In this document: positions 1 to 59,337 of the stretch, piece after piece
How the letters are laid out: each line of letters starts with the position of its first letter
How positions within the stretch are numbered: the first letter of the stretch is position 1
Assembly (NCBI GenBank): GCA_020860445.1
Contig: JAJBUH010000262.1
Location: 1 to 59,337 of the forward strand
Direction of reading: 5' to 3'
Source: Bacteroidales bacterium
GTDB lineage: Bacteria > Bacteroidota > Bacteroidia > Bacteroidales > Muribaculaceae
Length of the DNA: 59,337 bases
The notes under the pieces: model-generated
What the model was told of the DNA's origin: nothing
The model's input: the letters and a program-made list of their open reading frames with translations, nothing else
The model's database searches: none
Program-made: the position numbers and the translations under genes

Positions 1-101
1 CTCATAACTCATAACTCATAACTCATAACTCATAACTCATAACTCATAACTCATACCTCATAACTCATACCTCATAACTCATAACTCATAACTCATAACT
101 A
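1..101. repeat. Heptanucleotide tandem array upstream of ureF
   Basis: About fourteen copies of the 7-bp unit CTCATAA, with a few CTCATAC variants, run from the window edge to the ureF start. No gene is visible in this stretch and no Shine-Dalgarno sequence precedes the ATG. The same period recurs with other unit sequences before many genes in this window, for instance 3546-3609. The array continues off the left edge, so its full copy number is unknown. Confidence 0.95.
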
Positions 102-103
102 AT

Positions 104-784
104 ATGTTGATGCATCTGCTGCAATTCACTGATTCAGCGTTCCCGGTGGGCACATTCTCATTCTCCAACGGTTTGGAGACTGCGGCCCACATCGGCATCG
201 TGCATGATGCCGATACCCTGGAGCAATACACGCGATCGGTGGCATTGCAAGGCGCCCTAAGCGATGGCGTGGCTGCCTTGCTGGCTTATCGCGCTGCCAA
301 GGCCAGAGACTACGATACCATACTCAAAGTCGACCAAGAGATAATGCTGTTTAAGATGAACGATGAGGCGCGCCTGATGCTGCAACGCATGGGCAAGAAG
401 TTGGCTGAACTCGGAGTCAAGCTTTTCAAAGCCGATGACGACCTGTTCCATCGCTGGATCGCCGACATCAACTCGGGCAAAACGCCGGGGTCTTATCCCG
501 TGGCCCAAGGAATAGCATTCGCTCAGGCTGGACTATCGGAGGAGGAATTGTTTGCCAGCCATCAATACGGCGTAATCAACATGGTATTGTCGGCAGCTCT
601 GAGATGCGTCAGGGTATCGCATTACGATACGCAGGACATTCTGTATCGCCTATCGGCTGATGTGCCAAAGCTGTACGAGCGCGCTCGCGCGATGACTTTC
701 CACGATATGAACAGCTTCGTGCCAGAGATGGACATCTTCGCCTCGATGCACGAAAAAGGCCAGATGCGTATGTTCATGAATTAA
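104..784 (+). CDS. ureF: Urease accessory protein UreF
   Basis: The 226-residue product fits UreF, the all-helical accessory protein that joins UreD and UreG in the complex that loads nickel into apo-urease in the cytoplasm. The N-terminus carries the family signature around residues 11-25 (SAFPVGTFSFSNGLE), and length and helix-rich composition are normal. ATG at 104 or the ATG two codons later could both initiate; neither has a clear ribosome-binding site because the CTCATAA array abuts the start. ureG follows after 39 bp and ureD after that, so this is the downstream half of a urease operon whose structural genes and ureE probably lie left of the window (inference). Confidence 0.93.
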   Translation: MLMHLLQFTDSAFPVGTFSFSNGLETAAHIGIVHDADTLEQYTRSVALQGALSDGVAALLAYRAAKARDYDTILKVDQEIMLFKMNDEARLMLQRMGKKLAELGVKLFKADDDLFHRWIADINSGKTPGSYPVAQGIAFAQAGLSEEELFASHQYGVINMVLSAALRCVRVSHYDTQDILYRLSADVPKLYERARAMTFHDMNSFVPEMDIFASMHEKGQMRMFMN

Positions 785-790
785 CACACA

Positions 791-820
791 TTACTTTTTA
801 CTCATTACTTATTACTTTTT
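791..820 (+). repeat. Heptad leader array upstream of ureG
   Basis: Four 7-bp units of the form TTACTTT/TTACTCA/TTACTTA/TTACTTT fill the ureF-ureG gap and end just before the ureG ATG. A near-identical array (2505-2531) precedes the urea transporter gene. It belongs to the window-wide family of period-7 leader repeats. Confidence 0.85.
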
Positions 821-823
821 GAG

Positions 824-1453
824 ATGTCAACTTGCAGAATAGGAATCGGAGGCCCGGTTGGTTCGGGCAAAACAGCACTGATCGAGGCCATCACCCCGCG
901 ATTGATGGAGAAGGGCTTGAATGTGCTTATCATCACCAACGATATTGTCACCACTGAGGATGCCAAGCATGTACGCCGTACCCTCAAGGGCGTATTGGCC
1001 GAAGACCGAATCATCGGTGTCGAGACTGGCGCCTGCCCGCATACCGCAGTGCGCGAAGACCCCTCGATGAACATTGCCGCCGTCGAGGAGATGGAGGCTA
1101 AGTTCCCCGAGGCTGACGTGGTGCTTATCGAGAGTGGCGGCGACAATCTGACCCTTACATTCAGCCCGGCCCTGGTGGATTTCTTTATTTATGTAATCGA
1201 TGTGGCCGCTGGTGACAAGATACCGCGCAAGGATGGCCCTGGCATTTCGCAAAGCGACATTCTGGTGATCAACAAAATCGACTTGGCGCCTTATGTCAAC
1301 GCCTCGCTCGAGGTCATGGACCATGACTCAAAGCTGATGCGTCCCGGCAAACCCTTTGTTTTCACCAACTCAATGACTGGCGAAAACATCGATCAGCTCG
1401 TCGACCTCCTCTTCAAGATGGCCCTCTTCGATAAAATGAAAAACGAAAAATGA
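824..1453 (+). CDS. ureG: Urease accessory GTPase UreG
   Basis: UreG is the SIMIBI-class GTPase that carries nickel and powers urease maturation together with UreD and UreF. The 209 residues show a P-loop at 9-17 (GGPVGSGKT), the metal-binding Cys-Pro-His motif at 71-73, the ESGGDNLT switch motif at 103-110 and an NKID guanine-specificity motif near 150. Length is typical. The start ATG at 824 directly precedes the conserved N-terminal strand. The last codons (KMKNEK) are encoded by a GAAAAAT-type heptad repeat that continues past the stop, so the repeat array has been built into the 3' end of the gene. Confidence 0.97.
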
Positions 1454-1521
1454 AAAATACCATCCGGTATCATTCTTCAGTTTTAATTCCTCATTCTTAA
1501 TTTTTCATTTTTCATTTTTAA
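1438..1521. repeat. Paired complementary heptad arrays between ureG and ureD
   Basis: The left arm (1441-1458) is built of GAAAAAT/GAAAAAC units and the right arm (1500-1519) of ATTTTTC units. The two arms are almost perfectly complementary over about 18-20 bp with roughly a 41-nt loop, so the intercistronic RNA could fold into a long A/U stem immediately before the ureD start. No T-run terminator follows, so an mRNA-stability or translation-initiation role is more likely than termination (inference). Confidence 0.85.
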
Positions 1522-1527
1522 TTGAAT

Positions 1528-2469
1528 ATGCGTTACTACTCCGATTCGCCCAAGGTGGACTTCGATTCCATGCCTGAGATGGCCCCTTACCTCGAGCAAC
1601 CCGAAGCTATGTATGTCGGTTGCCCGGGCAAGCATGGCTATCTCAACCTTGGCTTTGAACTCAACAGCGAAGGCAAAAGCATATTGCGCGAACTCGACCG
1701 GCGCGCCCCACTGATTGTACAACAAGAGTTGTACTTTGACGAGGAATTGCCAGGACTGCCTTGCGTGTACATCTTATCATCGGGCGGACCCAATGTTGAC
1801 GGCGATCGCTATGTGCAAAATTTCTTGGTCAAAAAGGATGCAATGGCGTTTGTCAGCACCGGGGCGGCTACCAAAATAGCCGAGATGAAACGCAACTATT
1901 CTGGTATGCTGCAGACCATTACGCTCGAGGAGAGCGCATATTTTGAATATCTGCCCGAGCCCATCATCCCCTGCAAGCACTCGCGCTACATCTCTGATAC
2001 AAAGATTGTGGCTGATGCGACTGCCACGCTTGTTTATTCTGAGATCTATATGGGCGGACGCAAATATTACAAGGATGGTGAGCTATTCCAGTATGACATC
2101 CTGTCGGTGTGCACCCATGCAGAGAGACCTGACGGCGAGCAACTATTCCGCGAGAAATTCATAATCGACCCACACGACAACGACCTGCGCATGATTGGTC
2201 AGATGCACGATTTCGATGTCTTCGCCAACGTGGTGGTACTCGCTCCGAAAGACAAGGCCGAAGAGGTGTACGCCCAAACCGAACCATTTTACGACAAAGA
2301 AAATCGCCTGGCCGCTGGCATTACCCACCTGCCAAACCAGAGCGGCCTGCTATTCAAGGTGCTCGGTATGGAGTCAGGGCCTGTGAAAAAGACAGTCAGG
2401 GAATTTGCCTCCCGGGTGCGCCTCGCTGTCAAGGGCAAACCCATCCCCGCCGAATTCCCCTGGCGATGA
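1528..2469 (+). CDS. ureD: Urease accessory protein UreD (UreH)
   Basis: This 313-residue protein matches UreD, the beta-rich scaffold that docks on urease and channels nickel from UreG. Recognisable features are the early block around AYFEYLPEPIIPCKHSRY (about residues 142-159) and the C-terminal region ending PAEFPWR. I prefer the ATG at 1528; an in-frame TTG two codons upstream would add only Met-Asn. The start sits right after the T-rich arm of the ureG-ureD heptad stem. Gene order ureF-ureG-ureD is intact and co-oriented, and a urea transporter follows 65 bp downstream. Confidence 0.93.
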   Translation: MRYYSDSPKVDFDSMPEMAPYLEQPEAMYVGCPGKHGYLNLGFELNSEGKSILRELDRRAPLIVQQELYFDEELPGLPCVYILSSGGPNVDGDRYVQNFLVKKDAMAFVSTGAATKIAEMKRNYSGMLQTITLEESAYFEYLPEPIIPCKHSRYISDTKIVADATATLVYSEIYMGGRKYYKDGELFQYDILSVCTHAERPDGEQLFREKFIIDPHDNDLRMIGQMHDFDVFANVVVLAPKDKAEEVYAQTEPFYDKENRLAAGITHLPNQSGLLFKVLGMESGPVKKTVREFASRVRLAVKGKPIPAEFPWR

Positions 2470-2504
2470 AAACAATTGACAATTAATCTCCACGGCAGTA
2501 TTTC

Positions 2505-2531
2505 TTATTACTCATTACTTATTACTTTTTC
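2505..2531 (+). repeat. Heptad leader array upstream of the urea transporter
   Basis: TTACTCA/TTACTTA/TTACTTT units repeat with a 7-bp period and end shortly before the ATG at 2535. The sequence is nearly the same as the array before ureG (791-820), so the two gaps of this operon carry copies of one repeat. Confidence 0.85.
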
Positions 2532-2534
2532 ACG

Positions 2535-3545
2535 ATGGAAGCAACAACTAACGCCCCCTCGCCAATGGGCCAACAATTAAAATTGGCTGTGCGCACTCTG
2601 CTGCGCGGCTCTGGCCAAGTGATGTTTCAGTGCAGCGCTTGGACCGGCCTTTTCTTCCTGCTCGGAATCTTCTGGGGCTCTTATGAGTGTCACCTTCCCC
2701 AAGTAGCTTGGGGAGCCGTGGTGGGCTTAGTGTTCTCCACGCTTGCCGGTTTCCTGCTCAAGCAAAATGTGGCCGACGGCGACCAGGGCCTGTGGGGATT
2801 CAATGGCATACTTGTGGGTTGCGCCTTCCCGACATTCTTGGCCAATACTTGGCTGATGTGGATTTCGCTCGCTTTGTTTGCCATGTTCACCACTTGGGTG
2901 CGCCAGGGATTCAACAATGTGATGGCGCCCTGGAAGGTCAACTCCCTAACATTCCCCTTCGTGTTCATGACTTGGATTTTCCTGCTATGCTCGCGCATAT
3001 TCGAGGCTATCGACCCAGTGGGGATGTCTCACCCGGTAGCAGTAGACGTAGCCGCAACTGCATTCGGCGTTGACACCGGCTTTGGCCATCTGGTCATCTA
3101 CTGGCTCAAGGGCGTGTCACAGGTGTTCTTGATCAATTCATGGGTGACTGGCATATTCTTCCTGGTGGGCTTGGCTTTGTGCAACAAATGGGCAGCATTC
3201 TGGGCCGCTGCCGCTTCGGCAATTTCGCTGGCGCTGGCTTTGCTCTTCAAGGCCACCCCGACCGACGTGGCCAATGGCCTGTTTGGTTTCAGTCCAGTGC
3301 TTACCGGCATCGCCGTGGGCATGACTTTCTACTCTGTCAATTATAAGACTGCCATCTGGGCCGTGCTGGCCATCGTGGCTACATTCTTTATGCAAGCGGC
3401 CATGGACGTATTCTTCGAGCCTTGGGGAATGCCTACCCTCACTGGACCCTTCTGCATCACCACCTGGCTATTCCTCCTGCCTCTCTATAAATTCACTGTA
3501 GCCGACCCCGACCACTCGCACTGGCACTCAGCCAAAGCCAAATAA
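2535..3545 (+). CDS. Urea transporter (UT family)
   Basis: The 336-residue hydrophobic protein fits the UT-type urea channel family, which lets urea enter by facilitated diffusion. The internal two-fold repeat typical of the family is visible: GFNGILVGCAFPTF near residue 92 and GLFGFSPVLTGIAVG near residue 244, and a family-like LTGPF block follows near 300. About ten membrane segments can be traced by eye. It follows ureD in the same direction, consistent with a urea import and hydrolysis operon that yields ammonia for nitrogen assimilation or acid buffering (inference). Substrate is assigned from family and context. Confidence 0.9.
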   Translation: MEATTNAPSPMGQQLKLAVRTLLRGSGQVMFQCSAWTGLFFLLGIFWGSYECHLPQVAWGAVVGLVFSTLAGFLLKQNVADGDQGLWGFNGILVGCAFPTFLANTWLMWISLALFAMFTTWVRQGFNNVMAPWKVNSLTFPFVFMTWIFLLCSRIFEAIDPVGMSHPVAVDVAATAFGVDTGFGHLVIYWLKGVSQVFLINSWVTGIFFLVGLALCNKWAAFWAAAASAISLALALLFKATPTDVANGLFGFSPVLTGIAVGMTFYSVNYKTAIWAVLAIVATFFMQAAMDVFFEPWGMPTLTGPFCITTWLFLLPLYKFTVADPDHSHWHSAKAK

Positions 3546-3609
3546 CAACTCATAACTCATAACTCACAACTCATAACTCACAACTCATAACTCATAACTC
3601 ATAACTATA
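3546..3609. repeat. Heptad array (CTCATAA/CTCACAA) before the MFS gene
   Basis: About nine copies of CTCATAA or CTCACAA fill the whole gap between the urea transporter stop and the next ATG. It is the same unit as the array at the left edge of the window, some 3.5 kb away in the same operon. Confidence 0.93.
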
Positions 3610-4938
3610 ATGCTGTTGCGCACGATGCCACTCAGAGGAGCCGATTACTGGATCGTAACGGTATCCTCAATGGAGCAGCTAATAGGCGGAGCCCTATCGA
3701 CAGTCATCTCAGTGATGCTGCCCATGCTGCAAATGACCCTCCACCCCGAGCTACCCTCGGTGGTGCAAGGCATCGTGGGCGCAATGGGCCTTATCGGCAT
3801 CGGGCTCGGTTCGCTGATTATCGGCAAACCGAGCGACAAGATGGGATATCTTATCTGGTTTCGCCTGTGCCCCATAATCATAATGGCAGGATCGCTGATT
3901 TGCATCTTCCTGCCGAATGTGGGGTGCTTGGTGGCTGGCCTGCTCATCATTGGCATTGGCACCGGAGGCGGCTACAGCCTGGATTCGGCTTATATCTCTG
4001 AGCTATTGCCCGACAAGTGGCGCTTGTTTATGGTAGGTGTAGCTAAGGCTACTTGTTCGATTGGATTCTGCGCTCCAGCCATCGTCTGCTATTGGATACT
4101 CAAGCATGACCCCTCGGCTCACATCTGGAGCCGCATGGCATGGATCCTGTTTGTGCTGGGCGCCGTGACATTGCTGATGCGTCTGCGTTGGGCTGAGAGT
4201 CCCAAATGGCTGATGGCTCAAGGCAAACTCAAGCAAGCCCAGAAAGCCGCCCAGAAGCTGCTGGGCTCGGATGTTGACGTAGCCCCCGAGAAACCCAATG
4301 GCGCCCCAGCGCCCAAGTCAAAATTCCAATGGGGACCAAATATGAAGAAAATCATCTTCAGTGGTATTCCTTGGGCATGCGAGGGACTGGGTGTGTACGG
4401 ATTCAGCGTGTTCCTGCCTGTGATGGTTATGGCTCTTGGATTTGAGAAGGTTACAGAACACGGAATTGTGAAGATTATGAGTTCGGTCGAGGTTACAGCG
4501 GTGGTTAATGCCTTTATCATTCCCGGCTTCATCATCGGTCTGTGGCTGATACGCAAGCACAACCATGTAAAGATGCTGTACAAAGGCTTTATCTGGAGCG
4601 CAATCGGCTTGGTAGCCCTGTTGATATCCTACCTGCTCAAGCTCCCGGCTTGGACTATGCTTATCGGCTTTATGATTTATGAGATAGCTCTTAATGCCGG
4701 ACCCCACTTGATCACCTATGTGATACCACCGCGCATCTATCCGGTCGAAGACCGAGCCGAGGGCAATGGCATAGCGGCCCTGATTGGCAAGGTGGGAGCC
4801 GTGGCCGGTGTGATTCTTATGCCCATCCTGCTCGACTGGGGAGGCATGACCCTGGTATTGGTAGTCTCAGCGATAGTAATGATTATCGGTGCCCTAATCG
4901 GCCGCATCTATGGCCGCCAGCTGGGCCTAGTAAAATAA
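3610..4938 (+). CDS. MFS transporter in the urease locus
   Basis: A 442-residue integral membrane protein of the major facilitator superfamily with about twelve membrane segments and a central cytoplasmic loop near residues 200-240 rich in Lys, Ala and Pro. The loop after TM2 has a weak motif A (GKPSDKMG). The PESPRW-like block after TM6 (AESPKWLM) points to the sugar-porter/SV2-like branch. The substrate cannot be read from sequence. It is separated from the urea transporter only by a heptad array and is probably co-transcribed, so a role near urea or nickel supply is possible but unproven. Confidence 0.85.
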   Translation: MLLRTMPLRGADYWIVTVSSMEQLIGGALSTVISVMLPMLQMTLHPELPSVVQGIVGAMGLIGIGLGSLIIGKPSDKMGYLIWFRLCPIIIMAGSLICIFLPNVGCLVAGLLIIGIGTGGGYSLDSAYISELLPDKWRLFMVGVAKATCSIGFCAPAIVCYWILKHDPSAHIWSRMAWILFVLGAVTLLMRLRWAESPKWLMAQGKLKQAQKAAQKLLGSDVDVAPEKPNGAPAPKSKFQWGPNMKKIIFSGIPWACEGLGVYGFSVFLPVMVMALGFEKVTEHGIVKIMSSVEVTAVVNAFIIPGFIIGLWLIRKHNHVKMLYKGFIWSAIGLVALLISYLLKLPAWTMLIGFMIYEIALNAGPHLITYVIPPRIYPVEDRAEGNGIAALIGKVGAVAGVILMPILLDWGGMTLVLVVSAIVMIIGALIGRIYGRQLGLVK

Positions 4939-5025
4939 TATTAAGCCTTGAGGGCTAAATCGTTGAGCGCCAAATTGCCTTCCGGATGGCGGCTACTGTT
5001 ATCGGCCACTGTGTGGCCGAGCCCC

Positions 5026-5970
5026 CTATGGCCTCAGTGAGTTGATATCCACTATCCCGTTGATTACGGCATATATGGCCAAACCGGCTGGCGAGTGGAT
5101 TTGCAATTTCTGAGCCAAATTGCGCCGGTGGGTTGTGACGGTATTGACCGATACGCACAGGGCATCGGCTATCTCTTTGTTGCTCATGCCCTGAGCCACG
5201 CACGATATGATCTCTCGTTCGCGTTGGCTCAGGTTGGCATCTTCGGGATTGCCCTCGGTGCCATCCTCAGCAGTCTTTGTCGGCGGATTTTCAATCACAT
5301 GCCGCTCAAGACGCTCTACAGCCGGAACAAACAGTTTGTCCTCGACCGAACAGTGGGACACCAGATCTTGCTCGCAATTCATGATATCGAATAGCACTGC
5401 GTTGAGCAGGTTGTTTTCGCGTTGCGGCAGATAGCGGATAATAATATTCTTGAGTTCCTTGAGCTTGGTGTGGATGCTATGATGGCCCGAGGCAAATACG
5501 GCTATGCTGTATTCTTCGTCGAGTTCGCCCGTGAGCAGATTCTTTACGTAGTTGAGCACCGTATTATTCTCGTGCTGCATGTGACGATTGACCTCCTCGA
5601 CATAGGCATCATAAAATTTGAGTATGAGCATAGCCACCTCGTCGCGGCCCGAGCAATCGATAGCCTCGATGAGTTTGCGCCGAATCAAAGGCAGGCAGAA
5701 ATCCAAGAAATAGCTGTGGGCATGCTGCAGGTAGCGCATGATCGATGGCACTGCTACCGAGTCGATATCCTGATGTCCGAAAGAGATGAAATTGGCTACA
5801 GCGAGAAATGTATTGCAGTCAACTTCTTGTTCCTCACATATTTGCCCTATTGTCTTCTCGCCAAATCCGAGGGATATGCCAAAGCGGCTCATAGCCATCA
5901 AGAGCATCGGATTGTCGTTGATCAGCTGGCTCATGCGCTGGTCGGCGGTATAGATTTTTGTCTCACTCAT
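5026..5970 (-). CDS. Hemerythrin-like domain / LuxR-type DNA-binding regulator
   Basis: The 314-residue cytoplasmic protein combines an N-terminal helical domain with a C-terminal LuxR/GerE helix-turn-helix (LSQREREIISCVAQGMSNKE at about 250-269, recognition region NTVTTHRRNL). The N-terminal part carries His and Glu residues spaced like hemerythrin/RIC di-iron proteins: HAH near 85, HMQHEN near 136, HHSIH near 169 and HCSVEDKLFVP near 211. I infer a di-iron sensor for oxygen, nitric oxide or iron controlling transcription. It is convergent with the urease/MFS operon, and its 3' end lies 87 bp from the MFS stop. Its target is unknown. The DNA-binding call is firm and the metal site is inferred. 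Confidence 0.85.
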   Translation of the reverse strand: MSETKIYTADQRMSQLINDNPMLLMAMSRFGISLGFGEKTIGQICEEQEVDCNTFLAVANFISFGHQDIDSVAVPSIMRYLQHAHSYFLDFCLPLIRRKLIEAIDCSGRDEVAMLILKFYDAYVEEVNRHMQHENNTVLNYVKNLLTGELDEEYSIAVFASGHHSIHTKLKELKNIIIRYLPQRENNLLNAVLFDIMNCEQDLVSHCSVEDKLFVPAVERLERHVIENPPTKTAEDGTEGNPEDANLSQREREIISCVAQGMSNKEIADALCVSVNTVTTHRRNLAQKLQIHSPAGLAIYAVINGIVDINSLRP

Positions 5971-5993
5971 AACTCAGTTGAAAATTACGAGTG

Positions 5994-6001
5994 CAAAAGT
6001 A
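5994..6001 (-). promoter_or_regulatory. Bacteroidetes -7 box for the hemerythrin/LuxR gene
   Basis: On the minus strand the sequence reads TACTTTTG, matching TAnnTTTG, with a TTG 20 bp upstream (6022-6024). It lies about 24 bp before the ATG at 5970. Confidence 0.65.
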
Positions 6002-6047
6002 ATCTTTTTCCCACAATTTTCCAATACCCACTTTAGGTGAAAATTTC

Positions 6048-7442
6048 TCACTGGGCCACGAATGAATAAGCTCCCAATTCTAATGTGCGCTTCACGCCAT
6101 AGAAGTCGTCTTCGAGCCTATTCTCGCTCAATGCCGGATAGGCGGCATCAATGGCAGGCGAGTCTGGCTTAAGGCGGTAGTCAAACAGATACTCATCGCG
6201 CACGGTGTAGAAGAGCGGATCTTCGTCCCACAAGCAGTCAATAAAATTGTCATCATCAGTGCCAGCGCTCTTGAATAGACAACGCTTGAAATAAACATCC
6301 CAGCCGGTAAAATCGCCTGGGGTGACATCGCTGCCCAAGCCGTAAGTGATGGTGTTGGTGATAAGGGCCTTGGTAGGAGCCGCGTCATAGTATTCTTCTG
6401 TCTCAGCCGGGTCAATCATGGTCCAAGCGGCACCCGAGATAGCGGAATAGAGGTAGTTGTTTGACACTGTGCATTGGTCAAACCTATGGTCACCGCCCAC
6501 AAGATAAATCAAGCCATAAGAGGCCTCGGCAAATTCGCAGCCAAGGGCCTCGACCGAAGCGTTGAGGGCTGATAGCACGCACTCGCCTGAATTGCGCAGC
6601 ACGCTATTGATGAGGGTCAGTTTTTTCTCACTGACATCGCTGCCGTCGCCATACACGCCTACTCCATAGCTGGTGTTGCTTACTTCAGTGTATTGCATAT
6701 AGTTGCCCGTTGAGCTCTCCATGAAATCTATGCCATCCCATTGGCGCGACATCAGGTCGTAGGATACGCCCGGGATGACCTCGCCGGTGCGGTCGCCAGT
6801 CAGCCTGACAGGATTGCCTGGCTGCCCCATGCAGACAAGGGTGCCATTGACACGCATATATGAGGCATCATGGAATAGCAGCTTAGCGCCAGCCTCGATG
6901 GTAAGGGTCGCACCCTCAGAGACTATCAGCGAATCCTTGATTTGATAGGGCTTTCCAGCTCTCCAGAAGGCATCGGCGGTTATCACCTCGCCCTGTATGC
7001 GATTGATGTCCTGTCCGCGCACAGCCACAATCACGCTGCTCACCACCCCATTGGTAGTAAAGTCAATGCTGGCAGTAATGGCCTGGGGTTCGTCGCTGCC
7101 GTTTTCGGGCAGCAGGCAGTCAACAAAAACATAAATGGAATCGTTTGCGCGTATCTCGATGTCGGTAAATTCTGTGCCTCCCATGCCATCGACGTTGAGC
7201 CTAAACAAGCTGGCATCAGCGCCCGACAGAGCCACGCGTTGCAAATTCAAGCCTTTGCTGTGGCGATTGTAGACTGCCATGCGGGTGGTGATGGCGCGTT
7301 CGGCTGTGTAGACAGTGCCAAGGTCGAGGGTATCAGCCGAGAAGGCGGGTTGATCCGAGGGGGATGTTGTGAATCCGTCCTCGATGCAACTCGCCAATGA
7401 GGCGGCTATAACCGCCAAGAGTATATAGATGCAACGTTTCAA
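6048..7442 (-). CDS. Secreted beta-helix lipoprotein, function unknown
   Basis: The 464-residue product begins with a lipoprotein signal peptide ending in the lipobox LASC (Cys18), so it is probably anchored in the outer membrane. After an Ig-like N-terminal segment (about 30-145), residues from about 170 on resemble a right-handed parallel beta-helix with short Asn/Gly-rich rungs. I recognise no catalytic motif. The only start that keeps the signal peptide is a TTG at 7442, which lies immediately downstream of an ACTTTTG-type heptad array on the coding strand. This family of right-handed-helix lipoproteins is common in Bacteroidales, but its role is not known to me. Confidence 0.8.
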   Translation of the reverse strand: MKRCIYILLAVIAASLASCIEDGFTTSPSDQPAFSADTLDLGTVYTAERAITTRMAVYNRHSKGLNLQRVALSGADASLFRLNVDGMGGTEFTDIEIRANDSIYVFVDCLLPENGSDEPQAITASIDFTTNGVVSSVIVAVRGQDINRIQGEVITADAFWRAGKPYQIKDSLIVSEGATLTIEAGAKLLFHDASYMRVNGTLVCMGQPGNPVRLTGDRTGEVIPGVSYDLMSRQWDGIDFMESSTGNYMQYTEVSNTSYGVGVYGDGSDVSEKKLTLINSVLRNSGECVLSALNASVEALGCEFAEASYGLIYLVGGDHRFDQCTVSNNYLYSAISGAAWTMIDPAETEEYYDAAPTKALITNTITYGLGSDVTPGDFTGWDVYFKRCLFKSAGTDDDNFIDCLWDEDPLFYTVRDEYLFDYRLKPDSPAIDAAYPALSENRLEDDFYGVKRTLELGAYSFVAQ

Positions 7443-7486
7443 GTTAAGTCAAAAGTATTAAGTCAAAAGTCAAGAGTAGAAATTAC
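7443..7486 (-). repeat. Heptad leader array with a dispersed 22-bp tail
   Basis: Read on the minus strand, the array has TTTTGAC and TTAATAC units running into the TTG start at 7442. Its distal part contains AAAAGTCAAGAGTAGAAATTAC (plus strand, 7465-7486). The same 22 bp recur in inverse orientation at 45882-45903, which shows that these leaders include dispersed, non-simple sequence. Confidence 0.8.
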
Positions 7487-7590
7487 CCACCAGAGGGCAT
7501 TTAATGGTTCAATAGTAAGAGTTACCTCCGAGAGTATTTCATATACCTCTAAATTCAAGACAGAAATATAACGATTTCAGAAGTTCTTTA

Positions 7591-7620
7591 TTGCTTTTTG
7601 AAGAATAATCCCTATCTTTG
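7591..7620 (+). promoter_or_regulatory. Promoter of the S66 peptidase gene
   Basis: TTG at 7591-7593 and TATCTTTG at 7613-7620 are separated by 19 bp, the expected -33/-7 geometry of the Bacteroidetes primary sigma factor. The start codon is 29 bp downstream of the -7 box. Confidence 0.8.
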
Positions 7621-7649
7621 CGCTTAGATTTTAAAGATTTTTAATTACG

Positions 7650-8657
7650 ATGATTACCCTACGCCTCAAACGCGTCTTTTTTAGCCTTGTTGCCAGCTTA
7701 GCCCTATCCGCTTGCGCTCAAAATCCGGTTACTCCGCCGCCTCTGTTGCCGGGAGCCAAAATCGCTATCGTTACCCCGGCCTCGGCCATCGACAGCATGG
7801 TCATTGTGCGAGCTGCCGAAAAGATAACCCAGATGGGCTATGAGCCCGTGGTCTACCCCCACGCTTTCGGCCGACATCACGGCACCTATGCCGCCAACGA
7901 CACCCTGCGCGCTGTCGACCTGATGACGGCCTTTGCCGACCCCGAAATCTCTGCCATCCTATGCGCCCGAGGCGGATACGGCACCAATCGCTTGATACCC
8001 ATGCTCGACATCGAGGTGATCAAGGCCAATCCTAAATGGCTAATAGGATATTCTGATATTTCGGTGCTGCATGCGTTGATGCGCAAAGCCAGAATCACGT
8101 CAATCCACGGGCCTATGTGCGGCCATATCGATGACAATCCGCTCGACGAGGAGAGCACCGCCTACCTATTCCAGATGCTGTCTGAAGGACTGCCAATGTC
8201 GTATGAAATTGAGACTCATCCCTATAATAAATACGGATACGCCAAGGGGCGCCTCGTTGGTGGCAACCTCCTCACCATCAATGCCCTCTCAGAGACGCCT
8301 CTCGATGTGCTGAATATCGGCGATCAAGAGGATATCATCCTTTACATCGAGGATGTGTCAGAGCAAATCTACGCCATCGAGCGAGTACTGATACGCTTGC
8401 ATCAGTCGGGTGCCCTGGCTAATCTCAAGGGGTTGATAATCGGAGAGTTCACCGACTACAAGCCCAGCAAAGATTTTGAGACGATGGAGGATATGATCCA
8501 CTATTGGCTCGACGAGTGGGGATATTACGGGTCTGAGGATTTCCCGATAATGTTCGGCTTCCCAGCCGGCCACGGCGAACCCAACTATCCCCTCCCCCTC
8601 GGTGCCATGACCGAGATTTCCCTCACCCCCACCGCCTCCAAAATCGCCTTCAAATAA
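7650..8657 (+). CDS. LD-carboxypeptidase, peptidase family S66 (lipoprotein)
   Basis: The 335-residue protein matches LD-carboxypeptidases, which cleave the L,D bond of murein tetrapeptides during peptidoglycan recycling. The proposed Ser-Glu-His triad is visible: Ser135 in GYSDIS, a Glu in YIEDVSE near 234 and a His in PAGHGEPN near 313. The oxyanion-region block ARGGYG is at 106-111. Unlike cytoplasmic LdcA, it has a signal peptide with lipobox LSAC (Cys22), so it should act in the periplasm or on a membrane face. It has its own promoter and is followed by an inverted-repeat element. Confidence 0.9.
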   Translation: MITLRLKRVFFSLVASLALSACAQNPVTPPPLLPGAKIAIVTPASAIDSMVIVRAAEKITQMGYEPVVYPHAFGRHHGTYAANDTLRAVDLMTAFADPEISAILCARGGYGTNRLIPMLDIEVIKANPKWLIGYSDISVLHALMRKARITSIHGPMCGHIDDNPLDEESTAYLFQMLSEGLPMSYEIETHPYNKYGYAKGRLVGGNLLTINALSETPLDVLNIGDQEDIILYIEDVSEQIYAIERVLIRLHQSGALANLKGLIIGEFTDYKPSKDFETMEDMIHYWLDEWGYYGSEDFPIMFGFPAGHGEPNYPLPLGAMTEISLTPTASKIAFK

Positions 8658-8659
8658 CC

Positions 8660-8717
8660 GGTACAGGGGACAGTCCCTTGTGCCAAAAAACTGGGACAAG
8701 GGACAGTCCCCTGTACC
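8660..8717. repeat. REP-like imperfect palindrome (GTACAGGGGACAGTCCC type)
   Basis: Two 22-bp arms (8660-8681 and 8696-8717) are complementary at all but one position around a 14-nt loop. Each arm contains its own 11-bp palindrome, GGGACAGTCCC. A related single palindrome lies at 39241-39266. The form resembles REP elements mobilised by REP-associated IS200-like transposases, but no transposase is present here. It could also end the S66 transcript, although no T-run follows. Confidence 0.85.
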
Positions 8718-8735
8718 ATCAGAATCGACCTCGCA

Positions 8736-9524
8736 ATGGAGCTGTTTGACCCACATTTGTACTGGAGCCTGCTGGTGGCGGTAGCCATCCTCAGCCTGCC
8801 CGTCTTTATCTGCCTGCAGTGGATAAATGCCGGGTATGGCGTGATGTACACTCCAAAATGGGGTCCGGCCATCTCCAATCGCATTGGTTGGATAGCAATG
8901 GAGCTCCCTGCGCTGCTCTGCTTTGTCGGCGTTTGGTGCGTAGCTCTGTATCACAAGCTCCCAGGCGCCACAGAGCCTTGGCCCTTGGTGATTGGAGGAC
9001 TGTTTGCGCTGCACTATATCCAGCGCTCGCTGATATTTCCGCTGTTGATGCGAGGACGCAGCAAGATGCCCATCACCATCATCGCCATGGGGGTAATCTT
9101 CAATGCGCTCAACGCCTACTTGATTGCCGGATGGCTCTTCGCCATCGCCCCGACTGGGTATTACGATGACTGGGACTGCACCCCGATGTTTTGGATAGGC
9201 CTGTGCGTATTCATAGCCGGAGCTGCCATCAATATGCACAGCGACAATATCATACGCCATCTGCGAGCCCCGGGCGATCGAGGACATTACATACCTCGCG
9301 GCGGGATGTTCCGCTACGTGACCAGCGCCAACTATTTCGGCGAATTTACCGAATGGGTCGGATACGCCATCCTCAGTTGGTCGTGGGCCGGAGCAGTTTT
9401 TGCCATTTGGACCTTCGCCAACCTCGCTCCTCGCGCTTCGTCCCTCCACCGGCGCTACCTGTCAGAATTTGGCGACCAATACGCTCGCCTCCACCGCAAG
9501 CGCATCCTCCCCTACCTCTATTAA
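8736..9524 (+). CDS. Steroid 5-alpha-reductase (SRD5A family)
   Basis: This 262-residue membrane protein belongs to the 3-oxo-5-alpha-steroid 4-dehydrogenase family, which reduces the delta-4 double bond of 3-oxo-steroids with NADPH. It closely follows the animal SRD5A1/2 pattern as I know it: MELPAL at 55-60 (matching the QELPS block with the catalytic Glu), LHYIQRSLIFPLLMRG at 92-107 (matching the HYFHRT block with the catalytic Tyr), NMHSD at 166-170, and the NADP-binding run YIPRGGMFRYVTSANY at 185-200 followed by EFTEWVGYA. About six to seven membrane helices are expected. It opens an operon with an ene-reductase and two SDRs. In gut Bacteroidales such sets have been linked to 5-alpha bile acids and steroids; the substrate here is inferred. 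Confidence 0.9.
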   Translation: MELFDPHLYWSLLVAVAILSLPVFICLQWINAGYGVMYTPKWGPAISNRIGWIAMELPALLCFVGVWCVALYHKLPGATEPWPLVIGGLFALHYIQRSLIFPLLMRGRSKMPITIIAMGVIFNALNAYLIAGWLFAIAPTGYYDDWDCTPMFWIGLCVFIAGAAINMHSDNIIRHLRAPGDRGHYIPRGGMFRYVTSANYFGEFTEWVGYAILSWSWAGAVFAIWTFANLAPRASSLHRRYLSEFGDQYARLHRKRILPYLY

Positions 9525-9533
9525 GCATTTTTC

Positions 9534-9560
9534 TAAAAGCTAAAAACCAAAAACCATCCC
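9534..9560 (+). repeat. Short heptad leader (AAAAGCT/AAAAACC) before the ene-reductase
   Basis: Units AAAAGCT, AAAAACC and AAAAACC repeat with period 7 just before the ATG at 9561. The same arrangement precedes the GNAT gene at about 28871-28901. Confidence 0.7.
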
Positions 9561-10790
9561 ATGGCACAGCAATTGCTATTTACAGAGGCTCACATTGGAC
9601 CGATGACCCTGAGAAATCGCGCCGTCAGGTCGGCCGCCTTCGAGGGCATGGGCCACGCCAACGGCCCGACCCAGATGCTCCACGACTATCATGTGTCAGT
9701 GGCTCGCGGAGGCGTAGGCATGACCACCCTCGCCTACGCGGCAGTGTGCCAGTCGGGACTTAGCTTTGAGACCCAATTATGGTTGCGTCCCGAAATCGAG
9801 GGCGACCTGCGCAAGATCACAGACGACATCCACGCCGCCGGAGCAAAGGCCTCGATTCAGATTGGCCATTGCGGAAACATGACCCACCGCGCCACAGCCA
9901 GCCAAACGCCCGTAGGGCCCAGTTCTGGTTTTAATCTATACAGTCCTACTTGGTGCCGAGCCCTGCGCGATGACGAATTGCAAGAGATCGCTCGACAATT
10001 TGGCGAAGCCGTCAACACTGCTCGCCGAGCCAGATTCGACTGCGTTGAGGTGCACGCCGGCCATGGCTATCTTATCTCCCAATTCCTCTCGCCTTACACC
10101 AACCGCCGCCACGACCAATATGGCGGCTCGCTTGACAATCGCATGCGGTTTATGCGTATGTGCATGGAGCAAGTGATGGACGCAGCCGCCGATGATATGG
10201 CCGTGGTGGTAAAGACCAATATGCGCGACGGTTTCAAGGGAGGCCTTGAGATTGACGATTGCATCACTGTGGCAAAAGAATTGGAGCGCCTCGGCGCTCA
10301 CGCCTTGGTATTGTCCGGCGGTTTTGTCAGCAAGGCACCCATGTATGTGATGCGCGGCGAAATGCCCATCTACTCGATGACCCACTATATGCGCCAGTGG
10401 TGGCTGAAATACGGGGTGAGGATGGCAGGCAAATATATGATTCCCCCTGTGCCTTACCAGGATTTATATTTCTTGCCCGATGCCTTGCGATTCCGCGATG
10501 AACTGCAAGGAAAACTCATCTATGTAGGCGGCGCAGTGAGCCGCGAGGGCATCGAGCAGGTGCTCAACCAGGGATTCGAGGCAGTACAGATGGGTCGAGC
10601 CCTATTGCGCGACCCAGAATTTGTCAACCACATGCGCGATGGTCAGGAGCGCTGCGACTGCGACCATGTCAACTATTGCATCGCCCGCATGTATTCACGC
10701 GAGATGGCTTGCCACAAGTGCTTGGCCGGTAAGCTTCCACCCCGCATCGTCAAAGAAATCGAACAAATCAAGGCTCGACAGAAAAAATGA
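9561..10790 (+). CDS. Old Yellow Enzyme-family ene-reductase, candidate steroid 5-beta-reductase
   Basis: The 409-residue protein is an NADH:flavin oxidoreductase of the Old Yellow Enzyme type, an FMN TIM barrel that reduces activated C=C bonds. The substrate-binding pair H165/H168 lies in VHAGHGYLISQFLSPYTN, followed by DQYGGS. Near the C-terminus five Cys (365, 367, 373, 384, 387) form a cluster that could hold an Fe-S centre. It lacks the FAD/NAD(P) C-terminal domains of BaiCD/BaiH and dienoyl-CoA reductases. Being next to an SRD5A homologue and overlapping the following SDR by 4 bp (ATGA), it is a candidate delta-4 steroid 5-beta-reductase (inference). Confidence 0.85.
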   Translation: MAQQLLFTEAHIGPMTLRNRAVRSAAFEGMGHANGPTQMLHDYHVSVARGGVGMTTLAYAAVCQSGLSFETQLWLRPEIEGDLRKITDDIHAAGAKASIQIGHCGNMTHRATASQTPVGPSSGFNLYSPTWCRALRDDELQEIARQFGEAVNTARRARFDCVEVHAGHGYLISQFLSPYTNRRHDQYGGSLDNRMRFMRMCMEQVMDAAADDMAVVVKTNMRDGFKGGLEIDDCITVAKELERLGAHALVLSGGFVSKAPMYVMRGEMPIYSMTHYMRQWWLKYGVRMAGKYMIPPVPYQDLYFLPDALRFRDELQGKLIYVGGAVSREGIEQVLNQGFEAVQMGRALLRDPEFVNHMRDGQERCDCDHVNYCIARMYSREMACHKCLAGKLPPRIVKEIEQIKARQKK

Positions 10791-11608
10791 TTTCACCATT
10801 CATTAACCCAGAAAAACTACAACCACGCTGGGCTCTTATCACTGGCGCCTCATCGGGCATAGGCTTGTGCATCGCCAAGGAGCTGGGCAGCAAGGGTTAT
10901 TCCCTGGCCTTGGTCTCGAATCAAGCCGAGCAGCTTGCCACCTGCGCTCATGAGCTTAAGGAGACCTACGGAGTACGCACCGCCACTCTTTGCTGCGATC
11001 TTTGCGCTCCAAAAGGGCCAGAGGGAGTGATGGAATGGCTGTTAGGCTTAGGGGGAAAATTAGACATTCTGGTCAACGATGCCGGAATATTCGCCTTTGA
11101 CTATCTCACCAATATGGCGCCCGAGAAGGTGCAAGCCTTCATCGACCTGCATGTAAAAGCAGTGACTCATCTGAGCCGATTGGCCGCAATCTACATGTCG
11201 CAGTATGGAGAGGGCCACATACTGAATATGAGTTCCATGTCGTGTTGGACTCCAGTGCCAGGGTTGGCAATGTATGCGGCTACCAAGGCGTATATCCGCG
11301 TTTTCTCACGCTGTCTCGCCTACGAGATGCGCGACCAAGGGATAACAGTCACAGTAGCTGTGCCAGGCGGCATAGCTACCGACCTATTCGGACTTCCGCC
11401 CAAGCTCAAACGCTTGGCATTGCGTCTCCACGCCATCCAGACTCCCGAGGCTTTTGCCAAAGCTGTCGTCAAGGCCACTCTCAGCGGCAAAATGCAATAC
11501 ATCAACGGGGTTGCCAACCGTATTGGCATCGTGCTGGTAGGCCTCACCCCTACCTGGGGCCGCATGCTTGTCAAGCGCAAGATGTTGGATAAAAACATAC
11601 GCCGATAA
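10787..11608 (+). CDS. Short-chain dehydrogenase, candidate hydroxysteroid dehydrogenase
   Basis: A 273-residue classical SDR with cofactor motif TGASSGIG at 19-26, NDAG at 97-100 (Asp in place of the usual second Asn), catalytic Ser near 149-150, Tyr163 and Lys167. The active-site region resembles the 17-beta-HSD12/ketoacyl reductase branch. The C-terminal tail is long and basic, with a hydrophobic stretch near 247-253. Its ATG overlaps the ene-reductase stop (ATGA), and its own stop overlaps the next ATG by one base, so the genes are translationally coupled. Oxidation or reduction of a steroid 3-hydroxyl is the most natural role in this operon but is inferred. Confidence 0.85.
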   Translation: MISPFINPEKLQPRWALITGASSGIGLCIAKELGSKGYSLALVSNQAEQLATCAHELKETYGVRTATLCCDLCAPKGPEGVMEWLLGLGGKLDILVNDAGIFAFDYLTNMAPEKVQAFIDLHVKAVTHLSRLAAIYMSQYGEGHILNMSSMSCWTPVPGLAMYAATKAYIRVFSRCLAYEMRDQGITVTVAVPGGIATDLFGLPPKLKRLALRLHAIQTPEAFAKAVVKATLSGKMQYINGVANRIGIVLVGLTPTWGRMLVKRKMLDKNIRR

Positions 11609-12360
11609 TGACCCCTCTCCTCCCAGCAGTAATAACCGGAGCCACTGGCGCAATAGGCACGCAAATCTCTCTGCGCCTGACCCAGCAAGGCTACCCTCTG
11701 TGGCTCGCTTGCCGCTCTGAGCAAAAAGCCCAAAGTGTAATCCAATCATGCTTGGAGGCTGGTGCTCCAGAGGCGCGATTCTTGCCTCTTGACTTGGCCG
11801 ATGAGGTCTCAGTGAGAGCCGCGGCAGAGACGCTGCGCAATGCCGGGTCGCAACTCTCAGGCCTGATCAACAATGCCGGAATCATGCAGCGCCATTGGCA
11901 GACCGATGCGCAAGGGCGCGAGTTGACGATGCTCGTCAACTATTGGCATACCCGTCTACTGACCGAATTGCTATTACCAATGATTGCCGATGTCGGCGCG
12001 GTAGTCAGCACAACCTCGCTCACTCGGCTTTGGCCAAGCAAGGATTATGAAAATCTCTATGTCGATGAGCGCCATTTCTCCCAGCTCGGCACCTATGGCC
12101 AATCAAAGCGAGCATTGACGCAATGGATGGCCCAGCTTGCTGCCTCGCCATCTGGCCAACGCCTACGCATCAATTGCGCTGACCCAGGTATTGTCTCCAC
12201 TGGCATGATCACCATGCACCGCTGGTACGACCCACTCGCTGACCTACTATTCCGTCCACTTATCCGCTCTCCCCGCCTTGGCAGCGACCCAGCCCTCCGC
12301 GCCTGGTCTGCCCCTACCTCTGGCTCCATCTATTGCCGTCACCTAACCCATACCTTATAG
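11608..12360 (+). CDS. Second short-chain dehydrogenase of the steroid-reduction operon
   Basis: The 250-residue SDR has TGATGAIG at 10-17, NNAG at 88-91, Ser near 137, Tyr163 and Lys167 (YGQSK). The layout is that of the retinol-dehydrogenase-like branch, including an acidic insertion before the active-site Tyr. It starts at the last base of the preceding stop codon and ends the operon; the AraC gene is convergent 28 bp beyond. It may act on a second ring position or with the opposite stereochemistry to the first SDR, which sequence alone cannot decide. Confidence 0.85.
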   Translation: MTPLLPAVITGATGAIGTQISLRLTQQGYPLWLACRSEQKAQSVIQSCLEAGAPEARFLPLDLADEVSVRAAAETLRNAGSQLSGLINNAGIMQRHWQTDAQGRELTMLVNYWHTRLLTELLLPMIADVGAVVSTTSLTRLWPSKDYENLYVDERHFSQLGTYGQSKRALTQWMAQLAASPSGQRLRINCADPGIVSTGMITMHRWYDPLADLLFRPLIRSPRLGSDPALRAWSAPTSGSIYCRHLTHTL

Positions 12361-12388
12361 GCAGCCCCTTTACCGCTTATTTTAGGAT

Positions 12389-13228
12389 TTATTTTGGGAA
12401 AGACTGGTTGCGAAAGTCGGTGGGGGTGATTCCCGTCTGTTGCTTGAAGAATTTGGCGAGTGCCGCTTGAGAGGGGAAGCCTAAAAGTTCTGCAATGCGT
12501 TGGATTGGCATTGTGGTATTGTTGAGGTACCATGAGATTTTGCCAGTAAGAGTAAAGGCTATCCATTTGCTGGCAGTCACATTAGAATAACCGCATAGCA
12601 CTCGATTGAGGTACTGACGGCTGATGCACAATTTTGAGGCATAGAAATCAACATTATGGTCTGCAGAGCTGTGCTTGGTCATGAGATTGATGAAATTCAT
12701 CATTATCTCTTTGCGACGTGAGTCCCCAGCTTGTATTTTCTCCAAGCCCTCAAATTTTATGAATTGATTGGCTATCTCGAGAAGCAGCATCCACATTGCG
12801 CTCTTAACCATCTCCTTGCGGAAAAGTCCCGTGATGTTGGTATAAACATTGTCAATATTTTCAAATCGATCCTCAAAATGCCTCACGCTTTCTTCAAGGA
12901 GAGGAGTGATAGGTTCTTTGAGCACCTTTATGAAAAATGTAATAGGGAAAGGCGGTCTAAATTGAATAAGGTTTGTAGAAAAGTCTCGGCCCATAGCCAA
13001 AATGTAGGCTTTTGTATCGGGGCCTATATACAGAATTTCAAGTTCGGTCAACTCAATAAATGTACCAAAACAAGAAGAAGTAACATTATATATCGTACCG
13101 TATCTTCTGATATCAATTTGGCCTCGCACCACAAAAATATGAGCCACCATCCCTTCTTCGCAACTTACTCGGCAAAGAAGATGCTGCTCATCTTGGCGCG
13201 ATATTCTCCAGAACAAAAAAATCATCAA
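12389..13228 (-). CDS. AraC-family transcriptional regulator
   Basis: The 279-residue protein ends in an AraC/XylS double helix-turn-helix (about 185-275), with LCISRQYLNRVLCGYSN in the first unit and IAELLGFPSQAALAKFFKQQTGITP in the second, split here only by normal family variation. The N-terminal 160 residues resemble a CRP-like/cupin sensing domain with no recognisable ligand motif. It is convergent with the steroid operon, so both could be linked in function although they do not share a promoter. A minus-strand -7 box lies 86 bp upstream of the ATG. Confidence 0.87.
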   Translation of the reverse strand: MMIFLFWRISRQDEQHLLCRVSCEEGMVAHIFVVRGQIDIRRYGTIYNVTSSCFGTFIELTELEILYIGPDTKAYILAMGRDFSTNLIQFRPPFPITFFIKVLKEPITPLLEESVRHFEDRFENIDNVYTNITGLFRKEMVKSAMWMLLLEIANQFIKFEGLEKIQAGDSRRKEIMMNFINLMTKHSSADHNVDFYASKLCISRQYLNRVLCGYSNVTASKWIAFTLTGKISWYLNNTTMPIQRIAELLGFPSQAALAKFFKQQTGITPTDFRNQSFPK

Positions 13229-13532
13229 GTGGAGGGTATCTTAAATCATTATTTCCTTGTTCAAAACTTACTGTTATCATGCAGCCGGTACTTTCTTTTT
13301 TTAATGTTTGATGCAAATTTAATAAATAAAATTCACACTATTGTGGGAGAGAATCTGTAATTTAATCGATAGTTTTCAAATAAGAAAGATTAAGTTCCAA
13401 ATCAGAAACTCTTCTACAAAAAACAGCCTGTTGTTTCCAAAACAGAAAATATTGGTTTAAAATATTTAGGGGGAATAGACTTGTTTTGCACTAAATTTGC
13501 ACAAATCATTCTTATAACTAATCAATATACGC
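13229..13532. promoter_or_regulatory. Divergent promoter region between araC-type gene and secreted protein
   Basis: This 304-bp AT-rich stretch carries no gene. It holds a minus-strand TAAATTTG (13314-13321) facing the AraC gene and a plus-strand TAAATTTG (13492-13499) 34 bp before the secreted-protein ATG. The plus-strand box continues as GCACAAATC, identical to the start region of the promoter at 19443. No riboswitch or operator could be recognised. Confidence 0.7.
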
Positions 13533-15221
13533 ATGAAGCAATTCTTTACTCTAGCCTTGGCCGCTACTGCTATAGCAGCATCAGCAGCCACCGACGATGC
13601 TGGCAATCGTATTGCCCGTCCTGCCTTAAAGGCTCCAGTCGAAATCAGCGCCACCAATCCCCAGTTGATGAAACGCAACACCGAACGCCATGAATTCACC
13701 AGCCTCAAGCAAGGAAGTTCTCGCTCTGGCGACGAAGTCATCTACGAAGCTCCTGGCACCCCTGAGCTCTACAAGGTAGAGTGGGAAGGATTCACATATT
13801 CCTATGGCTACACCTGGGGCGAAAGTGCCACCTACATCAGCCGTGATGGTGATAATCTCTATATCAAGGACCCTTGCGACCCCTATAAGTTTGGCACTTG
13901 GATCGAGGGCACAGTCGAGGGCAACAAAGTGACCGTTGAACTTCCTCAGCTTGTAGCTGTAGATGACTACTTCGGTGATGAATACAAAATGGTGCTCATG
14001 GAGAAATACTACTATGAGTCCGACGGTGAAACCTACATCGATTATGACCCTGTGATGTATGACCACTCGGTCACCTATACCATCGCTGACGATGGGACTA
14101 TCTCGCTCGACCTCGATCCTATGGGCGATGACGGCCTGTATCCCGATATCATCTTCGGTATGATTTGCGACTGGTACGGCGAGGGCAACTATGTTTACTG
14201 GTATGATGGTGGGGAAACTCAGCAAATCTATACTCCAAGCGAAATGAAGGCTGATGTTGAGGTACCCGCAGGCGTAGAGCTAGATCCTAACTGGATTTAT
14301 CGTAGCGCAGAAGAGAGCGGCACATACGTGACAGCTGGATATATGAGCGTTGGCTTTGATGGCGATGACGTATATTTTGTTGGCATATATCCCAATCTGC
14401 CTGATGCCGCTATAAAGGGCACAATACAGGATGGCAAGGTAGTGATTCCTTCTGGCCAATTTATGGGATATGACGATGAAGAATCCACTATGATTACCTG
14501 CTATGTGTATGATTACAACTGGTCGTACGAGCGCGACCTTGTGATGGACTTTGATACCGAGAAGCGCATAATGACCATTGATAGCTCCGATGAAGATGGC
14601 TGGTCATTAATCTTCTACGGTGAGCTCTATTCAGAGATGTACATCGACGATCCTATGTTTATGTATCAGGCTCCAGGTGCCGACTGCGCAGCTCCACAGA
14701 ATCCTGAGTTCTCAGAGTTTGACGAAAACTGGCTGTGCGTGACCTGGTTCTTCCCGATGTACAATGTCAACGGCTATCTGATGGATACCAACAACATGTG
14801 GTACAATGTATATGTTGATGGCAACCTATTCACCTTCAACACATACGACTATTACCTCTTCCCGGAGGATATGACCGACATTCCTTACAACTTCGATCCA
14901 GAGTATGACCTCTACGTGCGCGGAACTCGTCACCGTTTCTACTTCTATGAGGATGATATGGAGACCCAGGGCGTGATCATGTTCTATCAGGCCTCTGACG
15001 GTAAGGTTTACACCTCCGACTTTGTCAACGTAGACCTCTACTCAGGCGAGGTTATCATCACCAGCGGCGTTGAGAGCATGACCATGAGCGAGCAACCTGT
15101 AAGCGCCGCTTACTATGACCTGCAGGGCCGCAAGGTGACCAATCCGGAATCAGGCATCTATGTGCGCGTAATCAAGTATGCCGATGGCACCAACAGTGTA
15201 CAAAAAGTTGCTATCCGATAA
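13533..15221 (+). CDS. Large secreted acidic protein with YDLQGR C-terminal tail
   Basis: The 562-residue product has an N-terminal signal peptide cleaved after about ASA (residue 19), then a long region very rich in Asp, Glu and Tyr with no domain I can name. The C-terminus has the block AAYYDLQGRKVTNPESGIYV followed by a basic KVAIR end, a form common on exported Bacteroidales proteins and similar to type IX sorting tails. Its function is unknown. It has its own promoter and is closed by a strong hairpin terminator, so it is monocistronic. The following gene has a similar tail, suggesting that the two share an export route. Confidence 0.8.
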   Translation: MKQFFTLALAATAIAASAATDDAGNRIARPALKAPVEISATNPQLMKRNTERHEFTSLKQGSSRSGDEVIYEAPGTPELYKVEWEGFTYSYGYTWGESATYISRDGDNLYIKDPCDPYKFGTWIEGTVEGNKVTVELPQLVAVDDYFGDEYKMVLMEKYYYESDGETYIDYDPVMYDHSVTYTIADDGTISLDLDPMGDDGLYPDIIFGMICDWYGEGNYVYWYDGGETQQIYTPSEMKADVEVPAGVELDPNWIYRSAEESGTYVTAGYMSVGFDGDDVYFVGIYPNLPDAAIKGTIQDGKVVIPSGQFMGYDDEESTMITCYVYDYNWSYERDLVMDFDTEKRIMTIDSSDEDGWSLIFYGELYSEMYIDDPMFMYQAPGADCAAPQNPEFSEFDENWLCVTWFFPMYNVNGYLMDTNNMWYNVYVDGNLFTFNTYDYYLFPEDMTDIPYNFDPEYDLYVRGTRHRFYFYEDDMETQGVIMFYQASDGKVYTSDFVNVDLYSGEVIITSGVESMTMSEQPVSAAYYDLQGRKVTNPESGIYVRVIKYADGTNSVQKVAIR

Positions 15222-15236
15222 ATAACCCTCTAAAAG

Positions 15237-15291
15237 CATAAGCACGTAAGCTTAAACGTAAGCACACCTAAGTCTACGTGCTTATGTTTTT
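15237..15291 (+). terminator. Hairpin terminator after the secreted protein
   Basis: CATAAGCACGTA (15237-15248) pairs perfectly with TACGTGCTTATG (15275-15286), followed by five T. The left half contains ACGTAAGC units that recur at 29471-29483 and 59263-59292. Confidence 0.85.
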
Positions 15292-15320
15292 AGTATCTGA
15301 TAAACAATCAATCCATTGAT

Positions 15321-17145
15321 ATGAAACGTCTTTTCTTTTTATTTGCCGCTTTAGTCTCGATGAGTGCTCTGTGGGCAGATTCAGCTACTGAGATGTGGCT
15401 TGGATATTGCGACAACCAAGTAGCCAAGTCGGGCAATGGCGATTTCGCTGCCGACCAAACCGACGCTTGGGTATCCGAAGCCATATATCTGCCAGCCGAA
15501 AAGTTGGCTCCATTTGTGGGTAATCAGATTACAGCTATCCGCGCTGGCGTTGGCGGCACTGTCAATGTCGATTCCCTGGTAGCATGGGTTCGCACCGACC
15601 TCAATGGCGAAAACCTTGCCTTTACTGGAATCAGCAAAAGCACTACCCCCAAATTCTCTAAAGGTTGGAATACTGTGCCACTGGCCGAACCTATCGACAT
15701 TACCTCAGACCTACCAGGTCTATACTTAGGTTATTCTTGCCATCAATCGCAAAAGGCTCTCTGCCTCTCTATTATCACCGCAGCCGACTTGGATACAAAT
15801 GAGAACGGCCTATGGGTTAAGCTCGGCGACGAGGACTGGTCAGATCGTCATGATGAGGGTACTGCCTCGGTCGAGGCTGTCATTACTGGTGACAATCTGC
15901 CGCAATGCAACCTCAGCCTCACTGCCTTAAACATCCCAGCTGGTCAGTTGACAATCTCGCGCGGTGTGATGCAACTGACAGCCTCAGTAAAAAAACCGCG
16001 GTGCCGTCACTGTCACTGGCTTTGATTTGATATGCTCGTTTGAGGATGCTGATGCTGAATATGCCACTCATTTTGAGACTGACCTCGAATATAACAACAG
16101 TGTTGACCTCAAATTCACTATCTATCCAGATTGCTATGAGACTGCTGATGATTTGATGCACACCGTCAAGGTCACCGTGGCCAATATTGACCAAGGTGCC
16201 GACTATGATACCACTGACAACTCGATGAGCGCTGAAATCGCTTTGGTGCAAAAGGCCTATGAGCGCCAGATATTGCTTGAGGAATTCACCACTGAAAATT
16301 GCATCAATTGCCCATCGATGGCCGAGCTGGTTCATACCTTCCTTGAGACAGATGATTATGATGAGCGTGTAAATGCCGTATGTCACCACTCAGCATACTA
16401 TACCGATTGGCTGACGATTGATGCTGACGAGTCATTCATGTGGTTCTTCAACTCCAACTCTACTTTTGCTCCAGCTCTGATGTTCGACCGTCTGACCGCC
16501 GACTATACGATTTATGATAATGACAAGTCGCCTATCTCATTCCCATCATCAGTATCTGATTTTATCGCTATCGCTGATCGCCGCTTAGCTCTCGACGCAA
16601 TGGTTGACCTCAATATCCAAGCCGTGTTGCCAGATGAGGCTGAGGAGATTTCGATCACCGTAACAGGCGAACGCGCCATTGAGAATTTCACAGCTCAGCC
16701 TCCGCGCATCGTGGTCACTCTGGTTGAGGATAGCGTCAATGCTAAGAATCAGTCGGGATATGGCCGTAGCTTCATCCACATGCACGTCAATCGCGCCCAC
16801 AACAGCACTTGGGGCGATGTGATTGAGTGGTCGGGCGATGAGTTCACCTACACCTGCTCATTGCCAGTTGATGAGAGCTACAACCGCGATCATCTGTATG
16901 TTGTGGCTTATGTGTGGAACGATGGCCCCAACTATGTTGAGAATTGCGAAGTAATCAACAGCCGCAAGCTACGCATCAAGGACTTTGGCACCTCTTCAAT
17001 CTCAAATGTCTCAATCGAGAGCACCTCTGCCGTGCCTTGCGCTTACTATACCCTCGATGGCCTGAGGCTCACATCACCCCAGCCGGGCATCAATATCGTC
17101 AAATACACCGACGGCTCATCTCGCAAGATCTATCACAAACAATAG
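15321..17145 (+). pseudogene. Omp28-like secreted protein, frameshifted in an A7 run
   Basis: Two reading frames make one gene. The first part (15321-16025) has a signal peptide and a beta-rich domain, then runs into stop after an A7 tract at 15989-15995. The second frame (from about 16000 to 17145) continues the protein. Removing one A joins them as VKNRGAVTVTGFDLICS, an uninterrupted beta-strand segment. The second half holds a thioredoxin-like block with CINC (EEFTTENCINCPS), as in Omp28-related proteins, and ends with YYTLDGLRLTSPQPGI, a sorting-type tail. The restored length is about 607 residues. The indel may be a real phase-variable or inactive allele or a sequencing error. Confidence 0.85.
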
Positions 17146-17174
17146 ATTCTCCCTCACTAACAATAGTGTTTTTC

Positions 17175-17207
17175 AATCCCTGGATTCTCTCCAATCCAGG
17201 GATTTTT
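17175..17207 (+). terminator. Hairpin terminator after the Omp28-like gene
   Basis: AATCCCTGGATT (17175-17186) pairs with AATCCAGGGATT (17193-17204) around a 6-nt loop and is followed by a T-run. Confidence 0.88.
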
Positions 17208-17225
17208 ATATTTGGTGCTCTGGCT

Positions 17226-17268
17226 GAGTTGTGTAACGGCGGTTACAGTAACGGCGGTTACACAACTC
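17226..17268. repeat. Nested palindrome with two GTAACGGCGGTTAC cores
   Basis: Outer arms GAGTTGTGTAAC (17226-17237) and GTTACACAACTC (17257-17268) are perfectly complementary. Inside are two copies of GTAACGGCGGTTAC, each itself an inverted repeat around GGCG. It lies just past a terminator and 55 bp before the nitroreductase start, so it could be a REP-like element or an operator. Confidence 0.8.
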
Positions 17269-17323
17269 GCTGAGGAACTTTTTTGGCCTCCATTTTGTTG
17301 TTTTTTATAAATTATCAAAGCCA

Positions 17324-17944
17324 ATGAATCTTCTTACTAAGCTGCCAATAGCAGCCATAATCTTATCAATGATGAGTTGCAACAACAATCAGAAAAATGC
17401 GAGTACAGACAGCGCGTCAGCCACTGATGCGGCTCTTGAGTGTATCATGACGCGCACCAGTGTGCGCGAATACACTGCTGACAGCATCAGTGACAGCGAT
17501 CTCGAAAAGATGCTGCGCGCAGCCATGGCCGCGCCGTCGGCCGGCAACAAGCAGCCCTGGCGATTTGTAGTGGTCAAGGAGCGCGCCACTCTCGATACCT
17601 TAGCTGCCCAATTCCACACAATGCACATGGCCGCTCAGGCACCAATGGCAATTGTCGTCTGCGGCGATATGAAAGCTACCTTTGATGGCGAAGGCATCGA
17701 CTATTGGGTGCAAGACACATCAGCAGCCACCGAGAATCTGCTGCTCGCAGCCCACGCCCTGGGACTTGGCGCCGTATGGTGCGGCGTAACCCCTCTGGCC
17801 GAGCGCCAGCAGTTCCTCACCCAACTTCTCTCCCTCCCAGCCGACATCAAGCCCCTCGACGTGGTAGTCATCGGCCATCCCGCCTATGCCCATACCCCCA
17901 AGGACAAATGGCACCCCGACTACATCCACTACGAAAAATGGTAA
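17324..17944 (+). CDS. Nitroreductase-family lipoprotein
   Basis: A 206-residue nitroreductase-fold protein with the FMN-binding motif RTSVREY near residue 45 and the block MAAPSAGNKQPWRFVVV near 70-86, then GLGAVWCGV near 147 before the C-terminal WHPDYIHYEKW. Unusually for this FMN enzyme family it starts with a signal peptide and lipobox MMSC (Cys19), so the enzyme is predicted to be membrane-anchored outside the cytoplasm. Its electron donor there is unclear. The physiological substrate is unknown. It stands alone between palindromic elements. Confidence 0.88.
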   Translation: MNLLTKLPIAAIILSMMSCNNNQKNASTDSASATDAALECIMTRTSVREYTADSISDSDLEKMLRAAMAAPSAGNKQPWRFVVVKERATLDTLAAQFHTMHMAAQAPMAIVVCGDMKATFDGEGIDYWVQDTSAATENLLLAAHALGLGAVWCGVTPLAERQQFLTQLLSLPADIKPLDVVVIGHPAYAHTPKDKWHPDYIHYEKW

Positions 17945-18247
17945 CCTCCCCCAACGCCCTCAAAGCAGAGAGAAATGGCCTTCCCCAACGGAATCAATTA
18001 AACAATTTCATGTGTATTTCAACATAAGAAGGAGTCAAATTAAAGTTAAATTTAGTGGATACCAATCGCCTCAGAGAGGCGTAACAATGTTAGCCCCAGG
18101 TTGCCATGGCGCGAATCGCCATGGCAACCTGGGGCATTTTTTCACCCTGGGCGCTTCGGAGAGGCGCAACAATTAATCCGTTGGGCTATAGGGAATTGTT
18201 GAGTCTTAGGCTAAGGTTTGGCGAATATCTTTCCTGTATAATTTGAA
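17945..18247. repeat. Intergenic region with 19-bp perfect palindrome and flanking direct repeats
   Basis: This 303-bp gap between convergent genes holds no gene. GCCCCAGGTTGCCATGGCG (18093-18111) and its exact complement (18117-18135) flank the 5-nt loop CGAAT, and a T6 run follows at 18137-18142. On both sides lies a copy of GAGAGGCGYAACAAT (from about 18074 and 18159). The hairpin could terminate the nitroreductase transcript, but the flanking repeats suggest an inserted REP/MITE-like unit. Confidence 0.85.
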
Positions 18248-19084
18248 TCAGAAATTTGTGGTTTCGAGTTGGGCATTTTTGACGGTTTGAGACGGGGTGG
18301 CTCGTGAGCAAATGGGCGGGGTCATGCGCTCCCAGATGTAGCGAGGTATGCGACGCCAGAAGGCGTAGACACAATTCCATCGCCAGTCAATCACGGCCAC
18401 GCGCTTCTTGTCGACTATGGCGCGGAGTATTTTTGGTACGGCATAACTCATAGTCATGTTGATGGGATAATTGAGTTCATCGAGTTCAAGAGGCGTGCGA
18501 ATCCATCCAGGACGAATATCGGTGAAGCATACAGGCACATGCTGCATGTGGGCCAGTTGAGCCAAGGCCTCTATGTAGGTTTGGCCAAATTTCTTGCCTG
18601 AAGAATAGCTGGCAATAGGGCCAGTGCCACGAGTGCCACCCACCGAGGTAATGGCTGCTATCTGACCTTTGCGGCCAGAGAATCTGAAATAGTGGAAAGC
18701 GGCGCACAGCATGCGAGCAAATCCCACGCATTCAGTCTCGAGTGTCTCCACCTCTTGCGAAATCATAAGCTCGGGGTTGATGTATTGGATTCCAGCCACA
18801 TGGAAATATATGTCCATGCCTCCGATTTTAGCCGCCAATTCTGCGAGGCGCTTTGGCGCATCATCATGGGTGACATCTATTTCTGCCCATTCCACATTGT
18901 CAGGGAATTTTTCCTTAAGGCGCTTCAACACCTCGACATTGCGTCCAGCCACTCCCACTTTCCATCCTGCCAATGCCAACATGACAGCAGCGCGGAGACC
19001 TTGTCCCGATCCAGCCCCCATTATCACGATATGGGTGCCTGCTTTCTTATGCAGCCACTCCTTGTAGTATCCGTTTGATTCCAT
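18248..19084 (-). CDS. Short-chain dehydrogenase/reductase
   Basis: The 278-residue SDR has the dinucleotide motif GAGSGQG at 23-29, HVAG in place of NNAG near 95, and an active site SVGGTRGTGPIASYSSGKK with Tyr and Lys spaced as usual. The C-terminal 60 residues are basic and aromatic (DWRWNCVYAFWRRIPRYIWE), suggesting peripheral membrane contact. The substrate is not predictable. It is a different SDR subgroup from the two in the 5-alpha-reductase operon and is encoded alone on the minus strand. The gap upstream contains the IS30 remnant. Confidence 0.83.
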   Translation of the reverse strand: MESNGYYKEWLHKKAGTHIVIMGAGSGQGLRAAVMLALAGWKVGVAGRNVEVLKRLKEKFPDNVEWAEIDVTHDDAPKRLAELAAKIGGMDIYFHVAGIQYINPELMISQEVETLETECVGFARMLCAAFHYFRFSGRKGQIAAITSVGGTRGTGPIASYSSGKKFGQTYIEALAQLAHMQHVPVCFTDIRPGWIRTPLELDELNYPINMTMSYAVPKILRAIVDKKRVAVIDWRWNCVYAFWRRIPRYIWERMTPPICSRATPSQTVKNAQLETTNF

Positions 19085-19207
19085 ACTTTGAATTTTGATT
19101 ATGCAGTGCCTTTTGGCACCACCATAATAAAAACAATCTCCCTCCTCTCAATGTTGGTAACTCATCCAAGATAAACAGCTTTTCGTTGAAATGTTGAGCT
19201 GAGCCTT

Positions 19208-19381
19208 GGCACCAACAAGCTAATAAGACAGTACATACCGAAAGGTTCTAACTTCACGAACTACACCGATGATGAAATACAGAGAATCCAACACAAACTT
19301 AACTCCAGACCAAGGAAAAAACTTGGGTTCATGACCCCTCTTGAGGTATTCTACGAGAAACTTAAAGAAAGTTGCATTTAG
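19208..19381 (+). pseudogene. IS30-family transposase remnant (C-terminal end)
   Basis: This frame encodes GTNKLIRQYIPKGSNFT, then YTDDEIQRIQHKLNSRPRKK, LGFMTPLEVF and a stop at 19379-19381. That is the conserved C-terminal end of IS30-type transposases (the LNxRPRKxLGxxTPxEVF motif). The DNA-binding and catalytic N-terminal parts are missing and no terminal inverted repeats are evident, so it is a decayed insertion scar. The rest of the 405-bp gap (19085-19489) holds only the promoter of the next gene. The scar marks the left border of the AAA/TIR/AAA accessory island. Confidence 0.88.
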
Positions 19382-19418
19382 AAATTGAATCTACCCGGTG
19401 AATTTTGAATGACAGATA

Positions 19419-19450
19419 TTTGGAGAATTGACGGACATTTGGTAAATTTG
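19419..19450 (+). promoter_or_regulatory. Promoter of the first AAA/PD-(D/E)XK gene
   Basis: TTTG at 19419-19422 and TAAATTTG at 19443-19450 with 20 bp between them match the Bacteroidetes promoter. The downstream GCACAAATC matches the region after the box at 13492. Because the box is inside the longest open frame, the true start must be the ATG at 19490. Confidence 0.8.
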
Positions 19451-19489
19451 CACAAATCAATAAGAGATAAACATTCAAACTCTGTGGCT

Positions 19490-21142
19490 ATGAGCAATGA
19501 CTACGATTTTGAATTTGAGGATATGCCAGTGAGCTATCCCGTGGGTGAACATAGCTTCCGCGAATTGCGTCGCGGAGGATTCCTCTATGTGGATAAGACC
19601 TACTATTTGGCTCGCTTGATAAAGCAAGGGAAATTCATCTTCCTGTCACGGCCTCGCCGTTTTGGCAAGAGTCTTATGCTATCTACCATTGAATGTTTCT
19701 TCCGTGGCGAAAAAGAGTTATTCGAAGACACATGGATTGCCCCAAGAGTCAAGGAATGGAAATCCTACCCGGTTCTTCATTTTGATATGAGCCGAACCAA
19801 TGGATTCAATGCCGAGGCTATGCTAAAGCATCTTAACCGCAGGCTTGAAACTTATGAGGCTCAATATGAGTTGCCTCTTAATTCCGACTCCACAGACCTT
19901 GGTGACCGATTCAGTAGCTTGATTGAGGGTATATACAAAAAGACTGGCACGCAAGTAGTAATTCTCATAGATGAATATGATAATGGGATACTTGAGACTC
20001 TTGATGATTCTGAGGAAGAACAAGAGGCCATGGGCGATGTCCTCAGATCTTTCTATCGCCAACCTAAGGCTATGACAGAATGTGTAAGATTCTGTATGGT
20101 CACTGGTGTAGCTCGATTCGGTAGTTATACCCTGTTCTCTGGAGGCAACAATTACTTGGATATCTCAATGATGCCTAATTACGCATCAATTTGTGGCATT
20201 ACCCAAAAAGAATTGCTCGACAATTTCCAAGAAGGGATAAAACAACTTTCCTCAGCTCATAATATGGGTCATGAGGAGATGATTGAAGCTCTCCGACTAA
20301 AATACGATAGCTATCGCTTTACACAAAGCGAAGAATTAGTCTACAACCCATACAGTCTGCTCTGTGCATTCACTGAGTTAAGACTCGATAATTTCTGGAT
20401 TAAGACTGGAATCAGCAAGGTATTTGTGAAGTATCTTTCTCGTTCAGAATTTGACCTTTTAGAACTTGGAAACCTATGGGTCACTCGAGAACGCATGGAA
20501 GCCAAATACCAAAAAGGAGACTCTATCCCCTTGCTTTTCCAAACTGGCTATTTCACTATTAAAGATATACTCGATTTTAAGAGTTTCCGTTTAGGAATTC
20601 CTAATGGAGAGGTGCGTAGCGCCTTAGTTGACCAGCTTATGCCCATCTATATGGGAATATCAGAAAATCAGTTCTCGACTCTCCTTACCCGCCTACATGT
20701 GGATTTAAAGAAAGGAGAGACAAATGAATGGATTAAAGATATCCAATCCTTGATCAGCAAAATTCCCCATCAGCTTTTCGGTCCTTTGGATAGCAAAAGC
20801 GAGGATAAGGAGGTGCGTCAAAAGATTGTTGATTCCAATATCTCTCATTTTGAACGAACCTACCATATCATAATTCATATGATATGTCAAATGATAAAAG
20901 TCGACATCGAGAGTGAAGTATCATTTTCTGGTGGTCGAGCTGATATGGTCATTAAGACAAATCGATTTATTTATGTCATAGAGTTTAAGCTAGATAGCAC
21001 AACGGCTGAAGCCCTTAAGCAAATTGATGATAAAGGTTACCTACTTCCATGGCACGCAGATGGCCGCAAGGTATATAAAGTCGGCATCATATTCTCTTCC
21101 AAACTCCGCAACATTTCCGATTACCAAATCATAGAAGGATAA
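19490..21142 (+). CDS. AAA-ATPase-like / PD-(D/E)XK nuclease-fold protein, copy 1
   Basis: The 550-residue product has the Bacteroidetes-expanded architecture of an N-terminal AAA-ATPase-like domain and a C-terminal PD-(D/E)XK nuclease-fold domain. Visible motifs are the P-loop variant RPRRFGKS near residue 60, Walker B VVILIDEYD near 157-165, and near the C-terminus SGGRADMVI and VIEFKLD, supplying the D and ExK residues of the nuclease core. I chose ATG 19490 because the promoter lies inside the longer frame. The biological role of the family is not established; mobility or defence links are inference. It is very similar to the gene at 36547 and precedes a TIR gene by 70 bp. Confidence 0.88.
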   Translation: MSNDYDFEFEDMPVSYPVGEHSFRELRRGGFLYVDKTYYLARLIKQGKFIFLSRPRRFGKSLMLSTIECFFRGEKELFEDTWIAPRVKEWKSYPVLHFDMSRTNGFNAEAMLKHLNRRLETYEAQYELPLNSDSTDLGDRFSSLIEGIYKKTGTQVVILIDEYDNGILETLDDSEEEQEAMGDVLRSFYRQPKAMTECVRFCMVTGVARFGSYTLFSGGNNYLDISMMPNYASICGITQKELLDNFQEGIKQLSSAHNMGHEEMIEALRLKYDSYRFTQSEELVYNPYSLLCAFTELRLDNFWIKTGISKVFVKYLSRSEFDLLELGNLWVTRERMEAKYQKGDSIPLLFQTGYFTIKDILDFKSFRLGIPNGEVRSALVDQLMPIYMGISENQFSTLLTRLHVDLKKGETNEWIKDIQSLISKIPHQLFGPLDSKSEDKEVRQKIVDSNISHFERTYHIIIHMICQMIKVDIESEVSFSGGRADMVIKTNRFIYVIEFKLDSTTAEALKQIDDKGYLLPWHADGRKVYKVGIIFSSKLRNISDYQIIEG

Positions 21143-21212
21143 GATTACTCCCAACCTATTCTCCTCTTTATAAAATCAAAGGCTTATTATAAATCAAAAC
21201 AGTCTTTAGTCC

Positions 21213-22586
21213 ATGAAATACGATGTGTTTATAAGCTACTCACGTAAAGACATAGCAATTGTCGATAGGATAGAGGAAGAGATGAAGAAGTATGGCATTA
21301 CATACTTCATCGACCGTTCTGAGATTAGACTGGGAGAAGATTTTGCCAAACGAATTGGCGAGTCAATTTACAATTGCGAAATAATGTTATTGGTTTGGAG
21401 CAAGGATTCAAACCAGTCACAGTTTGTATCTAATGAGATAGGATTGGCTATAGAATTCCAAAAGACCATCATACCTTTCAAAATTGGTGTTTTCCAACCC
21501 GACTTTGGTCTTGCCTATCGCCTCACCAGCACCAACCGCATTGATGCCGTCCCATTCAACGAGCAACACATCATTGACCTCGTTTCCAAAATCGCAAAGC
21601 AGTTGTACAAAACATCCATTCTTAAATCTTCGAAGGAGGAGAATTTGCATTCCGGTAACCAAATCTCACAAAACTACAATAACAATGACCCTGTGGAGGT
21701 CCTTATAGTCATGGGAGACCGATACATAAAAGAAGGAAATTATGAAAAGGGTGTAACCTGTTATAAAGAAGCGGCCGACAGAGGAGATGCAAAGGCTCAA
21801 TATTTCCTGGGCAAGTACTATCAAAATGGTGTAGTACTACCCAAGGATTTAACTAAAGCCATCAGATATCTCACTCTATCTGCCAACCAAGGATTTACAG
21901 AAGCAGAATTTTCCTTAGGATACAAATATCATAAGGGTATAGGAGTAGCAAAAAATCTACAGAATGCTATTCTTTACTACAAACGAGCCGCAGATAAAGG
22001 GTTTATGAATGCTCAAGTTAACTTGGGATTCATATATGAGACTGGAGGTGAGGGAATAGAAGATTTATCTCAAGCAGTAACATACTACGCTAAAGCCGCT
22101 GCTCAAGGATCAGCACTGGCACAAAGCAATTTGGGAAGTTGTTATGAATTAGGAAAAGGGGTAGGAATAGATTATGGTAAAGCAGCTGAATATTATCAGA
22201 AAGCCGCTGCCCAGGGAGATGCAAGAGCTATGTGTAATTTGGGCGTTTTCTATTTCTATGGACAAGGAGTCCCAAAAGATGTGAAAAAAGGAATAGAGTG
22301 TTATCAAAAATCAGCCGAGAAAGGAGATACTGTAGCTCAGACTAATTTAGGTATAAACTATGAAAAAGGTGATGGTGTCTGCCAAGATTACACAAAAGCT
22401 GTAGAGTATTACCAGAAAGCCGCTGACCAAGGAGATGGTAGAGGTATGTATTTCTTGGGTAGATGTTATGAATCTGGGAGGGGAGTTATACCTGATTTAA
22501 CCCTTGCTCTCAAATATTATGAAATGTCCTCCCAAAAAGGATATGAGAATGCCAAGATAAGACTCAAGCAATTACGGAACCAATAA
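21213..22586 (+). CDS. TIR-domain protein with Sel1-like repeats
   Basis: The 457-residue protein starts with a TIR domain (about 1-140): DVFISYSRKD at 4-13, the DRSEI/GEDF region at 34-44 and Glu75 in SNEIGLAIE, the position of the catalytic Glu in NAD-cleaving TIR domains. From about residue 165 there are eight Sel1-like 36-residue repeats with the LGxxYxxGxGVxxDxxKAxxYYxKAA pattern, a helical solenoid for protein binding. No signal peptide is present. Known bacterial TIR proteins include NADases used in antiphage defence; a sensor-repeat plus TIR-effector arrangement would fit, but this is inference. It lies 70 bp after the AAA/PD-(D/E)XK gene. Confidence 0.9.
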   Translation: MKYDVFISYSRKDIAIVDRIEEEMKKYGITYFIDRSEIRLGEDFAKRIGESIYNCEIMLLVWSKDSNQSQFVSNEIGLAIEFQKTIIPFKIGVFQPDFGLAYRLTSTNRIDAVPFNEQHIIDLVSKIAKQLYKTSILKSSKEENLHSGNQISQNYNNNDPVEVLIVMGDRYIKEGNYEKGVTCYKEAADRGDAKAQYFLGKYYQNGVVLPKDLTKAIRYLTLSANQGFTEAEFSLGYKYHKGIGVAKNLQNAILYYKRAADKGFMNAQVNLGFIYETGGEGIEDLSQAVTYYAKAAAQGSALAQSNLGSCYELGKGVGIDYGKAAEYYQKAAAQGDARAMCNLGVFYFYGQGVPKDVKKGIECYQKSAEKGDTVAQTNLGINYEKGDGVCQDYTKAVEYYQKAADQGDGRGMYFLGRCYESGRGVIPDLTLALKYYEMSSQKGYENAKIRLKQLRNQ

Positions 22587-22598
22587 AATCTCTAAGGC

Positions 22599-23588
22599 TT
22601 AATTTTTCTCATGTTTCTTGCTTCTCCAAATGATTTGAGCGCGCAGGAAGGCCAGGTCACCGTCAGAAGCGGTAAGTTGAGGCTCTAAGACAGCAATGTC
22701 CTCTCTGGCCTTACAAAGATTACCCTCGTTGATTTCTGATTCGATATGGCGAAGGCGATCACTGATTTCGGGATTACGCATATCATCAACCATTTGCACC
22801 TCAGAAAGGATCTTCTCTACATTCCATCCATAAGGAGAAGATTCAGAGGGAAAAGCTATAATTTGCCCTTTATCATCACGAGTCAAGACATAGAGCTCAC
22901 CAGGGAGAGTACTCCCTATTATTTGCGGAGAGTGAGTGGCGACAAAAGCCTGGCAATCTTTACCAGCAATAGCTTGCCTCAATAGGCCAAGAAATCTATT
23001 CTGCCATGCTGGGTGCATCGAATCTTCGGGTTCATCAAAAAGTAGGATTCTTCCATTTATGTCGTTGAGATAAAGTGGTAAGAGCTTACTCATAACGCTC
23101 CTTTCTCCCGACGACAAAGACTCTGGGCCAAAAGTGTCACCTTTGGAATTTACAAACAGCAATTTTTTCTCAGCTGTTACTGTCTTAAACTCAATAGCGA
23201 GAGAAAGTTCCTTGAATAAGACGTTGAGGATTTCCCTAATATGAGAATAAGCCTCAAAACTTCTTCTTCCCTCTTCATATACCACTCGATCCACATACTT
23301 AAGGATAGAGGCGGTAATATAGTCTGCACTTTCAGAAATAGGAGTTTCCGCTGGAAAATATATTATATTCTCAAGGCTTATCTTTTCATCCTCTGGGGTT
23401 ACAACCATCGAGGCTGACTTTGCGGAATCCGTAGCAGCCTCATCAATGTACCGTAATAAAGTAGTTTTGCCACTACCATTGATCCCAGCGAGCACTACTA
23501 TAGAGGCTGAATCATCGTCAGCCTTTATATCCAAGGAAAAGTCCCTAAACCCTTGATATGATTTTATATGTATTGCTTTGATTTTCAT
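22599..23588 (-). CDS. ABC-type AAA ATPase (AAA15/AAA21 group)
   Basis: The 329-residue ATPase has a split ABC core: Walker A GINGSGKTT near 36-44, signature-like LSSGERS near 155-161, Walker B ILLFDEPEDSMHP near 179-191 and the H-loop ATHSPQ near 214. A short insertion between Walker A and the signature replaces the long coiled coil of Rad50/SMC proteins. Such ATPases occur as subunits of defence systems (PtuA, OLD-like, retron-associated), but no HNH or TOPRIM partner is adjacent. I moved the start to ATG 23588 because a -7 box lies at 23597-23604. It is convergent with the TIR gene, with only 12 bp between the stops. Confidence 0.87.
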   Translation of the reverse strand: MKIKAIHIKSYQGFRDFSLDIKADDDSASIVVLAGINGSGKTTLLRYIDEAATDSAKSASMVVTPEDEKISLENIIYFPAETPISESADYITASILKYVDRVVYEEGRRSFEAYSHIREILNVLFKELSLAIEFKTVTAEKKLLFVNSKGDTFGPESLSSGERSVMSKLLPLYLNDINGRILLFDEPEDSMHPAWQNRFLGLLRQAIAGKDCQAFVATHSPQIIGSTLPGELYVLTRDDKGQIIAFPSESSPYGWNVEKILSEVQMVDDMRNPEISDRLRHIESEINEGNLCKAREDIAVLEPQLTASDGDLAFLRAQIIWRSKKHEKN

Positions 23589-23596
23589 ACTCAACG

Positions 23597-23604
23597 CAAA
23601 ATTA
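23597..23604 (-). promoter_or_regulatory. -7 box very close to the AAA ATPase start
   Basis: On the minus strand TAATTTTG ends only 8 bp before the ATG at 23588. Transcription would start within a few bases of the codon, giving an almost leaderless mRNA. Confidence 0.6.
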
Positions 23605-23681
23605 CAAATTATAATTGAATTTCTGCTCAATAATTGATGAAATTTACTTTTACCCAATAATTTTACCCCTAATAAAAGCTA

Positions 23682-23715
23682 CAACCCTCTCGGGAAAGGT
23701 GCCGAGAGGGTTGTG
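23682..23715 (-). terminator. Terminator of the GH51 gene
   Basis: Perfect 13-bp arms ACAACCCTCTCGG (23682-23694) and CCGAGAGGGTTGT (23703-23715) with an 8-nt loop lie just past the GH51 stop. On the minus strand an AGCTTTTA tract follows. Confidence 0.85.
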
Positions 23716-23735
23716 AAGCATTTATATGGCGGAGA

Positions 23736-26189
23736 TTATTTTGAGGGGACGCGGATGACGGTGAAGGAGTATGGGGGCATGACGTAACGGAGGGCGCCGT
23801 CGAGGCCGATTGAGGCCTGGGTGGGGACGGGGGTCAGTTTGTCATCGGTGGGTCGCCCAGAGATGACCTTGGCCTTGGCCTCAGAGCCGCCAACGATGCC
23901 GAGGGTGGAGAGGTTGAGCTGCGGAGTGACCTCAACTGGCAGCAAGTTAGCCAACTTGATAATCAGGTCGCCAGTGGCGCTGTCGCGCACAATCGACGAG
24001 CCCACGCGAGCAATCGCCTTCTCATCCTCAGATGTCAACTGAGTAGCAGCCGGGATGTAGTGGTCGCCGCTATTCTGGCCGTAGAGCTGCTGCACATAGT
24101 AATCAACAGTGGGACGCACCTCAGTATTGTTGAAATAGATAAGGTCAGGGCGCCACTGGGTGTGATTATCCTTGCTCAGCAGCGGAGCGTACGATGACAG
24201 AGCCACCACATCAGCATTGCGTTCGACAGATGTGAGATACAGAGCCTCAGACAGGGCTGTCTCAAGATTGCTGGGTCGGCCAGGCAGGTGAGAAGCCCAC
24301 TCGCCAAGATACACCTGAGTCTTGCCCGGGCCGCGCTGATAGTCATCGTAATAGTCCTGGTTGTAGATTAGCCAACCCGGTGCCACATAGTAATGCTCAT
24401 CAACATAGGGTATCGACAGTTCGCGAGCCAAATCCCAGCCCAAGTCATAGTCAGTACCCTCGTAGAACGGGCCAACGGTGCCAACCACAGCCACCTCGGG
24501 GTGCTGAGCTTGCACTGCCTCATAAATCATCTTGAAGCGAGGCACAAACACTTCGGTAATCATATCCTCGTTGCCAATGCCAATGTATTTGAGGTTGAAA
24601 GGCTCGGGATGACCGGCTGCAGCGCGCTTTGAACCCCATACCGAGGTCACAGGACCATTGGCATACTCTATCAGGTCGAGCACATCTTGCACATACTCGG
24701 GCATTTCCTCCATAGGAATGCCGCCTTGTTGCCCCAGAGTGGTGACAGCATCGTGGCTGTGATGGGCGGCAGTGCCTGAGTTCTGGCATGGCACACCGGC
24801 AGCCAACACTGGCAGAGGCTCGGCGCCTATATCCTCGCAGAATAGGAAATACTCATGATATCCGAGACCGCGAGTCTGGTGGTAGCCCCACAGGTTGCGC
24901 AGAGGCTTGCGAGCCTCAAGCGGACCAATAGAGCCCTTCCAATCATAGATATTATCGATGCCGTCGCCATGGGCCACACAACCGCCCGGGAAGCGCACAA
25001 ACCGTGGATGCAGGTCGGCAAGCGTCTGAGCCAAATCCTGACGCAGGCCATTGGTGCGCCCTTTGAAAGTCTTCTGCGGGAAGAGCGACACCATATCGAG
25101 GTCGAATTGGCTATTCTTCTCAAGCACAATGTTGAGCTTGGCATCAGCGCAAGTCTCAGATGGAGTAAGAGTGAAAACGCACTTGGTCCAACCCTTTGAA
25201 TCAAACTTGACAGGAGCCGTAGCCAACACCTTGCCACTCTGGTCAACCAGTTTGACCGAGAGGCGACCCTTGCCGCGAGTCATAAGCGAACCATCATAAG
25301 TCTCGCCCGACTTTACGGCTATGCCGTCATAACCCTCGTTGGAGAGCACCAGGCCCTTCTTGCCATTAATCTGCAGATAATGGGGATTGTTGGCATGGAT
25401 AGGTTCGAGCGTGGCGATGTGAGCCGAAGCGAAATCGTCAGATGCCGACCAAGCCGAGAGCGAATTCCAATTCTGGTCATTGCCTCGGTCGGTAGGCGCA
25501 TACTCAAAGTCGCGGTTCTGAATCAATTCGCCATACAGACCGCCATCAGCCGCGTAGTTGATATCCTCAAAGAATATGCCCATCAGCTTGTCGCTGATAG
25601 CCTTTTGTCCTCCTCGGTCGGGAGTAATATAGTAAGTGAGGGGTTGAAGCGATGCGAAACGCGTGGCGTCATCCTTCATCTGTTCGCCATAGAGAGCATT
25701 CTTCTCAGCACGCTTTTCGGCCTCAGCTCTCAGATTGCTGACCACGCTGCTCGGCACTCTCACCACATTGCCAACCACGGCCTCGCCATTCACCTGATAG
25801 GACTGGAATCCCTTGCGATGCTGGCAAGCATTCTTGTAGCGCTGCGCGCCCCACTTCAACAGGTCGGGCGAGTAAGCCTCGGCATAGACATTCCCTGCAG
25901 TGTCGGCAATCCATGTAGCCTTCCACTGCCCATTCTCTGGGCCGGACAACTTGGGGTTGAACATAGTCTTGTGGCTGCCCCAAGGACCGAAGTCAGAGTT
26001 GACCACACTGCCAAGTGGTATGGGCTGCCATTGCCCTTGAGCGTCTTGCACAGCCAGCAGCAGACCGCTGCGGCCGTTGGCCAGGGAGTAAGCGAGCATG
26101 TCGATGCTGTCGGTTTCGAGGGCCGCCTGTGCATGAATAGCCAGCGGGCTCATAGCCAAGCATAATGCGCCTAAGTAGATTTTTCTCAT
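23736..26189 (-). CDS. Alpha-L-arabinofuranosidase, GH51
   Basis: The 817-residue secreted enzyme removes terminal alpha-L-arabinofuranosyl groups from arabinan or arabinoxylan. The GH51 barrel shows the acid/base Glu in GIGNEDM and the nucleophile Glu in VYLGEWAS, plus FFEDINYAADGGLYGELIQN at the barrel entry and VRFPGGCVAHGD. An N-terminal region (about 30-160) before the GH51 part contains a beta-propeller-like or concanavalin-like segment I cannot name. The start at 26189 (MRKIYLGALCLAMS) gives a clean signal peptide ending AIHAQA; the longer frame adds 43 residues with no export logic. It follows a YeiH-type transporter on the same strand but has separate terminators on both sides. Confidence 0.93.
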   Translation of the reverse strand: MRKIYLGALCLAMSPLAIHAQAALETDSIDMLAYSLANGRSGLLLAVQDAQGQWQPIPLGSVVNSDFGPWGSHKTMFNPKLSGPENGQWKATWIADTAGNVYAEAYSPDLLKWGAQRYKNACQHRKGFQSYQVNGEAVVGNVVRVPSSVVSNLRAEAEKRAEKNALYGEQMKDDATRFASLQPLTYYITPDRGGQKAISDKLMGIFFEDINYAADGGLYGELIQNRDFEYAPTDRGNDQNWNSLSAWSASDDFASAHIATLEPIHANNPHYLQINGKKGLVLSNEGYDGIAVKSGETYDGSLMTRGKGRLSVKLVDQSGKVLATAPVKFDSKGWTKCVFTLTPSETCADAKLNIVLEKNSQFDLDMVSLFPQKTFKGRTNGLRQDLAQTLADLHPRFVRFPGGCVAHGDGIDNIYDWKGSIGPLEARKPLRNLWGYHQTRGLGYHEYFLFCEDIGAEPLPVLAAGVPCQNSGTAAHHSHDAVTTLGQQGGIPMEEMPEYVQDVLDLIEYANGPVTSVWGSKRAAAGHPEPFNLKYIGIGNEDMITEVFVPRFKMIYEAVQAQHPEVAVVGTVGPFYEGTDYDLGWDLARELSIPYVDEHYYVAPGWLIYNQDYYDDYQRGPGKTQVYLGEWASHLPGRPSNLETALSEALYLTSVERNADVVALSSYAPLLSKDNHTQWRPDLIYFNNTEVRPTVDYYVQQLYGQNSGDHYIPAATQLTSEDEKAIARVGSSIVRDSATGDLIIKLANLLPVEVTPQLNLSTLGIVGGSEAKAKVISGRPTDDKLTPVPTQASIGLDGALRYVMPPYSFTVIRVPSK

Positions 26190-26224
26190 ATATAGATAGT
26201 TTTCGGTATTGATTGAAATAATAT

Positions 26225-26266
26225 AGCCGCAGAGGCTGGGCAAGAGAGGTCCAGACATCTGCGGCT
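26225..26266 (-). terminator. Hairpin after the YeiH-family gene
   Basis: AGCCGCAGA (26225-26233) pairs with TCTGCGGCT (26258-26266) just beyond the stop codon at 26273. An A/T-rich ATATTATTT tract follows on the minus strand. Confidence 0.65.
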
Positions 26267-26272
26267 TGTCTT

Positions 26273-27346
26273 TTACACGATAGCTTTGGTGATGTAGTAG
26301 CCACCAACCACGAGCCAAACATAGATGATGCCAGCCAGGTAGAAAGGCTTGGCGCCAGCCTGCTTGAACTTGTCAACGCTTGTCTCAGCGCCCAGGGCTG
26401 TCATCGCCATGGTGAGCATGAAATTGTCAAGCGCGGTCACGCCTGAGGTGAAGGCTGCCAACTGAGGAGCTGGAATAGCTGGCATGCTCTGCAGCATCGA
26501 GTTGATTCCGATCACCAAGAGGAATCCGAAGGCGAACCATGGAATTGTGATCTTGCTCTTCTCGCCTTCTTCTTCGCGCTTGTGGCGACGCACCTGAGAC
26601 AGCCAGTAGCCCATGACCAAAAGCAGCGGAGCCAACATCATCACACGGATCATTTTGGTGATGGTGGCCATATCGGCCAAATGGATCGAGCCATCGGGGT
26701 CCATAGCATTGCCAGCGCCCACTACATGAGCCACCTCATGGAGGGTTGCTCCTGAGAATACTGCCATCTGCTGAGGAGTCATCTCAAACACGCCAGCGCG
26801 ATAAAGGATTGGATAGAGGAACATCGAGAGGGTACCAAAGATCACCACAGTCGATACAGCGATAGCGGTCTTGTGAGGTGCGCATTTCACCACCGGCTCA
26901 GCACCGAGCACAGCGGCAGCACCGCAAATTGCGCTACCGGTCGATACCATCAGCGTGGTGTCATTGTCCATCTTCAGCATCTTGCCAGCAACCCAGCCAA
27001 GAGCCATGGTGCCGCAGATGATGATTACATCCATAATTATAGCCGGAGCTCCAATCTCAAGCACTTGCTGGAAGGTGAGACGGAAGCCGTAGAGGATAAT
27101 GCCCCAACGCAGTACCTGCTTGGTGCAGAATTTGATACCGGGTACCCAGGTCTCGGGTAGATGATTGCGCAAGCTGTTGGCATACAGCATACCCAGGACG
27201 ATACCCACAATCAGCGGGCTCAAAGATAAGTCCTTGACCCACTGGAAGTCGCTTATGTAAAAAGCCGCGAACGAAAAGAGCGCCATCAGCAGGACGCCAT
27301 GCCATTTGGCGGCGCTCTGCGGCGTAAATTTGGTCGTAAATTTCAT
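26273..27346 (-). CDS. YeiH/UPF0324-family membrane transporter
   Basis: This 357-residue membrane protein of about ten helices fits the UPF0324 (YeiH) family, often labelled putative sulfate exporter. Family blocks are STGSAICGAAAVLGAEPVV near 130-148, SGATLHEVAHVVGAGNAM near 199-216 and the terminal TALGAETSVDKFKQAGAKP. The start ATG at 27346 follows a -7 box by 29 bp. A cytoplasmic loop near 255-265 is rich in Arg, Lys and Glu. Substrate specificity is unproven even for characterised members. It is monocistronic, bounded by a promoter and a hairpin. Confidence 0.9.
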   Translation of the reverse strand: MKFTTKFTPQSAAKWHGVLLMALFSFAAFYISDFQWVKDLSLSPLIVGIVLGMLYANSLRNHLPETWVPGIKFCTKQVLRWGIILYGFRLTFQQVLEIGAPAIIMDVIIICGTMALGWVAGKMLKMDNDTTLMVSTGSAICGAAAVLGAEPVVKCAPHKTAIAVSTVVIFGTLSMFLYPILYRAGVFEMTPQQMAVFSGATLHEVAHVVGAGNAMDPDGSIHLADMATITKMIRVMMLAPLLLVMGYWLSQVRRHKREEEGEKSKITIPWFAFGFLLVIGINSMLQSMPAIPAPQLAAFTSGVTALDNFMLTMAMTALGAETSVDKFKQAGAKPFYLAGIIYVWLVVGGYYITKAIV

Positions 27347-27375
27347 TGTCTAAGAGTAAATCGGTTTTGGTTATG

Positions 27376-27383
27376 CAAAGTTA
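27376..27383 (-). promoter_or_regulatory. -7 box for the YeiH-family gene
   Basis: The minus strand reads TAACTTTG, matching TAnnTTTG, about 29 bp before the ATG. Confidence 0.7.
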
Positions 27384-27443
27384 GCGATTTATTCTTAAAT
27401 TACGACTATTTAAACTATAATTCGCACTATCAAAATGAAACAA

Positions 27444-28658
27444 CTATTCCATTTCGTCGGTGTCGTAGGTCTCGTAGAGGAGGTCGTTGTAGGGGAAGCG
27501 GGCGGTGTGGATCTCCTTGGCCTTTTGGTAAACGAGCTGCTTGAGCTTGTCGATGTTGATGCCTTTCTTGGCAGAGATGAACACGCAATTGTCCCCAACC
27601 TTGCTCATCCAGCTGCGTTCGAGCTCTTCTAAAGAGACATTCTCACGCGTAGCCTCAGTGAGGTCGTCATCATCTTTTTGCTTATAAGTAAAGGCATCGA
27701 TCTTGTTGAACACGATGATCATGGGCTTGTCATTGCCCTCGCATATTTCGCTCAGGGTCTTGTCCACCACCTCGATCTGTTCCTCAAAATTAGGATGCGA
27801 GATATCCACCACGTGCAGCAGCAAGTCGGCATCGCGCACCTCATCGAGGGTAGACTTGAACGAGTTGACCAGATGAGTCGGCAGCTTGCGTATGAATCCC
27901 ACGGTATCGGTGAGCAACATGGGCAGATTGTCGATCACAATCTTGCGTACCGTGGTGTCGAGGGTGGCAAACAGTTTGTTTTCGGCAAACACATCGCTCT
28001 TGCTCAGCACATTCATCAGCGTAGACTTGCCAACATTAGTATACCCTACCAGGGCGATGCGAGTGAGCTTGCCGCGATTCTTGCGCTGCAGAGCCTTTTG
28101 CTTGTCGATAGCCTTGAGTTCCTCCTTAAGACGCGAAATGCGGTCGAGGATGATACGACGGTCAGTCTCAATCTGAGTCTCGCCCGGGCCGCGCATACCG
28201 ATACCGCCGCGTTGACGCTCGAGGTGAGTCCACATACGGGTCAGTCGTGGCAGCAAATACTGATACTGTGCCAGCTCAACCTGAGTCTTAGCCGTAGCGG
28301 TCTGGGCACGGTTGGCAAATATGTCAAGGATAAGGCTTGTACGGTCCAGGATTTTGCATTGCAACTCTTTTTCGATATTGGATACCTGTTTAGTGGTCAA
28401 GTCGTCATCAAATATTACAAGCTGGATGTCATTTTCCTCGACATATTTCTTAATCTCCTCAAGCTTGCCCTTGCCAACAAATGTGCGAGGATTGGGGTAA
28501 GGCAGTCTTTGGAAAAATGATTGCAAAGGGTATGCGCCCGCCGTCTCGGCCAAAAAGGCAAGTTCGGCTATGTATTCCATGGCTTTCTCCTCAGGTTGCT
28601 CCGGGGTGATAATTCCTACGAGGGCTGTGCGCTCAGCGCCAACTGGTATCTCTTTCAT
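27444..28658 (-). CDS. hflX: Ribosome-associated GTPase HflX
   Basis: The 404-residue protein is HflX, a GTPase that binds the 50S subunit and helps rescue or split stalled ribosomes. The N-terminal HflX domain includes NPRTFVGKGKLEEIK near 55-69; the linker has RGGIGMRGPGETQIETDRR near 149-167. The G domain shows GYTNVGKST (G1), a Thr switch, DTVGF (G3), NKID (G4) and SAKKG (G5). The C-terminal tail is acidic. Start ATG 28658 matches family alignment, and a -7 box sits about 67 bp upstream. Confidence 0.96.
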   Translation of the reverse strand: MKEIPVGAERTALVGIITPEQPEEKAMEYIAELAFLAETAGAYPLQSFFQRLPYPNPRTFVGKGKLEEIKKYVEENDIQLVIFDDDLTTKQVSNIEKELQCKILDRTSLILDIFANRAQTATAKTQVELAQYQYLLPRLTRMWTHLERQRGGIGMRGPGETQIETDRRIILDRISRLKEELKAIDKQKALQRKNRGKLTRIALVGYTNVGKSTLMNVLSKSDVFAENKLFATLDTTVRKIVIDNLPMLLTDTVGFIRKLPTHLVNSFKSTLDEVRDADLLLHVVDISHPNFEEQIEVVDKTLSEICEGNDKPMIIVFNKIDAFTYKQKDDDDLTEATRENVSLEELERSWMSKVGDNCVFISAKKGINIDKLKQLVYQKAKEIHTARFPYNDLLYETYDTDEME

Positions 28659-28724
28659 CGCGTATTCTTATTTATAGGCCCTCGGCCAGCGGGGGCAAAA
28701 GTGGCACTTCAAAAAAATGACATG

Positions 28725-28732
28725 CAAATTTA
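28725..28732 (-). promoter_or_regulatory. -7 box for hflX
   Basis: The minus strand reads TAAATTTG, with a leader of about 60 nt before the ATG. Confidence 0.7.
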
Positions 28733-28901
28733 CGCATTTCTTGAATAATAACAAAATCGTGTAATATTTTGCTTTTTAAATCCATCTCCCCATTTTTAGC
28801 GTTAATATAAAAGCAAACAAATCCACCCTTATCAATTACAAAGTTTTGGAATATAATTGGCAATATTTCCAAAAGCTAAAAACTAAAAACCCAAAACCAT
28901 C

Positions 28902-29476
28902 ATGAGAATACGGCAAGGACGACCGCAGGATGCGCGGCTGATAGCCGAGGGGATAGTGATGGCTATCACCCCGGAGACATGTTTGGAGGCTTTTGGCCAT
29001 CCAGGAATTACAATCGAGGATGTGACCGAGGTGTTTGAGGCCCTCGCCGCCCGACCATGCACCCAGTACAGCTACCTCAACACTCTGGTGGCCGAAGACG
29101 AGGCCACAGGCCAACCCATGGGCCTGATCGTCAGCTACGACGGAGCAGAACTGCATGAGCTGCGCGAGCAGTTTGTAAAAGAAGCCGAGGAGCGCCTGGG
29201 CTGGAAAGCCCCCACCCCCTGCCCGATGAGACAGATGCCTCAGAGGTGTATATCGACACCCTGGCCGTATGGCCACAATGGCGCCGCCGAGGCGTGGGCA
29301 AAGCTCTGCTCGAAGAGGCAGCCAAGCTGGCCGAGCGTATGCGCGGCAAGCCAGCCGGATTGCTCGTAGCCAAGCACAACGCCAAGGCCGAACGCCTATA
29401 TGACAGCGCCGGGTTCCGCTATGTCGGTGACCGGGACTTCTTCGGCGAATCAATGCGCCATTTAATTAGAACGTAA
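28902..29476 (+). pseudogene. GNAT acetyltransferase, frameshifted in a C5 run
   Basis: The N-terminal frame (28902 to about 29219) and the C-terminal frame (about 29216-29476) form one GNAT-family N-acetyltransferase of about 191 residues. Adding one C to the C5 tract at 29215-29219 joins them as KAPTPLPDETDASEVYIDTL. The acetyl-CoA motif A is in the second frame (RRRGVGKALLEEAAK), followed by AKHNAKAERLYDSAGFRYVG. The substrate is unknown. A period-7 leader (AAAAGCT, AAAAACT, AAAAACC) precedes the ATG. The break may be a phase-variable state, a true pseudogene or a base-calling error. Confidence 0.85.
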
Positions 29477-29495
29477 GCACGTAAGCTTACGTTCT
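29468..29495. terminator. Shared palindrome at the convergent GNAT and lysA stops
   Basis: AGAACGTAAGC (29468-29478) and GCTTACGTTCT (29485-29495) form an 11-bp stem with a 6-nt loop. It spans both stop codons, so both proteins end in Arg-Thr. It may act as a bidirectional hairpin, though no T-run is present. Confidence 0.75.
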
Positions 29496-30641
29496 GTACA
29501 CGGCGCGGGGCAGGTCGTGGAGGTTGTAGCGCGAGGCCATCGACATGCCGTAGGCACCGGCGCTCTTGATAGCCAGCAGGTCGCCACGCTTGGTGACTGG
29601 CAGCGACACATTCTGGTCAAACACGTCGGTCGACTCGCAGGCAGTGCCCACAATGGTGTATTTGGCAGTGTTTTCCTCATCCTGTGCTGTGACGTTTTCG
29701 ATATTGTGGTATGAGCCGTAGAGGGCCGGACGTATCAGTTCGGTCATCGAGCCGTCGACTATCAGCAGTTTGCGCCCAGTTGCTGTGGTCTTGTTGAAGA
29801 GCACGCGAGTGATGAGTTCGCCGCATTGGGCCACGATCGAGCGCCCAAACTCGAAGTGCACCTCGGCATCGCCGACATCGAGATGATTATGGACTATTGA
29901 GAATAGGGAGGCGAAATTGGGTATCGGCTCATTCTCCGGCACATCATAATTGATGCCCAAGCCGCCTCCGCAATCTACCATGCGCAAGTCAAAGCCGCGC
30001 TTCACCATATCAGCGTAGATTGAATTGACCTTGCGGCACATGCTCTCAAACACATGCAGCTCGCGGATTTGCGACCCGATATGCAGATGCAATCCGATGA
30101 TGCGAACATTCTTCAGCCCTTTGATCCAGTCGATGTGCTCCTTGACCTCCTCATAGGGGATGCCAAATTTGCTGTCAGCCTGGCCAGTGTCGATGCAATG
30201 ATGGGTACGCGGGTCGATGTCGGGGTTGATGCGCAGGCACACATCTGTCACTCGGCCTTGCTCGCGAGCCAATGCGTCGATGATGCCCAATTCTTGAATC
30301 GACTCGCAATTGATCGAGAGGATATCTTGCTCGATTGCATAGCGCAGCTCCTTGTCGCGCTTGCCTACGCCGGCGTAAACAATTGTTTTCGGTGCGAATC
30401 CGGCCTCAATGGCCGTGCGCAACTCGTTGCCCGAGGCGCAATCGATGCCAAGGCCGAATTTGTGGATTTCCTCGAGAATCCGAGGGTCGAAGTTGGCCTT
30501 GATGGCGTAATGCACCTTGTATCCGTATTTATTGGCCTCAGAGGTGAGGCTCTCCAGGGTCTGTTGCAGCAGTCCCATATCATAGAGATAGAATGGAGTC
30601 TCCTCCTCTATCAATTGCTGGCTTATCTGTCGGCTAAGCAT
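29487..30641 (-). CDS. lysA: Diaminopimelate decarboxylase
   Basis: The 384-residue protein is a PLP-dependent fold-III decarboxylase that converts meso-diaminopimelate to lysine, the last step of lysine biosynthesis. Lys48 in HYAIKAN should bind PLP; other motifs are HLHIGSQI near 186, the phosphate loop CGGGLGINYD near 225, FEFGRSIVAQCGEL and the active-site Cys in GTACESTDVF near 329. It is slightly shorter than proteobacterial LysA, as usual for Bacteroidetes. It has a promoter facing away from the legB-like operon. An ornithine or carboxynorspermidine decarboxylase is less likely. Confidence 0.92.
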   Translation of the reverse strand: MLSRQISQQLIEEETPFYLYDMGLLQQTLESLTSEANKYGYKVHYAIKANFDPRILEEIHKFGLGIDCASGNELRTAIEAGFAPKTIVYAGVGKRDKELRYAIEQDILSINCESIQELGIIDALAREQGRVTDVCLRINPDIDPRTHHCIDTGQADSKFGIPYEEVKEHIDWIKGLKNVRIIGLHLHIGSQIRELHVFESMCRKVNSIYADMVKRGFDLRMVDCGGGLGINYDVPENEPIPNFASLFSIVHNHLDVGDAEVHFEFGRSIVAQCGELITRVLFNKTTATGRKLLIVDGSMTELIRPALYGSYHNIENVTAQDEENTAKYTIVGTACESTDVFDQNVSLPVTKRGDLLAIKSAGAYGMSMASRYNLHDLPRAVYRT

Positions 30642-30701
30642 TTTTTCGTAATAGTATGGCGTGAATACCTATAGAAATTTAACTCTTGGATTTTACCTGT
30701 G

Positions 30702-30760
30702 CAAAATTAGTCATTTTTCGGGGAATTAATTACATTTTTCTATAAAATTCCGTACCTTTG
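30702..30760. promoter_or_regulatory. Divergent promoters of lysA and the envelope operon
   Basis: A minus-strand TAATTTTG (30702-30709) serves lysA and a plus-strand TACCTTTG (30753-30760) serves the epimerase operon. The plus-strand box overlaps a TTG that begins the longest open frame, which argues for the downstream ATG at 30797. Confidence 0.78.
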
Positions 30761-30796
30761 CATACTAAAAACCACTGCGTACTAAAAATCAATGCA

Positions 30797-31783
30797 ATGA
30801 TTGACCCCAATAAGCCCGTGCTGGTGACTGGCGCCGACGGATTCATCGGTTCGCATCTCACACAAGAGCTATTAAACAAAGGATACCGAGTCAGAGCCCT
30901 CTCGCAATACAATTCGTTTGGATTCCACGGCTGGCTCGAAGACATCCACAGTCCCAACCTTGAGATTGTGAGCGGCGATGTGCGCGACCCCAACTACTGC
31001 CGCCATCTCTGCCAGGGGGTTGGCACTGCCTTCCATCTCGCAGCTCTGATAGCCATCCCATATAGTTATCTCGCCCCCGACCAGTATGTTGACACTAATA
31101 TCAAGGGTACCCTCAATATGTGCCAAGCGGCGCGCGACTGCGGGCTTGACCGATTAGTGGTGACATCGACCAGCGAGGTCTACGGTACTGCCCAGTATGT
31201 GCCTATCGACGAGAAGCACCCACGCCAGCCCCAATCGCCCTACTCAGCCAGCAAAATCGGGGCCGACGCCATTGCTCTGAGTTTTTACAATGCTTTTGAG
31301 CTCCCCATAGTGGTGGCCCGACCCTTCAACACCTACGGGCCGCGCCAGAGCACACGAGCTATCATCCCCACGATCATCACCCAGATTGCCAGAGGAGAAC
31401 GCAATATCAAGGTTGGCGACCTGTCGCCAACCCGCGATTTCAACTATGTGACCGACACAGCGCGCGGTTTCATCGCTCTTGCTGAGACTCCGGGCATCGA
31501 AGGCATGGAAATCAACATTGCCACTGGCCGCGAGGTGACTATGCAGCACACGCTCGAGCTGATAGCCAAGCTGATGGAGGCTGATGTCACATACGAGGTC
31601 GACCCTCAGCGTCTGCGTCCATCAAAGAGCGAGGTGCGCCGCCTGTGCGGCGACAACCGACTGATTGAAAACCTCACGCCTTGGCGACCCGGGGTCACAC
31701 TGGAGCAGGGTCTCAAAAAGACTATCGACTGGTTTACCCAAAAAGAGAACCTGGCAAAATACAAAGACGGATATGCAATCTGA
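30797..31783 (+). CDS. LegB-like NAD-dependent 4,6-dehydratase (extended SDR)
   Basis: The 328-residue extended SDR has the NAD motif VTGADGFIGSHL at 9-20 and the catalytic Ser/Thr and YxxxK in TSTSEVYG and PYSASKIGADA. Its closest family by pattern is LegB, the nucleotide-sugar 4,6-dehydratase that starts legionaminic acid synthesis (YNSF after the first helix, PFNTYGPRQS and RDFNYVTDT later). Start ATG 30797 is chosen because the promoter lies upstream. It overlaps the ATP-grasp gene by 11 bp. No LegC aminotransferase follows, which is unusual. A related CDP/GDP-sugar epimerase role cannot be excluded. Confidence 0.83.
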   Translation: MIDPNKPVLVTGADGFIGSHLTQELLNKGYRVRALSQYNSFGFHGWLEDIHSPNLEIVSGDVRDPNYCRHLCQGVGTAFHLAALIAIPYSYLAPDQYVDTNIKGTLNMCQAARDCGLDRLVVTSTSEVYGTAQYVPIDEKHPRQPQSPYSASKIGADAIALSFYNAFELPIVVARPFNTYGPRQSTRAIIPTIITQIARGERNIKVGDLSPTRDFNYVTDTARGFIALAETPGIEGMEINIATGREVTMQHTLELIAKLMEADVTYEVDPQRLRPSKSEVRRLCGDNRLIENLTPWRPGVTLEQGLKKTIDWFTQKENLAKYKDGYAI

Positions 31784-32786
31784 CAAATCCAAACAGAATC
31801 AGCCTCGCATCGGCATCCTATTTCTGGGAGGCGCCAAGCGAGTGTCGATGGCAAGATTCTTTGACAAGGCAGCCAGCGAACTGGGCTATTCGGCCGAGAT
31901 TTACAGCTATGAGCTCGACCGCCATGTGCCAATCGCGATTGCCGCCAAAGTGATAGTTGGTAAGAAATGGAGCGACCCTGGCCTCTATCAGGATTTGGAG
32001 CAAGTGGTGGAGAAACATGACATCTCAGTGGTGGTGCCCTTTGTGGATCCAGCCATCGAGGTGGCTCAAAATCTGGTGGATAAGGTTTTGCCCAAGCAGA
32101 TATTCGTGCCAGGATGCCAGGGCGATATCAATCATGACTTGTACTACAAGGACCGAGCTCAATTGCGATTTCAAAGTGCCCAGATTCCCGTGCCTAAGGC
32201 TTATGAATTAGTCAAAGGCCTAAATGCAGAGCTATCATTTGAAATTCCTCCCATCGAAGCGTTCCCCTTGATAGCAAAGCCGAAAGCGGGGTCTGCCTCA
32301 AAAGGCATCCACATCATCGATACCCCCGAGCAACTCAAGGCTCTGAGCCGCATCGAGGATTACATAATCCAGGAATATATAGCCGACCGCGAGGAGTATT
32401 CCGTTGATTGCTATATATCAGTGCGCACAGGACAGCCCCTTGCCATCGTGCCGCGCAAGCGTATCGAGGTGAGCGGAGGCGAGGCTATGCGCACCGAGAC
32501 AGTGATCGCTCCCGAGGTCTATGATCTGGCCAAGCTCACAATCGAGCGTCTGCAGCTGCGCGGAGCCATCACCATACAGATCCTCTATGACCGTAAGCGC
32601 AATCGCTATCTGCTGATGGAGATCAATCCGCGCCTCGGCGGCGGAGCCGTATGTTCAGTGCTGGCCGGAGCCGACATCCCCAAGCTGATACTCCTGGAGG
32701 GCCTGGGCCAATCGCCCGCGCCCCTATGTTATCGCCCCTACACCAAGATAGCCCGCTATCCCCAAGAAGTAGTTTTCTATAATTAA
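31773..32786 (+). CDS. ATP-grasp ligase in a nonulosonate-type operon
   Basis: The 337-residue protein has the carbamoyl-phosphate-synthase-like ATP-grasp fold. The N-terminal Rossmann-like part includes GILFLGGAKRVSM, the ATP lid has PLIAKPKAGSASKGI near 158-172 with IIQEYI and EEYSVDCY, and the metal-binding end is MEINPRLGGGA near 286. Such enzymes ligate a carboxylate to an amine or thiol, but the substrate cannot be read. The ATG at 31773 overlaps the end of the LegB-like gene. Position between LegB- and NeuB-type genes suggests action on a sugar acid or its aminoacyl decoration (inference). Confidence 0.82.
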   Translation: MQSDKSKQNQPRIGILFLGGAKRVSMARFFDKAASELGYSAEIYSYELDRHVPIAIAAKVIVGKKWSDPGLYQDLEQVVEKHDISVVVPFVDPAIEVAQNLVDKVLPKQIFVPGCQGDINHDLYYKDRAQLRFQSAQIPVPKAYELVKGLNAELSFEIPPIEAFPLIAKPKAGSASKGIHIIDTPEQLKALSRIEDYIIQEYIADREEYSVDCYISVRTGQPLAIVPRKRIEVSGGEAMRTETVIAPEVYDLAKLTIERLQLRGAITIQILYDRKRNRYLLMEINPRLGGGAVCSVLAGADIPKLILLEGLGQSPAPLCYRPYTKIARYPQEVVFYN

Positions 32787-32802
32787 ATATTCCATAGCAC
32801 CA

Positions 32803-32873
32803 CGGTGCCCGGCGCTTCAGGCACCTGTCCCAATTTCTCCTCTTGACTTTTGACTTTTGACTTTTGACTTAAA
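32803..32873 (+). repeat. Intra-operon hairpin and TTTTGAC heptad leader before the NeuB-family gene
   Basis: GGTGCC and GGCACC (32805-32824 region) can pair around a short loop. Next come four TTTTGAC units (about 32841-32870) ending three bases before the ATG. The same unit is found before the genes at 7442, 45746 and 48137. Confidence 0.8.
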
Positions 32874-33875
32874 ATGATAATTATTGCCGAGGCCGGTGTC
32901 AACCACAATGGCGATTTCTCGCGAGCCGTAGAGATGATCAAAGCCGCCAAAGAGGCTGGAGCCGACTACATAAAGTTCCAAACCGCAGTACCCGAGCAAG
33001 TGATATCCTCAATTGCTCCCAAAGCTGAATACCAAAAAGAGACTACCGGTGCCGGAGAGTCGCAACTCGACATGTGCCGCAAGATACACTTGCCGCTGTC
33101 GGCCTACCCCGAACTCGCTCACCTATGTCGCGAGGCTGGCATCGGGTTTATGAGCACCCCCTTTGACCTGCCATCAATCGACTGTCTCGCGCCTCTCGGC
33201 ATGGACTATTGGAAAATCCCCTCAGGTGAAATAACTAACCTGCCCTACCTGCGCAAGATAGCACGCTTGGGCGGCAAGGTAATACTCTCGACCGGCATGT
33301 CGACCCTGCGCGAAGTCGAGGCGGCGGTGAGAGTGTTGGAGCAAAACGGCACTCCGCGCTCAAGCATCACTCTGCTCCACTGCACCACCCAATATCCCGC
33401 ACCACTTGAATCGGTCAACCTCAATGCCATGCACGCACTCTCAACCCTTGGTTGCGCTGCGGTGGGATACAGTGACCACACTCAGGGCATTACCATCCCT
33501 ATTGCTGCTGCAGCAATGGGAGCCAAGGTGATTGAGAAGCATTTCACGCTCGACCGCAATCTGCCCGGTCCTGACCACAAAGCATCGCTCGAACCACAAG
33601 AACTCAAGGCAATGGTCCAGGCCGTAAGGGATGTTGAGCGCGCCCTCGGCAGCAGCATCAAGGATGTGGCCGAGACCGAGAGACCCAACATCGAGGTGGC
33701 TCGCAAGAGCATCGTGGCTGCTCGCGACATCAAAGCTGGCGAAATCCTCACCGAGGAGAATATCACCACCAAGCGTCCAGGCTCTGGTCTCTCGCCCATG
33801 CTCTGGGATCAAGTGCTGGGCACACGCGCTGTGAGGGATTTCCCCTACGATTCGCTGATTACCTTGGGTAATTAG
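32874..33875 (+). CDS. NeuB-family sialic/legionaminic acid synthase
   Basis: The 333-residue enzyme condenses phosphoenolpyruvate with an N-acetylated hexosamine to make a nine-carbon sugar acid. Recognisable are IAEAGVNHNGD at 4-14, DYIKFQT near 31-37, FMSTPFD near 92, KIPSGE near 113-118, STGMST near 140, the HCTTQYPAP block near 163-171, GYSDHT and the metal/active-site EKHFTLDRNLPGPDH near 220-234. The C-terminal 60 residues form the antifreeze-like SAF domain (ARKSIVAARDI). NeuB and LegI cannot be separated by eye; the LegB-like neighbour favours legionaminate. It is probably cytoplasmic, feeding envelope glycan decoration. Confidence 0.92.
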   Translation: MIIIAEAGVNHNGDFSRAVEMIKAAKEAGADYIKFQTAVPEQVISSIAPKAEYQKETTGAGESQLDMCRKIHLPLSAYPELAHLCREAGIGFMSTPFDLPSIDCLAPLGMDYWKIPSGEITNLPYLRKIARLGGKVILSTGMSTLREVEAAVRVLEQNGTPRSSITLLHCTTQYPAPLESVNLNAMHALSTLGCAAVGYSDHTQGITIPIAAAAMGAKVIEKHFTLDRNLPGPDHKASLEPQELKAMVQAVRDVERALGSSIKDVAETERPNIEVARKSIVAARDIKAGEILTEENITTKRPGSGLSPMLWDQVLGTRAVRDFPYDSLITLGN

Positions 33876-33908
33876 AAATGAAGAATGAAAAATGAAGAAT
33901 GAAAAATG
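33876..33908 (+). repeat. GAAAAAT/GAAGAAT heptad array containing a start codon
   Basis: Four to five 7-bp units (GAAGAAT, GAAAAAT) cover the gap, and the ATG at 33906 is itself formed by the last repeat junction. Several other in-register ATG triplets occur in the array, one per unit, in changing frames. Confidence 0.88.
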
Positions 33909-35738
33909 AAAAATAGGATATTCCAACTCATCTGCATCTATGCGCTGATTGTGGTGCTTATGGCATTGCAAAAACTGGCCTACGCCGTAGCATTTGGCAA
34001 TTTCGGTTGGGCTGATGCTTTCAGCGCCATGCTGCATGGCCTGAGCATGGATGCTTCGATGGCCGGTTACCTCACCGTGATTCCAGCCATCATCGAGATA
34101 GTATCGATTTGGACAGTCCGACCTGCTGTCTTGGCAGGCAAAATTTACATGGGCTTCATAGCCTTCCTAATGGCTCTGGCTGGCATATCCAACATCGCTC
34201 TCTATTCGTATTGGAAATTCCCTCTCGACTTCACACCGGTTTTCTATCTCACCACGTCGGTCGAGGCGGCTACGGCAAGCCTCACCTGGCGCGGATGGCT
34301 GTTGGCTATTGTGCTGTTAATCTTTGTCTCTGAAATTTTCTATTGGGTGCTGACCATCCCATATCGTTGCATCTCAATCAAATGGAAACACAAAGAGAGC
34401 ACCAAGTTTCGCCGCTCCCACTGCTTGGCAGTGCTGATAGTGCTAACAGCCCTGCTGTCCGTGCCTATCCGTGGCGGATTCACCGTGTCGACCATGAATC
34501 TGAGTCGCGCTTATTTCTCAAGCGATATGCGTCTCAATCATGCGGCTGTCAACCCGATGTTCAGCTTCATGTATTCCGTCTCGCATCTCAACAATCTCAA
34601 GGGCCAATTCCAATTCATGCCGCAAGCCCAGGCCGATGTGCTTATGCACAGGTTGTATTCCGGACCCAGCTCTCCGATAGCTTCGCTACCTTTCCAGCCC
34701 GACATACACATAGTTTTGCTTGAGAGTTTCTCATCTCACCTGCTGCCATCATTGGGAGGCGAAGCCATCGCCACGCATCTCGACAGTCTGGGACGCGAGG
34801 GGCTGATGTTTACCAACATTTACGCCAGTTCGTTCCGCACCGACCGCGCTCTGCCAGCCGTGCTCAACGGCTATCCGGCTCAGCCCACCACCAGCCTGCT
34901 CAAATATGTCAACAAGCTCGACTCTCTGCCGGCCATAGGTCGCTCGCTACGCGATGCCGGTTACTCGACTGCCTATTACTACGGAGGCGATGCCAACTTC
35001 ACCAATATGAACGCTCTGCTTGTGGCTGGAGGATTTGACCGCATCGTCAGTGACAAGGATTTCCCTATCAACCAGAGGCTGAGCAAATGGGGAGTGCACG
35101 ATGACGCCGTATTCGCCCTGGCCTTAGACGAGGCCAAGCAGCCATCATCAACTCCCAGGCTGGCGGTTATACAGACCTCGAGTTCGCACGAGCCATTTGA
35201 GGTGCCGCACCGCGGTCAGCTGAGGGATGCGCGTGCCAATGCCTTTGAATATACCGACAGTTGCCTCTGGGCTTATGTCGAGGGACTGCGCCAACTGCCA
35301 AGCTACGACCGCACCCTTATCGTGATTGTGCCTGACCACTACGGAGCTTATCCCGAACTCGAGGATCATGAGCAGCGCCATCGCGTACCGCTGATTCTGT
35401 CGGGTGGTGCCGTCAAGCACATCCAATGGGGCGTAGCACCTCTGGAAATCGGCGATGCCTTAGACCGCATTGGCTCGCAGACCGATATTGCCGCCACGGT
35501 GCTTGCGCTGGCTGGTGTTGACCACCAGGGGTTCGAGTTCAGCAACAACCTGCTCGATTCTGCCCGTCCGGCTTTTGCTTTCTTCAGCGAGCCATCATGG
35601 GCCGCTCTGGCCTCACCCGATGGATTTGCCGAAATTTCTGTTGACACTAAAGAAAAAATTAATCAAGTCCCCGACAGCCTCTACCGACTCCTCGAGGCTT
35701 ATCTCCAATCTCTCTATCTCGATTTAGACGCGCGATGA
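33906..35738 (+). CDS. LTA-synthase/MdoB-like sulfatase-fold membrane transferase
   Basis: The 610-residue protein has five N-terminal membrane helices (to about residue 190) and an extracytoplasmic alkaline-phosphatase-superfamily domain. The catalytic Thr is expected in SSFRTDRALPAVLNGYPAQP near 300-319, with further metal ligands in YYYGGDANF, SSSHEPF and VPDHYG. Relatives transfer phosphoglycerol or phosphoethanolamine onto glycans or lipids. In a Gram-negative Bacteroidales cell an envelope glycolipid is the likely acceptor (inference). It overlaps the PAP2 gene by 4 bp, suggesting that lipid head-group release and recycling are coupled. Confidence 0.9.
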   Translation: MKNRIFQLICIYALIVVLMALQKLAYAVAFGNFGWADAFSAMLHGLSMDASMAGYLTVIPAIIEIVSIWTVRPAVLAGKIYMGFIAFLMALAGISNIALYSYWKFPLDFTPVFYLTTSVEAATASLTWRGWLLAIVLLIFVSEIFYWVLTIPYRCISIKWKHKESTKFRRSHCLAVLIVLTALLSVPIRGGFTVSTMNLSRAYFSSDMRLNHAAVNPMFSFMYSVSHLNNLKGQFQFMPQAQADVLMHRLYSGPSSPIASLPFQPDIHIVLLESFSSHLLPSLGGEAIATHLDSLGREGLMFTNIYASSFRTDRALPAVLNGYPAQPTTSLLKYVNKLDSLPAIGRSLRDAGYSTAYYYGGDANFTNMNALLVAGGFDRIVSDKDFPINQRLSKWGVHDDAVFALALDEAKQPSSTPRLAVIQTSSSHEPFEVPHRGQLRDARANAFEYTDSCLWAYVEGLRQLPSYDRTLIVIVPDHYGAYPELEDHEQRHRVPLILSGGAVKHIQWGVAPLEIGDALDRIGSQTDIAATVLALAGVDHQGFEFSNNLLDSARPAFAFFSEPSWAALASPDGFAEISVDTKEKINQVPDSLYRLLEAYLQSLYLDLDAR

Positions 35739-36376
35739 TTGACTTTTTTGTAAATCTCGATGTTAGAATCCTGCTTTTCCTCAATGGTCTCAACCATGAG
35801 CTCCTCGATCCTTACATGAAGGCATTCTCGGGCCAATGGATATGGCTCGGGATGTATGCTGCGCTCGCCGCAGTGCTTGTGTGGAAATTTGGTTGGAAAA
35901 AGGCTATAATCCTAATGGCCGCTATCGGCATCGCCGTGGCACTGAGCGACAGCTTCTCGGCTCGGATTGTAAGGCCGTTTTTCCAACGCCTGCGACCTGC
36001 CAATCTCGACAATCCCATCAGCAGCCTGGTGCACATTGTGGGCGACTATCGAGGGGGCCGTTATGGCTTCCCGTCGTGCCACGCTGCCAATTCTTTTGCC
36101 CTGGCAGTGAGCTCGGCCTTGATGCTTAGGTCAAAGAAATACACGGCCTTCATATTCGTGTGGGCAGTGCTGCAATGCTACTCGCGCATCTATCTCGGCG
36201 TGCATTTCATGGGCGACTTGATTGTGGGTGCCTTAATCGGGAGCACTTTCGGCTACTTAGGCTACCTGTGCACTCGCCCCCAATGCCGCCAATTCAACCC
36301 CAAATCCTCGACCTGGCCCGTCCTCATCGTAGGCATAGCCACCATGATCCTCATCGAACTGATAATCCTCTTTTAA
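35735..36376 (+). CDS. PAP2-family membrane phosphatase
   Basis: The 213-residue membrane protein has the three-part phosphatase signature: RPFFQRLRPANLDNP near 76-90, PSCHAANSF near 112-120 (Cys replaces the usual Gly of PSGH) and SRIYLGVHFMGDLIVG near 149-164. About five to six membrane helices are present. Family members remove phosphate from lipid phosphates such as undecaprenyl diphosphate, phosphatidate or lipid A. ATGA overlap with the upstream transferase gives translational coupling, and it is the last gene of the operon. Confidence 0.9.
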   Translation: MIDFFVNLDVRILLFLNGLNHELLDPYMKAFSGQWIWLGMYAALAAVLVWKFGWKKAIILMAAIGIAVALSDSFSARIVRPFFQRLRPANLDNPISSLVHIVGDYRGGRYGFPSCHAANSFALAVSSALMLRSKKYTAFIFVWAVLQCYSRIYLGVHFMGDLIVGALIGSTFGYLGYLCTRPQCRQFNPKSSTWPVLIVGIATMILIELIILF

Positions 36377-36488
36377 CAAATCCCGGACCACTTTAATCTC
36401 CCCACGCTCCCCTGTACTCTCTCCATCTCCGTCAATAGTTCGACTCCTTTTACAAGAATCAAGAAAAAGAGTAAGTCATCAGACTAAT

Positions 36489-36523
36489 TTTGAGAATAAA
36501 TCCAAAAATAATTCTTAACTTTG
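36489..36523 (+). promoter_or_regulatory. Promoter of the second AAA/PD-(D/E)XK gene
   Basis: TTTG at 36489-36492 and TAACTTTG at 36516-36523 precede the ATG at 36547 by 23 bp. The longer frame beginning with TTG at 36490 would overlap the promoter and is not used. Confidence 0.75.
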
Positions 36524-36546
36524 CTGAAACGACAATTAGTGGCTTT

Positions 36547-38181
36547 ATGATACAATTCGATGACATGCCAGTGAGATACCCTGTAGGCGAGCACAGCTTC
36601 AGAGAGCTGCGCAATGGAGGCTATCTGTACGTTGACAAGACTATATTTGTAGCTCGATTACTGCGTCAAGGTAAATTCATCTTTTTGTCACGTCCAAGGA
36701 GATTTGGCAAAAGCCTTCTATTGTCCACAATAGAATGTTACTTCAGAGGCGAGAAAGCCTTGTTTGAAGGCACGTGGCTTGGCGAGCGTGAGACTGAATG
36801 GGAAGCTAAGCCCGTATTGCATTTCGACATGAGCCGTAGCAACGGACTGAGAGCCGACTTATTGGAGGCCTACCTTCATCGCAGGTTGGAAGCTTTTGAG
36901 AAAGAATACCGCGTCGATGAGCATCCTGAGATAACCGATGTGGGAGATAGGTTCAGTACTCTGATTGAGTCCGTACATAAAAAGACTGGCTCTAAGGTAG
37001 TTATCCTTATTGATGAGTATGACAAAGGTATTCTTGAGACTCTTGACTTCTCCGAACAGGAACGTGAGGCTATGAGCAATGTGCTCAGAGCTTTCTATTC
37101 CCAACCAAAAGCGACGACTGAATCAATTGAGTTTTGCATGGTTACTGGAGTAGCCCGCTTTGGTAGCTACACTTTATTCTCTGGGCCCAACAACTTCTTA
37201 GACATCTCAATGAATCCAATGTATGCGGATATTTGCGGCATCACACAAGAGGAGCTCCAAAAGAATTTCAAGAATGGCATACAAGATCTGGCTGATGATA
37301 GAAACACCTCTTACCAAGATATGGTGGAGGAGCTGCGTATAAAATATGATAGCTATCGCTTCACTCGGGGTGAAACTCTGGTTTATAATCCGTATAGCCT
37401 AATTTGTGCATTCTCTGAGAAGTGCCTTGACAATTTCTGGATTAAATCAGGAATCAGCAAAGTGTTTGTGAAATATCTCTCACAAACAGAATTCGACATA
37501 CTGGAGTTAGAGAAACTCTGGGTAACCCGCGAGCGCATGGAAGCCAAATACAGCAAAGAAGACTCTATACCTTTGCTGTTTCAAACAGGTTACCTCACTA
37601 TCAAAGAAGTGAGAAATGGGGAATTATACCGTCTGGGCATTCCCAATGGAGAGGTGCGCCGAGCATTAGTTGATCAACTAATGCCAAGATATATGGGCAT
37701 TTCTTATCAAGATTTTCCTGTACAACTCCGGAATCTTCTTGATGAGATTAAAAAAGGTGATATAGACAGTTGGATACTGTCCATCAAATCCTTTATATCT
37801 CGAATACCCAATCAACTTTTTGGTCCAATCGACAGTAATCTATCTGACGATCAGAAACGCAAAGAAGCCAAGGAGACCAATATCGCTCATTTTGAACGCA
37901 CTTATCATATCATCATCCACATGATTTGCCAGATGATCAAAATAGAGGCACGGAGCGAAGTCTCTTTTTCCGGTGGGAGAGCAGATATGGTCATTGAGAC
38001 TAAGGAATATGTCTATGTAATCGAATTTAAACTTGACGGTACCGTCTCCGAAGCACTCAAGCAAATTGATGATAGAGGATATCTGTTGCCCTGGCATGCC
38101 GATGGTCGCCAAGTGTTCAAAATCGGCATAGTATTCTCCTCAAAAGACCGTAATATTATCGACTACAGATACGAAGAATAG
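36547..38181 (+). CDS. AAA-ATPase-like / PD-(D/E)XK nuclease-fold protein, copy 2
   Basis: The 544-residue protein is a close paralogue of the gene at 19490, in the same orientation about 17 kb away. Shared landmarks include DMPVxYPVGEHSFRELR at the N-terminus, RPRRFGKS (P-loop), VVILIDEYD (Walker B), YDSYRFT, NPYSL, SGISKVFVKYLS and the C-terminal SGGRADMVI plus VIEFKLD nuclease core. Both copies carry their own promoter. The divergence is mostly in the segment around residues 85-115 and before the nuclease domain. It stands alone between the envelope operon and a lactonase-like gene. The family role is unknown. Confidence 0.88.
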   Translation: MIQFDDMPVRYPVGEHSFRELRNGGYLYVDKTIFVARLLRQGKFIFLSRPRRFGKSLLLSTIECYFRGEKALFEGTWLGERETEWEAKPVLHFDMSRSNGLRADLLEAYLHRRLEAFEKEYRVDEHPEITDVGDRFSTLIESVHKKTGSKVVILIDEYDKGILETLDFSEQEREAMSNVLRAFYSQPKATTESIEFCMVTGVARFGSYTLFSGPNNFLDISMNPMYADICGITQEELQKNFKNGIQDLADDRNTSYQDMVEELRIKYDSYRFTRGETLVYNPYSLICAFSEKCLDNFWIKSGISKVFVKYLSQTEFDILELEKLWVTRERMEAKYSKEDSIPLLFQTGYLTIKEVRNGELYRLGIPNGEVRRALVDQLMPRYMGISYQDFPVQLRNLLDEIKKGDIDSWILSIKSFISRIPNQLFGPIDSNLSDDQKRKEAKETNIAHFERTYHIIIHMICQMIKIEARSEVSFSGGRADMVIETKEYVYVIEFKLDGTVSEALKQIDDRGYLLPWHADGRQVFKIGIVFSSKDRNIIDYRYEE

Positions 38182-38224
38182 TATTATTCCTTTCAGATCG
38201 CAATGTCCCTTATAGTTCCCTAGT

Positions 38225-39064
38225 TCACAGCTCTACCACTGTGGGGAAAGTAGCTGGATCGTGGCAAGCCCATGAGGCTATGCATCGAGGGTCGAGGCTC
38301 TGCTGGCGTATCCATTCAAGAGATGCGGTAGCGCGGAGACGATCCTCACAGATGCCGGGTAGCACCATGTCTTTCCAAGAACGCGTAGCGTATCCTCCAT
38401 CAGAGAAATAAAGCACATAGCGCCCATCGGCACCTGTAATTTTAGTGGCAAACAAGCCTCGCGAGTGTCCAGGAATCCATATAAGCTTGACCGAACCATC
38501 ACCCAGCAGATCGAGTGAGCGCCCGTAAGGGCCTTCGTTCGATGGCTCGTATTCAAAAGTGCGCAGTCCAGACCCCTCCCACATCGAGGGAGTGTAGCGA
38601 GTATGGCTGTTGACAAAGCCGAGGGCGCTCTCCAATTCCTCGCGGGCTGTGAGTATGCGCTTGGCTTCATTCACCTGGCCAAGACCGCTTACATGGTCGC
38701 AATCAAGATGGGATAAGATCACGTAATCTAGGTCAGTAGGTTTCACGCCCAGATTGTTGAGTTGTTCGCTAACAGTTTGTCCTGCGGCCACCACTCCCTG
38801 ATTTACCAGATAAAGCAAATAAGACATGTGGGCGATTTGCGCTCTCTTGTCGAGCGTGCCATTTGGGGACATAGCCCTATGCCAACCTGTATCCACCAAT
38901 ATCCGAGCCTGGGGATGTTCAATATATACTGTCGACACAGGCAACCATATCTTATCATTGCGTCGAGTAAAAAAGCCCGAGGCTCCCAAAAGATTGCCGT
39001 CACCGAATGGCAGGTTTGGCGACACCAGCACCTTCCCGCAATGCATTAACCTAACCTTGATCAT
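38225..39064 (-). CDS. Metallo-beta-lactamase-fold hydrolase, AHL-lactonase-like
   Basis: The 279-residue MBL-fold hydrolase resembles the N-acyl-homoserine-lactonase group. The metal motif reads SHLDCDHVSG near 117-126, i.e. HxDxDH where the classic form is HxHxDH; an equivalent substitution is seen in some members of this group. Other ligands are expected in PGHSRG near 198 and FSDGG near 219. No signal peptide is present. Quorum-signal hydrolysis is one option, but Bacteroidales lactonase-like enzymes are mostly uncharacterised, so the substrate is open. The gap on its 5' side carries a REP-like palindrome. Confidence 0.82.
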   Translation of the reverse strand: MIKVRLMHCGKVLVSPNLPFGDGNLLGASGFFTRRNDKIWLPVSTVYIEHPQARILVDTGWHRAMSPNGTLDKRAQIAHMSYLLYLVNQGVVAAGQTVSEQLNNLGVKPTDLDYVILSHLDCDHVSGLGQVNEAKRILTAREELESALGFVNSHTRYTPSMWEGSGLRTFEYEPSNEGPYGRSLDLLGDGSVKLIWIPGHSRGLFATKITGADGRYVLYFSDGGYATRSWKDMVLPGICEDRLRATASLEWIRQQSLDPRCIASWACHDPATFPTVVEL

Positions 39065-39406
39065 AATTCCAACTTTTAAGGGTTATAATATTTTAACCCC
39101 CAACCCCAATTTTAGTTTAATCCCATCAGCCCCTATCCACATATTAAACCTTTTGGAACAAGGATTTTATTGAGGTTATGACATACTTAGCCATAAGTGA
39201 TAGCCAAACGGCTCTCAGCATCGAGTATATCTGTCATAGTGTGTACAGGGGATGTCCCCTGTACACATGAAGACTCTGCTGGAGTATCAAATTTGATCAT
39301 ATCTGTCATATCTCCAGTATGGAGGGTACACGTATTTTTGTAAATTCGCACTCTCAGATTAATGGAATATTTGTAAATTTGCGCTACCAAATTTAATTTG
39401 AAAAAT
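39065..39406. repeat. Intergenic region with REP-like palindrome and tandem promoter-like boxes
   Basis: The 342-bp gap has no gene. GTGTACAGGGGATGTCCCCTGTACAC (39241-39266) is written here only to show a perfect 12+2+12 palindrome related to 8660-8717. ATATCTGTCATA occurs on both sides (about 39226 and 39299). Near the right end are TAAATTCG (39341-39348) and TAAATTTG (39374-39381), the latter 25 bp before the Fic ATG. Confidence 0.8.
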
Positions 39407-40199
39407 ATGGATGCTTCTGTGATAAACGACTTGGTGGCTGAATACTTGGCCTCGGGGATTACCGATGAAATTGATTACGAGAAATTTTATCGGTACTCAG
39501 TCATTACCCATTCCACTTCGATCGAAGGAAGTACCATGACCCAATTGGAGAATCAGCAACTGTTTGATCATGGCATAGTTGCCTCCAACCGCAGCATTGA
39601 TGAACAAAACATGAACCTTGATTGCAAAGAGGCTTATGATGTGGCCTTGCAATGGGCCACGTCCCATAAAGATTACTCGGTTGATTTTCTATGCCGCCTC
39701 TCAGCTCGGATAATGAGGCGTACTGGCCGAGAATACAATACCATGGGGGGGCACCTTTGATTCCTCGCATGGCGATTTGAGACTTTGCAATGTCAATTCC
39801 GGATTCGGTACTCCATCATACACTTCCTATCTCAAAGTGCCGACTCGCCTGAAAGAGTTCTGTTTATGGCTAAATGAACAACGCAAAGGATTGCTCTCAA
39901 TGGAGCCAGACCGTGTCTATGCCTTTGCGTACTCGGCCAATGAAAAATTGGTGGCTATCCATCCATGGGTAGATGGCAATGGTCGCATCTCCCGCATGGT
40001 GATGAATATGATTGAGCATGAGGCCGGCCTCCCTATGACTCAAATCCTTCCCTCCGAGAGGGTCTCCTACATCCAAGCCCTAATCCAATCTCGCGATCAG
40101 GAATCCTCCAACCCATTCATTGATGCCATGACGGCCTTCCATACCCTCCACCTTCGCCAAGAGCTTGATACCTTTTACAAAAATCAAGACAAAGACTAA
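39407..40199 (+). pseudogene. Fic/DOC-family protein, frameshifted in a G7 run
   Basis: Two frames make one Fic protein of about 263 residues. The first (39407-39760) carries an inhibitory helix motif STSIEG near residue 37-42, fitting (S/T)xxxE(G/N) in an N-terminal position. It ends at a stop just after the G7 tract at 39745-39751. With six G the frame continues as MGGTFDSSHGDLRLCNV into the second part (to 40199), which contains the catalytic HPWVDGNGRISR. Fic enzymes transfer AMP or other phosphate groups to protein hydroxyls. A variable G-tract is a classic place for on/off switching, but error is equally possible from one sequence. Confidence 0.9.
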
Positions 40200-40285
40200 A
40201 CTGCAAACTCTTAGAAACCGATTAACAAAGTGTGAAATTATAAAGATTAATTAGGGAAGATTGAGGAAAAACCAGATTTTATTGC

Positions 40286-40293
40286 TAAATTTG
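40286..40293 (+). promoter_or_regulatory. -7 box for trpS
   Basis: TAAATTTG followed by GCACTCTCAAAT; almost the same initial-transcribed sequence follows the box at 39341. It lies 31 bp before the ATG. Confidence 0.75.
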
Positions 40294-40324
40294 CACTCTC
40301 AAATAGAATATAATTACACTCAAT

Positions 40325-41413
40325 ATGAGCAAAGAAATAGTACTGAGCGGCATACGCTCGACCGGAAATCTGCACCTGGGCAATTATTTCGGCGCCTTGC
40401 GCAATTTTGTGCGCATGCAAGATGACTATGATTGCAACTTCTTCATCGCCGACCTACACGCCCTCACTACCAATCCCGACCCTAAGCAGCTACACGCTAA
40501 TGTCAAGCATATCGTAGCTGAATATCTCGCCGCTGGCATCGACCCTGAAAAGTCAGCCCTGTTTATACAGAGCGACGTGCCCGAAATCCCCGAGCTCTAC
40601 CTGCTACTGAATATGCACGTAGGTATCGGCGAACTGATGCGCACCGCCTCATTCAAGCACAAAGCTCGCCAAGCCCTCGGCATCGCCAAGCCCGGCGAAT
40701 CTGAAGAAACTGCCACCACTGGCGAAGACGATGAGGCATTTGAGAAGCAAATCATCGGAGCTGAGACTAACAAGCGCGTCAACGCCGGCTTGCTCACCTA
40801 CCCCACCCTCATGGCCGTCGACATCCTGATACAAAAAGCCACCAAGGTACCCGTAGGCAAGGACCAGGAGCAGCACCTCGAGCTTACGCGCCGTTTTGCT
40901 CGCCGTTTCAACTCGTTCTATGGCGTGGATTTCTTCCCCGAACCTTACAACTTCAACTTCGGCGCAGCAGCCGTCAAGGTACCCGGCCTGGATGGCAGCG
41001 GCAAGATGGGCAAGAGCGAAGGCAACTGCATCTATCTGGTAGATGACCCCAAGACATTGCGCAAGAAAGTGATGCGCGCTGTCACTGACGAAGGCCCCAA
41101 AGAACCCAACCAACCCGTATCGCAACCCATCGAGAATCTGTTCTCGCTCTTGGCTCTGTGCAACAAGCCCGAACTTGAGCAGCAATTCCGCGATGCTTAC
41201 GCCGACTGCTCAATCCGCTATGGCGACCTAAAAAAGGCTCTCGCCGAGGAATTGGTAAATATAACTACCCCTATCCGCGACCGCATCAACGACATCCTCG
41301 CCGATGAGGACTATCTGCGCCGCGCTGTCAAGATGGGCGCCGACAAGGCTCGCGCTCGTGCCTCAGAGACCCTGAAACAAGCACGCGAGATCATGGGCAT
41401 CCGCCGCTTCTAA
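40325..41413 (+). CDS. trpS: Tryptophanyl-tRNA synthetase
   Basis: The 362-residue class Ic synthetase charges tRNA-Trp. The HIGH-like motif is HLGNYFG near 17-23 and the KMSKS-like motif is KMGKSEGN near 228-235. GELMRTASFKHKA and GLLTYPTLMAVDIL, then GKDQEQHLELTRRFARRFN, are typical of the bacterial enzyme. An acidic Glu/Thr/Asp insertion near 122-140 (SEETATTGEDDEAFE) is longer than in E. coli TrpS, as in other Bacteroidetes. Its last codons overlap the convergent gluQ gene by 4 bp. Confidence 0.97.
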   Translation: MSKEIVLSGIRSTGNLHLGNYFGALRNFVRMQDDYDCNFFIADLHALTTNPDPKQLHANVKHIVAEYLAAGIDPEKSALFIQSDVPEIPELYLLLNMHVGIGELMRTASFKHKARQALGIAKPGESEETATTGEDDEAFEKQIIGAETNKRVNAGLLTYPTLMAVDILIQKATKVPVGKDQEQHLELTRRFARRFNSFYGVDFFPEPYNFNFGAAAVKVPGLDGSGKMGKSEGNCIYLVDDPKTLRKKVMRAVTDEGPKEPNQPVSQPIENLFSLLALCNKPELEQQFRDAYADCSIRYGDLKKALAEELVNITTPIRDRINDILADEDYLRRAVKMGADKARARASETLKQAREIMGIRRF

Positions 41414-42294
41414 ATCACCAAGTCATTCGGTATCTTCCGAAACGTCTCGATAGAGAATCCCTCAATCAGCTGCTCTGGCCATACCGGAGCGGCTGATTCT
41501 TTTATGCCCAACAGATGGGCCAAGCGCCCAATCACCTCCGGCGCTGAATATTGCTGGCGCAGGACATCCATCGCCATGCTGTTGTCGCGCTTTGACAGGC
41601 GCTGACCTGCTCGATTGTTGAGCAAGGGGAAATGGATGAATTTGGGAGCCTTAAGGCCCAAGGCCTCATACAGGTAAAGCTGCGGAGCAGTCGATGACAA
41701 CAGGTCTACTCCCCTCACCACCTCGGTCACTCCCATCAGAGCATCATCGACAGTTACAGCAAGCTGATAGGCAAATTCGCCATTGGCGCGCTTTACCACA
41801 AAATCACCCCACTCATCGGCCAGAGAGCAAGTTTGCAATCCATAGCGGCCATCAACGAATGATATTGTGCGATCTGGCACTGCCACTCGCCAAGCCGGTT
41901 CGCGCTCAGTGGTCACAAGGGTTTTGCCCTCGGCTGGTCGGCATCGGCCACTGTACACATGATGACCATCCGAGGCATGGGGCGCCGAGGCTGCCATCAA
42001 GTCATCCCGGGTGCAATAGCAAGGGTACACGGGCAGCCGGTTGAAATATTCTTGATATATTTCCGACCTCTCGCTCTGGTAGCATGGGCCTTCGTCCCAG
42101 TCCAAGCCCAACCAGTGCAAGTCGTCCATCATCCAATCAGCAAATTCCTTGCGGCTGCGCCCCCGGTCTATATCCTCGATGCGCAACAGCCAAGTGCCTC
42201 CTTGGCTTTTTGCCGAAAGCCAAGAAAGAAGGGCGCATGCCATATTGCCTATATGCATGCGCCCTGTAGGGGATGGGGCAAATCGTCCTTTCAA
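41410..42294 (-). CDS. gluQ: Glutamyl-Q tRNA(Asp) synthetase
   Basis: This 294-residue paralogue of glutamyl-tRNA synthetase lacks the anticodon-binding domain and attaches Glu to queuosine in the tRNA-Asp anticodon. The N-terminal GRFAPSPTGRMHIGN at 3-17 is the HIGH region, the Cys pair CYC near 92-94 and Tyr/Cys of YSGRC near 113-117 form the zinc site, and QRLSKRDNS near 236-244 is the KMSKS loop. It starts within the 3' end of the hydroxyacid dehydrogenase gene (ATGA overlap), so it is the last gene of that operon. Confidence 0.93.
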   Translation of the reverse strand: MKGRFAPSPTGRMHIGNMACALLSWLSAKSQGGTWLLRIEDIDRGRSRKEFADWMMDDLHWLGLDWDEGPCYQSERSEIYQEYFNRLPVYPCYCTRDDLMAASAPHASDGHHVYSGRCRPAEGKTLVTTEREPAWRVAVPDRTISFVDGRYGLQTCSLADEWGDFVVKRANGEFAYQLAVTVDDALMGVTEVVRGVDLLSSTAPQLYLYEALGLKAPKFIHFPLLNNRAGQRLSKRDNSMAMDVLRQQYSAPEVIGRLAHLLGIKESAAPVWPEQLIEGFSIETFRKIPNDLVI

Positions 42295-43250
42295 TTCACT
42301 ACGTTCTGTGGGTTACCTTCCATAAAGGCCTTGAGATTTTCGGCCGACTTCCTGATCAATGCCTTGCGAGCCACATCGCTCTGCCAAGCGATATGGGGTG
42401 TGATTCGGCAATTAGCCTCCTCAAGCAATGGATCATCGACACGCGGCGGCTCTTGCTCCATCACATCTATGCCGGCGGCAAAGATGCGACCCTCGCGCAG
42501 CGCTTCGGCCAAAGCCTCTGAATCAATCAGGCCTCCGCGAGCAGCATTTAGGATGATGGCGCTTGGCTTCATCAGCTTGAGCGCATCGGCATCGACAAAG
42601 TGGTGATTCTCGGCAGTGAGGGTCGAGCATATTGCCAACACGTCAGATTGGCTGAATAGCTCTTTCTTCTCCACCGGGTGGATATAGCCGGGCAATTGCC
42701 ATGGCACCTTTGAGGTATAGGCTATCACCTTCATGCCAAAGGCATTGGCGATTTTGGCAACCTCTGAGCCGATGGCTCCCAAGCCGTAGATGCCCATGGT
42801 GAGGCCCGCCAGCTCGATGATGGGTGCCAAGCGATAGCTGAAATCCTGACAGTGTACCCAGCCTCCACGATGCACCGAGCGGTTGTGGAGGGCTGTCTCA
42901 TTGGTGATGTTGAGCAGGTGAGCCCACATGTTTTGCACCACCGAGTGGGTGCTGTAGGCTGGCACGTTGCACACGAGCACTCCTTTGCGCCGAGCAGCCA
43001 CAACGTCTACATTATTGTAGCCCGTGGCGAGCACGCCGATAAATCTCAGCGATGGCATCTGCTCGAGCAGCTCCTTGTCGATCACCACCTTGTTGGTAAA
43101 AATCGCAAAGGCATCGGCTGCGCGTTCTGCCACTTGCTCACGCGGAGTACGATCATACACCACAAGTTCGCCCAACTGGGCAAGTTCTTCCCATGACAAG
43201 TCGCCACTGTTGGCGACATAGCCGTCGAGCACTACAATCTTGTTGGCCAT
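42291..43250 (-). CDS. D-2-hydroxyacid dehydrogenase (hydroxypyruvate/glycerate type)
   Basis: The 319-residue NAD-dependent D-2-hydroxyacid dehydrogenase has the substrate-domain block GVLATGYNNVD near 92-102, the dinucleotide motif GLGAIGSEVAK near 154-164, the catalytic Arg in NAARGGLID near 234 and the Glu/His pair in IDVMEQEPP and TPHIAW near 266 and 286. By pattern it is closest to glycerate dehydrogenase (HprA). Exact substrate is not decided by sequence. It lies 26 bp downstream of the carboxyltransferase gene and overlaps gluQ. Confidence 0.88.
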   Translation of the reverse strand: MANKIVVLDGYVANSGDLSWEELAQLGELVVYDRTPREQVAERAADAFAIFTNKVVIDKELLEQMPSLRFIGVLATGYNNVDVVAARRKGVLVCNVPAYSTHSVVQNMWAHLLNITNETALHNRSVHRGGWVHCQDFSYRLAPIIELAGLTMGIYGLGAIGSEVAKIANAFGMKVIAYTSKVPWQLPGYIHPVEKKELFSQSDVLAICSTLTAENHHFVDADALKLMKPSAIILNAARGGLIDSEALAEALREGRIFAAGIDVMEQEPPRVDDPLLEEANCRITPHIAWQSDVARKALIRKSAENLKAFMEGNPQNVVN

Positions 43251-43276
43251 GGATAGGTTAGGACGATTTGTTGAGA

Positions 43277-45169
43277 TTATTCAAATTCGATGAGTACTTC
43301 GTCGACATTCACAGCCTGGTCGGGCTTGATGAATACGCGCTTCACCTTGCCGTCTTGCTCAGCCTGTACGTCGTTCTCCATCTTCATAGCTTCGAGGATG
43401 GCAACCACTTGGCCTTTCTTCACGGTGTCGCCCTTCTTGACATTCACTTCGATAATCTTGCCGGGCATAGCAGCCTTGATGGTGGGGCCGGTTACGGGAC
43501 CTTCGTCAACCTTCTCCTCTACCACAACCTTCTCTTCAGCCGGTTTTGCAGCCTCGAATTCCTCCTTGCGGCGGTTCTTCAAGAATGTCTTGGCTACGTT
43601 GGGGAGCAGCTCAAGCAGCAGCATCTCCTCGGGGTTGGTGGCGAGTTTCACATTGCCGTATTCAGGCACAGTGGGGTTCTCGGGGGTCTTATAGCTGCTC
43701 ACATCGTAGGGCTTCTCTTGCGGGCTGCCAGTGATCTTCTGGCGGAACTCAGGCTTGACGGGCACTGGGGTCTTGCCATATTCGCCCTTGACGAGAGCGG
43801 TGAACTCATTGTTGGTCAGTGTATAGTCGGGATTGCCTTTGCGGCGGTCGAGAGCTACGTTAACAGCTTGCGAACCCACAATCTGGCTGGTAGGAGCAAC
43901 CAGAGGCACCAGACCGGCATCGCGGCGTACCATTGGGATCAGGCGCATTGCATCGTCGAGCAGGTCAGAAGCGTTGAGGGCCTTGAGCTGAGCCACCATA
44001 TTTGAGTACATGCCACCGGGCACCTCGGCAGTCTTAACCAATTCGTTGGGTTTCGGGAATCCGAAGTATTGCTCAACAGCGTGGCAAGCATCGAGGAGCT
44101 CCTCATAGTTGCCAGCCTTGGCGGCAGCGATAGCGCGGTCGACATCGGCCTCGACATTTGCGGGCAGCTTGTCCTTGAGGGGATCAAACGGCTTAGGCAT
44201 CTTGTCGGCATTGAGGTCAAATGCCTTCAGGCTCTTGCGGGCCTCGAGCAGCTGGTTGCGGATTTTGCCCACAGCCTCCATGTTGGCCTCGATTTCGACA
44301 TCGAGTTTCTGAGCGAATACGTAGATGAGCTCGATTGCGGGAGCAGCTGAGCCGCCGGCAAACCACCATACATTGGTGTCGAGGATGTCGACGCCGTTGA
44401 TGATAGCCATAATCGACGATGCCAAGCCATAGCCGGGGGTACAGTGAGTGTGGAAGTCAACGGGCACCTTGACATTGGCCTTGAGGGCGGAGATGATTTC
44501 GGCAGCGCGAGCCGGGGTCACCAGGCCAGCCATGTCTTTGAGGGTGATGATCTTGGCGCCAATCTTCTCCATCTCCACGGCTTTCTTTACAAAGTAATCG
44601 GTGGTGAATATCTTCTCGGGCTCGGGAGCGGGGGCAGCCTCAGCCTTCTTGCCGAAGAGCTTGCCAAAGAATCCCTTCTTCTCAACCGGTGCGGCTGCGG
44701 GAGCCTCGGGCTTGGGGTCAACTGTGTAGCAAACAGCGCCGTCGGCTATACCACCCAGCTTGTTGATCATAATGATAGAATCGCGCACATTGTCGATGTC
44801 GTTGAGGGCATCGAAGATACGCATCACATTCAGGCCGTTTTTGATGGCTTCTTTGTAGAAACCCTCGAGCACTGAGTTGGGGTATGGCTTGTAACCAAAG
44901 AGGTTACGGCCACGAGAGAGAGCTGAGAGCAGAGATTTGCCCTCCATCACCTTGGCCACGCTGCGCAGGCGGTTCCAGGGCGATTCGTCGAGATAGCGCA
45001 TCACAGAGTCAGGCACAGCGCCTCCCCAGACCTCCATGATGTAGAAGCCTGCATCTTTGTAGAACGGTAGGAGCTTGTCGATTTCTTTTTGGCTCAAGCG
45101 AGTAGCGAAGAGCGACTGCTGGCCATCGCGGAGAGTGAGGTCACGGATTTTTAATTTGCGTTTTGCCAT
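43277..45169 (-). CDS. Biotin-dependent carboxyltransferase (OadA/PycB type)
   Basis: The 630-residue protein joins a carboxyltransferase TIM barrel (RDLTLRDGQQSLFATR at 9-24; VDFHTHCTPG near 236), a conserved carboxylase middle domain and a C-terminal biotinyl domain with the biotin Lys in EAMKMEN near 597. It acts in oxaloacetate decarboxylase or as pyruvate carboxylase subunit B. An Ala/Pro/Lys-rich insert near residues 152-187 (PEAPAAAPVEKKG, FFGKLFGKKAEAAPAPEPEK) interrupts the barrel and is absent from standard OadA. No membrane beta/gamma subunits are adjacent. It has its own promoter and heads an operon with the next two minus-strand genes. Confidence 0.9.
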   Translation of the reverse strand: MAKRKLKIRDLTLRDGQQSLFATRLSQKEIDKLLPFYKDAGFYIMEVWGGAVPDSVMRYLDESPWNRLRSVAKVMEGKSLLSALSRGRNLFGYKPYPNSVLEGFYKEAIKNGLNVMRIFDALNDIDNVRDSIIMINKLGGIADGAVCYTVDPKPEAPAAAPVEKKGFFGKLFGKKAEAAPAPEPEKIFTTDYFVKKAVEMEKIGAKIITLKDMAGLVTPARAAEIISALKANVKVPVDFHTHCTPGYGLASSIMAIINGVDILDTNVWWFAGGSAAPAIELIYVFAQKLDVEIEANMEAVGKIRNQLLEARKSLKAFDLNADKMPKPFDPLKDKLPANVEADVDRAIAAAKAGNYEELLDACHAVEQYFGFPKPNELVKTAEVPGGMYSNMVAQLKALNASDLLDDAMRLIPMVRRDAGLVPLVAPTSQIVGSQAVNVALDRRKGNPDYTLTNNEFTALVKGEYGKTPVPVKPEFRQKITGSPQEKPYDVSSYKTPENPTVPEYGNVKLATNPEEMLLLELLPNVAKTFLKNRRKEEFEAAKPAEEKVVVEEKVDEGPVTGPTIKAAMPGKIIEVNVKKGDTVKKGQVVAILEAMKMENDVQAEQDGKVKRVFIKPDQAVNVDEVLIEFE

Positions 45170-45240
45170 GCTTTAGGTATTAAAGTTACTTTGAATTAGC
45201 ATTTACGGGCCTGACGGCCGTTAGGGTTATAGATAAAAAA

Positions 45241-45295
45241 GTGGTCGGAAAAATTTCCGACCACAAATATACAGAATAATTTGTCAAACCACAAA
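45241..45295 (-). promoter_or_regulatory. Terminator of the DUF4293 gene abutting the promoter of the carboxyltransferase gene
   Basis: GTGGTCGGAAA (45241-45251) pairs with TTTCCGACCAC (45254-45264); on the minus strand a T6 run follows, giving a clear terminator. The minus-strand -7 box TATATTTG (45264-45271) overlaps the stem edge, with TTTG 20 bp upstream (45292-45295). Confidence 0.8.
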
Positions 45296-45320
45296 TTTTT
45301 TTGAAAAAAATCGCAAAAAA

Positions 45321-45746
45321 TTATCTCAGACGCTCGTAACTGCGCAGCAAACGCTGATCAGCCTTCATCCGACGGCGCGCCATGATGACCAAAATCAGGG
45401 CCACAACCATCAGCAAGGTCGCTCCAACCCACAGGATGGAATAATCGGCCGGCATACGGCAGAGCAGCACAAAGCAGCCGATTGCCATCGAGGCCACCAA
45501 GAGCCACAGGATAAGCAGGGTGATGTTGATTTGCAGCTTCAGATTCTTGTACAAGAAAATGTCGACAAACATCAACACTGTGATTGCCCCATTGATTATG
45601 AGCATAGCATAGATGTCACGCACAAATATGTGGGTGACTGTGCCATCAGCGTTTTGCGAGGCCGCTATTGGCACGAACAAGCAGAAGCAGCACATCACCA
45701 GCACTGCCAGCAACAAAAACAAGGATTGGAGACGTTGGATAACCAT
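45321..45746 (-). CDS. DUF4293-family membrane protein
   Basis: A 141-residue protein with four membrane helices (about 7-28, 45-63, 71-93, 101-122) and a basic C-terminal tail (ARRRMKADQRLLRSYERLR). It matches the Bacteroidetes-specific DUF4293 family, whose function is unknown. The start at 45746 follows a long TTTTGAC heptad leader. It lies between the TPR gene and the carboxyltransferase gene with a terminator on the 3' side. Confidence 0.85.
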   Translation of the reverse strand: MVIQRLQSLFLLLAVLVMCCFCLFVPIAASQNADGTVTHIFVRDIYAMLIINGAITVLMFVDIFLYKNLKLQINITLLILWLLVASMAIGCFVLLCRMPADYSILWVGATLLMVVALILVIMARRRMKADQRLLRSYERLR

Positions 45747-45760
45747 TAGTTTTAATTTTT

Positions 45761-45920
45761 AAGTCAAAAGTCAAAAGTCAAAAGCCAAAAGTCAAAAGCC
45801 AAAAGTCAAAAGCCAAAAGTCAAAAGTCAAAAGTCAAAAGTGGGCTAACGCGGGTTATCGTCAGATTCAAGAGGCGATAGTAATTTCTACTCTTGACTTT
45901 TGCCTTTTGACTTTTGACTT
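45761..45920. repeat. Long paired heptad arrays between the TPR and DUF4293 genes
   Basis: The array 45761-45840 has eleven units of AAAAGTC or AAAAGCC. The facing array 45887-45920 carries CTTTTGA-type units on the same strand and can pair with the first over more than 25 bp around a loop of about 46 nt. The outer part of the second array is part of a 22-bp sequence also present at 7465-7486. On the minus strand this sits after one stop codon and before the next start. Confidence 0.92.
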
Positions 45921-45923
45921 GGA

Positions 45924-48137
45924 TTATGAATCAAGTTTGTAGAATACGGCATCGGCGATCAAGGGGAGGAGGTTAGGATTCACTCCCGCTTTCTCGAGCA
46001 CTGGGCGGTCGGCTCGCAATTCCTGCAGGAAGGCATCGCGGTCGCCATCGCGCAGCTGTATCGACAGCTCATAGTAATTGATGGCGCTGCGCGGGTCGCC
46101 TGCGGCGAGAGCCACATGGCCCATGTTGAGGTAATCGTTTGATGTGGGTTTGTCAGTGATAATCTTATCGTAATAGCGCTTGCTGGCTTGAATGTCGCCA
46201 GTCAGGAACAGGGTCCAAGCCAGAGGTCGCCACGACTTGGTGGAGCTCTCGTCGAGGAACTCTACCATATAGAATTGCTTGACAGCATCGTCGAGGTCGC
46301 CCTTTTCGAGCAACACATAGCCCAGGAGCAGCGAGGCAGTGAGGTCGTTGGGTTCGAGCTGCACCAATTGCTGATAATATTGCAGAGCCTTGTCGTACTC
46401 GCCAGTGGCGCGATAGCAAGCCGCCAAGCGGCGCACTGCCCACTTGCTGCGCGAATCCAAGAGCTCGGCGCGATGATAGCAACGGATAGCGTCGCTGAAA
46501 TTAGCCAGCTTCTCAAAGGCAAAGCCCATCTTCTGATACTGCTGCTCATCGGGCGGGAAGATTTGTTCTAAGCGCGAGAACACATCGATGGCATCGCGCC
46601 AATACCCGAGTTTGAAGTAAAACTCGGCCACAACCTTGAGCAACTCCACATCGTCGAAGTCAGCATTGAGCACTGGCACAGCGATGAGATTCACACCCTT
46701 GTCAAAGGGATCGATAAACTCCTCCTTGCGGCGATACAGCTTGAAGAATCGATAGATATTCTGGATGTATGAGTTCACGGCTATGCGGCGAGCATCGGGG
46801 TCGGTGAGACCGCTGCGCTGGCCCATGGCCTGGTAGAAGCTCTCGCTCTGCGCCTGGATCTGCGAGGTCATATTGTCGCGCTGCTCCTTGGGCACCATGC
46901 CCAGGGCGAACATGAATGAATACTTGTCGCTGTCGCACAGATAGCGGGCATTCTCGAGCAGGTCGCTCATCACTCCCAGATTGCTTGCCATCTCGGCCAC
47001 CAACGAGTATTGAGGGTCAAAGGGCAAGAACCAGTTGGAGATGTCGTTGAAGAATGGGAAGCGCTTGAGATGCGAGAAGGTGCCCATCATCACATCTCCG
47101 CCCTCGAGCTGCATCTCGGTAAGCTCTTTCAGGCGATCGGCCACGCCGCTCTTTTCGAGCAGGTCTTGCCACTCTGGATTTTCCTGCAGCGAAGCCAGGT
47201 CGGTTGGGTCAACGCCGGCATCGTTCACCTTATCTAATATCTCGGGGCGCAGCTTCATCATATCGGGCACAATCTCCTCTTGGATTTTGCGGTTGATACG
47301 CTCGGTGTCGCGCGCGCGTATCAATTCGATAAATGCGATGCGCAGGTCGCTCTTCCACTGGGGCAGATCCTTGACAGCAGCCAGTTGGTCTGACAATTTC
47401 TTGCCAAGCGGCATATTGGGATACAGCCACAGGCCGATGAGCAAGCCAGTGAGCGCGGCCATCGCCACGTCAACATTTTTGGCCTCCATATACACGTTCA
47501 TCAGCAGCTTGAGGCGATTAGCCTCAAATTTCTGCATCAGGCCCAGTGTAATGGCCGAAACTATATGGGTCTTGAATTGTGCCGAGAACTCATCGCCGCT
47601 CAGAGCCTCGTAGAGGGCATCATAGTCGGCTTGCCTGATTGACGGGATAGTCCAGAGGGCCATAAAAAGTTCGCTCTCTGTCTTCTCCATCTTTTGTCGG
47701 TCCTCTTTTTCTTGCTCGCTGCCCTGTCCAGCTACTAATGAGAATATCGACAGTTGGGAAGCGGCCTCGCGGTACTGGTCGATCAGGTTGGCAATCCGGT
47801 CAGGGGCCGGGGTGCGCCAATGGAATCGCACCATGCTATAATATTGCGAAGCATTCTCTCTGACCTCAGCCACATACACTGTGGTGTTGAGGGCGGAGTA
47901 GAGCATACCTACTATCTCATTGTACACATTATCGCGCTCAGGATCCTCAGCTCCCTGAGCCACATACCGCAGCATATAGGCATACCCCTGTTCGGCCTGC
48001 TCTACGCGGTCGGTTATTTCCCAAGCCATAAGTCGCTTGGCCATGGCTTTGATCTCTTTGATAGCTTCACGCAGTTGCCTGGTGTCAATAAGCGCCTCGA
48101 CGCGCTTGCGATAATTCTTAATCTCTGTTGATGTCAT
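45924..48137 (-). CDS. Large cytoplasmic TPR-repeat protein
   Basis: The 737-residue protein has no signal peptide. The first 480 residues are helical with no family I recognise; residues from about 500 to 690 contain tetratricopeptide repeats (for example LGYWRDAIDVFSRLEQIFPP, ATGEYDKALQYYQQLVQLEP and AAGDPRSAINYYELSIQL). TPRs mediate protein contacts. Similar long helical/TPR proteins are conserved in Bacteroidales without a known function. A minus-strand -7 box (48313-48320) gives a leader of about 175 nt that includes a heptad array. Confidence 0.82.
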   Translation of the reverse strand: MTSTEIKNYRKRVEALIDTRQLREAIKEIKAMAKRLMAWEITDRVEQAEQGYAYMLRYVAQGAEDPERDNVYNEIVGMLYSALNTTVYVAEVRENASQYYSMVRFHWRTPAPDRIANLIDQYREAASQLSIFSLVAGQGSEQEKEDRQKMEKTESELFMALWTIPSIRQADYDALYEALSGDEFSAQFKTHIVSAITLGLMQKFEANRLKLLMNVYMEAKNVDVAMAALTGLLIGLWLYPNMPLGKKLSDQLAAVKDLPQWKSDLRIAFIELIRARDTERINRKIQEEIVPDMMKLRPEILDKVNDAGVDPTDLASLQENPEWQDLLEKSGVADRLKELTEMQLEGGDVMMGTFSHLKRFPFFNDISNWFLPFDPQYSLVAEMASNLGVMSDLLENARYLCDSDKYSFMFALGMVPKEQRDNMTSQIQAQSESFYQAMGQRSGLTDPDARRIAVNSYIQNIYRFFKLYRRKEEFIDPFDKGVNLIAVPVLNADFDDVELLKVVAEFYFKLGYWRDAIDVFSRLEQIFPPDEQQYQKMGFAFEKLANFSDAIRCYHRAELLDSRSKWAVRRLAACYRATGEYDKALQYYQQLVQLEPNDLTASLLLGYVLLEKGDLDDAVKQFYMVEFLDESSTKSWRPLAWTLFLTGDIQASKRYYDKIITDKPTSNDYLNMGHVALAAGDPRSAINYYELSIQLRDGDRDAFLQELRADRPVLEKAGVNPNLLPLIADAVFYKLDS

Positions 48138-48461
48138 AAATAAGTCAAAAGTAATAAGTCAAAAGTCAAAAGTAATAAGTCAAAAGTAATAAGTCAAAAG
48201 TCCCAGCTTTGCACCTCTGTTCCTTTGCCCCTTTGTCGGAGCATCCTTGTTGGTCATCTGTGTCAGGGACCCCTAATCGAGGCTAAAATCACCTCTCATC
48301 GATTTCAAACTACAAATATAGCACCAATTTTCGGATTTATCGCCCCTTTTATTGATAAAAACCGTGAAATATTGAAAATATTTTCCTTTTCGGCAAAAAA
48401 TAAGCGCATCTTTCGGAGAGTTGAAGGATGCGCTCAAGGTGTTCGGTATGGGATTAAGGGT
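48138..48461. repeat. Heptad leader, promoter and terminator between two minus-strand genes
   Basis: This 324-bp gap holds no gene. AAAAGTC/AAAAGTA/ATAAGTC units fill 48142-48200 next to the TPR start. The minus-strand -7 box TATATTTG is at 48313-48320. AGCGCATC (48403-48410) and GATGCGCT (48427-48434) form the terminator of the MBL gene, followed on the minus strand by TATTTTTTG. Confidence 0.85.
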
Positions 48462-49184
48462 TCAAAGATTGATCGATTGTCCAGGCACATGCAGACAGTG
48501 GCCTGTGGTGCCCTCGGGTAGATAGATGTCAAAGTCGCAAGCCTCCTTGGTATCGCCATCGATATCCATCGGGAAGAAATCCTTGACTTTGATGCGCTTG
48601 CACAATTCGCGTGCGCCCTGAGCGTAGTCGAGGCTGATACGCGGGTTGACATTCATCATAGCAATGTCGACCTCGGGATAATCGTCGGCAATGCGCTTTA
48701 CTATCGAGCAGTAACGCTCTTCGTCGCGGTTGTACTCTTTCTTGCCAGTCTCGTCGGGCAGGTCCCAAAGATTGAGTTCGCCGGCATGCAGCATCTTTAT
48801 GCCGCCAGGCTGGGACACTACGAAGCATACGCCTTTCTCGGTGGTCTTGAAGGCTTGCACCTTGATATTGCCGGGCAGCTCCTCAACGATGTCGCCAGCG
48901 CTCATTCCAGCTACCTCAAGGGTCGAAGGGATCAAGTCGGCGGGTACGCTGTTGCTGACCACATACACTCGTCTGTGGTCCTGAGCCATCTCAAAATTGC
49001 CGGGATTGAAATGGTTGTTGTTGACCAACTGGTGAGTTATGAAGAAAATCACCGGTTTGTCTGGATTTTGCTCCAGCGTCTTCTTCAATGCGTGTGATGG
49101 ATCATGCACGTAATCGAATACAAGCACCACATCATCCAGGGTTACGATATAGCCGCAATGGGCCATGTATGTTACTTTAGTCAT
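48462..49184 (-). CDS. Metallo-beta-lactamase-fold protein with degenerate metal motif
   Basis: The 240-residue protein follows the UlaG-like MBL fold: an N-terminal strand with MAHCGY at 7-12, and LHAGELNLWDLPDE near 132-145 matching the HAGD position. The usual HxHxDH motif is replaced by THQLVNNNHFNPGNFE near 50-65, so only part of the metal site remains. It may have altered metal use or be non-catalytic. It is a single gene with its own terminator. Function is unknown. Confidence 0.78.
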   Translation of the reverse strand: MTKVTYMAHCGYIVTLDDVVLVFDYVHDPSHALKKTLEQNPDKPVIFFITHQLVNNNHFNPGNFEMAQDHRRVYVVSNSVPADLIPSTLEVAGMSAGDIVEELPGNIKVQAFKTTEKGVCFVVSQPGGIKMLHAGELNLWDLPDETGKKEYNRDEERYCSIVKRIADDYPEVDIAMMNVNPRISLDYAQGARELCKRIKVKDFFPMDIDGDTKEACDFDIYLPEGTTGHCLHVPGQSINL

Positions 49185-49330
49185 ATCGCTATTAGTTTTG
49201 GGTCTTTAAGATATAACAATATACTCGTTTTTTTTTATCCCAAACTACGCATGGTTTAAGATTTTTTCAGTAACTTAGCATTCTATTTTCCCTTTTCGCC
49301 TATTTCCAGGCCATTTTTCTATATTTCACC

Positions 49331-52180
49331 ATGCAAAATCCCCACAAGGAAAGTTCAACCTCTTTCCTCTTGACTTTGATATTTTCCCTCTGGACTGTCA
49401 CCGCGATGGCCCAAGGCCCTTGGCATTCGATTGTGTCAAATTTCGGCCGCGACGATTACGGTCCTGGCGCCCAGACCTGGAAAGTGCAAGGCGACACCGT
49501 TCTGTATTTCGCCAACCAAAAAGACCTGATCGTCTTTGACCAGATGCGTTGGTCGCGCCTGCGCATCCCCAACGAGACAGTGCGCTCAGTGCTCCCAGCT
49601 CCCGACGAGGGTCGTCTATATGTGGGCGGCATCAACGAATATGGTTATTTCAGTCCAGGCGCCAATGGCGAGATGGTCTACACATCGGTATGCCAAGGTG
49701 AGCCCGATTCAACCCCGCTGAGGTATCCCGGCAATATTTGGAATATCCATCGCCATGGCTCCACCACTTATTACTGCACCGAGCAGCATGTACTGAGGTT
49801 TACGCCGCAAGACACAACCATCCTCGCCCCCGATGGCGGAATCGATGCCTCGGCTCTTATCGATGGGGCTCTGTTCGTGGCCAATCCCAAAGGGTTGCAT
49901 GTGCTGGTTGGCAGCACCTTCATGTCTATTCCCGGCTCAGAGGCGGCTGGCCGCTATCGCATCAAGGGCATCATGACCCAGGGTCGCAAACTGCTTGTTT
50001 TCACTGCCACTGGCGGAGCTTTCCTGTTGGATGGATTCACCGCCGAACCTTTCCGTACGGCTATCGACGACTACATGCGTGAGAATGAAACATTTTGCGT
50101 GACATCGGGCGCAGGCAAAATCGCCGTGGGCACAGTGCGAGGGGGCTTAGCCATAATCGATGCCAATGGCAAAAATCCGGTTTATTTCTCTGAGGCAAAT
50201 GGATTGCAAGACAACACCGTGCTATCTCTGCGCTTTGACCCGCAGGGCAATTTGTGGGCCGGATTAGACCGAGGCATCGACCGCATCAACCTAAGCCTTC
50301 CATTCATGGCCCTTACCGAGGCTAACCAGCGCATAGGCCTGGGATATGCGGCAGCAATCCAAGAGTCCATTCTCTACCTTGGCACCAACCGAGGCCTCTA
50401 TTCTTTGGCCTTGGACCAAAAGAACGCTCAAATACAAGAAATAAAAGGAGTGAGCGGTCAAGTGTGGGATTTGTGCAAAATCGGGCAGCATCTCTATTGC
50501 ACCAGCGACCATGGCATATTCTTGATCCAAGGCAATCAGGCCAAACGCCAAACCGACCTATCGGCAGTCTGGACTATCCGACCAGCTCAATTCGCCCCCA
50601 ACAAACTATTGGCTGGCACATATACTGGTCTGTGGGTGCTCGACTATGCCAACGGCATGCTGAGAGTGGACCATAAGGTTGATGGCTTCAACGATTCCAT
50701 GCGAGAATTTTGCGAGGATGGTAACTCAGTGTGGATTATCAGCCAAGCCTCAATTGACCACCTGACTCTCGACAATGGATTCCACCGTCTGGAACAAAGG
50801 TCGACTTACCCCGTTCCTGACACCCATAATCTATCAATCCTCACCCAGGAGCCTACTCTGACCCTGCTTGCCGACAATGAGGTACTAAAGTATGACCAAG
50901 TCAAAGACCAGTTCATTACCGACTCCCTCGCCACCGATATTATAATAGGCAAAGTGCCCTATCGTCATTCAGCCCAAGGGTATGGCAACCTGTTTCTGCT
51001 AAGCCCTACCCACCTGGCCATCATAGCTGCCGATGGTCAGCAGTCCAAGACAGTGCACCAGCTCAACACGTCAGAAATCTGTCTGGTCGAGGATTTCGAA
51101 AACATCTTCCCTATCTCGCCCACCCAAGCCATCCTGCCCACCGAGCAAGGATTCATCCTCTTTGAGGATAAGGCTGAAACGGGCAAACGCCCCAACACAT
51201 TCGCCATACGCCACCTATTCTCAACCACCGGTCAGGGTTCCACCCTATATGCCCGCAACCCTTTCCAACCAACAGACAACGTAGAGCTTGATGCCCACTT
51301 CAATTCAGTGTTGATTGAGACTGGGGCCGACTATGGCATCGAGGGCATCGAATACCAGTACCAAATCGACCAAGAGGATTGGTCTGCTCCCAGCCCGGCT
51401 CCCATCAAGCAATTTACCCATCTCAGCCCGGGAGAGCACACTATCAAAGCGCGCGCACTCTACCCTGACGGTTCGGTCAACGAGGATGAGCTCACCATCA
51501 AGATTGCTACCCCTTGGTATCGCACTTGGTGGGCTTGGCTCATATATTTCGCCCTGATTGATTTGGCCGCTTGGCTGGTGTTGCGCTGGGATAAGCGGCG
51601 CACCGCTATGCGCGAGCGCAAAGCCGTGGCCCAAAAGGAGAAGGAGATGCAGATGATGGAGGAGCAGCTCGAGGGTGAAATAGTTCGACAAGAGCAACAG
51701 ATTGAATCGCTCGAGCGCGAGAAACTCGAAGAGGAACTTAAGCATAAAAGCCTGGAGATGGCCAATATGATGGTCAACATGACCCAGAAAAACGAAATGC
51801 TCAACGACATCAAGCGCGAAATCGCCAAAGTGATGGGGAGCATCAAGGGCAATGAGGGCCGCGAGACGCGCCAGCAGCTGGGAGCCATCACCGCCAACAT
51901 CGATGCCAGCATCAACAGCCAAGAGATGATACAGCGCATCGAGGAGCAATTTGACCTACTCCACAACAATTTCATGAAGCGCCTCTCAGAGCAATACCCC
52001 AGTCTCTCGGCCAACGAACGCATGATGTGCGCTTATCTGAAGATGCAACTATCGACCAAAGAGATTGCCCAGCTATTCAACCTGTCGGTGCGCGGGGTTG
52101 AGACAGTGCGTTACCGACTGCGCAAGAAGCTGGGTCTCGCCCGCGAGCAGTCGCTCACCGATTTCATCAACAGTATCTAA
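49331..52180 (+). CDS. Membrane-spanning beta-propeller/Y_Y_Y regulator with LuxR-type HTH
   Basis: The 949-residue protein has a signal peptide (to about AMAQG), a long periplasmic beta-propeller region, a triple-tyrosine (Y_Y_Y) domain ending near residue 720, one membrane helix near 733-753, a cytoplasmic coiled coil (about 760-850) and a LuxR-type helix-turn-helix at the C-terminus (LSTKEIAQLFNLSVRGVETV). It has neither a histidine kinase nor a receiver domain. The layout parallels periplasmic glycan sensors of Bacteroidetes and suggests direct membrane-to-DNA signalling. It lies directly upstream of susC-like genes, which are the likely targets (inference). Confidence 0.9.
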   Translation: MQNPHKESSTSFLLTLIFSLWTVTAMAQGPWHSIVSNFGRDDYGPGAQTWKVQGDTVLYFANQKDLIVFDQMRWSRLRIPNETVRSVLPAPDEGRLYVGGINEYGYFSPGANGEMVYTSVCQGEPDSTPLRYPGNIWNIHRHGSTTYYCTEQHVLRFTPQDTTILAPDGGIDASALIDGALFVANPKGLHVLVGSTFMSIPGSEAAGRYRIKGIMTQGRKLLVFTATGGAFLLDGFTAEPFRTAIDDYMRENETFCVTSGAGKIAVGTVRGGLAIIDANGKNPVYFSEANGLQDNTVLSLRFDPQGNLWAGLDRGIDRINLSLPFMALTEANQRIGLGYAAAIQESILYLGTNRGLYSLALDQKNAQIQEIKGVSGQVWDLCKIGQHLYCTSDHGIFLIQGNQAKRQTDLSAVWTIRPAQFAPNKLLAGTYTGLWVLDYANGMLRVDHKVDGFNDSMREFCEDGNSVWIISQASIDHLTLDNGFHRLEQRSTYPVPDTHNLSILTQEPTLTLLADNEVLKYDQVKDQFITDSLATDIIIGKVPYRHSAQGYGNLFLLSPTHLAIIAADGQQSKTVHQLNTSEICLVEDFENIFPISPTQAILPTEQGFILFEDKAETGKRPNTFAIRHLFSTTGQGSTLYARNPFQPTDNVELDAHFNSVLIETGADYGIEGIEYQYQIDQEDWSAPSPAPIKQFTHLSPGEHTIKARALYPDGSVNEDELTIKIATPWYRTWWAWLIYFALIDLAAWLVLRWDKRRTAMRERKAVAQKEKEMQMMEEQLEGEIVRQEQQIESLEREKLEEELKHKSLEMANMMVNMTQKNEMLNDIKREIAKVMGSIKGNEGRETRQQLGAITANIDASINSQEMIQRIEEQFDLLHNNFMKRLSEQYPSLSANERMMCAYLKMQLSTKEIAQLFNLSVRGVETVRYRLRKKLGLAREQSLTDFINSI

Positions 52181-52583
52181 TTGATGCAAAAATAAATGGT
52201 TAATTTCTAAAGGGCCCTCCTTTTTATAATAAGCGAGGGCCCTCATCGTTATATCTCTCGTGACACACCAATTGATACATTTTTCTATATTCATGTTATA
52301 GAGCATAAGGTTGATGTAGTGGAGTGATGTAAGGTAAAATGATTGATTATCAAGCCATCCCCAGAATCTGACGTAGATTTGACGTAGTGCACTTTTCTTG
52401 ATTGACGTAATTTTACCGAACCTTTTTACTTGGAAACACACACCCGGAAGTCCTAATTTTGCAGTGTGAATTTTTTATCGGAAATTTAACCGGAATTTAA
52501 CACCGCACCCCGATTATCGAGGCTGCATCCCCCCCTTTTGCATAAATAATCAATCATTAAAATTTATACCTAAACCAACTATT
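52181..52583. promoter_or_regulatory. Regulatory region of the SusC operon
   Basis: The 403-bp gap has no gene. AGGGCCCTC (52211-52219) and GAGGGCCCT (52235-52243) form a hairpin after the regulator stop. TGACGTA occurs three times (about 52369, 52380 and 52403). TTG at 52430-52432 and TAATTTTG at 52454-52461 form the promoter, leaving a 5' leader of about 115 nt before the ATG at 52584. The TGACGTA copies sit upstream of the -33 element, as expected for activator sites. Confidence 0.75.
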
Positions 52584-55500
52584 ATGAAGAAAATCTTAGC
52601 AGTGCTAATGCTCATGGCAGCAGCTGTGCCAACTATCCAAGCGCAATCATTGCGCGTGAGCGGTACGGTGACAAGCGCTACCGATGGCGAACCGCTGATC
52701 GGCGTGAGCATCGTGCCAAAGGGCACATCCAACGGAGTCTCGACCGACTTTGATGGCAACTATGTCATTATGGTCGACGAAGACGCTACCCTCGTTTTCT
52801 CCTATGTAGGATTCCAACCATCAGAAGAACTGGTCAACGGCCGCACCCATATTGATGTGGCTCTCGTTGAAAACACTCAAGCCCTCAGCGAACTCGTAGT
52901 AGTTGGTTATGGCGTACAGAAAAAGAGCGTCGTGACCGCTTCAATTGCCAAGGTCGACGCCGACGAACTCTCAACCACCGCCCCCGTGCGTGTCGACAAC
53001 GCCCTCAAGGGTCTCGCATCTGGCGTGACTGTAACCTCGGCCTCAGGCCAACCCGGCGATGCTGCCCGTGTGCGTGTGCGCGGCGTGGGCACCATCAATA
53101 ACTCAGATCCTCTCTACATCGTCGACGGCATGCCTATCGAGGGCGGTCTCGACTACCTCAACCCTAACGACATCGCATCAATCGAGGTGCTCAAGGATGC
53201 CGCATCAGGCGCTGTGTATGGTGCTCGCGCTGCTAACGGCGTTATCCTCGTCACCACCAAGATCGGCAGCCAAGGCAAGGCCAAGGTGACCTACGATTTC
53301 AGCTACGGCTGGCAGCGTCCCTGGAAAAAGCGCGACGTGCTCAATGCTACCGAATACGCTGTGATGATGAACGAAGGCCGTCTCAACTCAGGCCAATCCC
53401 CCCTCTACGACAATCCTTACCAGTATGGCGAAGGCACCAACTGGCAAAATGAGCTATTCTACAACGATGCTCCCGTGATGAGCCACCAAGTGAGCGTGAG
53501 CGGCGCCAGCGAGAAGCTCAACTATATGCTTTCGCTCGGTTTCTACACCCAGGATGGTATCATCGGCGGTAACTATGGCCGCTCCAACTATGAGCGTCTG
53601 ACCATGCGCAGCAACACCATCTACACCCTCTTTGACGAGACCAAGAATCGCAGCTGGCTCAACAAGATGCAGATTACCAGCAACATCTCTTACGCCCGCG
53701 TCAAGAGCACCGGCATCTCGACCAACTCAGCTTTTGGGTCTGAGCTCGGTTCTGCCCTCGCCCTCTCCCCCATCCTCACCGTTTATGATACAGGCCAAGC
53801 TGCTCAGGATCAGCTCGACCTCTACTCCTCCAACCCCAACTATTCTCCTATCTATGGCTCGAATGGCGAACTCTTCATGGTGCCTGGCAGCAACTACAAT
53901 GAGATGGTCAACCCCTTGGCATCGCTCTCTCTGCCTGGTTCGCAGGGTTGGAGCCACAAGTTCGTAGCCAACTTCATCGGCGAACTCCAAATCTTCGACG
54001 GTCTGAAATACCGCATCAGCTATGGCGCCGACCTCTCATTCTGGGGTAGCGACAGCCATGTGATCCCCTTCTACCTGGGCTCTAACAACCACTGGAACCA
54101 AATCACCTCGGTGTCATCTGAGAGCGACCGCAGCACCGTATGGCAGCTTGAGAATGTGCTCAGCTTTGACAAGCAGATCGGCGACCACTCATTCTCGCTG
54201 ATGCTCGGCCAGTCGGCTAAGCAGACTCGTGGTTACTACCTGGGCGGCAGCCGCCAAAGCATGATCGACGTATCCGGCGGAAAGCCCTGGATTGACTACT
54301 GCAACGGTACCCAAGAAGATGGCGCCATGAGCATCTATGGCGGCAAGAACGCTTACGCCACTCTCGCCTCACTCTTCGGCCGATTTAGCTACAACTACAA
54401 AGAGCGCTACATGCTGCAAGGCACTGTGCGTCGCGACGGCAGCTCGCGTTTCGGCGCCAACAACCACTACGCCACCTTCCCCTCATTCTCGGCTGGCTGG
54501 AACATCACCAACGAGCCTATGCTGGAGAGCCGTCCCACCTGGTGGACCTCGACCAAGCTCCGCGCAAGCTGGGGTAAGAATGGTAACGAGAATATCGGTA
54601 ACTTCCGCTACACCGTGCTCACCTCGACCGGCAACAACTATATATTTGGCAATGGCGAGAACCTCGTAGTAGGCACCAAGCCCTCAGGCCTCGCAAATCC
54701 CGACCTCAAATGGGAGGAATCAGAGCAGACCGATATCGGCCTCGACTTCGGATTTTTCAACAATAAGCTGACCTTCTCGGTCGACTACTATTACAAGAAG
54801 ACCAACGGCATGCTTATGGAGATGAACATCCCCAGCTATGTGGGCGAATCCAAGCCTCTCGGCAACGTGGGCAAGATGGAGAACAGCGGTGTTGAATTTG
54901 ACCTCGGTTGGAAATACTCGCGTGGCGACTTCGACTTCTATGTCAAAGGCAACCTCAGCTACCTCAAGAATAAGCTCATCGAATACGGTAACGAGAGCGG
55001 CTGGGCCAACCTCGATTCATTCCAGGGCGTAGGCACCATCACCCGCGCTGAAAATGGCAAGCCCTTCCCATTCTTCTACGGCTACCAGACTGCTGGCATA
55101 TACCAGACCGCCGAAGAGGCCGCTGCTGGTCCTCTCTACTCAGATGGCACAAGCCCCGTGGCGGGCAACGTAATCTTTGTTGACCAAAACGGCGACGGCA
55201 TCATCGACGACAACGACAAGGTTGACCTCGGCAAAGGCATGCCCGACTGGACATTCGGCATCAACCTCGGCGCAAGCTGGAAAAATTTTGACTTCTCTAT
55301 GATGTGGCAAGGCACTGCTGGCAACAAGATCTTTGACGCTACGCGCCGTGCCGACATCGCATCGTCAAACCTGCCCTCATGGATGCTCAACCGCTGGACT
55401 GGCGAAGGCACCAGCAACCGCGTACCCCGCTTCGTGCTCGGCGACAACTACAACTGGGTTTGCTCTGACCTCTATGTTTACGATGGCGACTATCTGCGCC

Positions 55501-55721
55501 TCAAGAACATCCAAGTTGGCTACACCTTGCCCCATGTGCTCACCAAGAAGGTATTCGTGCAGAACCTGCGTGTCTACGTAGCTGCCGAGAACCTGCTGAC
55601 ATTCACCAAATACCACGGCTTCGATCCCGAAATCTCGTCGGGTGGAACCTCGCTTGGCATCGACTACGGCGTATATCCCCAAGCCAAGACCTGGACCGTG
55701 GGCTGCAATATTTCATTCTAA
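52584..55721 (+). CDS. SusC/RagA-family TonB-dependent outer-membrane transporter
   Basis: The 1045-residue transporter has a signal peptide (to about IQAQ), an N-terminal carboxypeptidase-like beta domain (VSGTVTSATDGEPLIGVSI near 26-44), the SusC-type plug with VVVGYGVQKK near 108-117 and RVRGVGTINNSDPLYIVDG near 165-183, then the 22-strand barrel ending in an aromatic Phe. No STN domain is present. It imports glycan fragments across the outer membrane together with SusD, powered by TonB-ExbBD. Its promoter carries TGACGTA repeats. The glycan substrate cannot be read from the sequence. Confidence 0.96.
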   Translation: MKKILAVLMLMAAAVPTIQAQSLRVSGTVTSATDGEPLIGVSIVPKGTSNGVSTDFDGNYVIMVDEDATLVFSYVGFQPSEELVNGRTHIDVALVENTQALSELVVVGYGVQKKSVVTASIAKVDADELSTTAPVRVDNALKGLASGVTVTSASGQPGDAARVRVRGVGTINNSDPLYIVDGMPIEGGLDYLNPNDIASIEVLKDAASGAVYGARAANGVILVTTKIGSQGKAKVTYDFSYGWQRPWKKRDVLNATEYAVMMNEGRLNSGQSPLYDNPYQYGEGTNWQNELFYNDAPVMSHQVSVSGASEKLNYMLSLGFYTQDGIIGGNYGRSNYERLTMRSNTIYTLFDETKNRSWLNKMQITSNISYARVKSTGISTNSAFGSELGSALALSPILTVYDTGQAAQDQLDLYSSNPNYSPIYGSNGELFMVPGSNYNEMVNPLASLSLPGSQGWSHKFVANFIGELQIFDGLKYRISYGADLSFWGSDSHVIPFYLGSNNHWNQITSVSSESDRSTVWQLENVLSFDKQIGDHSFSLMLGQSAKQTRGYYLGGSRQSMIDVSGGKPWIDYCNGTQEDGAMSIYGGKNAYATLASLFGRFSYNYKERYMLQGTVRRDGSSRFGANNHYATFPSFSAGWNITNEPMLESRPTWWTSTKLRASWGKNGNENIGNFRYTVLTSTGNNYIFGNGENLVVGTKPSGLANPDLKWEESEQTDIGLDFGFFNNKLTFSVDYYYKKTNGMLMEMNIPSYVGESKPLGNVGKMENSGVEFDLGWKYSRGDFDFYVKGNLSYLKNKLIEYGNESGWANLDSFQGVGTITRAENGKPFPFFYGYQTAGIYQTAEEAAAGPLYSDGTSPVAGNVIFVDQNGDGIIDDNDKVDLGKGMPDWTFGINLGASWKNFDFSMMWQGTAGNKIFDATRRADIASSNLPSWMLNRWTGEGTSNRVPRFVLGDNYNWVCSDLYVYDGDYLRLKNIQVGYTLPHVLTKKVFVQNLRVYVAAENLLTFTKYHGFDPEISSGGTSLGIDYGVYPQAKTWTVGCNISF

Positions 55722-55740
55722 CCTAACTCTTCTCTAACCA

Positions 55741-55810
55741 ATAAGCCATAAGTAACCATAGGTGTATGGCATCAGCCCACCTTATCGCTTATAACTTATA
55801 CTTTATACTT
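55741..55810. repeat. Heptad stem-loop between susC-like and susD-like genes
   Basis: ATAAGCCATAAG (55741-55752) can pair with CTTATCGCTTAT (55781-55792) at 11 of 12 positions. The right arm continues as period-7 units (CTTATAA, CTTATAC, TTTATAC) to just before the SusD start. Confidence 0.75.
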
Positions 55811-55817
55811 GACAACA

Positions 55818-57332
55818 ATGAACACCAACATAAAATATACAGCCCTGGCCCTCGCTGGCGCAGCTCTGACCATGAGCTCTTGCTCTGAGTCATTCCTCGA
55901 GGTGGATTCGCCCACCCAGGACTTCATCGACACATATTTCACCACCGACGAGCATGTGCAAGAGGCCGTGGTGGCTGCTTACGACCCTCTGCAGTGGCCC
56001 GACTGGAACGGCTCGCAGTACAACCCCGTCAACATCATGAGCGACATCATGGCCGATGACATCTGGGTTGGCGGCGCATCCAAGACTGACAACCAGTTCT
56101 GGCACCTGATGATGAACTACGAGGCCCTGCCCAACAACTGCATGTCGGGACTCTGGACCGTGGCTTACTCAGGGGTGAAGCGTTGCAACGATGTGATCGA
56201 ATACATCGACTGGGCTGGCACCAACATCACCGAGGCCAACGCCAAATATTACGAGGCTCAGGTGCGCACCCTCAGAGTATTCTACTACAACTGGCTTTGG
56301 AAATTCTGGGGCAACATCCCCTACTATGAGGAGAATCTTACCGCTCCCTTCCTCTGCGACCAAATCTCGGCCGACGAGGTATATGCCAACATGATTGCTG
56401 ACCTGGAAGGCGCAATCGCTCTCAACGCCTTGGATATGCGCAGCTCAGCTGCCGACTATGGCCGTGTCACCAAGGCTATGCAGTACATGCTCTATGCCGA
56501 AATCGTGATGTACCAAAAAGACACCACTCGTTACTCACAGGCACTGAAATACATGCAAGAGATCATCAACAGCGGCAGCTATTCGCTGATGGCCGACTTT
56601 GGCGAAATCTTCAAGGAGACTGGCGAATGGAGCTCAGAATCAATCTGGGAGATCAACTACAAGGACGACAACGCTTATCGCAGCTGGAGCAATCCTCTCG
56701 CCGCTGGCGGCACTGTTCTGCCTCGCCTCATTGGCCCCGACAGCTGGACCGTGGGTCTCGATGGCCATGACAATGGCTGGGGATTCTGCCCCGTGCGCAC
56801 CGAGTGCTACAATATGTATGACGACGCTGATGCTCGCCGCGACGCTACTTGCTGGAACGCTGCCGCTGCTGGCTCATACAATAACCGCTACCAAGACACT
56901 GGTTTATTCCTCGAGAAATATTGCGCCCACACTGGCGACAATGCTGACCAAATTGCCGACGGCGACCTCAACTACAACAACAACCTGCGCATCTATCGCT
57001 ACAGCGAGTGCCTGCTCAACGCAGCCGAGCTGATTCTCGAGGGCGCTGGCAGTGGCGACGGTGCCGGATACCTCAACCAAGTGCGCAATCGCGCTGGTCT
57101 GGCTGATGCAGCTCTCACCATTGACAACATCATCGAGGAGCGTCACCTGGAATTCGTAGGCGAGGGCAAGCGCTATTGGGACCTCGTGCGCACCGGCAAG
57201 GCTGCCAGCGTGCTCACCCCCGACAGCTACGGCTACCGCACCAACAGCTGGAAGGAAAGCAAGAAATATCTGCCCATCCCCCAGAGCGAAATCGATGCCG
57301 CTCAAAACACCCTCACCCAGAACCCCTATTAA
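55818..57332 (+). CDS. SusD/RagB-family nutrient-binding lipoprotein
   Basis: The 504-residue lipoprotein (lipobox MSSC, Cys21) is the surface-exposed lid partner of the SusC transporter. The N-terminus is SESFLEVDSPTQ, and the conserved SusD core includes LRVFYYNWLWKFWGNIPYY and the C-terminal VRNRAGLAD, IIEERHLEFVGEGKRYWDLVR and ending LTQNPY. ATG at 55818 is chosen; the longer frame starts with TTG three codons earlier. Asp-, Trp- and Tyr-rich segments probably form the glycan site. Confidence 0.95.
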   Translation: MNTNIKYTALALAGAALTMSSCSESFLEVDSPTQDFIDTYFTTDEHVQEAVVAAYDPLQWPDWNGSQYNPVNIMSDIMADDIWVGGASKTDNQFWHLMMNYEALPNNCMSGLWTVAYSGVKRCNDVIEYIDWAGTNITEANAKYYEAQVRTLRVFYYNWLWKFWGNIPYYEENLTAPFLCDQISADEVYANMIADLEGAIALNALDMRSSAADYGRVTKAMQYMLYAEIVMYQKDTTRYSQALKYMQEIINSGSYSLMADFGEIFKETGEWSSESIWEINYKDDNAYRSWSNPLAAGGTVLPRLIGPDSWTVGLDGHDNGWGFCPVRTECYNMYDDADARRDATCWNAAAAGSYNNRYQDTGLFLEKYCAHTGDNADQIADGDLNYNNNLRIYRYSECLLNAAELILEGAGSGDGAGYLNQVRNRAGLADAALTIDNIIEERHLEFVGEGKRYWDLVRTGKAASVLTPDSYGYRTNSWKESKKYLPIPQSEIDAAQNTLTQNPY

Positions 57333-57410
57333 TAGTTAATAGTGAATAGTTAATAGTGAATAGTTTCTGCTCGCCACTTTATCACTTATCACTAATAGTT
57401 TATACTTCAA
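57333..57410. repeat. TAGTTAA/TAGTGAA heptad array downstream of susD-like gene
   Basis: Five 7-bp units start immediately after the stop codon (57333-57367). A facing T-rich stretch (57376-57408) leads into the next ATG, and the two are partly complementary. Confidence 0.8.
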
Positions 57411-57413
57411 ATC

Positions 57414-59261
57414 ATGAAATCAGCATATAAATCAATATTTCTGGGCCTGAGCGGCGCAATGATGGCTCTGACATCTTGCAGTCCCGATGATTTCCCCAGC
57501 ATCAACCCGGCCCTCCAGCCCGTAGCTGCCGACTACGAAGACAAAATCGAAATCTCAATCGATGAGACCACCAACACTGTGACTTTCAAGCTCAATGCTC
57601 CCGGCGCAATGCCCGTGTGGATCATCGATGGCAAAACCTACTCGACCACCAATGGCCTGCAGAAGATCTACGCATCGGCTGGCGATTATGAAATCGAGGT
57701 AAAAATCGCCAATGCTCATGGCCTGAGCGATGGGTCGTTCTACAAGACTTTCCATGTCGAGAATACCATCTTCGACTACGACAAATATCTCACCTTCCTC
57801 AGCGGTGGCGACGGTTCGCGCCAGTGGCGCTTTGACAATACCGCCCAGGGTCACCTCGGGTGTGGCGAGTCTGGCACCGACGGCACCAACTGGTGGACTG
57901 CCGGAGTCAACGAGAAAGCCAGCATGGGTCTATATGACCACTATATGACATTCACAACTGATTATGTCTACAACTACTACACTGGCGACACCCCCGCAAT
58001 CTTCTGCAACAAGGGCGTGACCCGCTATGAAGATTATCCCAACGGCGCCGATGAGGATTACAATGCTTATGCTGAGGATTCTCAGAGCACCTTCGGTTTC
58101 GAGGTGGTAGGCTCTGACCTCTACCTCACATTCCCTGCTGGCACTGCATTCCCCTACATGGCCGACAACACCCTCTATGACGAGCCTCGCTATCTGGTCG
58201 AGAGCATGAACGCTAAGCAGATGGTGCTCGTATCTGACGTACCCGGCGTTATCGCTTGGCACTACATCTTCACCTCTGCCGCTCTTGGCGAAGAAGAGGA
58301 GAAGCCTGAGACCCCCGATGTGACTTGGAATGAGAATGCTCCTGCTAATATCTGGCGCACTGGCAACATCGAAGATGTCAACTTCTGGTACGCTCCGGGT
58401 TGGAACCAGATCGCTGACCCTGAATACACCATTAATGATTATGATATGTGGGTATCCCTCACCGAGGCTACCACGGACCAATGGCAGGCTCAGATGGCAG
58501 TAATCACTGACCTGACTACTTCGGCCGACACTTATTACGACTTCAAGTTGGTGTTCAACTCAAACAACGACATCGCTAAGGTGACTGTCAAGCTCTGCCA
58601 AGAGGATGATGACGACAACTTTATCTTCACCGACAACATCGCTCTCACCGCTTATGAGGATTGCGTATTCAAGTCGATCAAGGCTGAAGGCAAAGACATC
58701 AGCAAGCTCAAACTCGTGCTCGACTTTGGCGGCAATCCTGCTGGCACCGAGATTCAGATGACCGGAATCGTGCTGCAAGAGCATGAAAAGGATGTTGAGT
58801 GGGATCCCACCTCATCGGCCAACCTCTGGAACACAGCTTCTACCTCGTTCACTTGGTGGTATGCACCGGGTTGGAGCCAGATAGCCGACCCCACCCTCGA
58901 GGTTGCCGACAATAGCTACTCATTCGTCCTCCCCTCTGCCACCACCGATCGCTGGCAAGCCCAATTCGCCATCGAGACTGACATCGCCACCTCGGCCGAA
59001 AACAACTACGATTTCCAGGTGACCATCAACTCTTCTGGCTCGTTCACAGCAATGGTTAAGCTTACCATGGTTGGCAACGATGACCTTTACTACGAGGCTG
59101 CTACCACCGATGTGGCACTTGAGGCTTACGAAGACGTAGTGGTGAGCTGTCCTAACATGCCAGGCCTCGACATCTCAGCCATCAAGCTGGTGTTCGACTT
59201 CGGCGGCAATCCCGACAACTGCGAGATCACCATCAGCGACATCATCCTCCAAATCCACTAA
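57414..59261 (+). CDS. Surface glycan-binding lipoprotein with two tandem carbohydrate-binding-like domains
   Basis: The 615-residue product has a lipobox (LTSC, Cys22), a PKD/Ig-like domain (about 35-120), a middle beta domain (about 125-295) and two clearly homologous C-terminal repeats (about 305-460 and 465-614). Each repeat reads Trp-Asn/Asp ... ANxW ... WYAPGWxQIADP ... TTDxWQAQ ... FDFGGNP and resembles CBM4/9-type folds. The position after SusC/SusD fits a SusE-like or SGBP role in holding glycan at the cell surface. The paired domains suggest a polymeric beta-glucan-type ligand, but that is only a guess. No enzyme gene follows before the window ends. Confidence 0.87.
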   Translation: MKSAYKSIFLGLSGAMMALTSCSPDDFPSINPALQPVAADYEDKIEISIDETTNTVTFKLNAPGAMPVWIIDGKTYSTTNGLQKIYASAGDYEIEVKIANAHGLSDGSFYKTFHVENTIFDYDKYLTFLSGGDGSRQWRFDNTAQGHLGCGESGTDGTNWWTAGVNEKASMGLYDHYMTFTTDYVYNYYTGDTPAIFCNKGVTRYEDYPNGADEDYNAYAEDSQSTFGFEVVGSDLYLTFPAGTAFPYMADNTLYDEPRYLVESMNAKQMVLVSDVPGVIAWHYIFTSAALGEEEEKPETPDVTWNENAPANIWRTGNIEDVNFWYAPGWNQIADPEYTINDYDMWVSLTEATTDQWQAQMAVITDLTTSADTYYDFKLVFNSNNDIAKVTVKLCQEDDDDNFIFTDNIALTAYEDCVFKSIKAEGKDISKLKLVLDFGGNPAGTEIQMTGIVLQEHEKDVEWDPTSSANLWNTASTSFTWWYAPGWSQIADPTLEVADNSYSFVLPSATTDRWQAQFAIETDIATSAENNYDFQVTINSSGSFTAMVKLTMVGNDDLYYEAATTDVALEAYEDVVVSCPNMPGLDISAIKLVFDFGGNPDNCEITISDIILQIH

Positions 59262-59262
59262 A

Positions 59263-59337
59263 AACGTAAGTACGTAAGATTTACGTAAGCACAAATCAAA
59301 AGGCTATCTTTTTTCCTTAATTATAACTTAATTAAAT
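59263..59337. repeat. ACGTAAG-type repeat after the last gene
   Basis: Three ACGTAAG copies lie in 59263-59292 after the lipoprotein stop. The same core is in the hairpins at 15237-15291 and 29468-29495. No gene begins in the last 75 bp. Confidence 0.7.

Follow-up and report, generated by a model that had tools for sequence, protein, structure and literature searches.

A 5AR/5BR/3-beta-HSDH gene cluster for isoalloLCA was reportedly described in Bacteroidota by Li et al. in 2021. In reviews of the field such clusters consist of a 5-alpha-reductase (5AR) gene accompanied by an NADH:flavin oxidoreductase, proposed to act as a 5-beta-reductase (5BR), and a predicted 3-beta-HSDH (PMC10382948, PMC9645264, PMC10672800, PMC11271093), and disruption of the Parabacteroides merdae 5AR is reported to stop the formation of alloLCA derivatives (Sato et al., 2021, cited through these reviews). 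The enzymes proposed for the indirect pathway are 3-alpha-HSDH, 5BR, 5AR and 3-beta-HSDH, another review orders the route as 3-oxoLCA -> 3-oxo-delta4-LCA -> 3-oxo-alloLCA -> isoalloLCA, and the 5-beta-reductase role of the clustered flavin oxidoreductase is treated as a hypothesis in the review literature too. IsoalloLCA is described as promoting regulatory T cells and inhibiting Gram-positive pathogens at micromolar level, and one review calls it unexplored how much each of two routes contributes to the secondary allo bile acids.

The window analyzed here, a stretch of 59,337 nucleotides from a Muribaculaceae genome, carries at 8736-12360 four + strand open reading frames forming a tightly coupled operon, 5AR-OYE-SDR1-SDR2. 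The first (8736-9524, 262 aa; PF02544, 1.3e-42) encodes a candidate SRD5A-like NADPH-dependent 3-oxo-delta4-steroid 5-alpha-reductase and the second (OYE; 9561-10790, 409 aa; PF00724, 1.3e-50) a short flavin ene-reductase, candidate bile-acid 5-beta-reductase/dehydrogenase. They are followed by a classical SDR, candidate C3 hydroxysteroid dehydrogenase (SDR1; 10787-11608, 273 aa; adh_short, 3.7e-42), and by a member of a second, distinct SDR family, candidate 3-beta-HSDH on the 5-alpha product (SDR2; 11608-12360, 250 aa; adh_short, 5.8e-24). The close spacing of four genes in one direction, noted in the original prediction, was borne out by reading frames and sequence: 36 bp separate 5AR and OYE, OYE and SDR1 overlap by 4 bp (ATGA), and SDR1 and SDR2 by 1 bp (TAATG). 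The 5AR and the OYE are the sole PF02544 and PF00724 matches in their genome, which also possesses a choloylglycine-hydrolase-family gene, and no regulator or transporter of bile acids was recognized in association with the locus. The neighboring genes were not retained as part of the system: among 40 regions, the upstream LD-carboxypeptidase gene (7650-8657) recurs in loci L037 and L063, the second being a distant match at the extreme edge, the upstream MFS gene (~4 kb) has a match only in L037, a same-genus locus, and the downstream AraC gene (12389-13228, minus strand), considered as a dedicated regulator, has weak and inconsistent matches at other loci.

The link drawn originally to the reported Bacteroidales sets of 5AR, 5BR and 3-beta-HSDH was right. 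As in the reviewed clusters, a 5AR lies beside a short-OYE-type NADH:flavin oxidoreductase and an SDR in a gut member of Bacteroidales, the Parabacteroides-type 5AR is an orthologue with the same active-site Met (see below), and SDR2 corresponds to the clustered SDR as candidate 3-beta-HSDH. The window operon differs in its two SDR families, as compared to one predicted 3-beta-HSDH, and in its Muribaculaceae host. No published operon with two SDRs was found in the reviews through which the cluster literature was covered, and an earlier four-gene example may exist. The operon belongs to a type of system already known; what appears to be new is the second SDR, together with unusual active-site details.

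The 5-alpha-reductase and the ene-reductase

The 5AR matched PbSRD5A (7c83) with 181 bits and SRD5A2 (7bw1) with 128 bits, both nearly over the full length, as compared to 41 bits for the enoyl-CoA reductase ART-1, and is thus more similar to SRD5A than to the enoyl-CoA reductases. It was initially thought to keep both active-site blocks of the animal enzymes. The motifs MELPAL (55-60) and HYIQRS (93-98) are present, and the catalytic Glu and Tyr (E56/Y94, corresponding to E57/Y91 in SRD5A) are conserved in 132/132 sequences including the window, but MELPAL is not the block of the animal enzymes. It lacks the Gln of the Q-E-Y signature (human Q56), present in both human SRD5A2 and PbSRD5A, which is M55 in the window and Met in all 132 sequences, Parabacteroides included, as well as in 24/24 rows of a second 5AR clade; the enzyme therefore belongs to an M-E-Y branch of PF02544 and is not an animal-type Q-E-Y enzyme. 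With respect to the NADPH ligands of SRD5A (N160, D164, R171, N193, E197, R227, H231, and Y235), seven of the eight are kept according to the alignment (N166, D170, R177, N199, E203, R233, and Y241), whereas H231 is replaced by L237, a position that is not His in 128/132 sequences and is Ile or Leu in 119/132. Human SRD5A2 Q56A/L mutants are described as having lost activity; nonetheless, Met at this position is probably compatible with activity, since every homologue obtained, those of Parabacteroides included, carries it. The M-E-Y active site bears on substrate choice by 5-alpha-reductases.

In the 5AR tree the Bacteroidales enzymes grouped together (91/80), joining PbSRD5A at 84/82 only, and the two longest outgroup branches meet. 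The first clade comprised 23 rows, i.e., the window and 22 of 46 loci, with 8/23 rows from loci without an adjacent OYE; in the second clade, L076 and L253 are the same gene. BaiP and BaiJ, the bile-acid 5-alpha-reductases of Firmicutes, share the product class (allo bile acids) but are not of the membrane SRD5A type, and the abstract of the paper on them sets them apart from the Bacteroidetes enzymes, which are membrane-associated.

The OYE consists of a single FMN barrel of 409 aa, and the absence of BaiCD-type C-terminal FAD/NAD domains, pointed out in the original prediction, agrees with its score of 178 bits against the BaiCD model NF041087 (642 positions, cut-off 825 bits); membership of the BaiCD family was rejected on these grounds. 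H165, H168, the catalytic Y170 and C104 are invariant in 137/137 rows. Five Cys residues occur toward the C-terminus (365, 367, 373, 384, and 387), as had been noticed, but they are not conserved as a unit: C367, C373, and C384 are kept in 136/137 rows, the remaining row being gapped, and Cys is found at position 365 in 96/137 and at 387 in 21/137. The conserved pattern is C367-x5-C373-x10-C384-H385 (CxHxNxC...CH motif). BaiCD carries a four-Cys iron-sulfur motif, CxxC-x3-C-x11-C, which does not occur in the OYE. With BaiCD and the Clostridium steroid 5-beta-reductases, as presented in one study (PMC12238238), the OYE shares the FMN barrel, the catalytic Tyr and the proposed delta4-3-oxo 5-beta-reduction, and it differs from them in having no FAD/NAD(P) domains.

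Distribution of the four genes in Bacteroidales

Among 392 Bacteroidales genomes, 52 carried both this type of 5AR and this type of OYE, 1 had the 5AR without the OYE, 4 had the OYE without the 5AR and 335 had neither, i.e., the OYE was present in 52/53 genomes bearing the 5AR vs. 4/339 others (self-set cut-offs of 200 bits for 5AR and 650 bits for OYE; genome G173, with an OYE divided between two contigs, was scored OYE-positive). The search for synteny gave a strong result as well. At the 90 readable OYE loci the 5AR adjoins the OYE in 77 cases, the order 5AR-OYE-SDR occurs in 73, the full order 5AR-OYE-SDR1-SDR2 in 23, and 5AR-OYE-SDR1 without SDR2 in 19. These 90 loci remained of 141 sequences after setting aside 18 without OYE, 4 duplicates and 29/119 with short flanks, and the counts are good to about one, as L157 was tallied as OYE-SDR2 and elsewhere read as OYE-SDR1-SDR2; for the 80 named loci, the best 80 of at least 565 ranked by likeness to the window OYE were taken, a sample biased toward it. 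Since the same gene order recurs across Bacteroidales, the four-gene arrangement is not due to chance. Nor is the association merely shared linkage, since in one family (f2) all four genes were present in 5/6 searched genomes, mostly on separate contigs.

At least one of the two SDRs was found in all of 32 searched genomes with 5AR and OYE, and SDR1 only in 19/32, these genomes being 29 of the 52 and three others, hand-picked and not random (self-set cut-offs of 268 bits for SDR2 and 236 bits for SDR1; two weaker SDR2 matches of 173 and 163 bits in G151 were left uncounted). In five genomes without 5AR and OYE, SDR1 was found in none and SDR2 gave one weaker match (191 bits). The choloylglycine-hydrolase family (PF02275, self-set cut-off of 120 bits) was present in 31/52 genomes with 5AR and OYE, and absent from 21/52, vs. 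39/340 others, and genomes whose 5AR belongs to the second clade showed no such enrichment (4/42); the association may be merely a marker of gut life.

In Parabacteroides, OYE and SDR1 without 5AR, and OYE and SDR2 with 5AR, form separate cassettes: SDR2 goes with the 5AR in 18/19 genomes and with its absence in 0/14, the latter genomes carrying OYE and SDR1 (one with an interrupted OYE). The associated Fisher p of 1.8e-8 overstates the split and was not taken as independent evidence, since one or two label changes suffice to explain it on the OYE tree. A strict rule by which SDR2 would occur only with 5AR, and SDR1 only without it, was discarded, being broken by the 19 5AR-OYE-SDR1 loci and by the genomes with SDR1 only.

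The dehydrogenases and the proposed ring inversion

Both SDRs are classical, with the TGxxxGxG glycine-rich motif, N-x-A-G and Ser-Tyr-Lys. In alignments of 59 and 57 rows, respectively, made after exclusion of eight loci whose frames were truncated, over-long or duplicated, N97, S150, Y163, and K167 of SDR1 were kept in 59/59 rows and S137, Y163, and K167 of SDR2 in 57/57. They fell into separate clades, each 100/100, in a tree built from 122 of 129 sequences after removal of three truncated genes and four identical copies, and their nearest solved structures differ, so that the initial description of two distinct SDRs, coupled by overlapping reading frames in the window, stands. In Parabacteroides and in named species of Bacteroides and Phocaeicola, the SDR that accompanies the 5AR is SDR2, SDR1 stays with the OYE even where the 5AR is absent, and at different loci the two interchange directly behind the OYE.

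From the gene content, coupling, catalytic residues and co-occurrence we infer, with moderate confidence, an operon for inversion of the A/B ring of bile acids (steroid nucleus), i.e., interconversion of 5-beta-3-oxo, delta4 and 5-alpha-3-oxo forms together with two C3 dehydrogenases. The steroid or bile-acid A-ring module originally proposed thus remains the best reading, in agreement with the strong synteny, with substrate, direction, C3 stereochemistry and the division of steps between the SDRs proposed as follows. The OYE, as a reversible 5-beta-reductase, would convert the 5-beta 3-oxo bile acid to its delta4-3-oxo counterpart and back; from the latter, the 5AR in the membrane would form the flat 5-alpha (allo) 3-oxo product by delivering the NADPH hydride to the alpha face of C5. 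SDR2, with a probability slightly better than even a 3-beta-HSDH, would reduce this product further, giving the 3-beta-hydroxy (isoallo) form. SDR1, tentatively a 3-HSDH of the 5-beta side, would interconvert 3-hydroxy and 3-oxo forms there. The net result would be the conversion of lithocholic- or deoxycholic-type acids to isoallo forms, or partial steps of this route. Since SDR1 occurs without SDR2 at 19/90 loci and in 19/32 genomes, SDR2 is dispensable, and both steps may fall to SDR1.

A possible but doubtful extension is a complete inverter in a single operon, with C3 HSDHs of opposite stereochemistry for the bent 5-beta and flat 5-alpha sides, an M-E-Y 5AR, and a short OYE with a putative, unrecognized Cys/His metal site. 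If true, one Muribaculaceae strain could make isoalloLCA or isoalloDCA from LCA or DCA without a partner species. The four-gene operon would point to a source and supply a gene marker, the two SDR families, which would help to predict the makers of 3-oxo-allo, isoallo or 5-beta products.

It is rather unlikely that the same chemistry is instead directed at delta4-3-ketosteroids of host or dietary origin (progesterone, testosterone, cortisol, sterol-derived enones). SRD5A enzymes are described as acting on steroid hormones. A gut progesterone 5-beta-reductase of Clostridium innocuum, modeled on 2,4-dienoyl-CoA reductase, has been characterized, with N166 and S171 at marker positions where bile-acid reductases mostly have Tyr/Ser and Glu (PMC12238238). 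The window OYE, aligned visually at its catalytic Tyr, has G169 and Q174 there, the latter in 137/137 rows, a pair fitting neither class. The reported effect of the P. merdae 5AR disruption on lithocholic-acid derivatives and the association of the cassette with the choloylglycine-hydrolase family argue for bile acids. OYEs are promiscuous and BaiH-like members act at delta6, and the C-terminal Cys motif is unlike the BaiCD type; together with the hypothetical status of the 5BR role in review, this would suit a delta1 or delta6 ene-reductase feeding the 5AR. We consider such a role quite improbable as compared to 5-beta-reduction, in view of the 5-beta dehydrogenation step needed by the route as reviewed and of the Parabacteroides cassettes with OYE and SDR1 only, which suggest stand-alone activity.

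Within the proposed ring inversion, it had been suggested that the module could oxidize or reduce at two positions. The two SDRs would then act at different places on the ring, e.g., C3 and C7, C12, C17, or C20, in line with their separate clades and different nearest structures and with the occurrence of 7-alpha-HSDHs among the 60 best matches of SDR1. This appears unlikely: those matches are weak (~72 bits) and rank under sugar and acyl-carrier reductases, the SDRs substitute for each other right behind the OYE, and, because the pathway as reviewed calls for reactions at C3 in the 5-beta as well as in the 5-alpha form, both would more simply be C3 enzymes. A passenger role for one SDR, acting on an unrelated substrate in an otherwise real pathway, could account for the lack of SDR2 or SDR1 at many similar loci, but seems very improbable considering the coupled reading frames in the window, the near absence of both families from the five genomes without 5AR and OYE, and the co-inheritance of each SDR family with the cassette across several families.

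The operon and the active site of its SRD5A-like 5-alpha-reductase

The window operon is real, conserved and of a known kind, and its variant feature is the presence of two SDR families. Four plus-strand genes encode an SRD5A-like 5-alpha-reductase (5AR; 8736-9524, PF02544), a short Old-Yellow-type flavoenzyme (OYE; 9561-10790, PF00724) and two short-chain dehydrogenases, SDR1 (10787-11608) and SDR2 (11608-12360), which in the window sequence are joined by a 36-bp gap between 5AR and OYE, a 4-bp ATGA overlap between OYE and SDR1 and a 1-bp overlap between SDR1 and SDR2. Family matches were strong for all four proteins, and 5AR and OYE were the sole PF02544 and PF00724 proteins found in their own genome (4.14 Mb, 98% complete). 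This genome belongs to the Muribaculaceae: G061, assigned to the same family, has an OYE stretch identical to that of Heminiphilus faecis AM35, a record that carries the Muribaculaceae label. Three new points lend themselves best to testing: the M-E-Y branch of 5AR, the way in which the two SDR families sort with or without 5AR in Parabacteroides, and a Cys/His motif conserved in the short OYE.

Among solved proteins, 5AR is nearest, over most of its length, to PbSRD5A at 181 bits and to human SRD5A2 at 128 bits, and the enoyl-CoA reductase ART-1 reached 41 bits. SRD5A catalysis depends on Glu57, which is held by Gln56, and on Tyr91, and activity is lost in the Q56A/L, E57L and Y91F mutants (PMC7815742, PMC7591894). 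The original prediction that both active-site blocks of animal SRD5A are kept stood for the catalytic pair, as Glu56 and Tyr94 occur in 132/132 distinct 5AR sequences, window included, but not for the full signature: where PbSRD5A and SRD5A2 have Gln, all 132 of these sequences have Met. The position of the NADPH ligand H231 is likewise occupied by a residue other than His in 128/132 (I 87, L 32, T 4, V 4, S 1). In Parabacteroides merdae, 5AR is described as clustered with a predicted 3-beta-HSDH and a flavin enzyme (PMC10382948). Since the Parabacteroides 5ARs also have Met at the signature Gln position, the result of disrupting the P. merdae 5AR (PMC10382948) suggests that Met is compatible with activity.

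In a tree of 50 rows, Bacteroidales 5ARs fell into two clades. The first (23 rows, support 100/100) includes the window protein and all of the tree's OYE-adjacent 5ARs, with 8 of its 23 rows coming from loci without an adjacent OYE; the second comprises 24 rows (95/87), and no OYE or SDR match was found near its genes in 20 fetched loci. These second-clade 5AR-like proteins (loci L234-L253 and L073-L076) also carry M-E-Y, with Met in 24/24 rows (one row a repeat), and at the H231 position have His in 21/24 and Asn in 3/24.

The gap before the 5AR gene (8655-8735) is filled by a near-perfect 26-nt inverted repeat (GGTACAGGGGACAGTCCC type; 92% complementary), with a predicted fold of -48.7 kcal/mol (z -8.6). 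With up to two mismatches allowed, its motif recurs at about 15 places in its own genome, giving 24 strand matches (0 for the reversed control); at this position the close relative L037 has no more than a short palindrome. The repeat resembles a REP-type palindrome and, as no T-run comes after it, is not an obvious terminator.

The short flavoenzyme and the two dehydrogenase families

OYE is a single FMN barrel, whose first ~260 residues are closest to YqjM-type enzymes. Identity with BaiCD was rejected, the protein scoring 178 bits against a cut-off of 825 and showing no FAD/NAD domain. Residues H165, H168, Y170 and C104 are present in 137/137 distinct rows; at the C-terminus, C367, N371, C373, R376 and C384 are found in 136/137 (one gap) and H369 and H385 in 134/137, while C365 (96/137) and C387 (21/137) are variable. 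A putative metal site is likely, judging from family members that bind Fe-S, although the Cys spacing differs from the motif of those members. The Clostridium innocuum enzyme is marked by N166 and S171, and bile-acid reductases mostly by Tyr/Ser and Glu (PMC12238238). When mapped by eye, these positions correspond to G169 and Q174 in the window OYE, which would thus match neither marker class as given there.

The glycine motif, N-x-A-G and Ser-Tyr-Lys are present in both SDR1 and SDR2. In a tree built from 122 cluster SDRs, 62 fell into one group and 60 into the other, with 100/100 support for both. These are distinct families, and each has been passed on together with the cassette. No published operon with both families was found in the literature listings or in the reviews and other texts cited here.

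Distribution, gene order and the Parabacteroides comparison

Among 392 genomes of the order, first-clade 5AR (counted at >=200 bits) was found in 53, the OYE type in 56 and both in 52, a co-occurrence with p 8e-59 that, the genomes being related, serves as a guide only. A scan of named genomes returned at least 565 OYE relatives, and the best 80 of these include Muribaculaceae, Bacteroides, Phocaeicola, Coprobacter, Parabacteroides, Odoribacter and unplaced Bacteroidales, with a gut or faecal site in seven titles and no site in most. Over 90 distinct loci with enough flank, the commonest order was 5AR-OYE-SDR2 (31), followed by 5AR-OYE-SDR1-SDR2 (23, window included), 5AR-OYE-SDR1 (19), OYE-SDR1 (9), 5AR-OYE (4), OYE-SDR2 (3, one of which, L157, also has SDR1 by separate search) and OYE alone (1). 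Heminiphilus faecis AM35 and Coprobacter secundus 177 both have the four-gene form. A record titled Pseudoflavonifractor (Firmicutes; L098), probably mislabelled or a mixed bin, also carries a four-gene cassette typical of Bacteroidales.

In one family (f2), all four genes were present in 5/6 searched genomes, mostly on separate contigs, with 5AR and SDR2 sharing a contig in G297 and OYE lying beside SDR1 in G351; in the sixth, G037, an OYE match at the cut-off was not found. At least one SDR family was found in 32/32 searched genomes with 5AR and OYE (both in 12, SDR1 only in 19, SDR2 only in 1), hand-picked as 29 of the 52 plus three others and mainly without a complete cassette. Five genomes without 5AR and OYE gave no SDR1 and one weaker SDR2 match.

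In Parabacteroides, the genus of G135, 38 genomes were searched; two of its members, G431 and G439, have the same OYE sequences as records bearing that genus name. SDR2 stands at 19 OYE loci, 18 of them in genomes with 5AR (the exception is G450; in G437 5AR lies away from OYE), and SDR1 at 14, with 5AR found in 0/14; five genomes were not typed for the SDR at OYE, two of which (G454 and G459) have 5AR. SDR2 was found at the cut-off in none of the ten SDR1-type genomes searched (of 14), and SDR1 in none of ten among twelve SDR2-type genomes searched, the other two (G436, G462) having it elsewhere. On the OYE tree, from which G432 was left out for its short frame, the split needs one or two switches only. 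Because every typed 5AR-bearing Parabacteroides genome has SDR2 at OYE, the predicted 3-beta-HSDH of P. merdae described in PMC10382948 is probably SDR2-type, and SDR2 is given a candidate 3-beta-HSDH role on that account. SDR1 keeps company with OYE where 5AR is absent, which points to the 5-beta side and makes it a candidate enzyme there.

In genome G432, presumably P. distasonis ATCC 8503, SDR1 is present, the OYE frame is interrupted and a search for 5AR gave no match. A review table enters P. distasonis for 3-alpha- and 3-beta-HSDH but not for 5AR (PMC12692668); this fits, without amounting to proof. The interrupted frame beside SDR1 (L225, contig C1) looks like a decayed cassette. Six Parabacteroides OYEs (L208, L212, L213, L214, L229 and L233) cluster with Bacteroides/Phocaeicola and away from the remaining 26 Parabacteroides rows, and from this placing horizontal transfer of the cassette is possible.

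Substrate and surroundings of the operon

The original papers on the route are reportedly Sato 2021 and Li 2021. The route and its genes are covered in reviews (PMC10382948, PMC9645264, PMC10672800, PMC11271093, PMC12692668, PMC12697870, PMC13008668, PMC12789469), with PMC12238238, PMC7815742 and PMC7591894 as further sources. Bile acids are the favoured substrate, with hormones or other steroids as alternatives, because of the P. merdae genetics (PMC10382948) and of the association with choloylglycine-hydrolase-family genes, which were found in 31/52 genomes with 5AR and OYE vs. 39/340 others. Such genes occur in 4/42 genomes with the second 5AR clade, and the own genome has one (359 aa from its ATG). 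The association may nonetheless mark gut life only.

Elsewhere in the window, a predicted AAA-ATPase/PDDEXK_9 gene and, after it, a TIR-Sel1-repeat gene (19409-22586) lie in a low G+C stretch (0.40-0.46, 18-24 kb), and the pair could be defence-like or mobile. Of two adjoining ORFs at 15321-17145 (234 and 372 aa), the second matches Omp28; they may represent a single split gene or separate genes. Upstream of the operon, the genes for UreF, for a urea transporter (PF03253) and for an MFS transporter (104-4938) are probably the tail of a urease operon truncated at the window edge, and on the minus strand at 5026-5970 a hemerythrin domain is fused to a LuxR-type DNA-binding domain, a possible oxygen or redox sensor.
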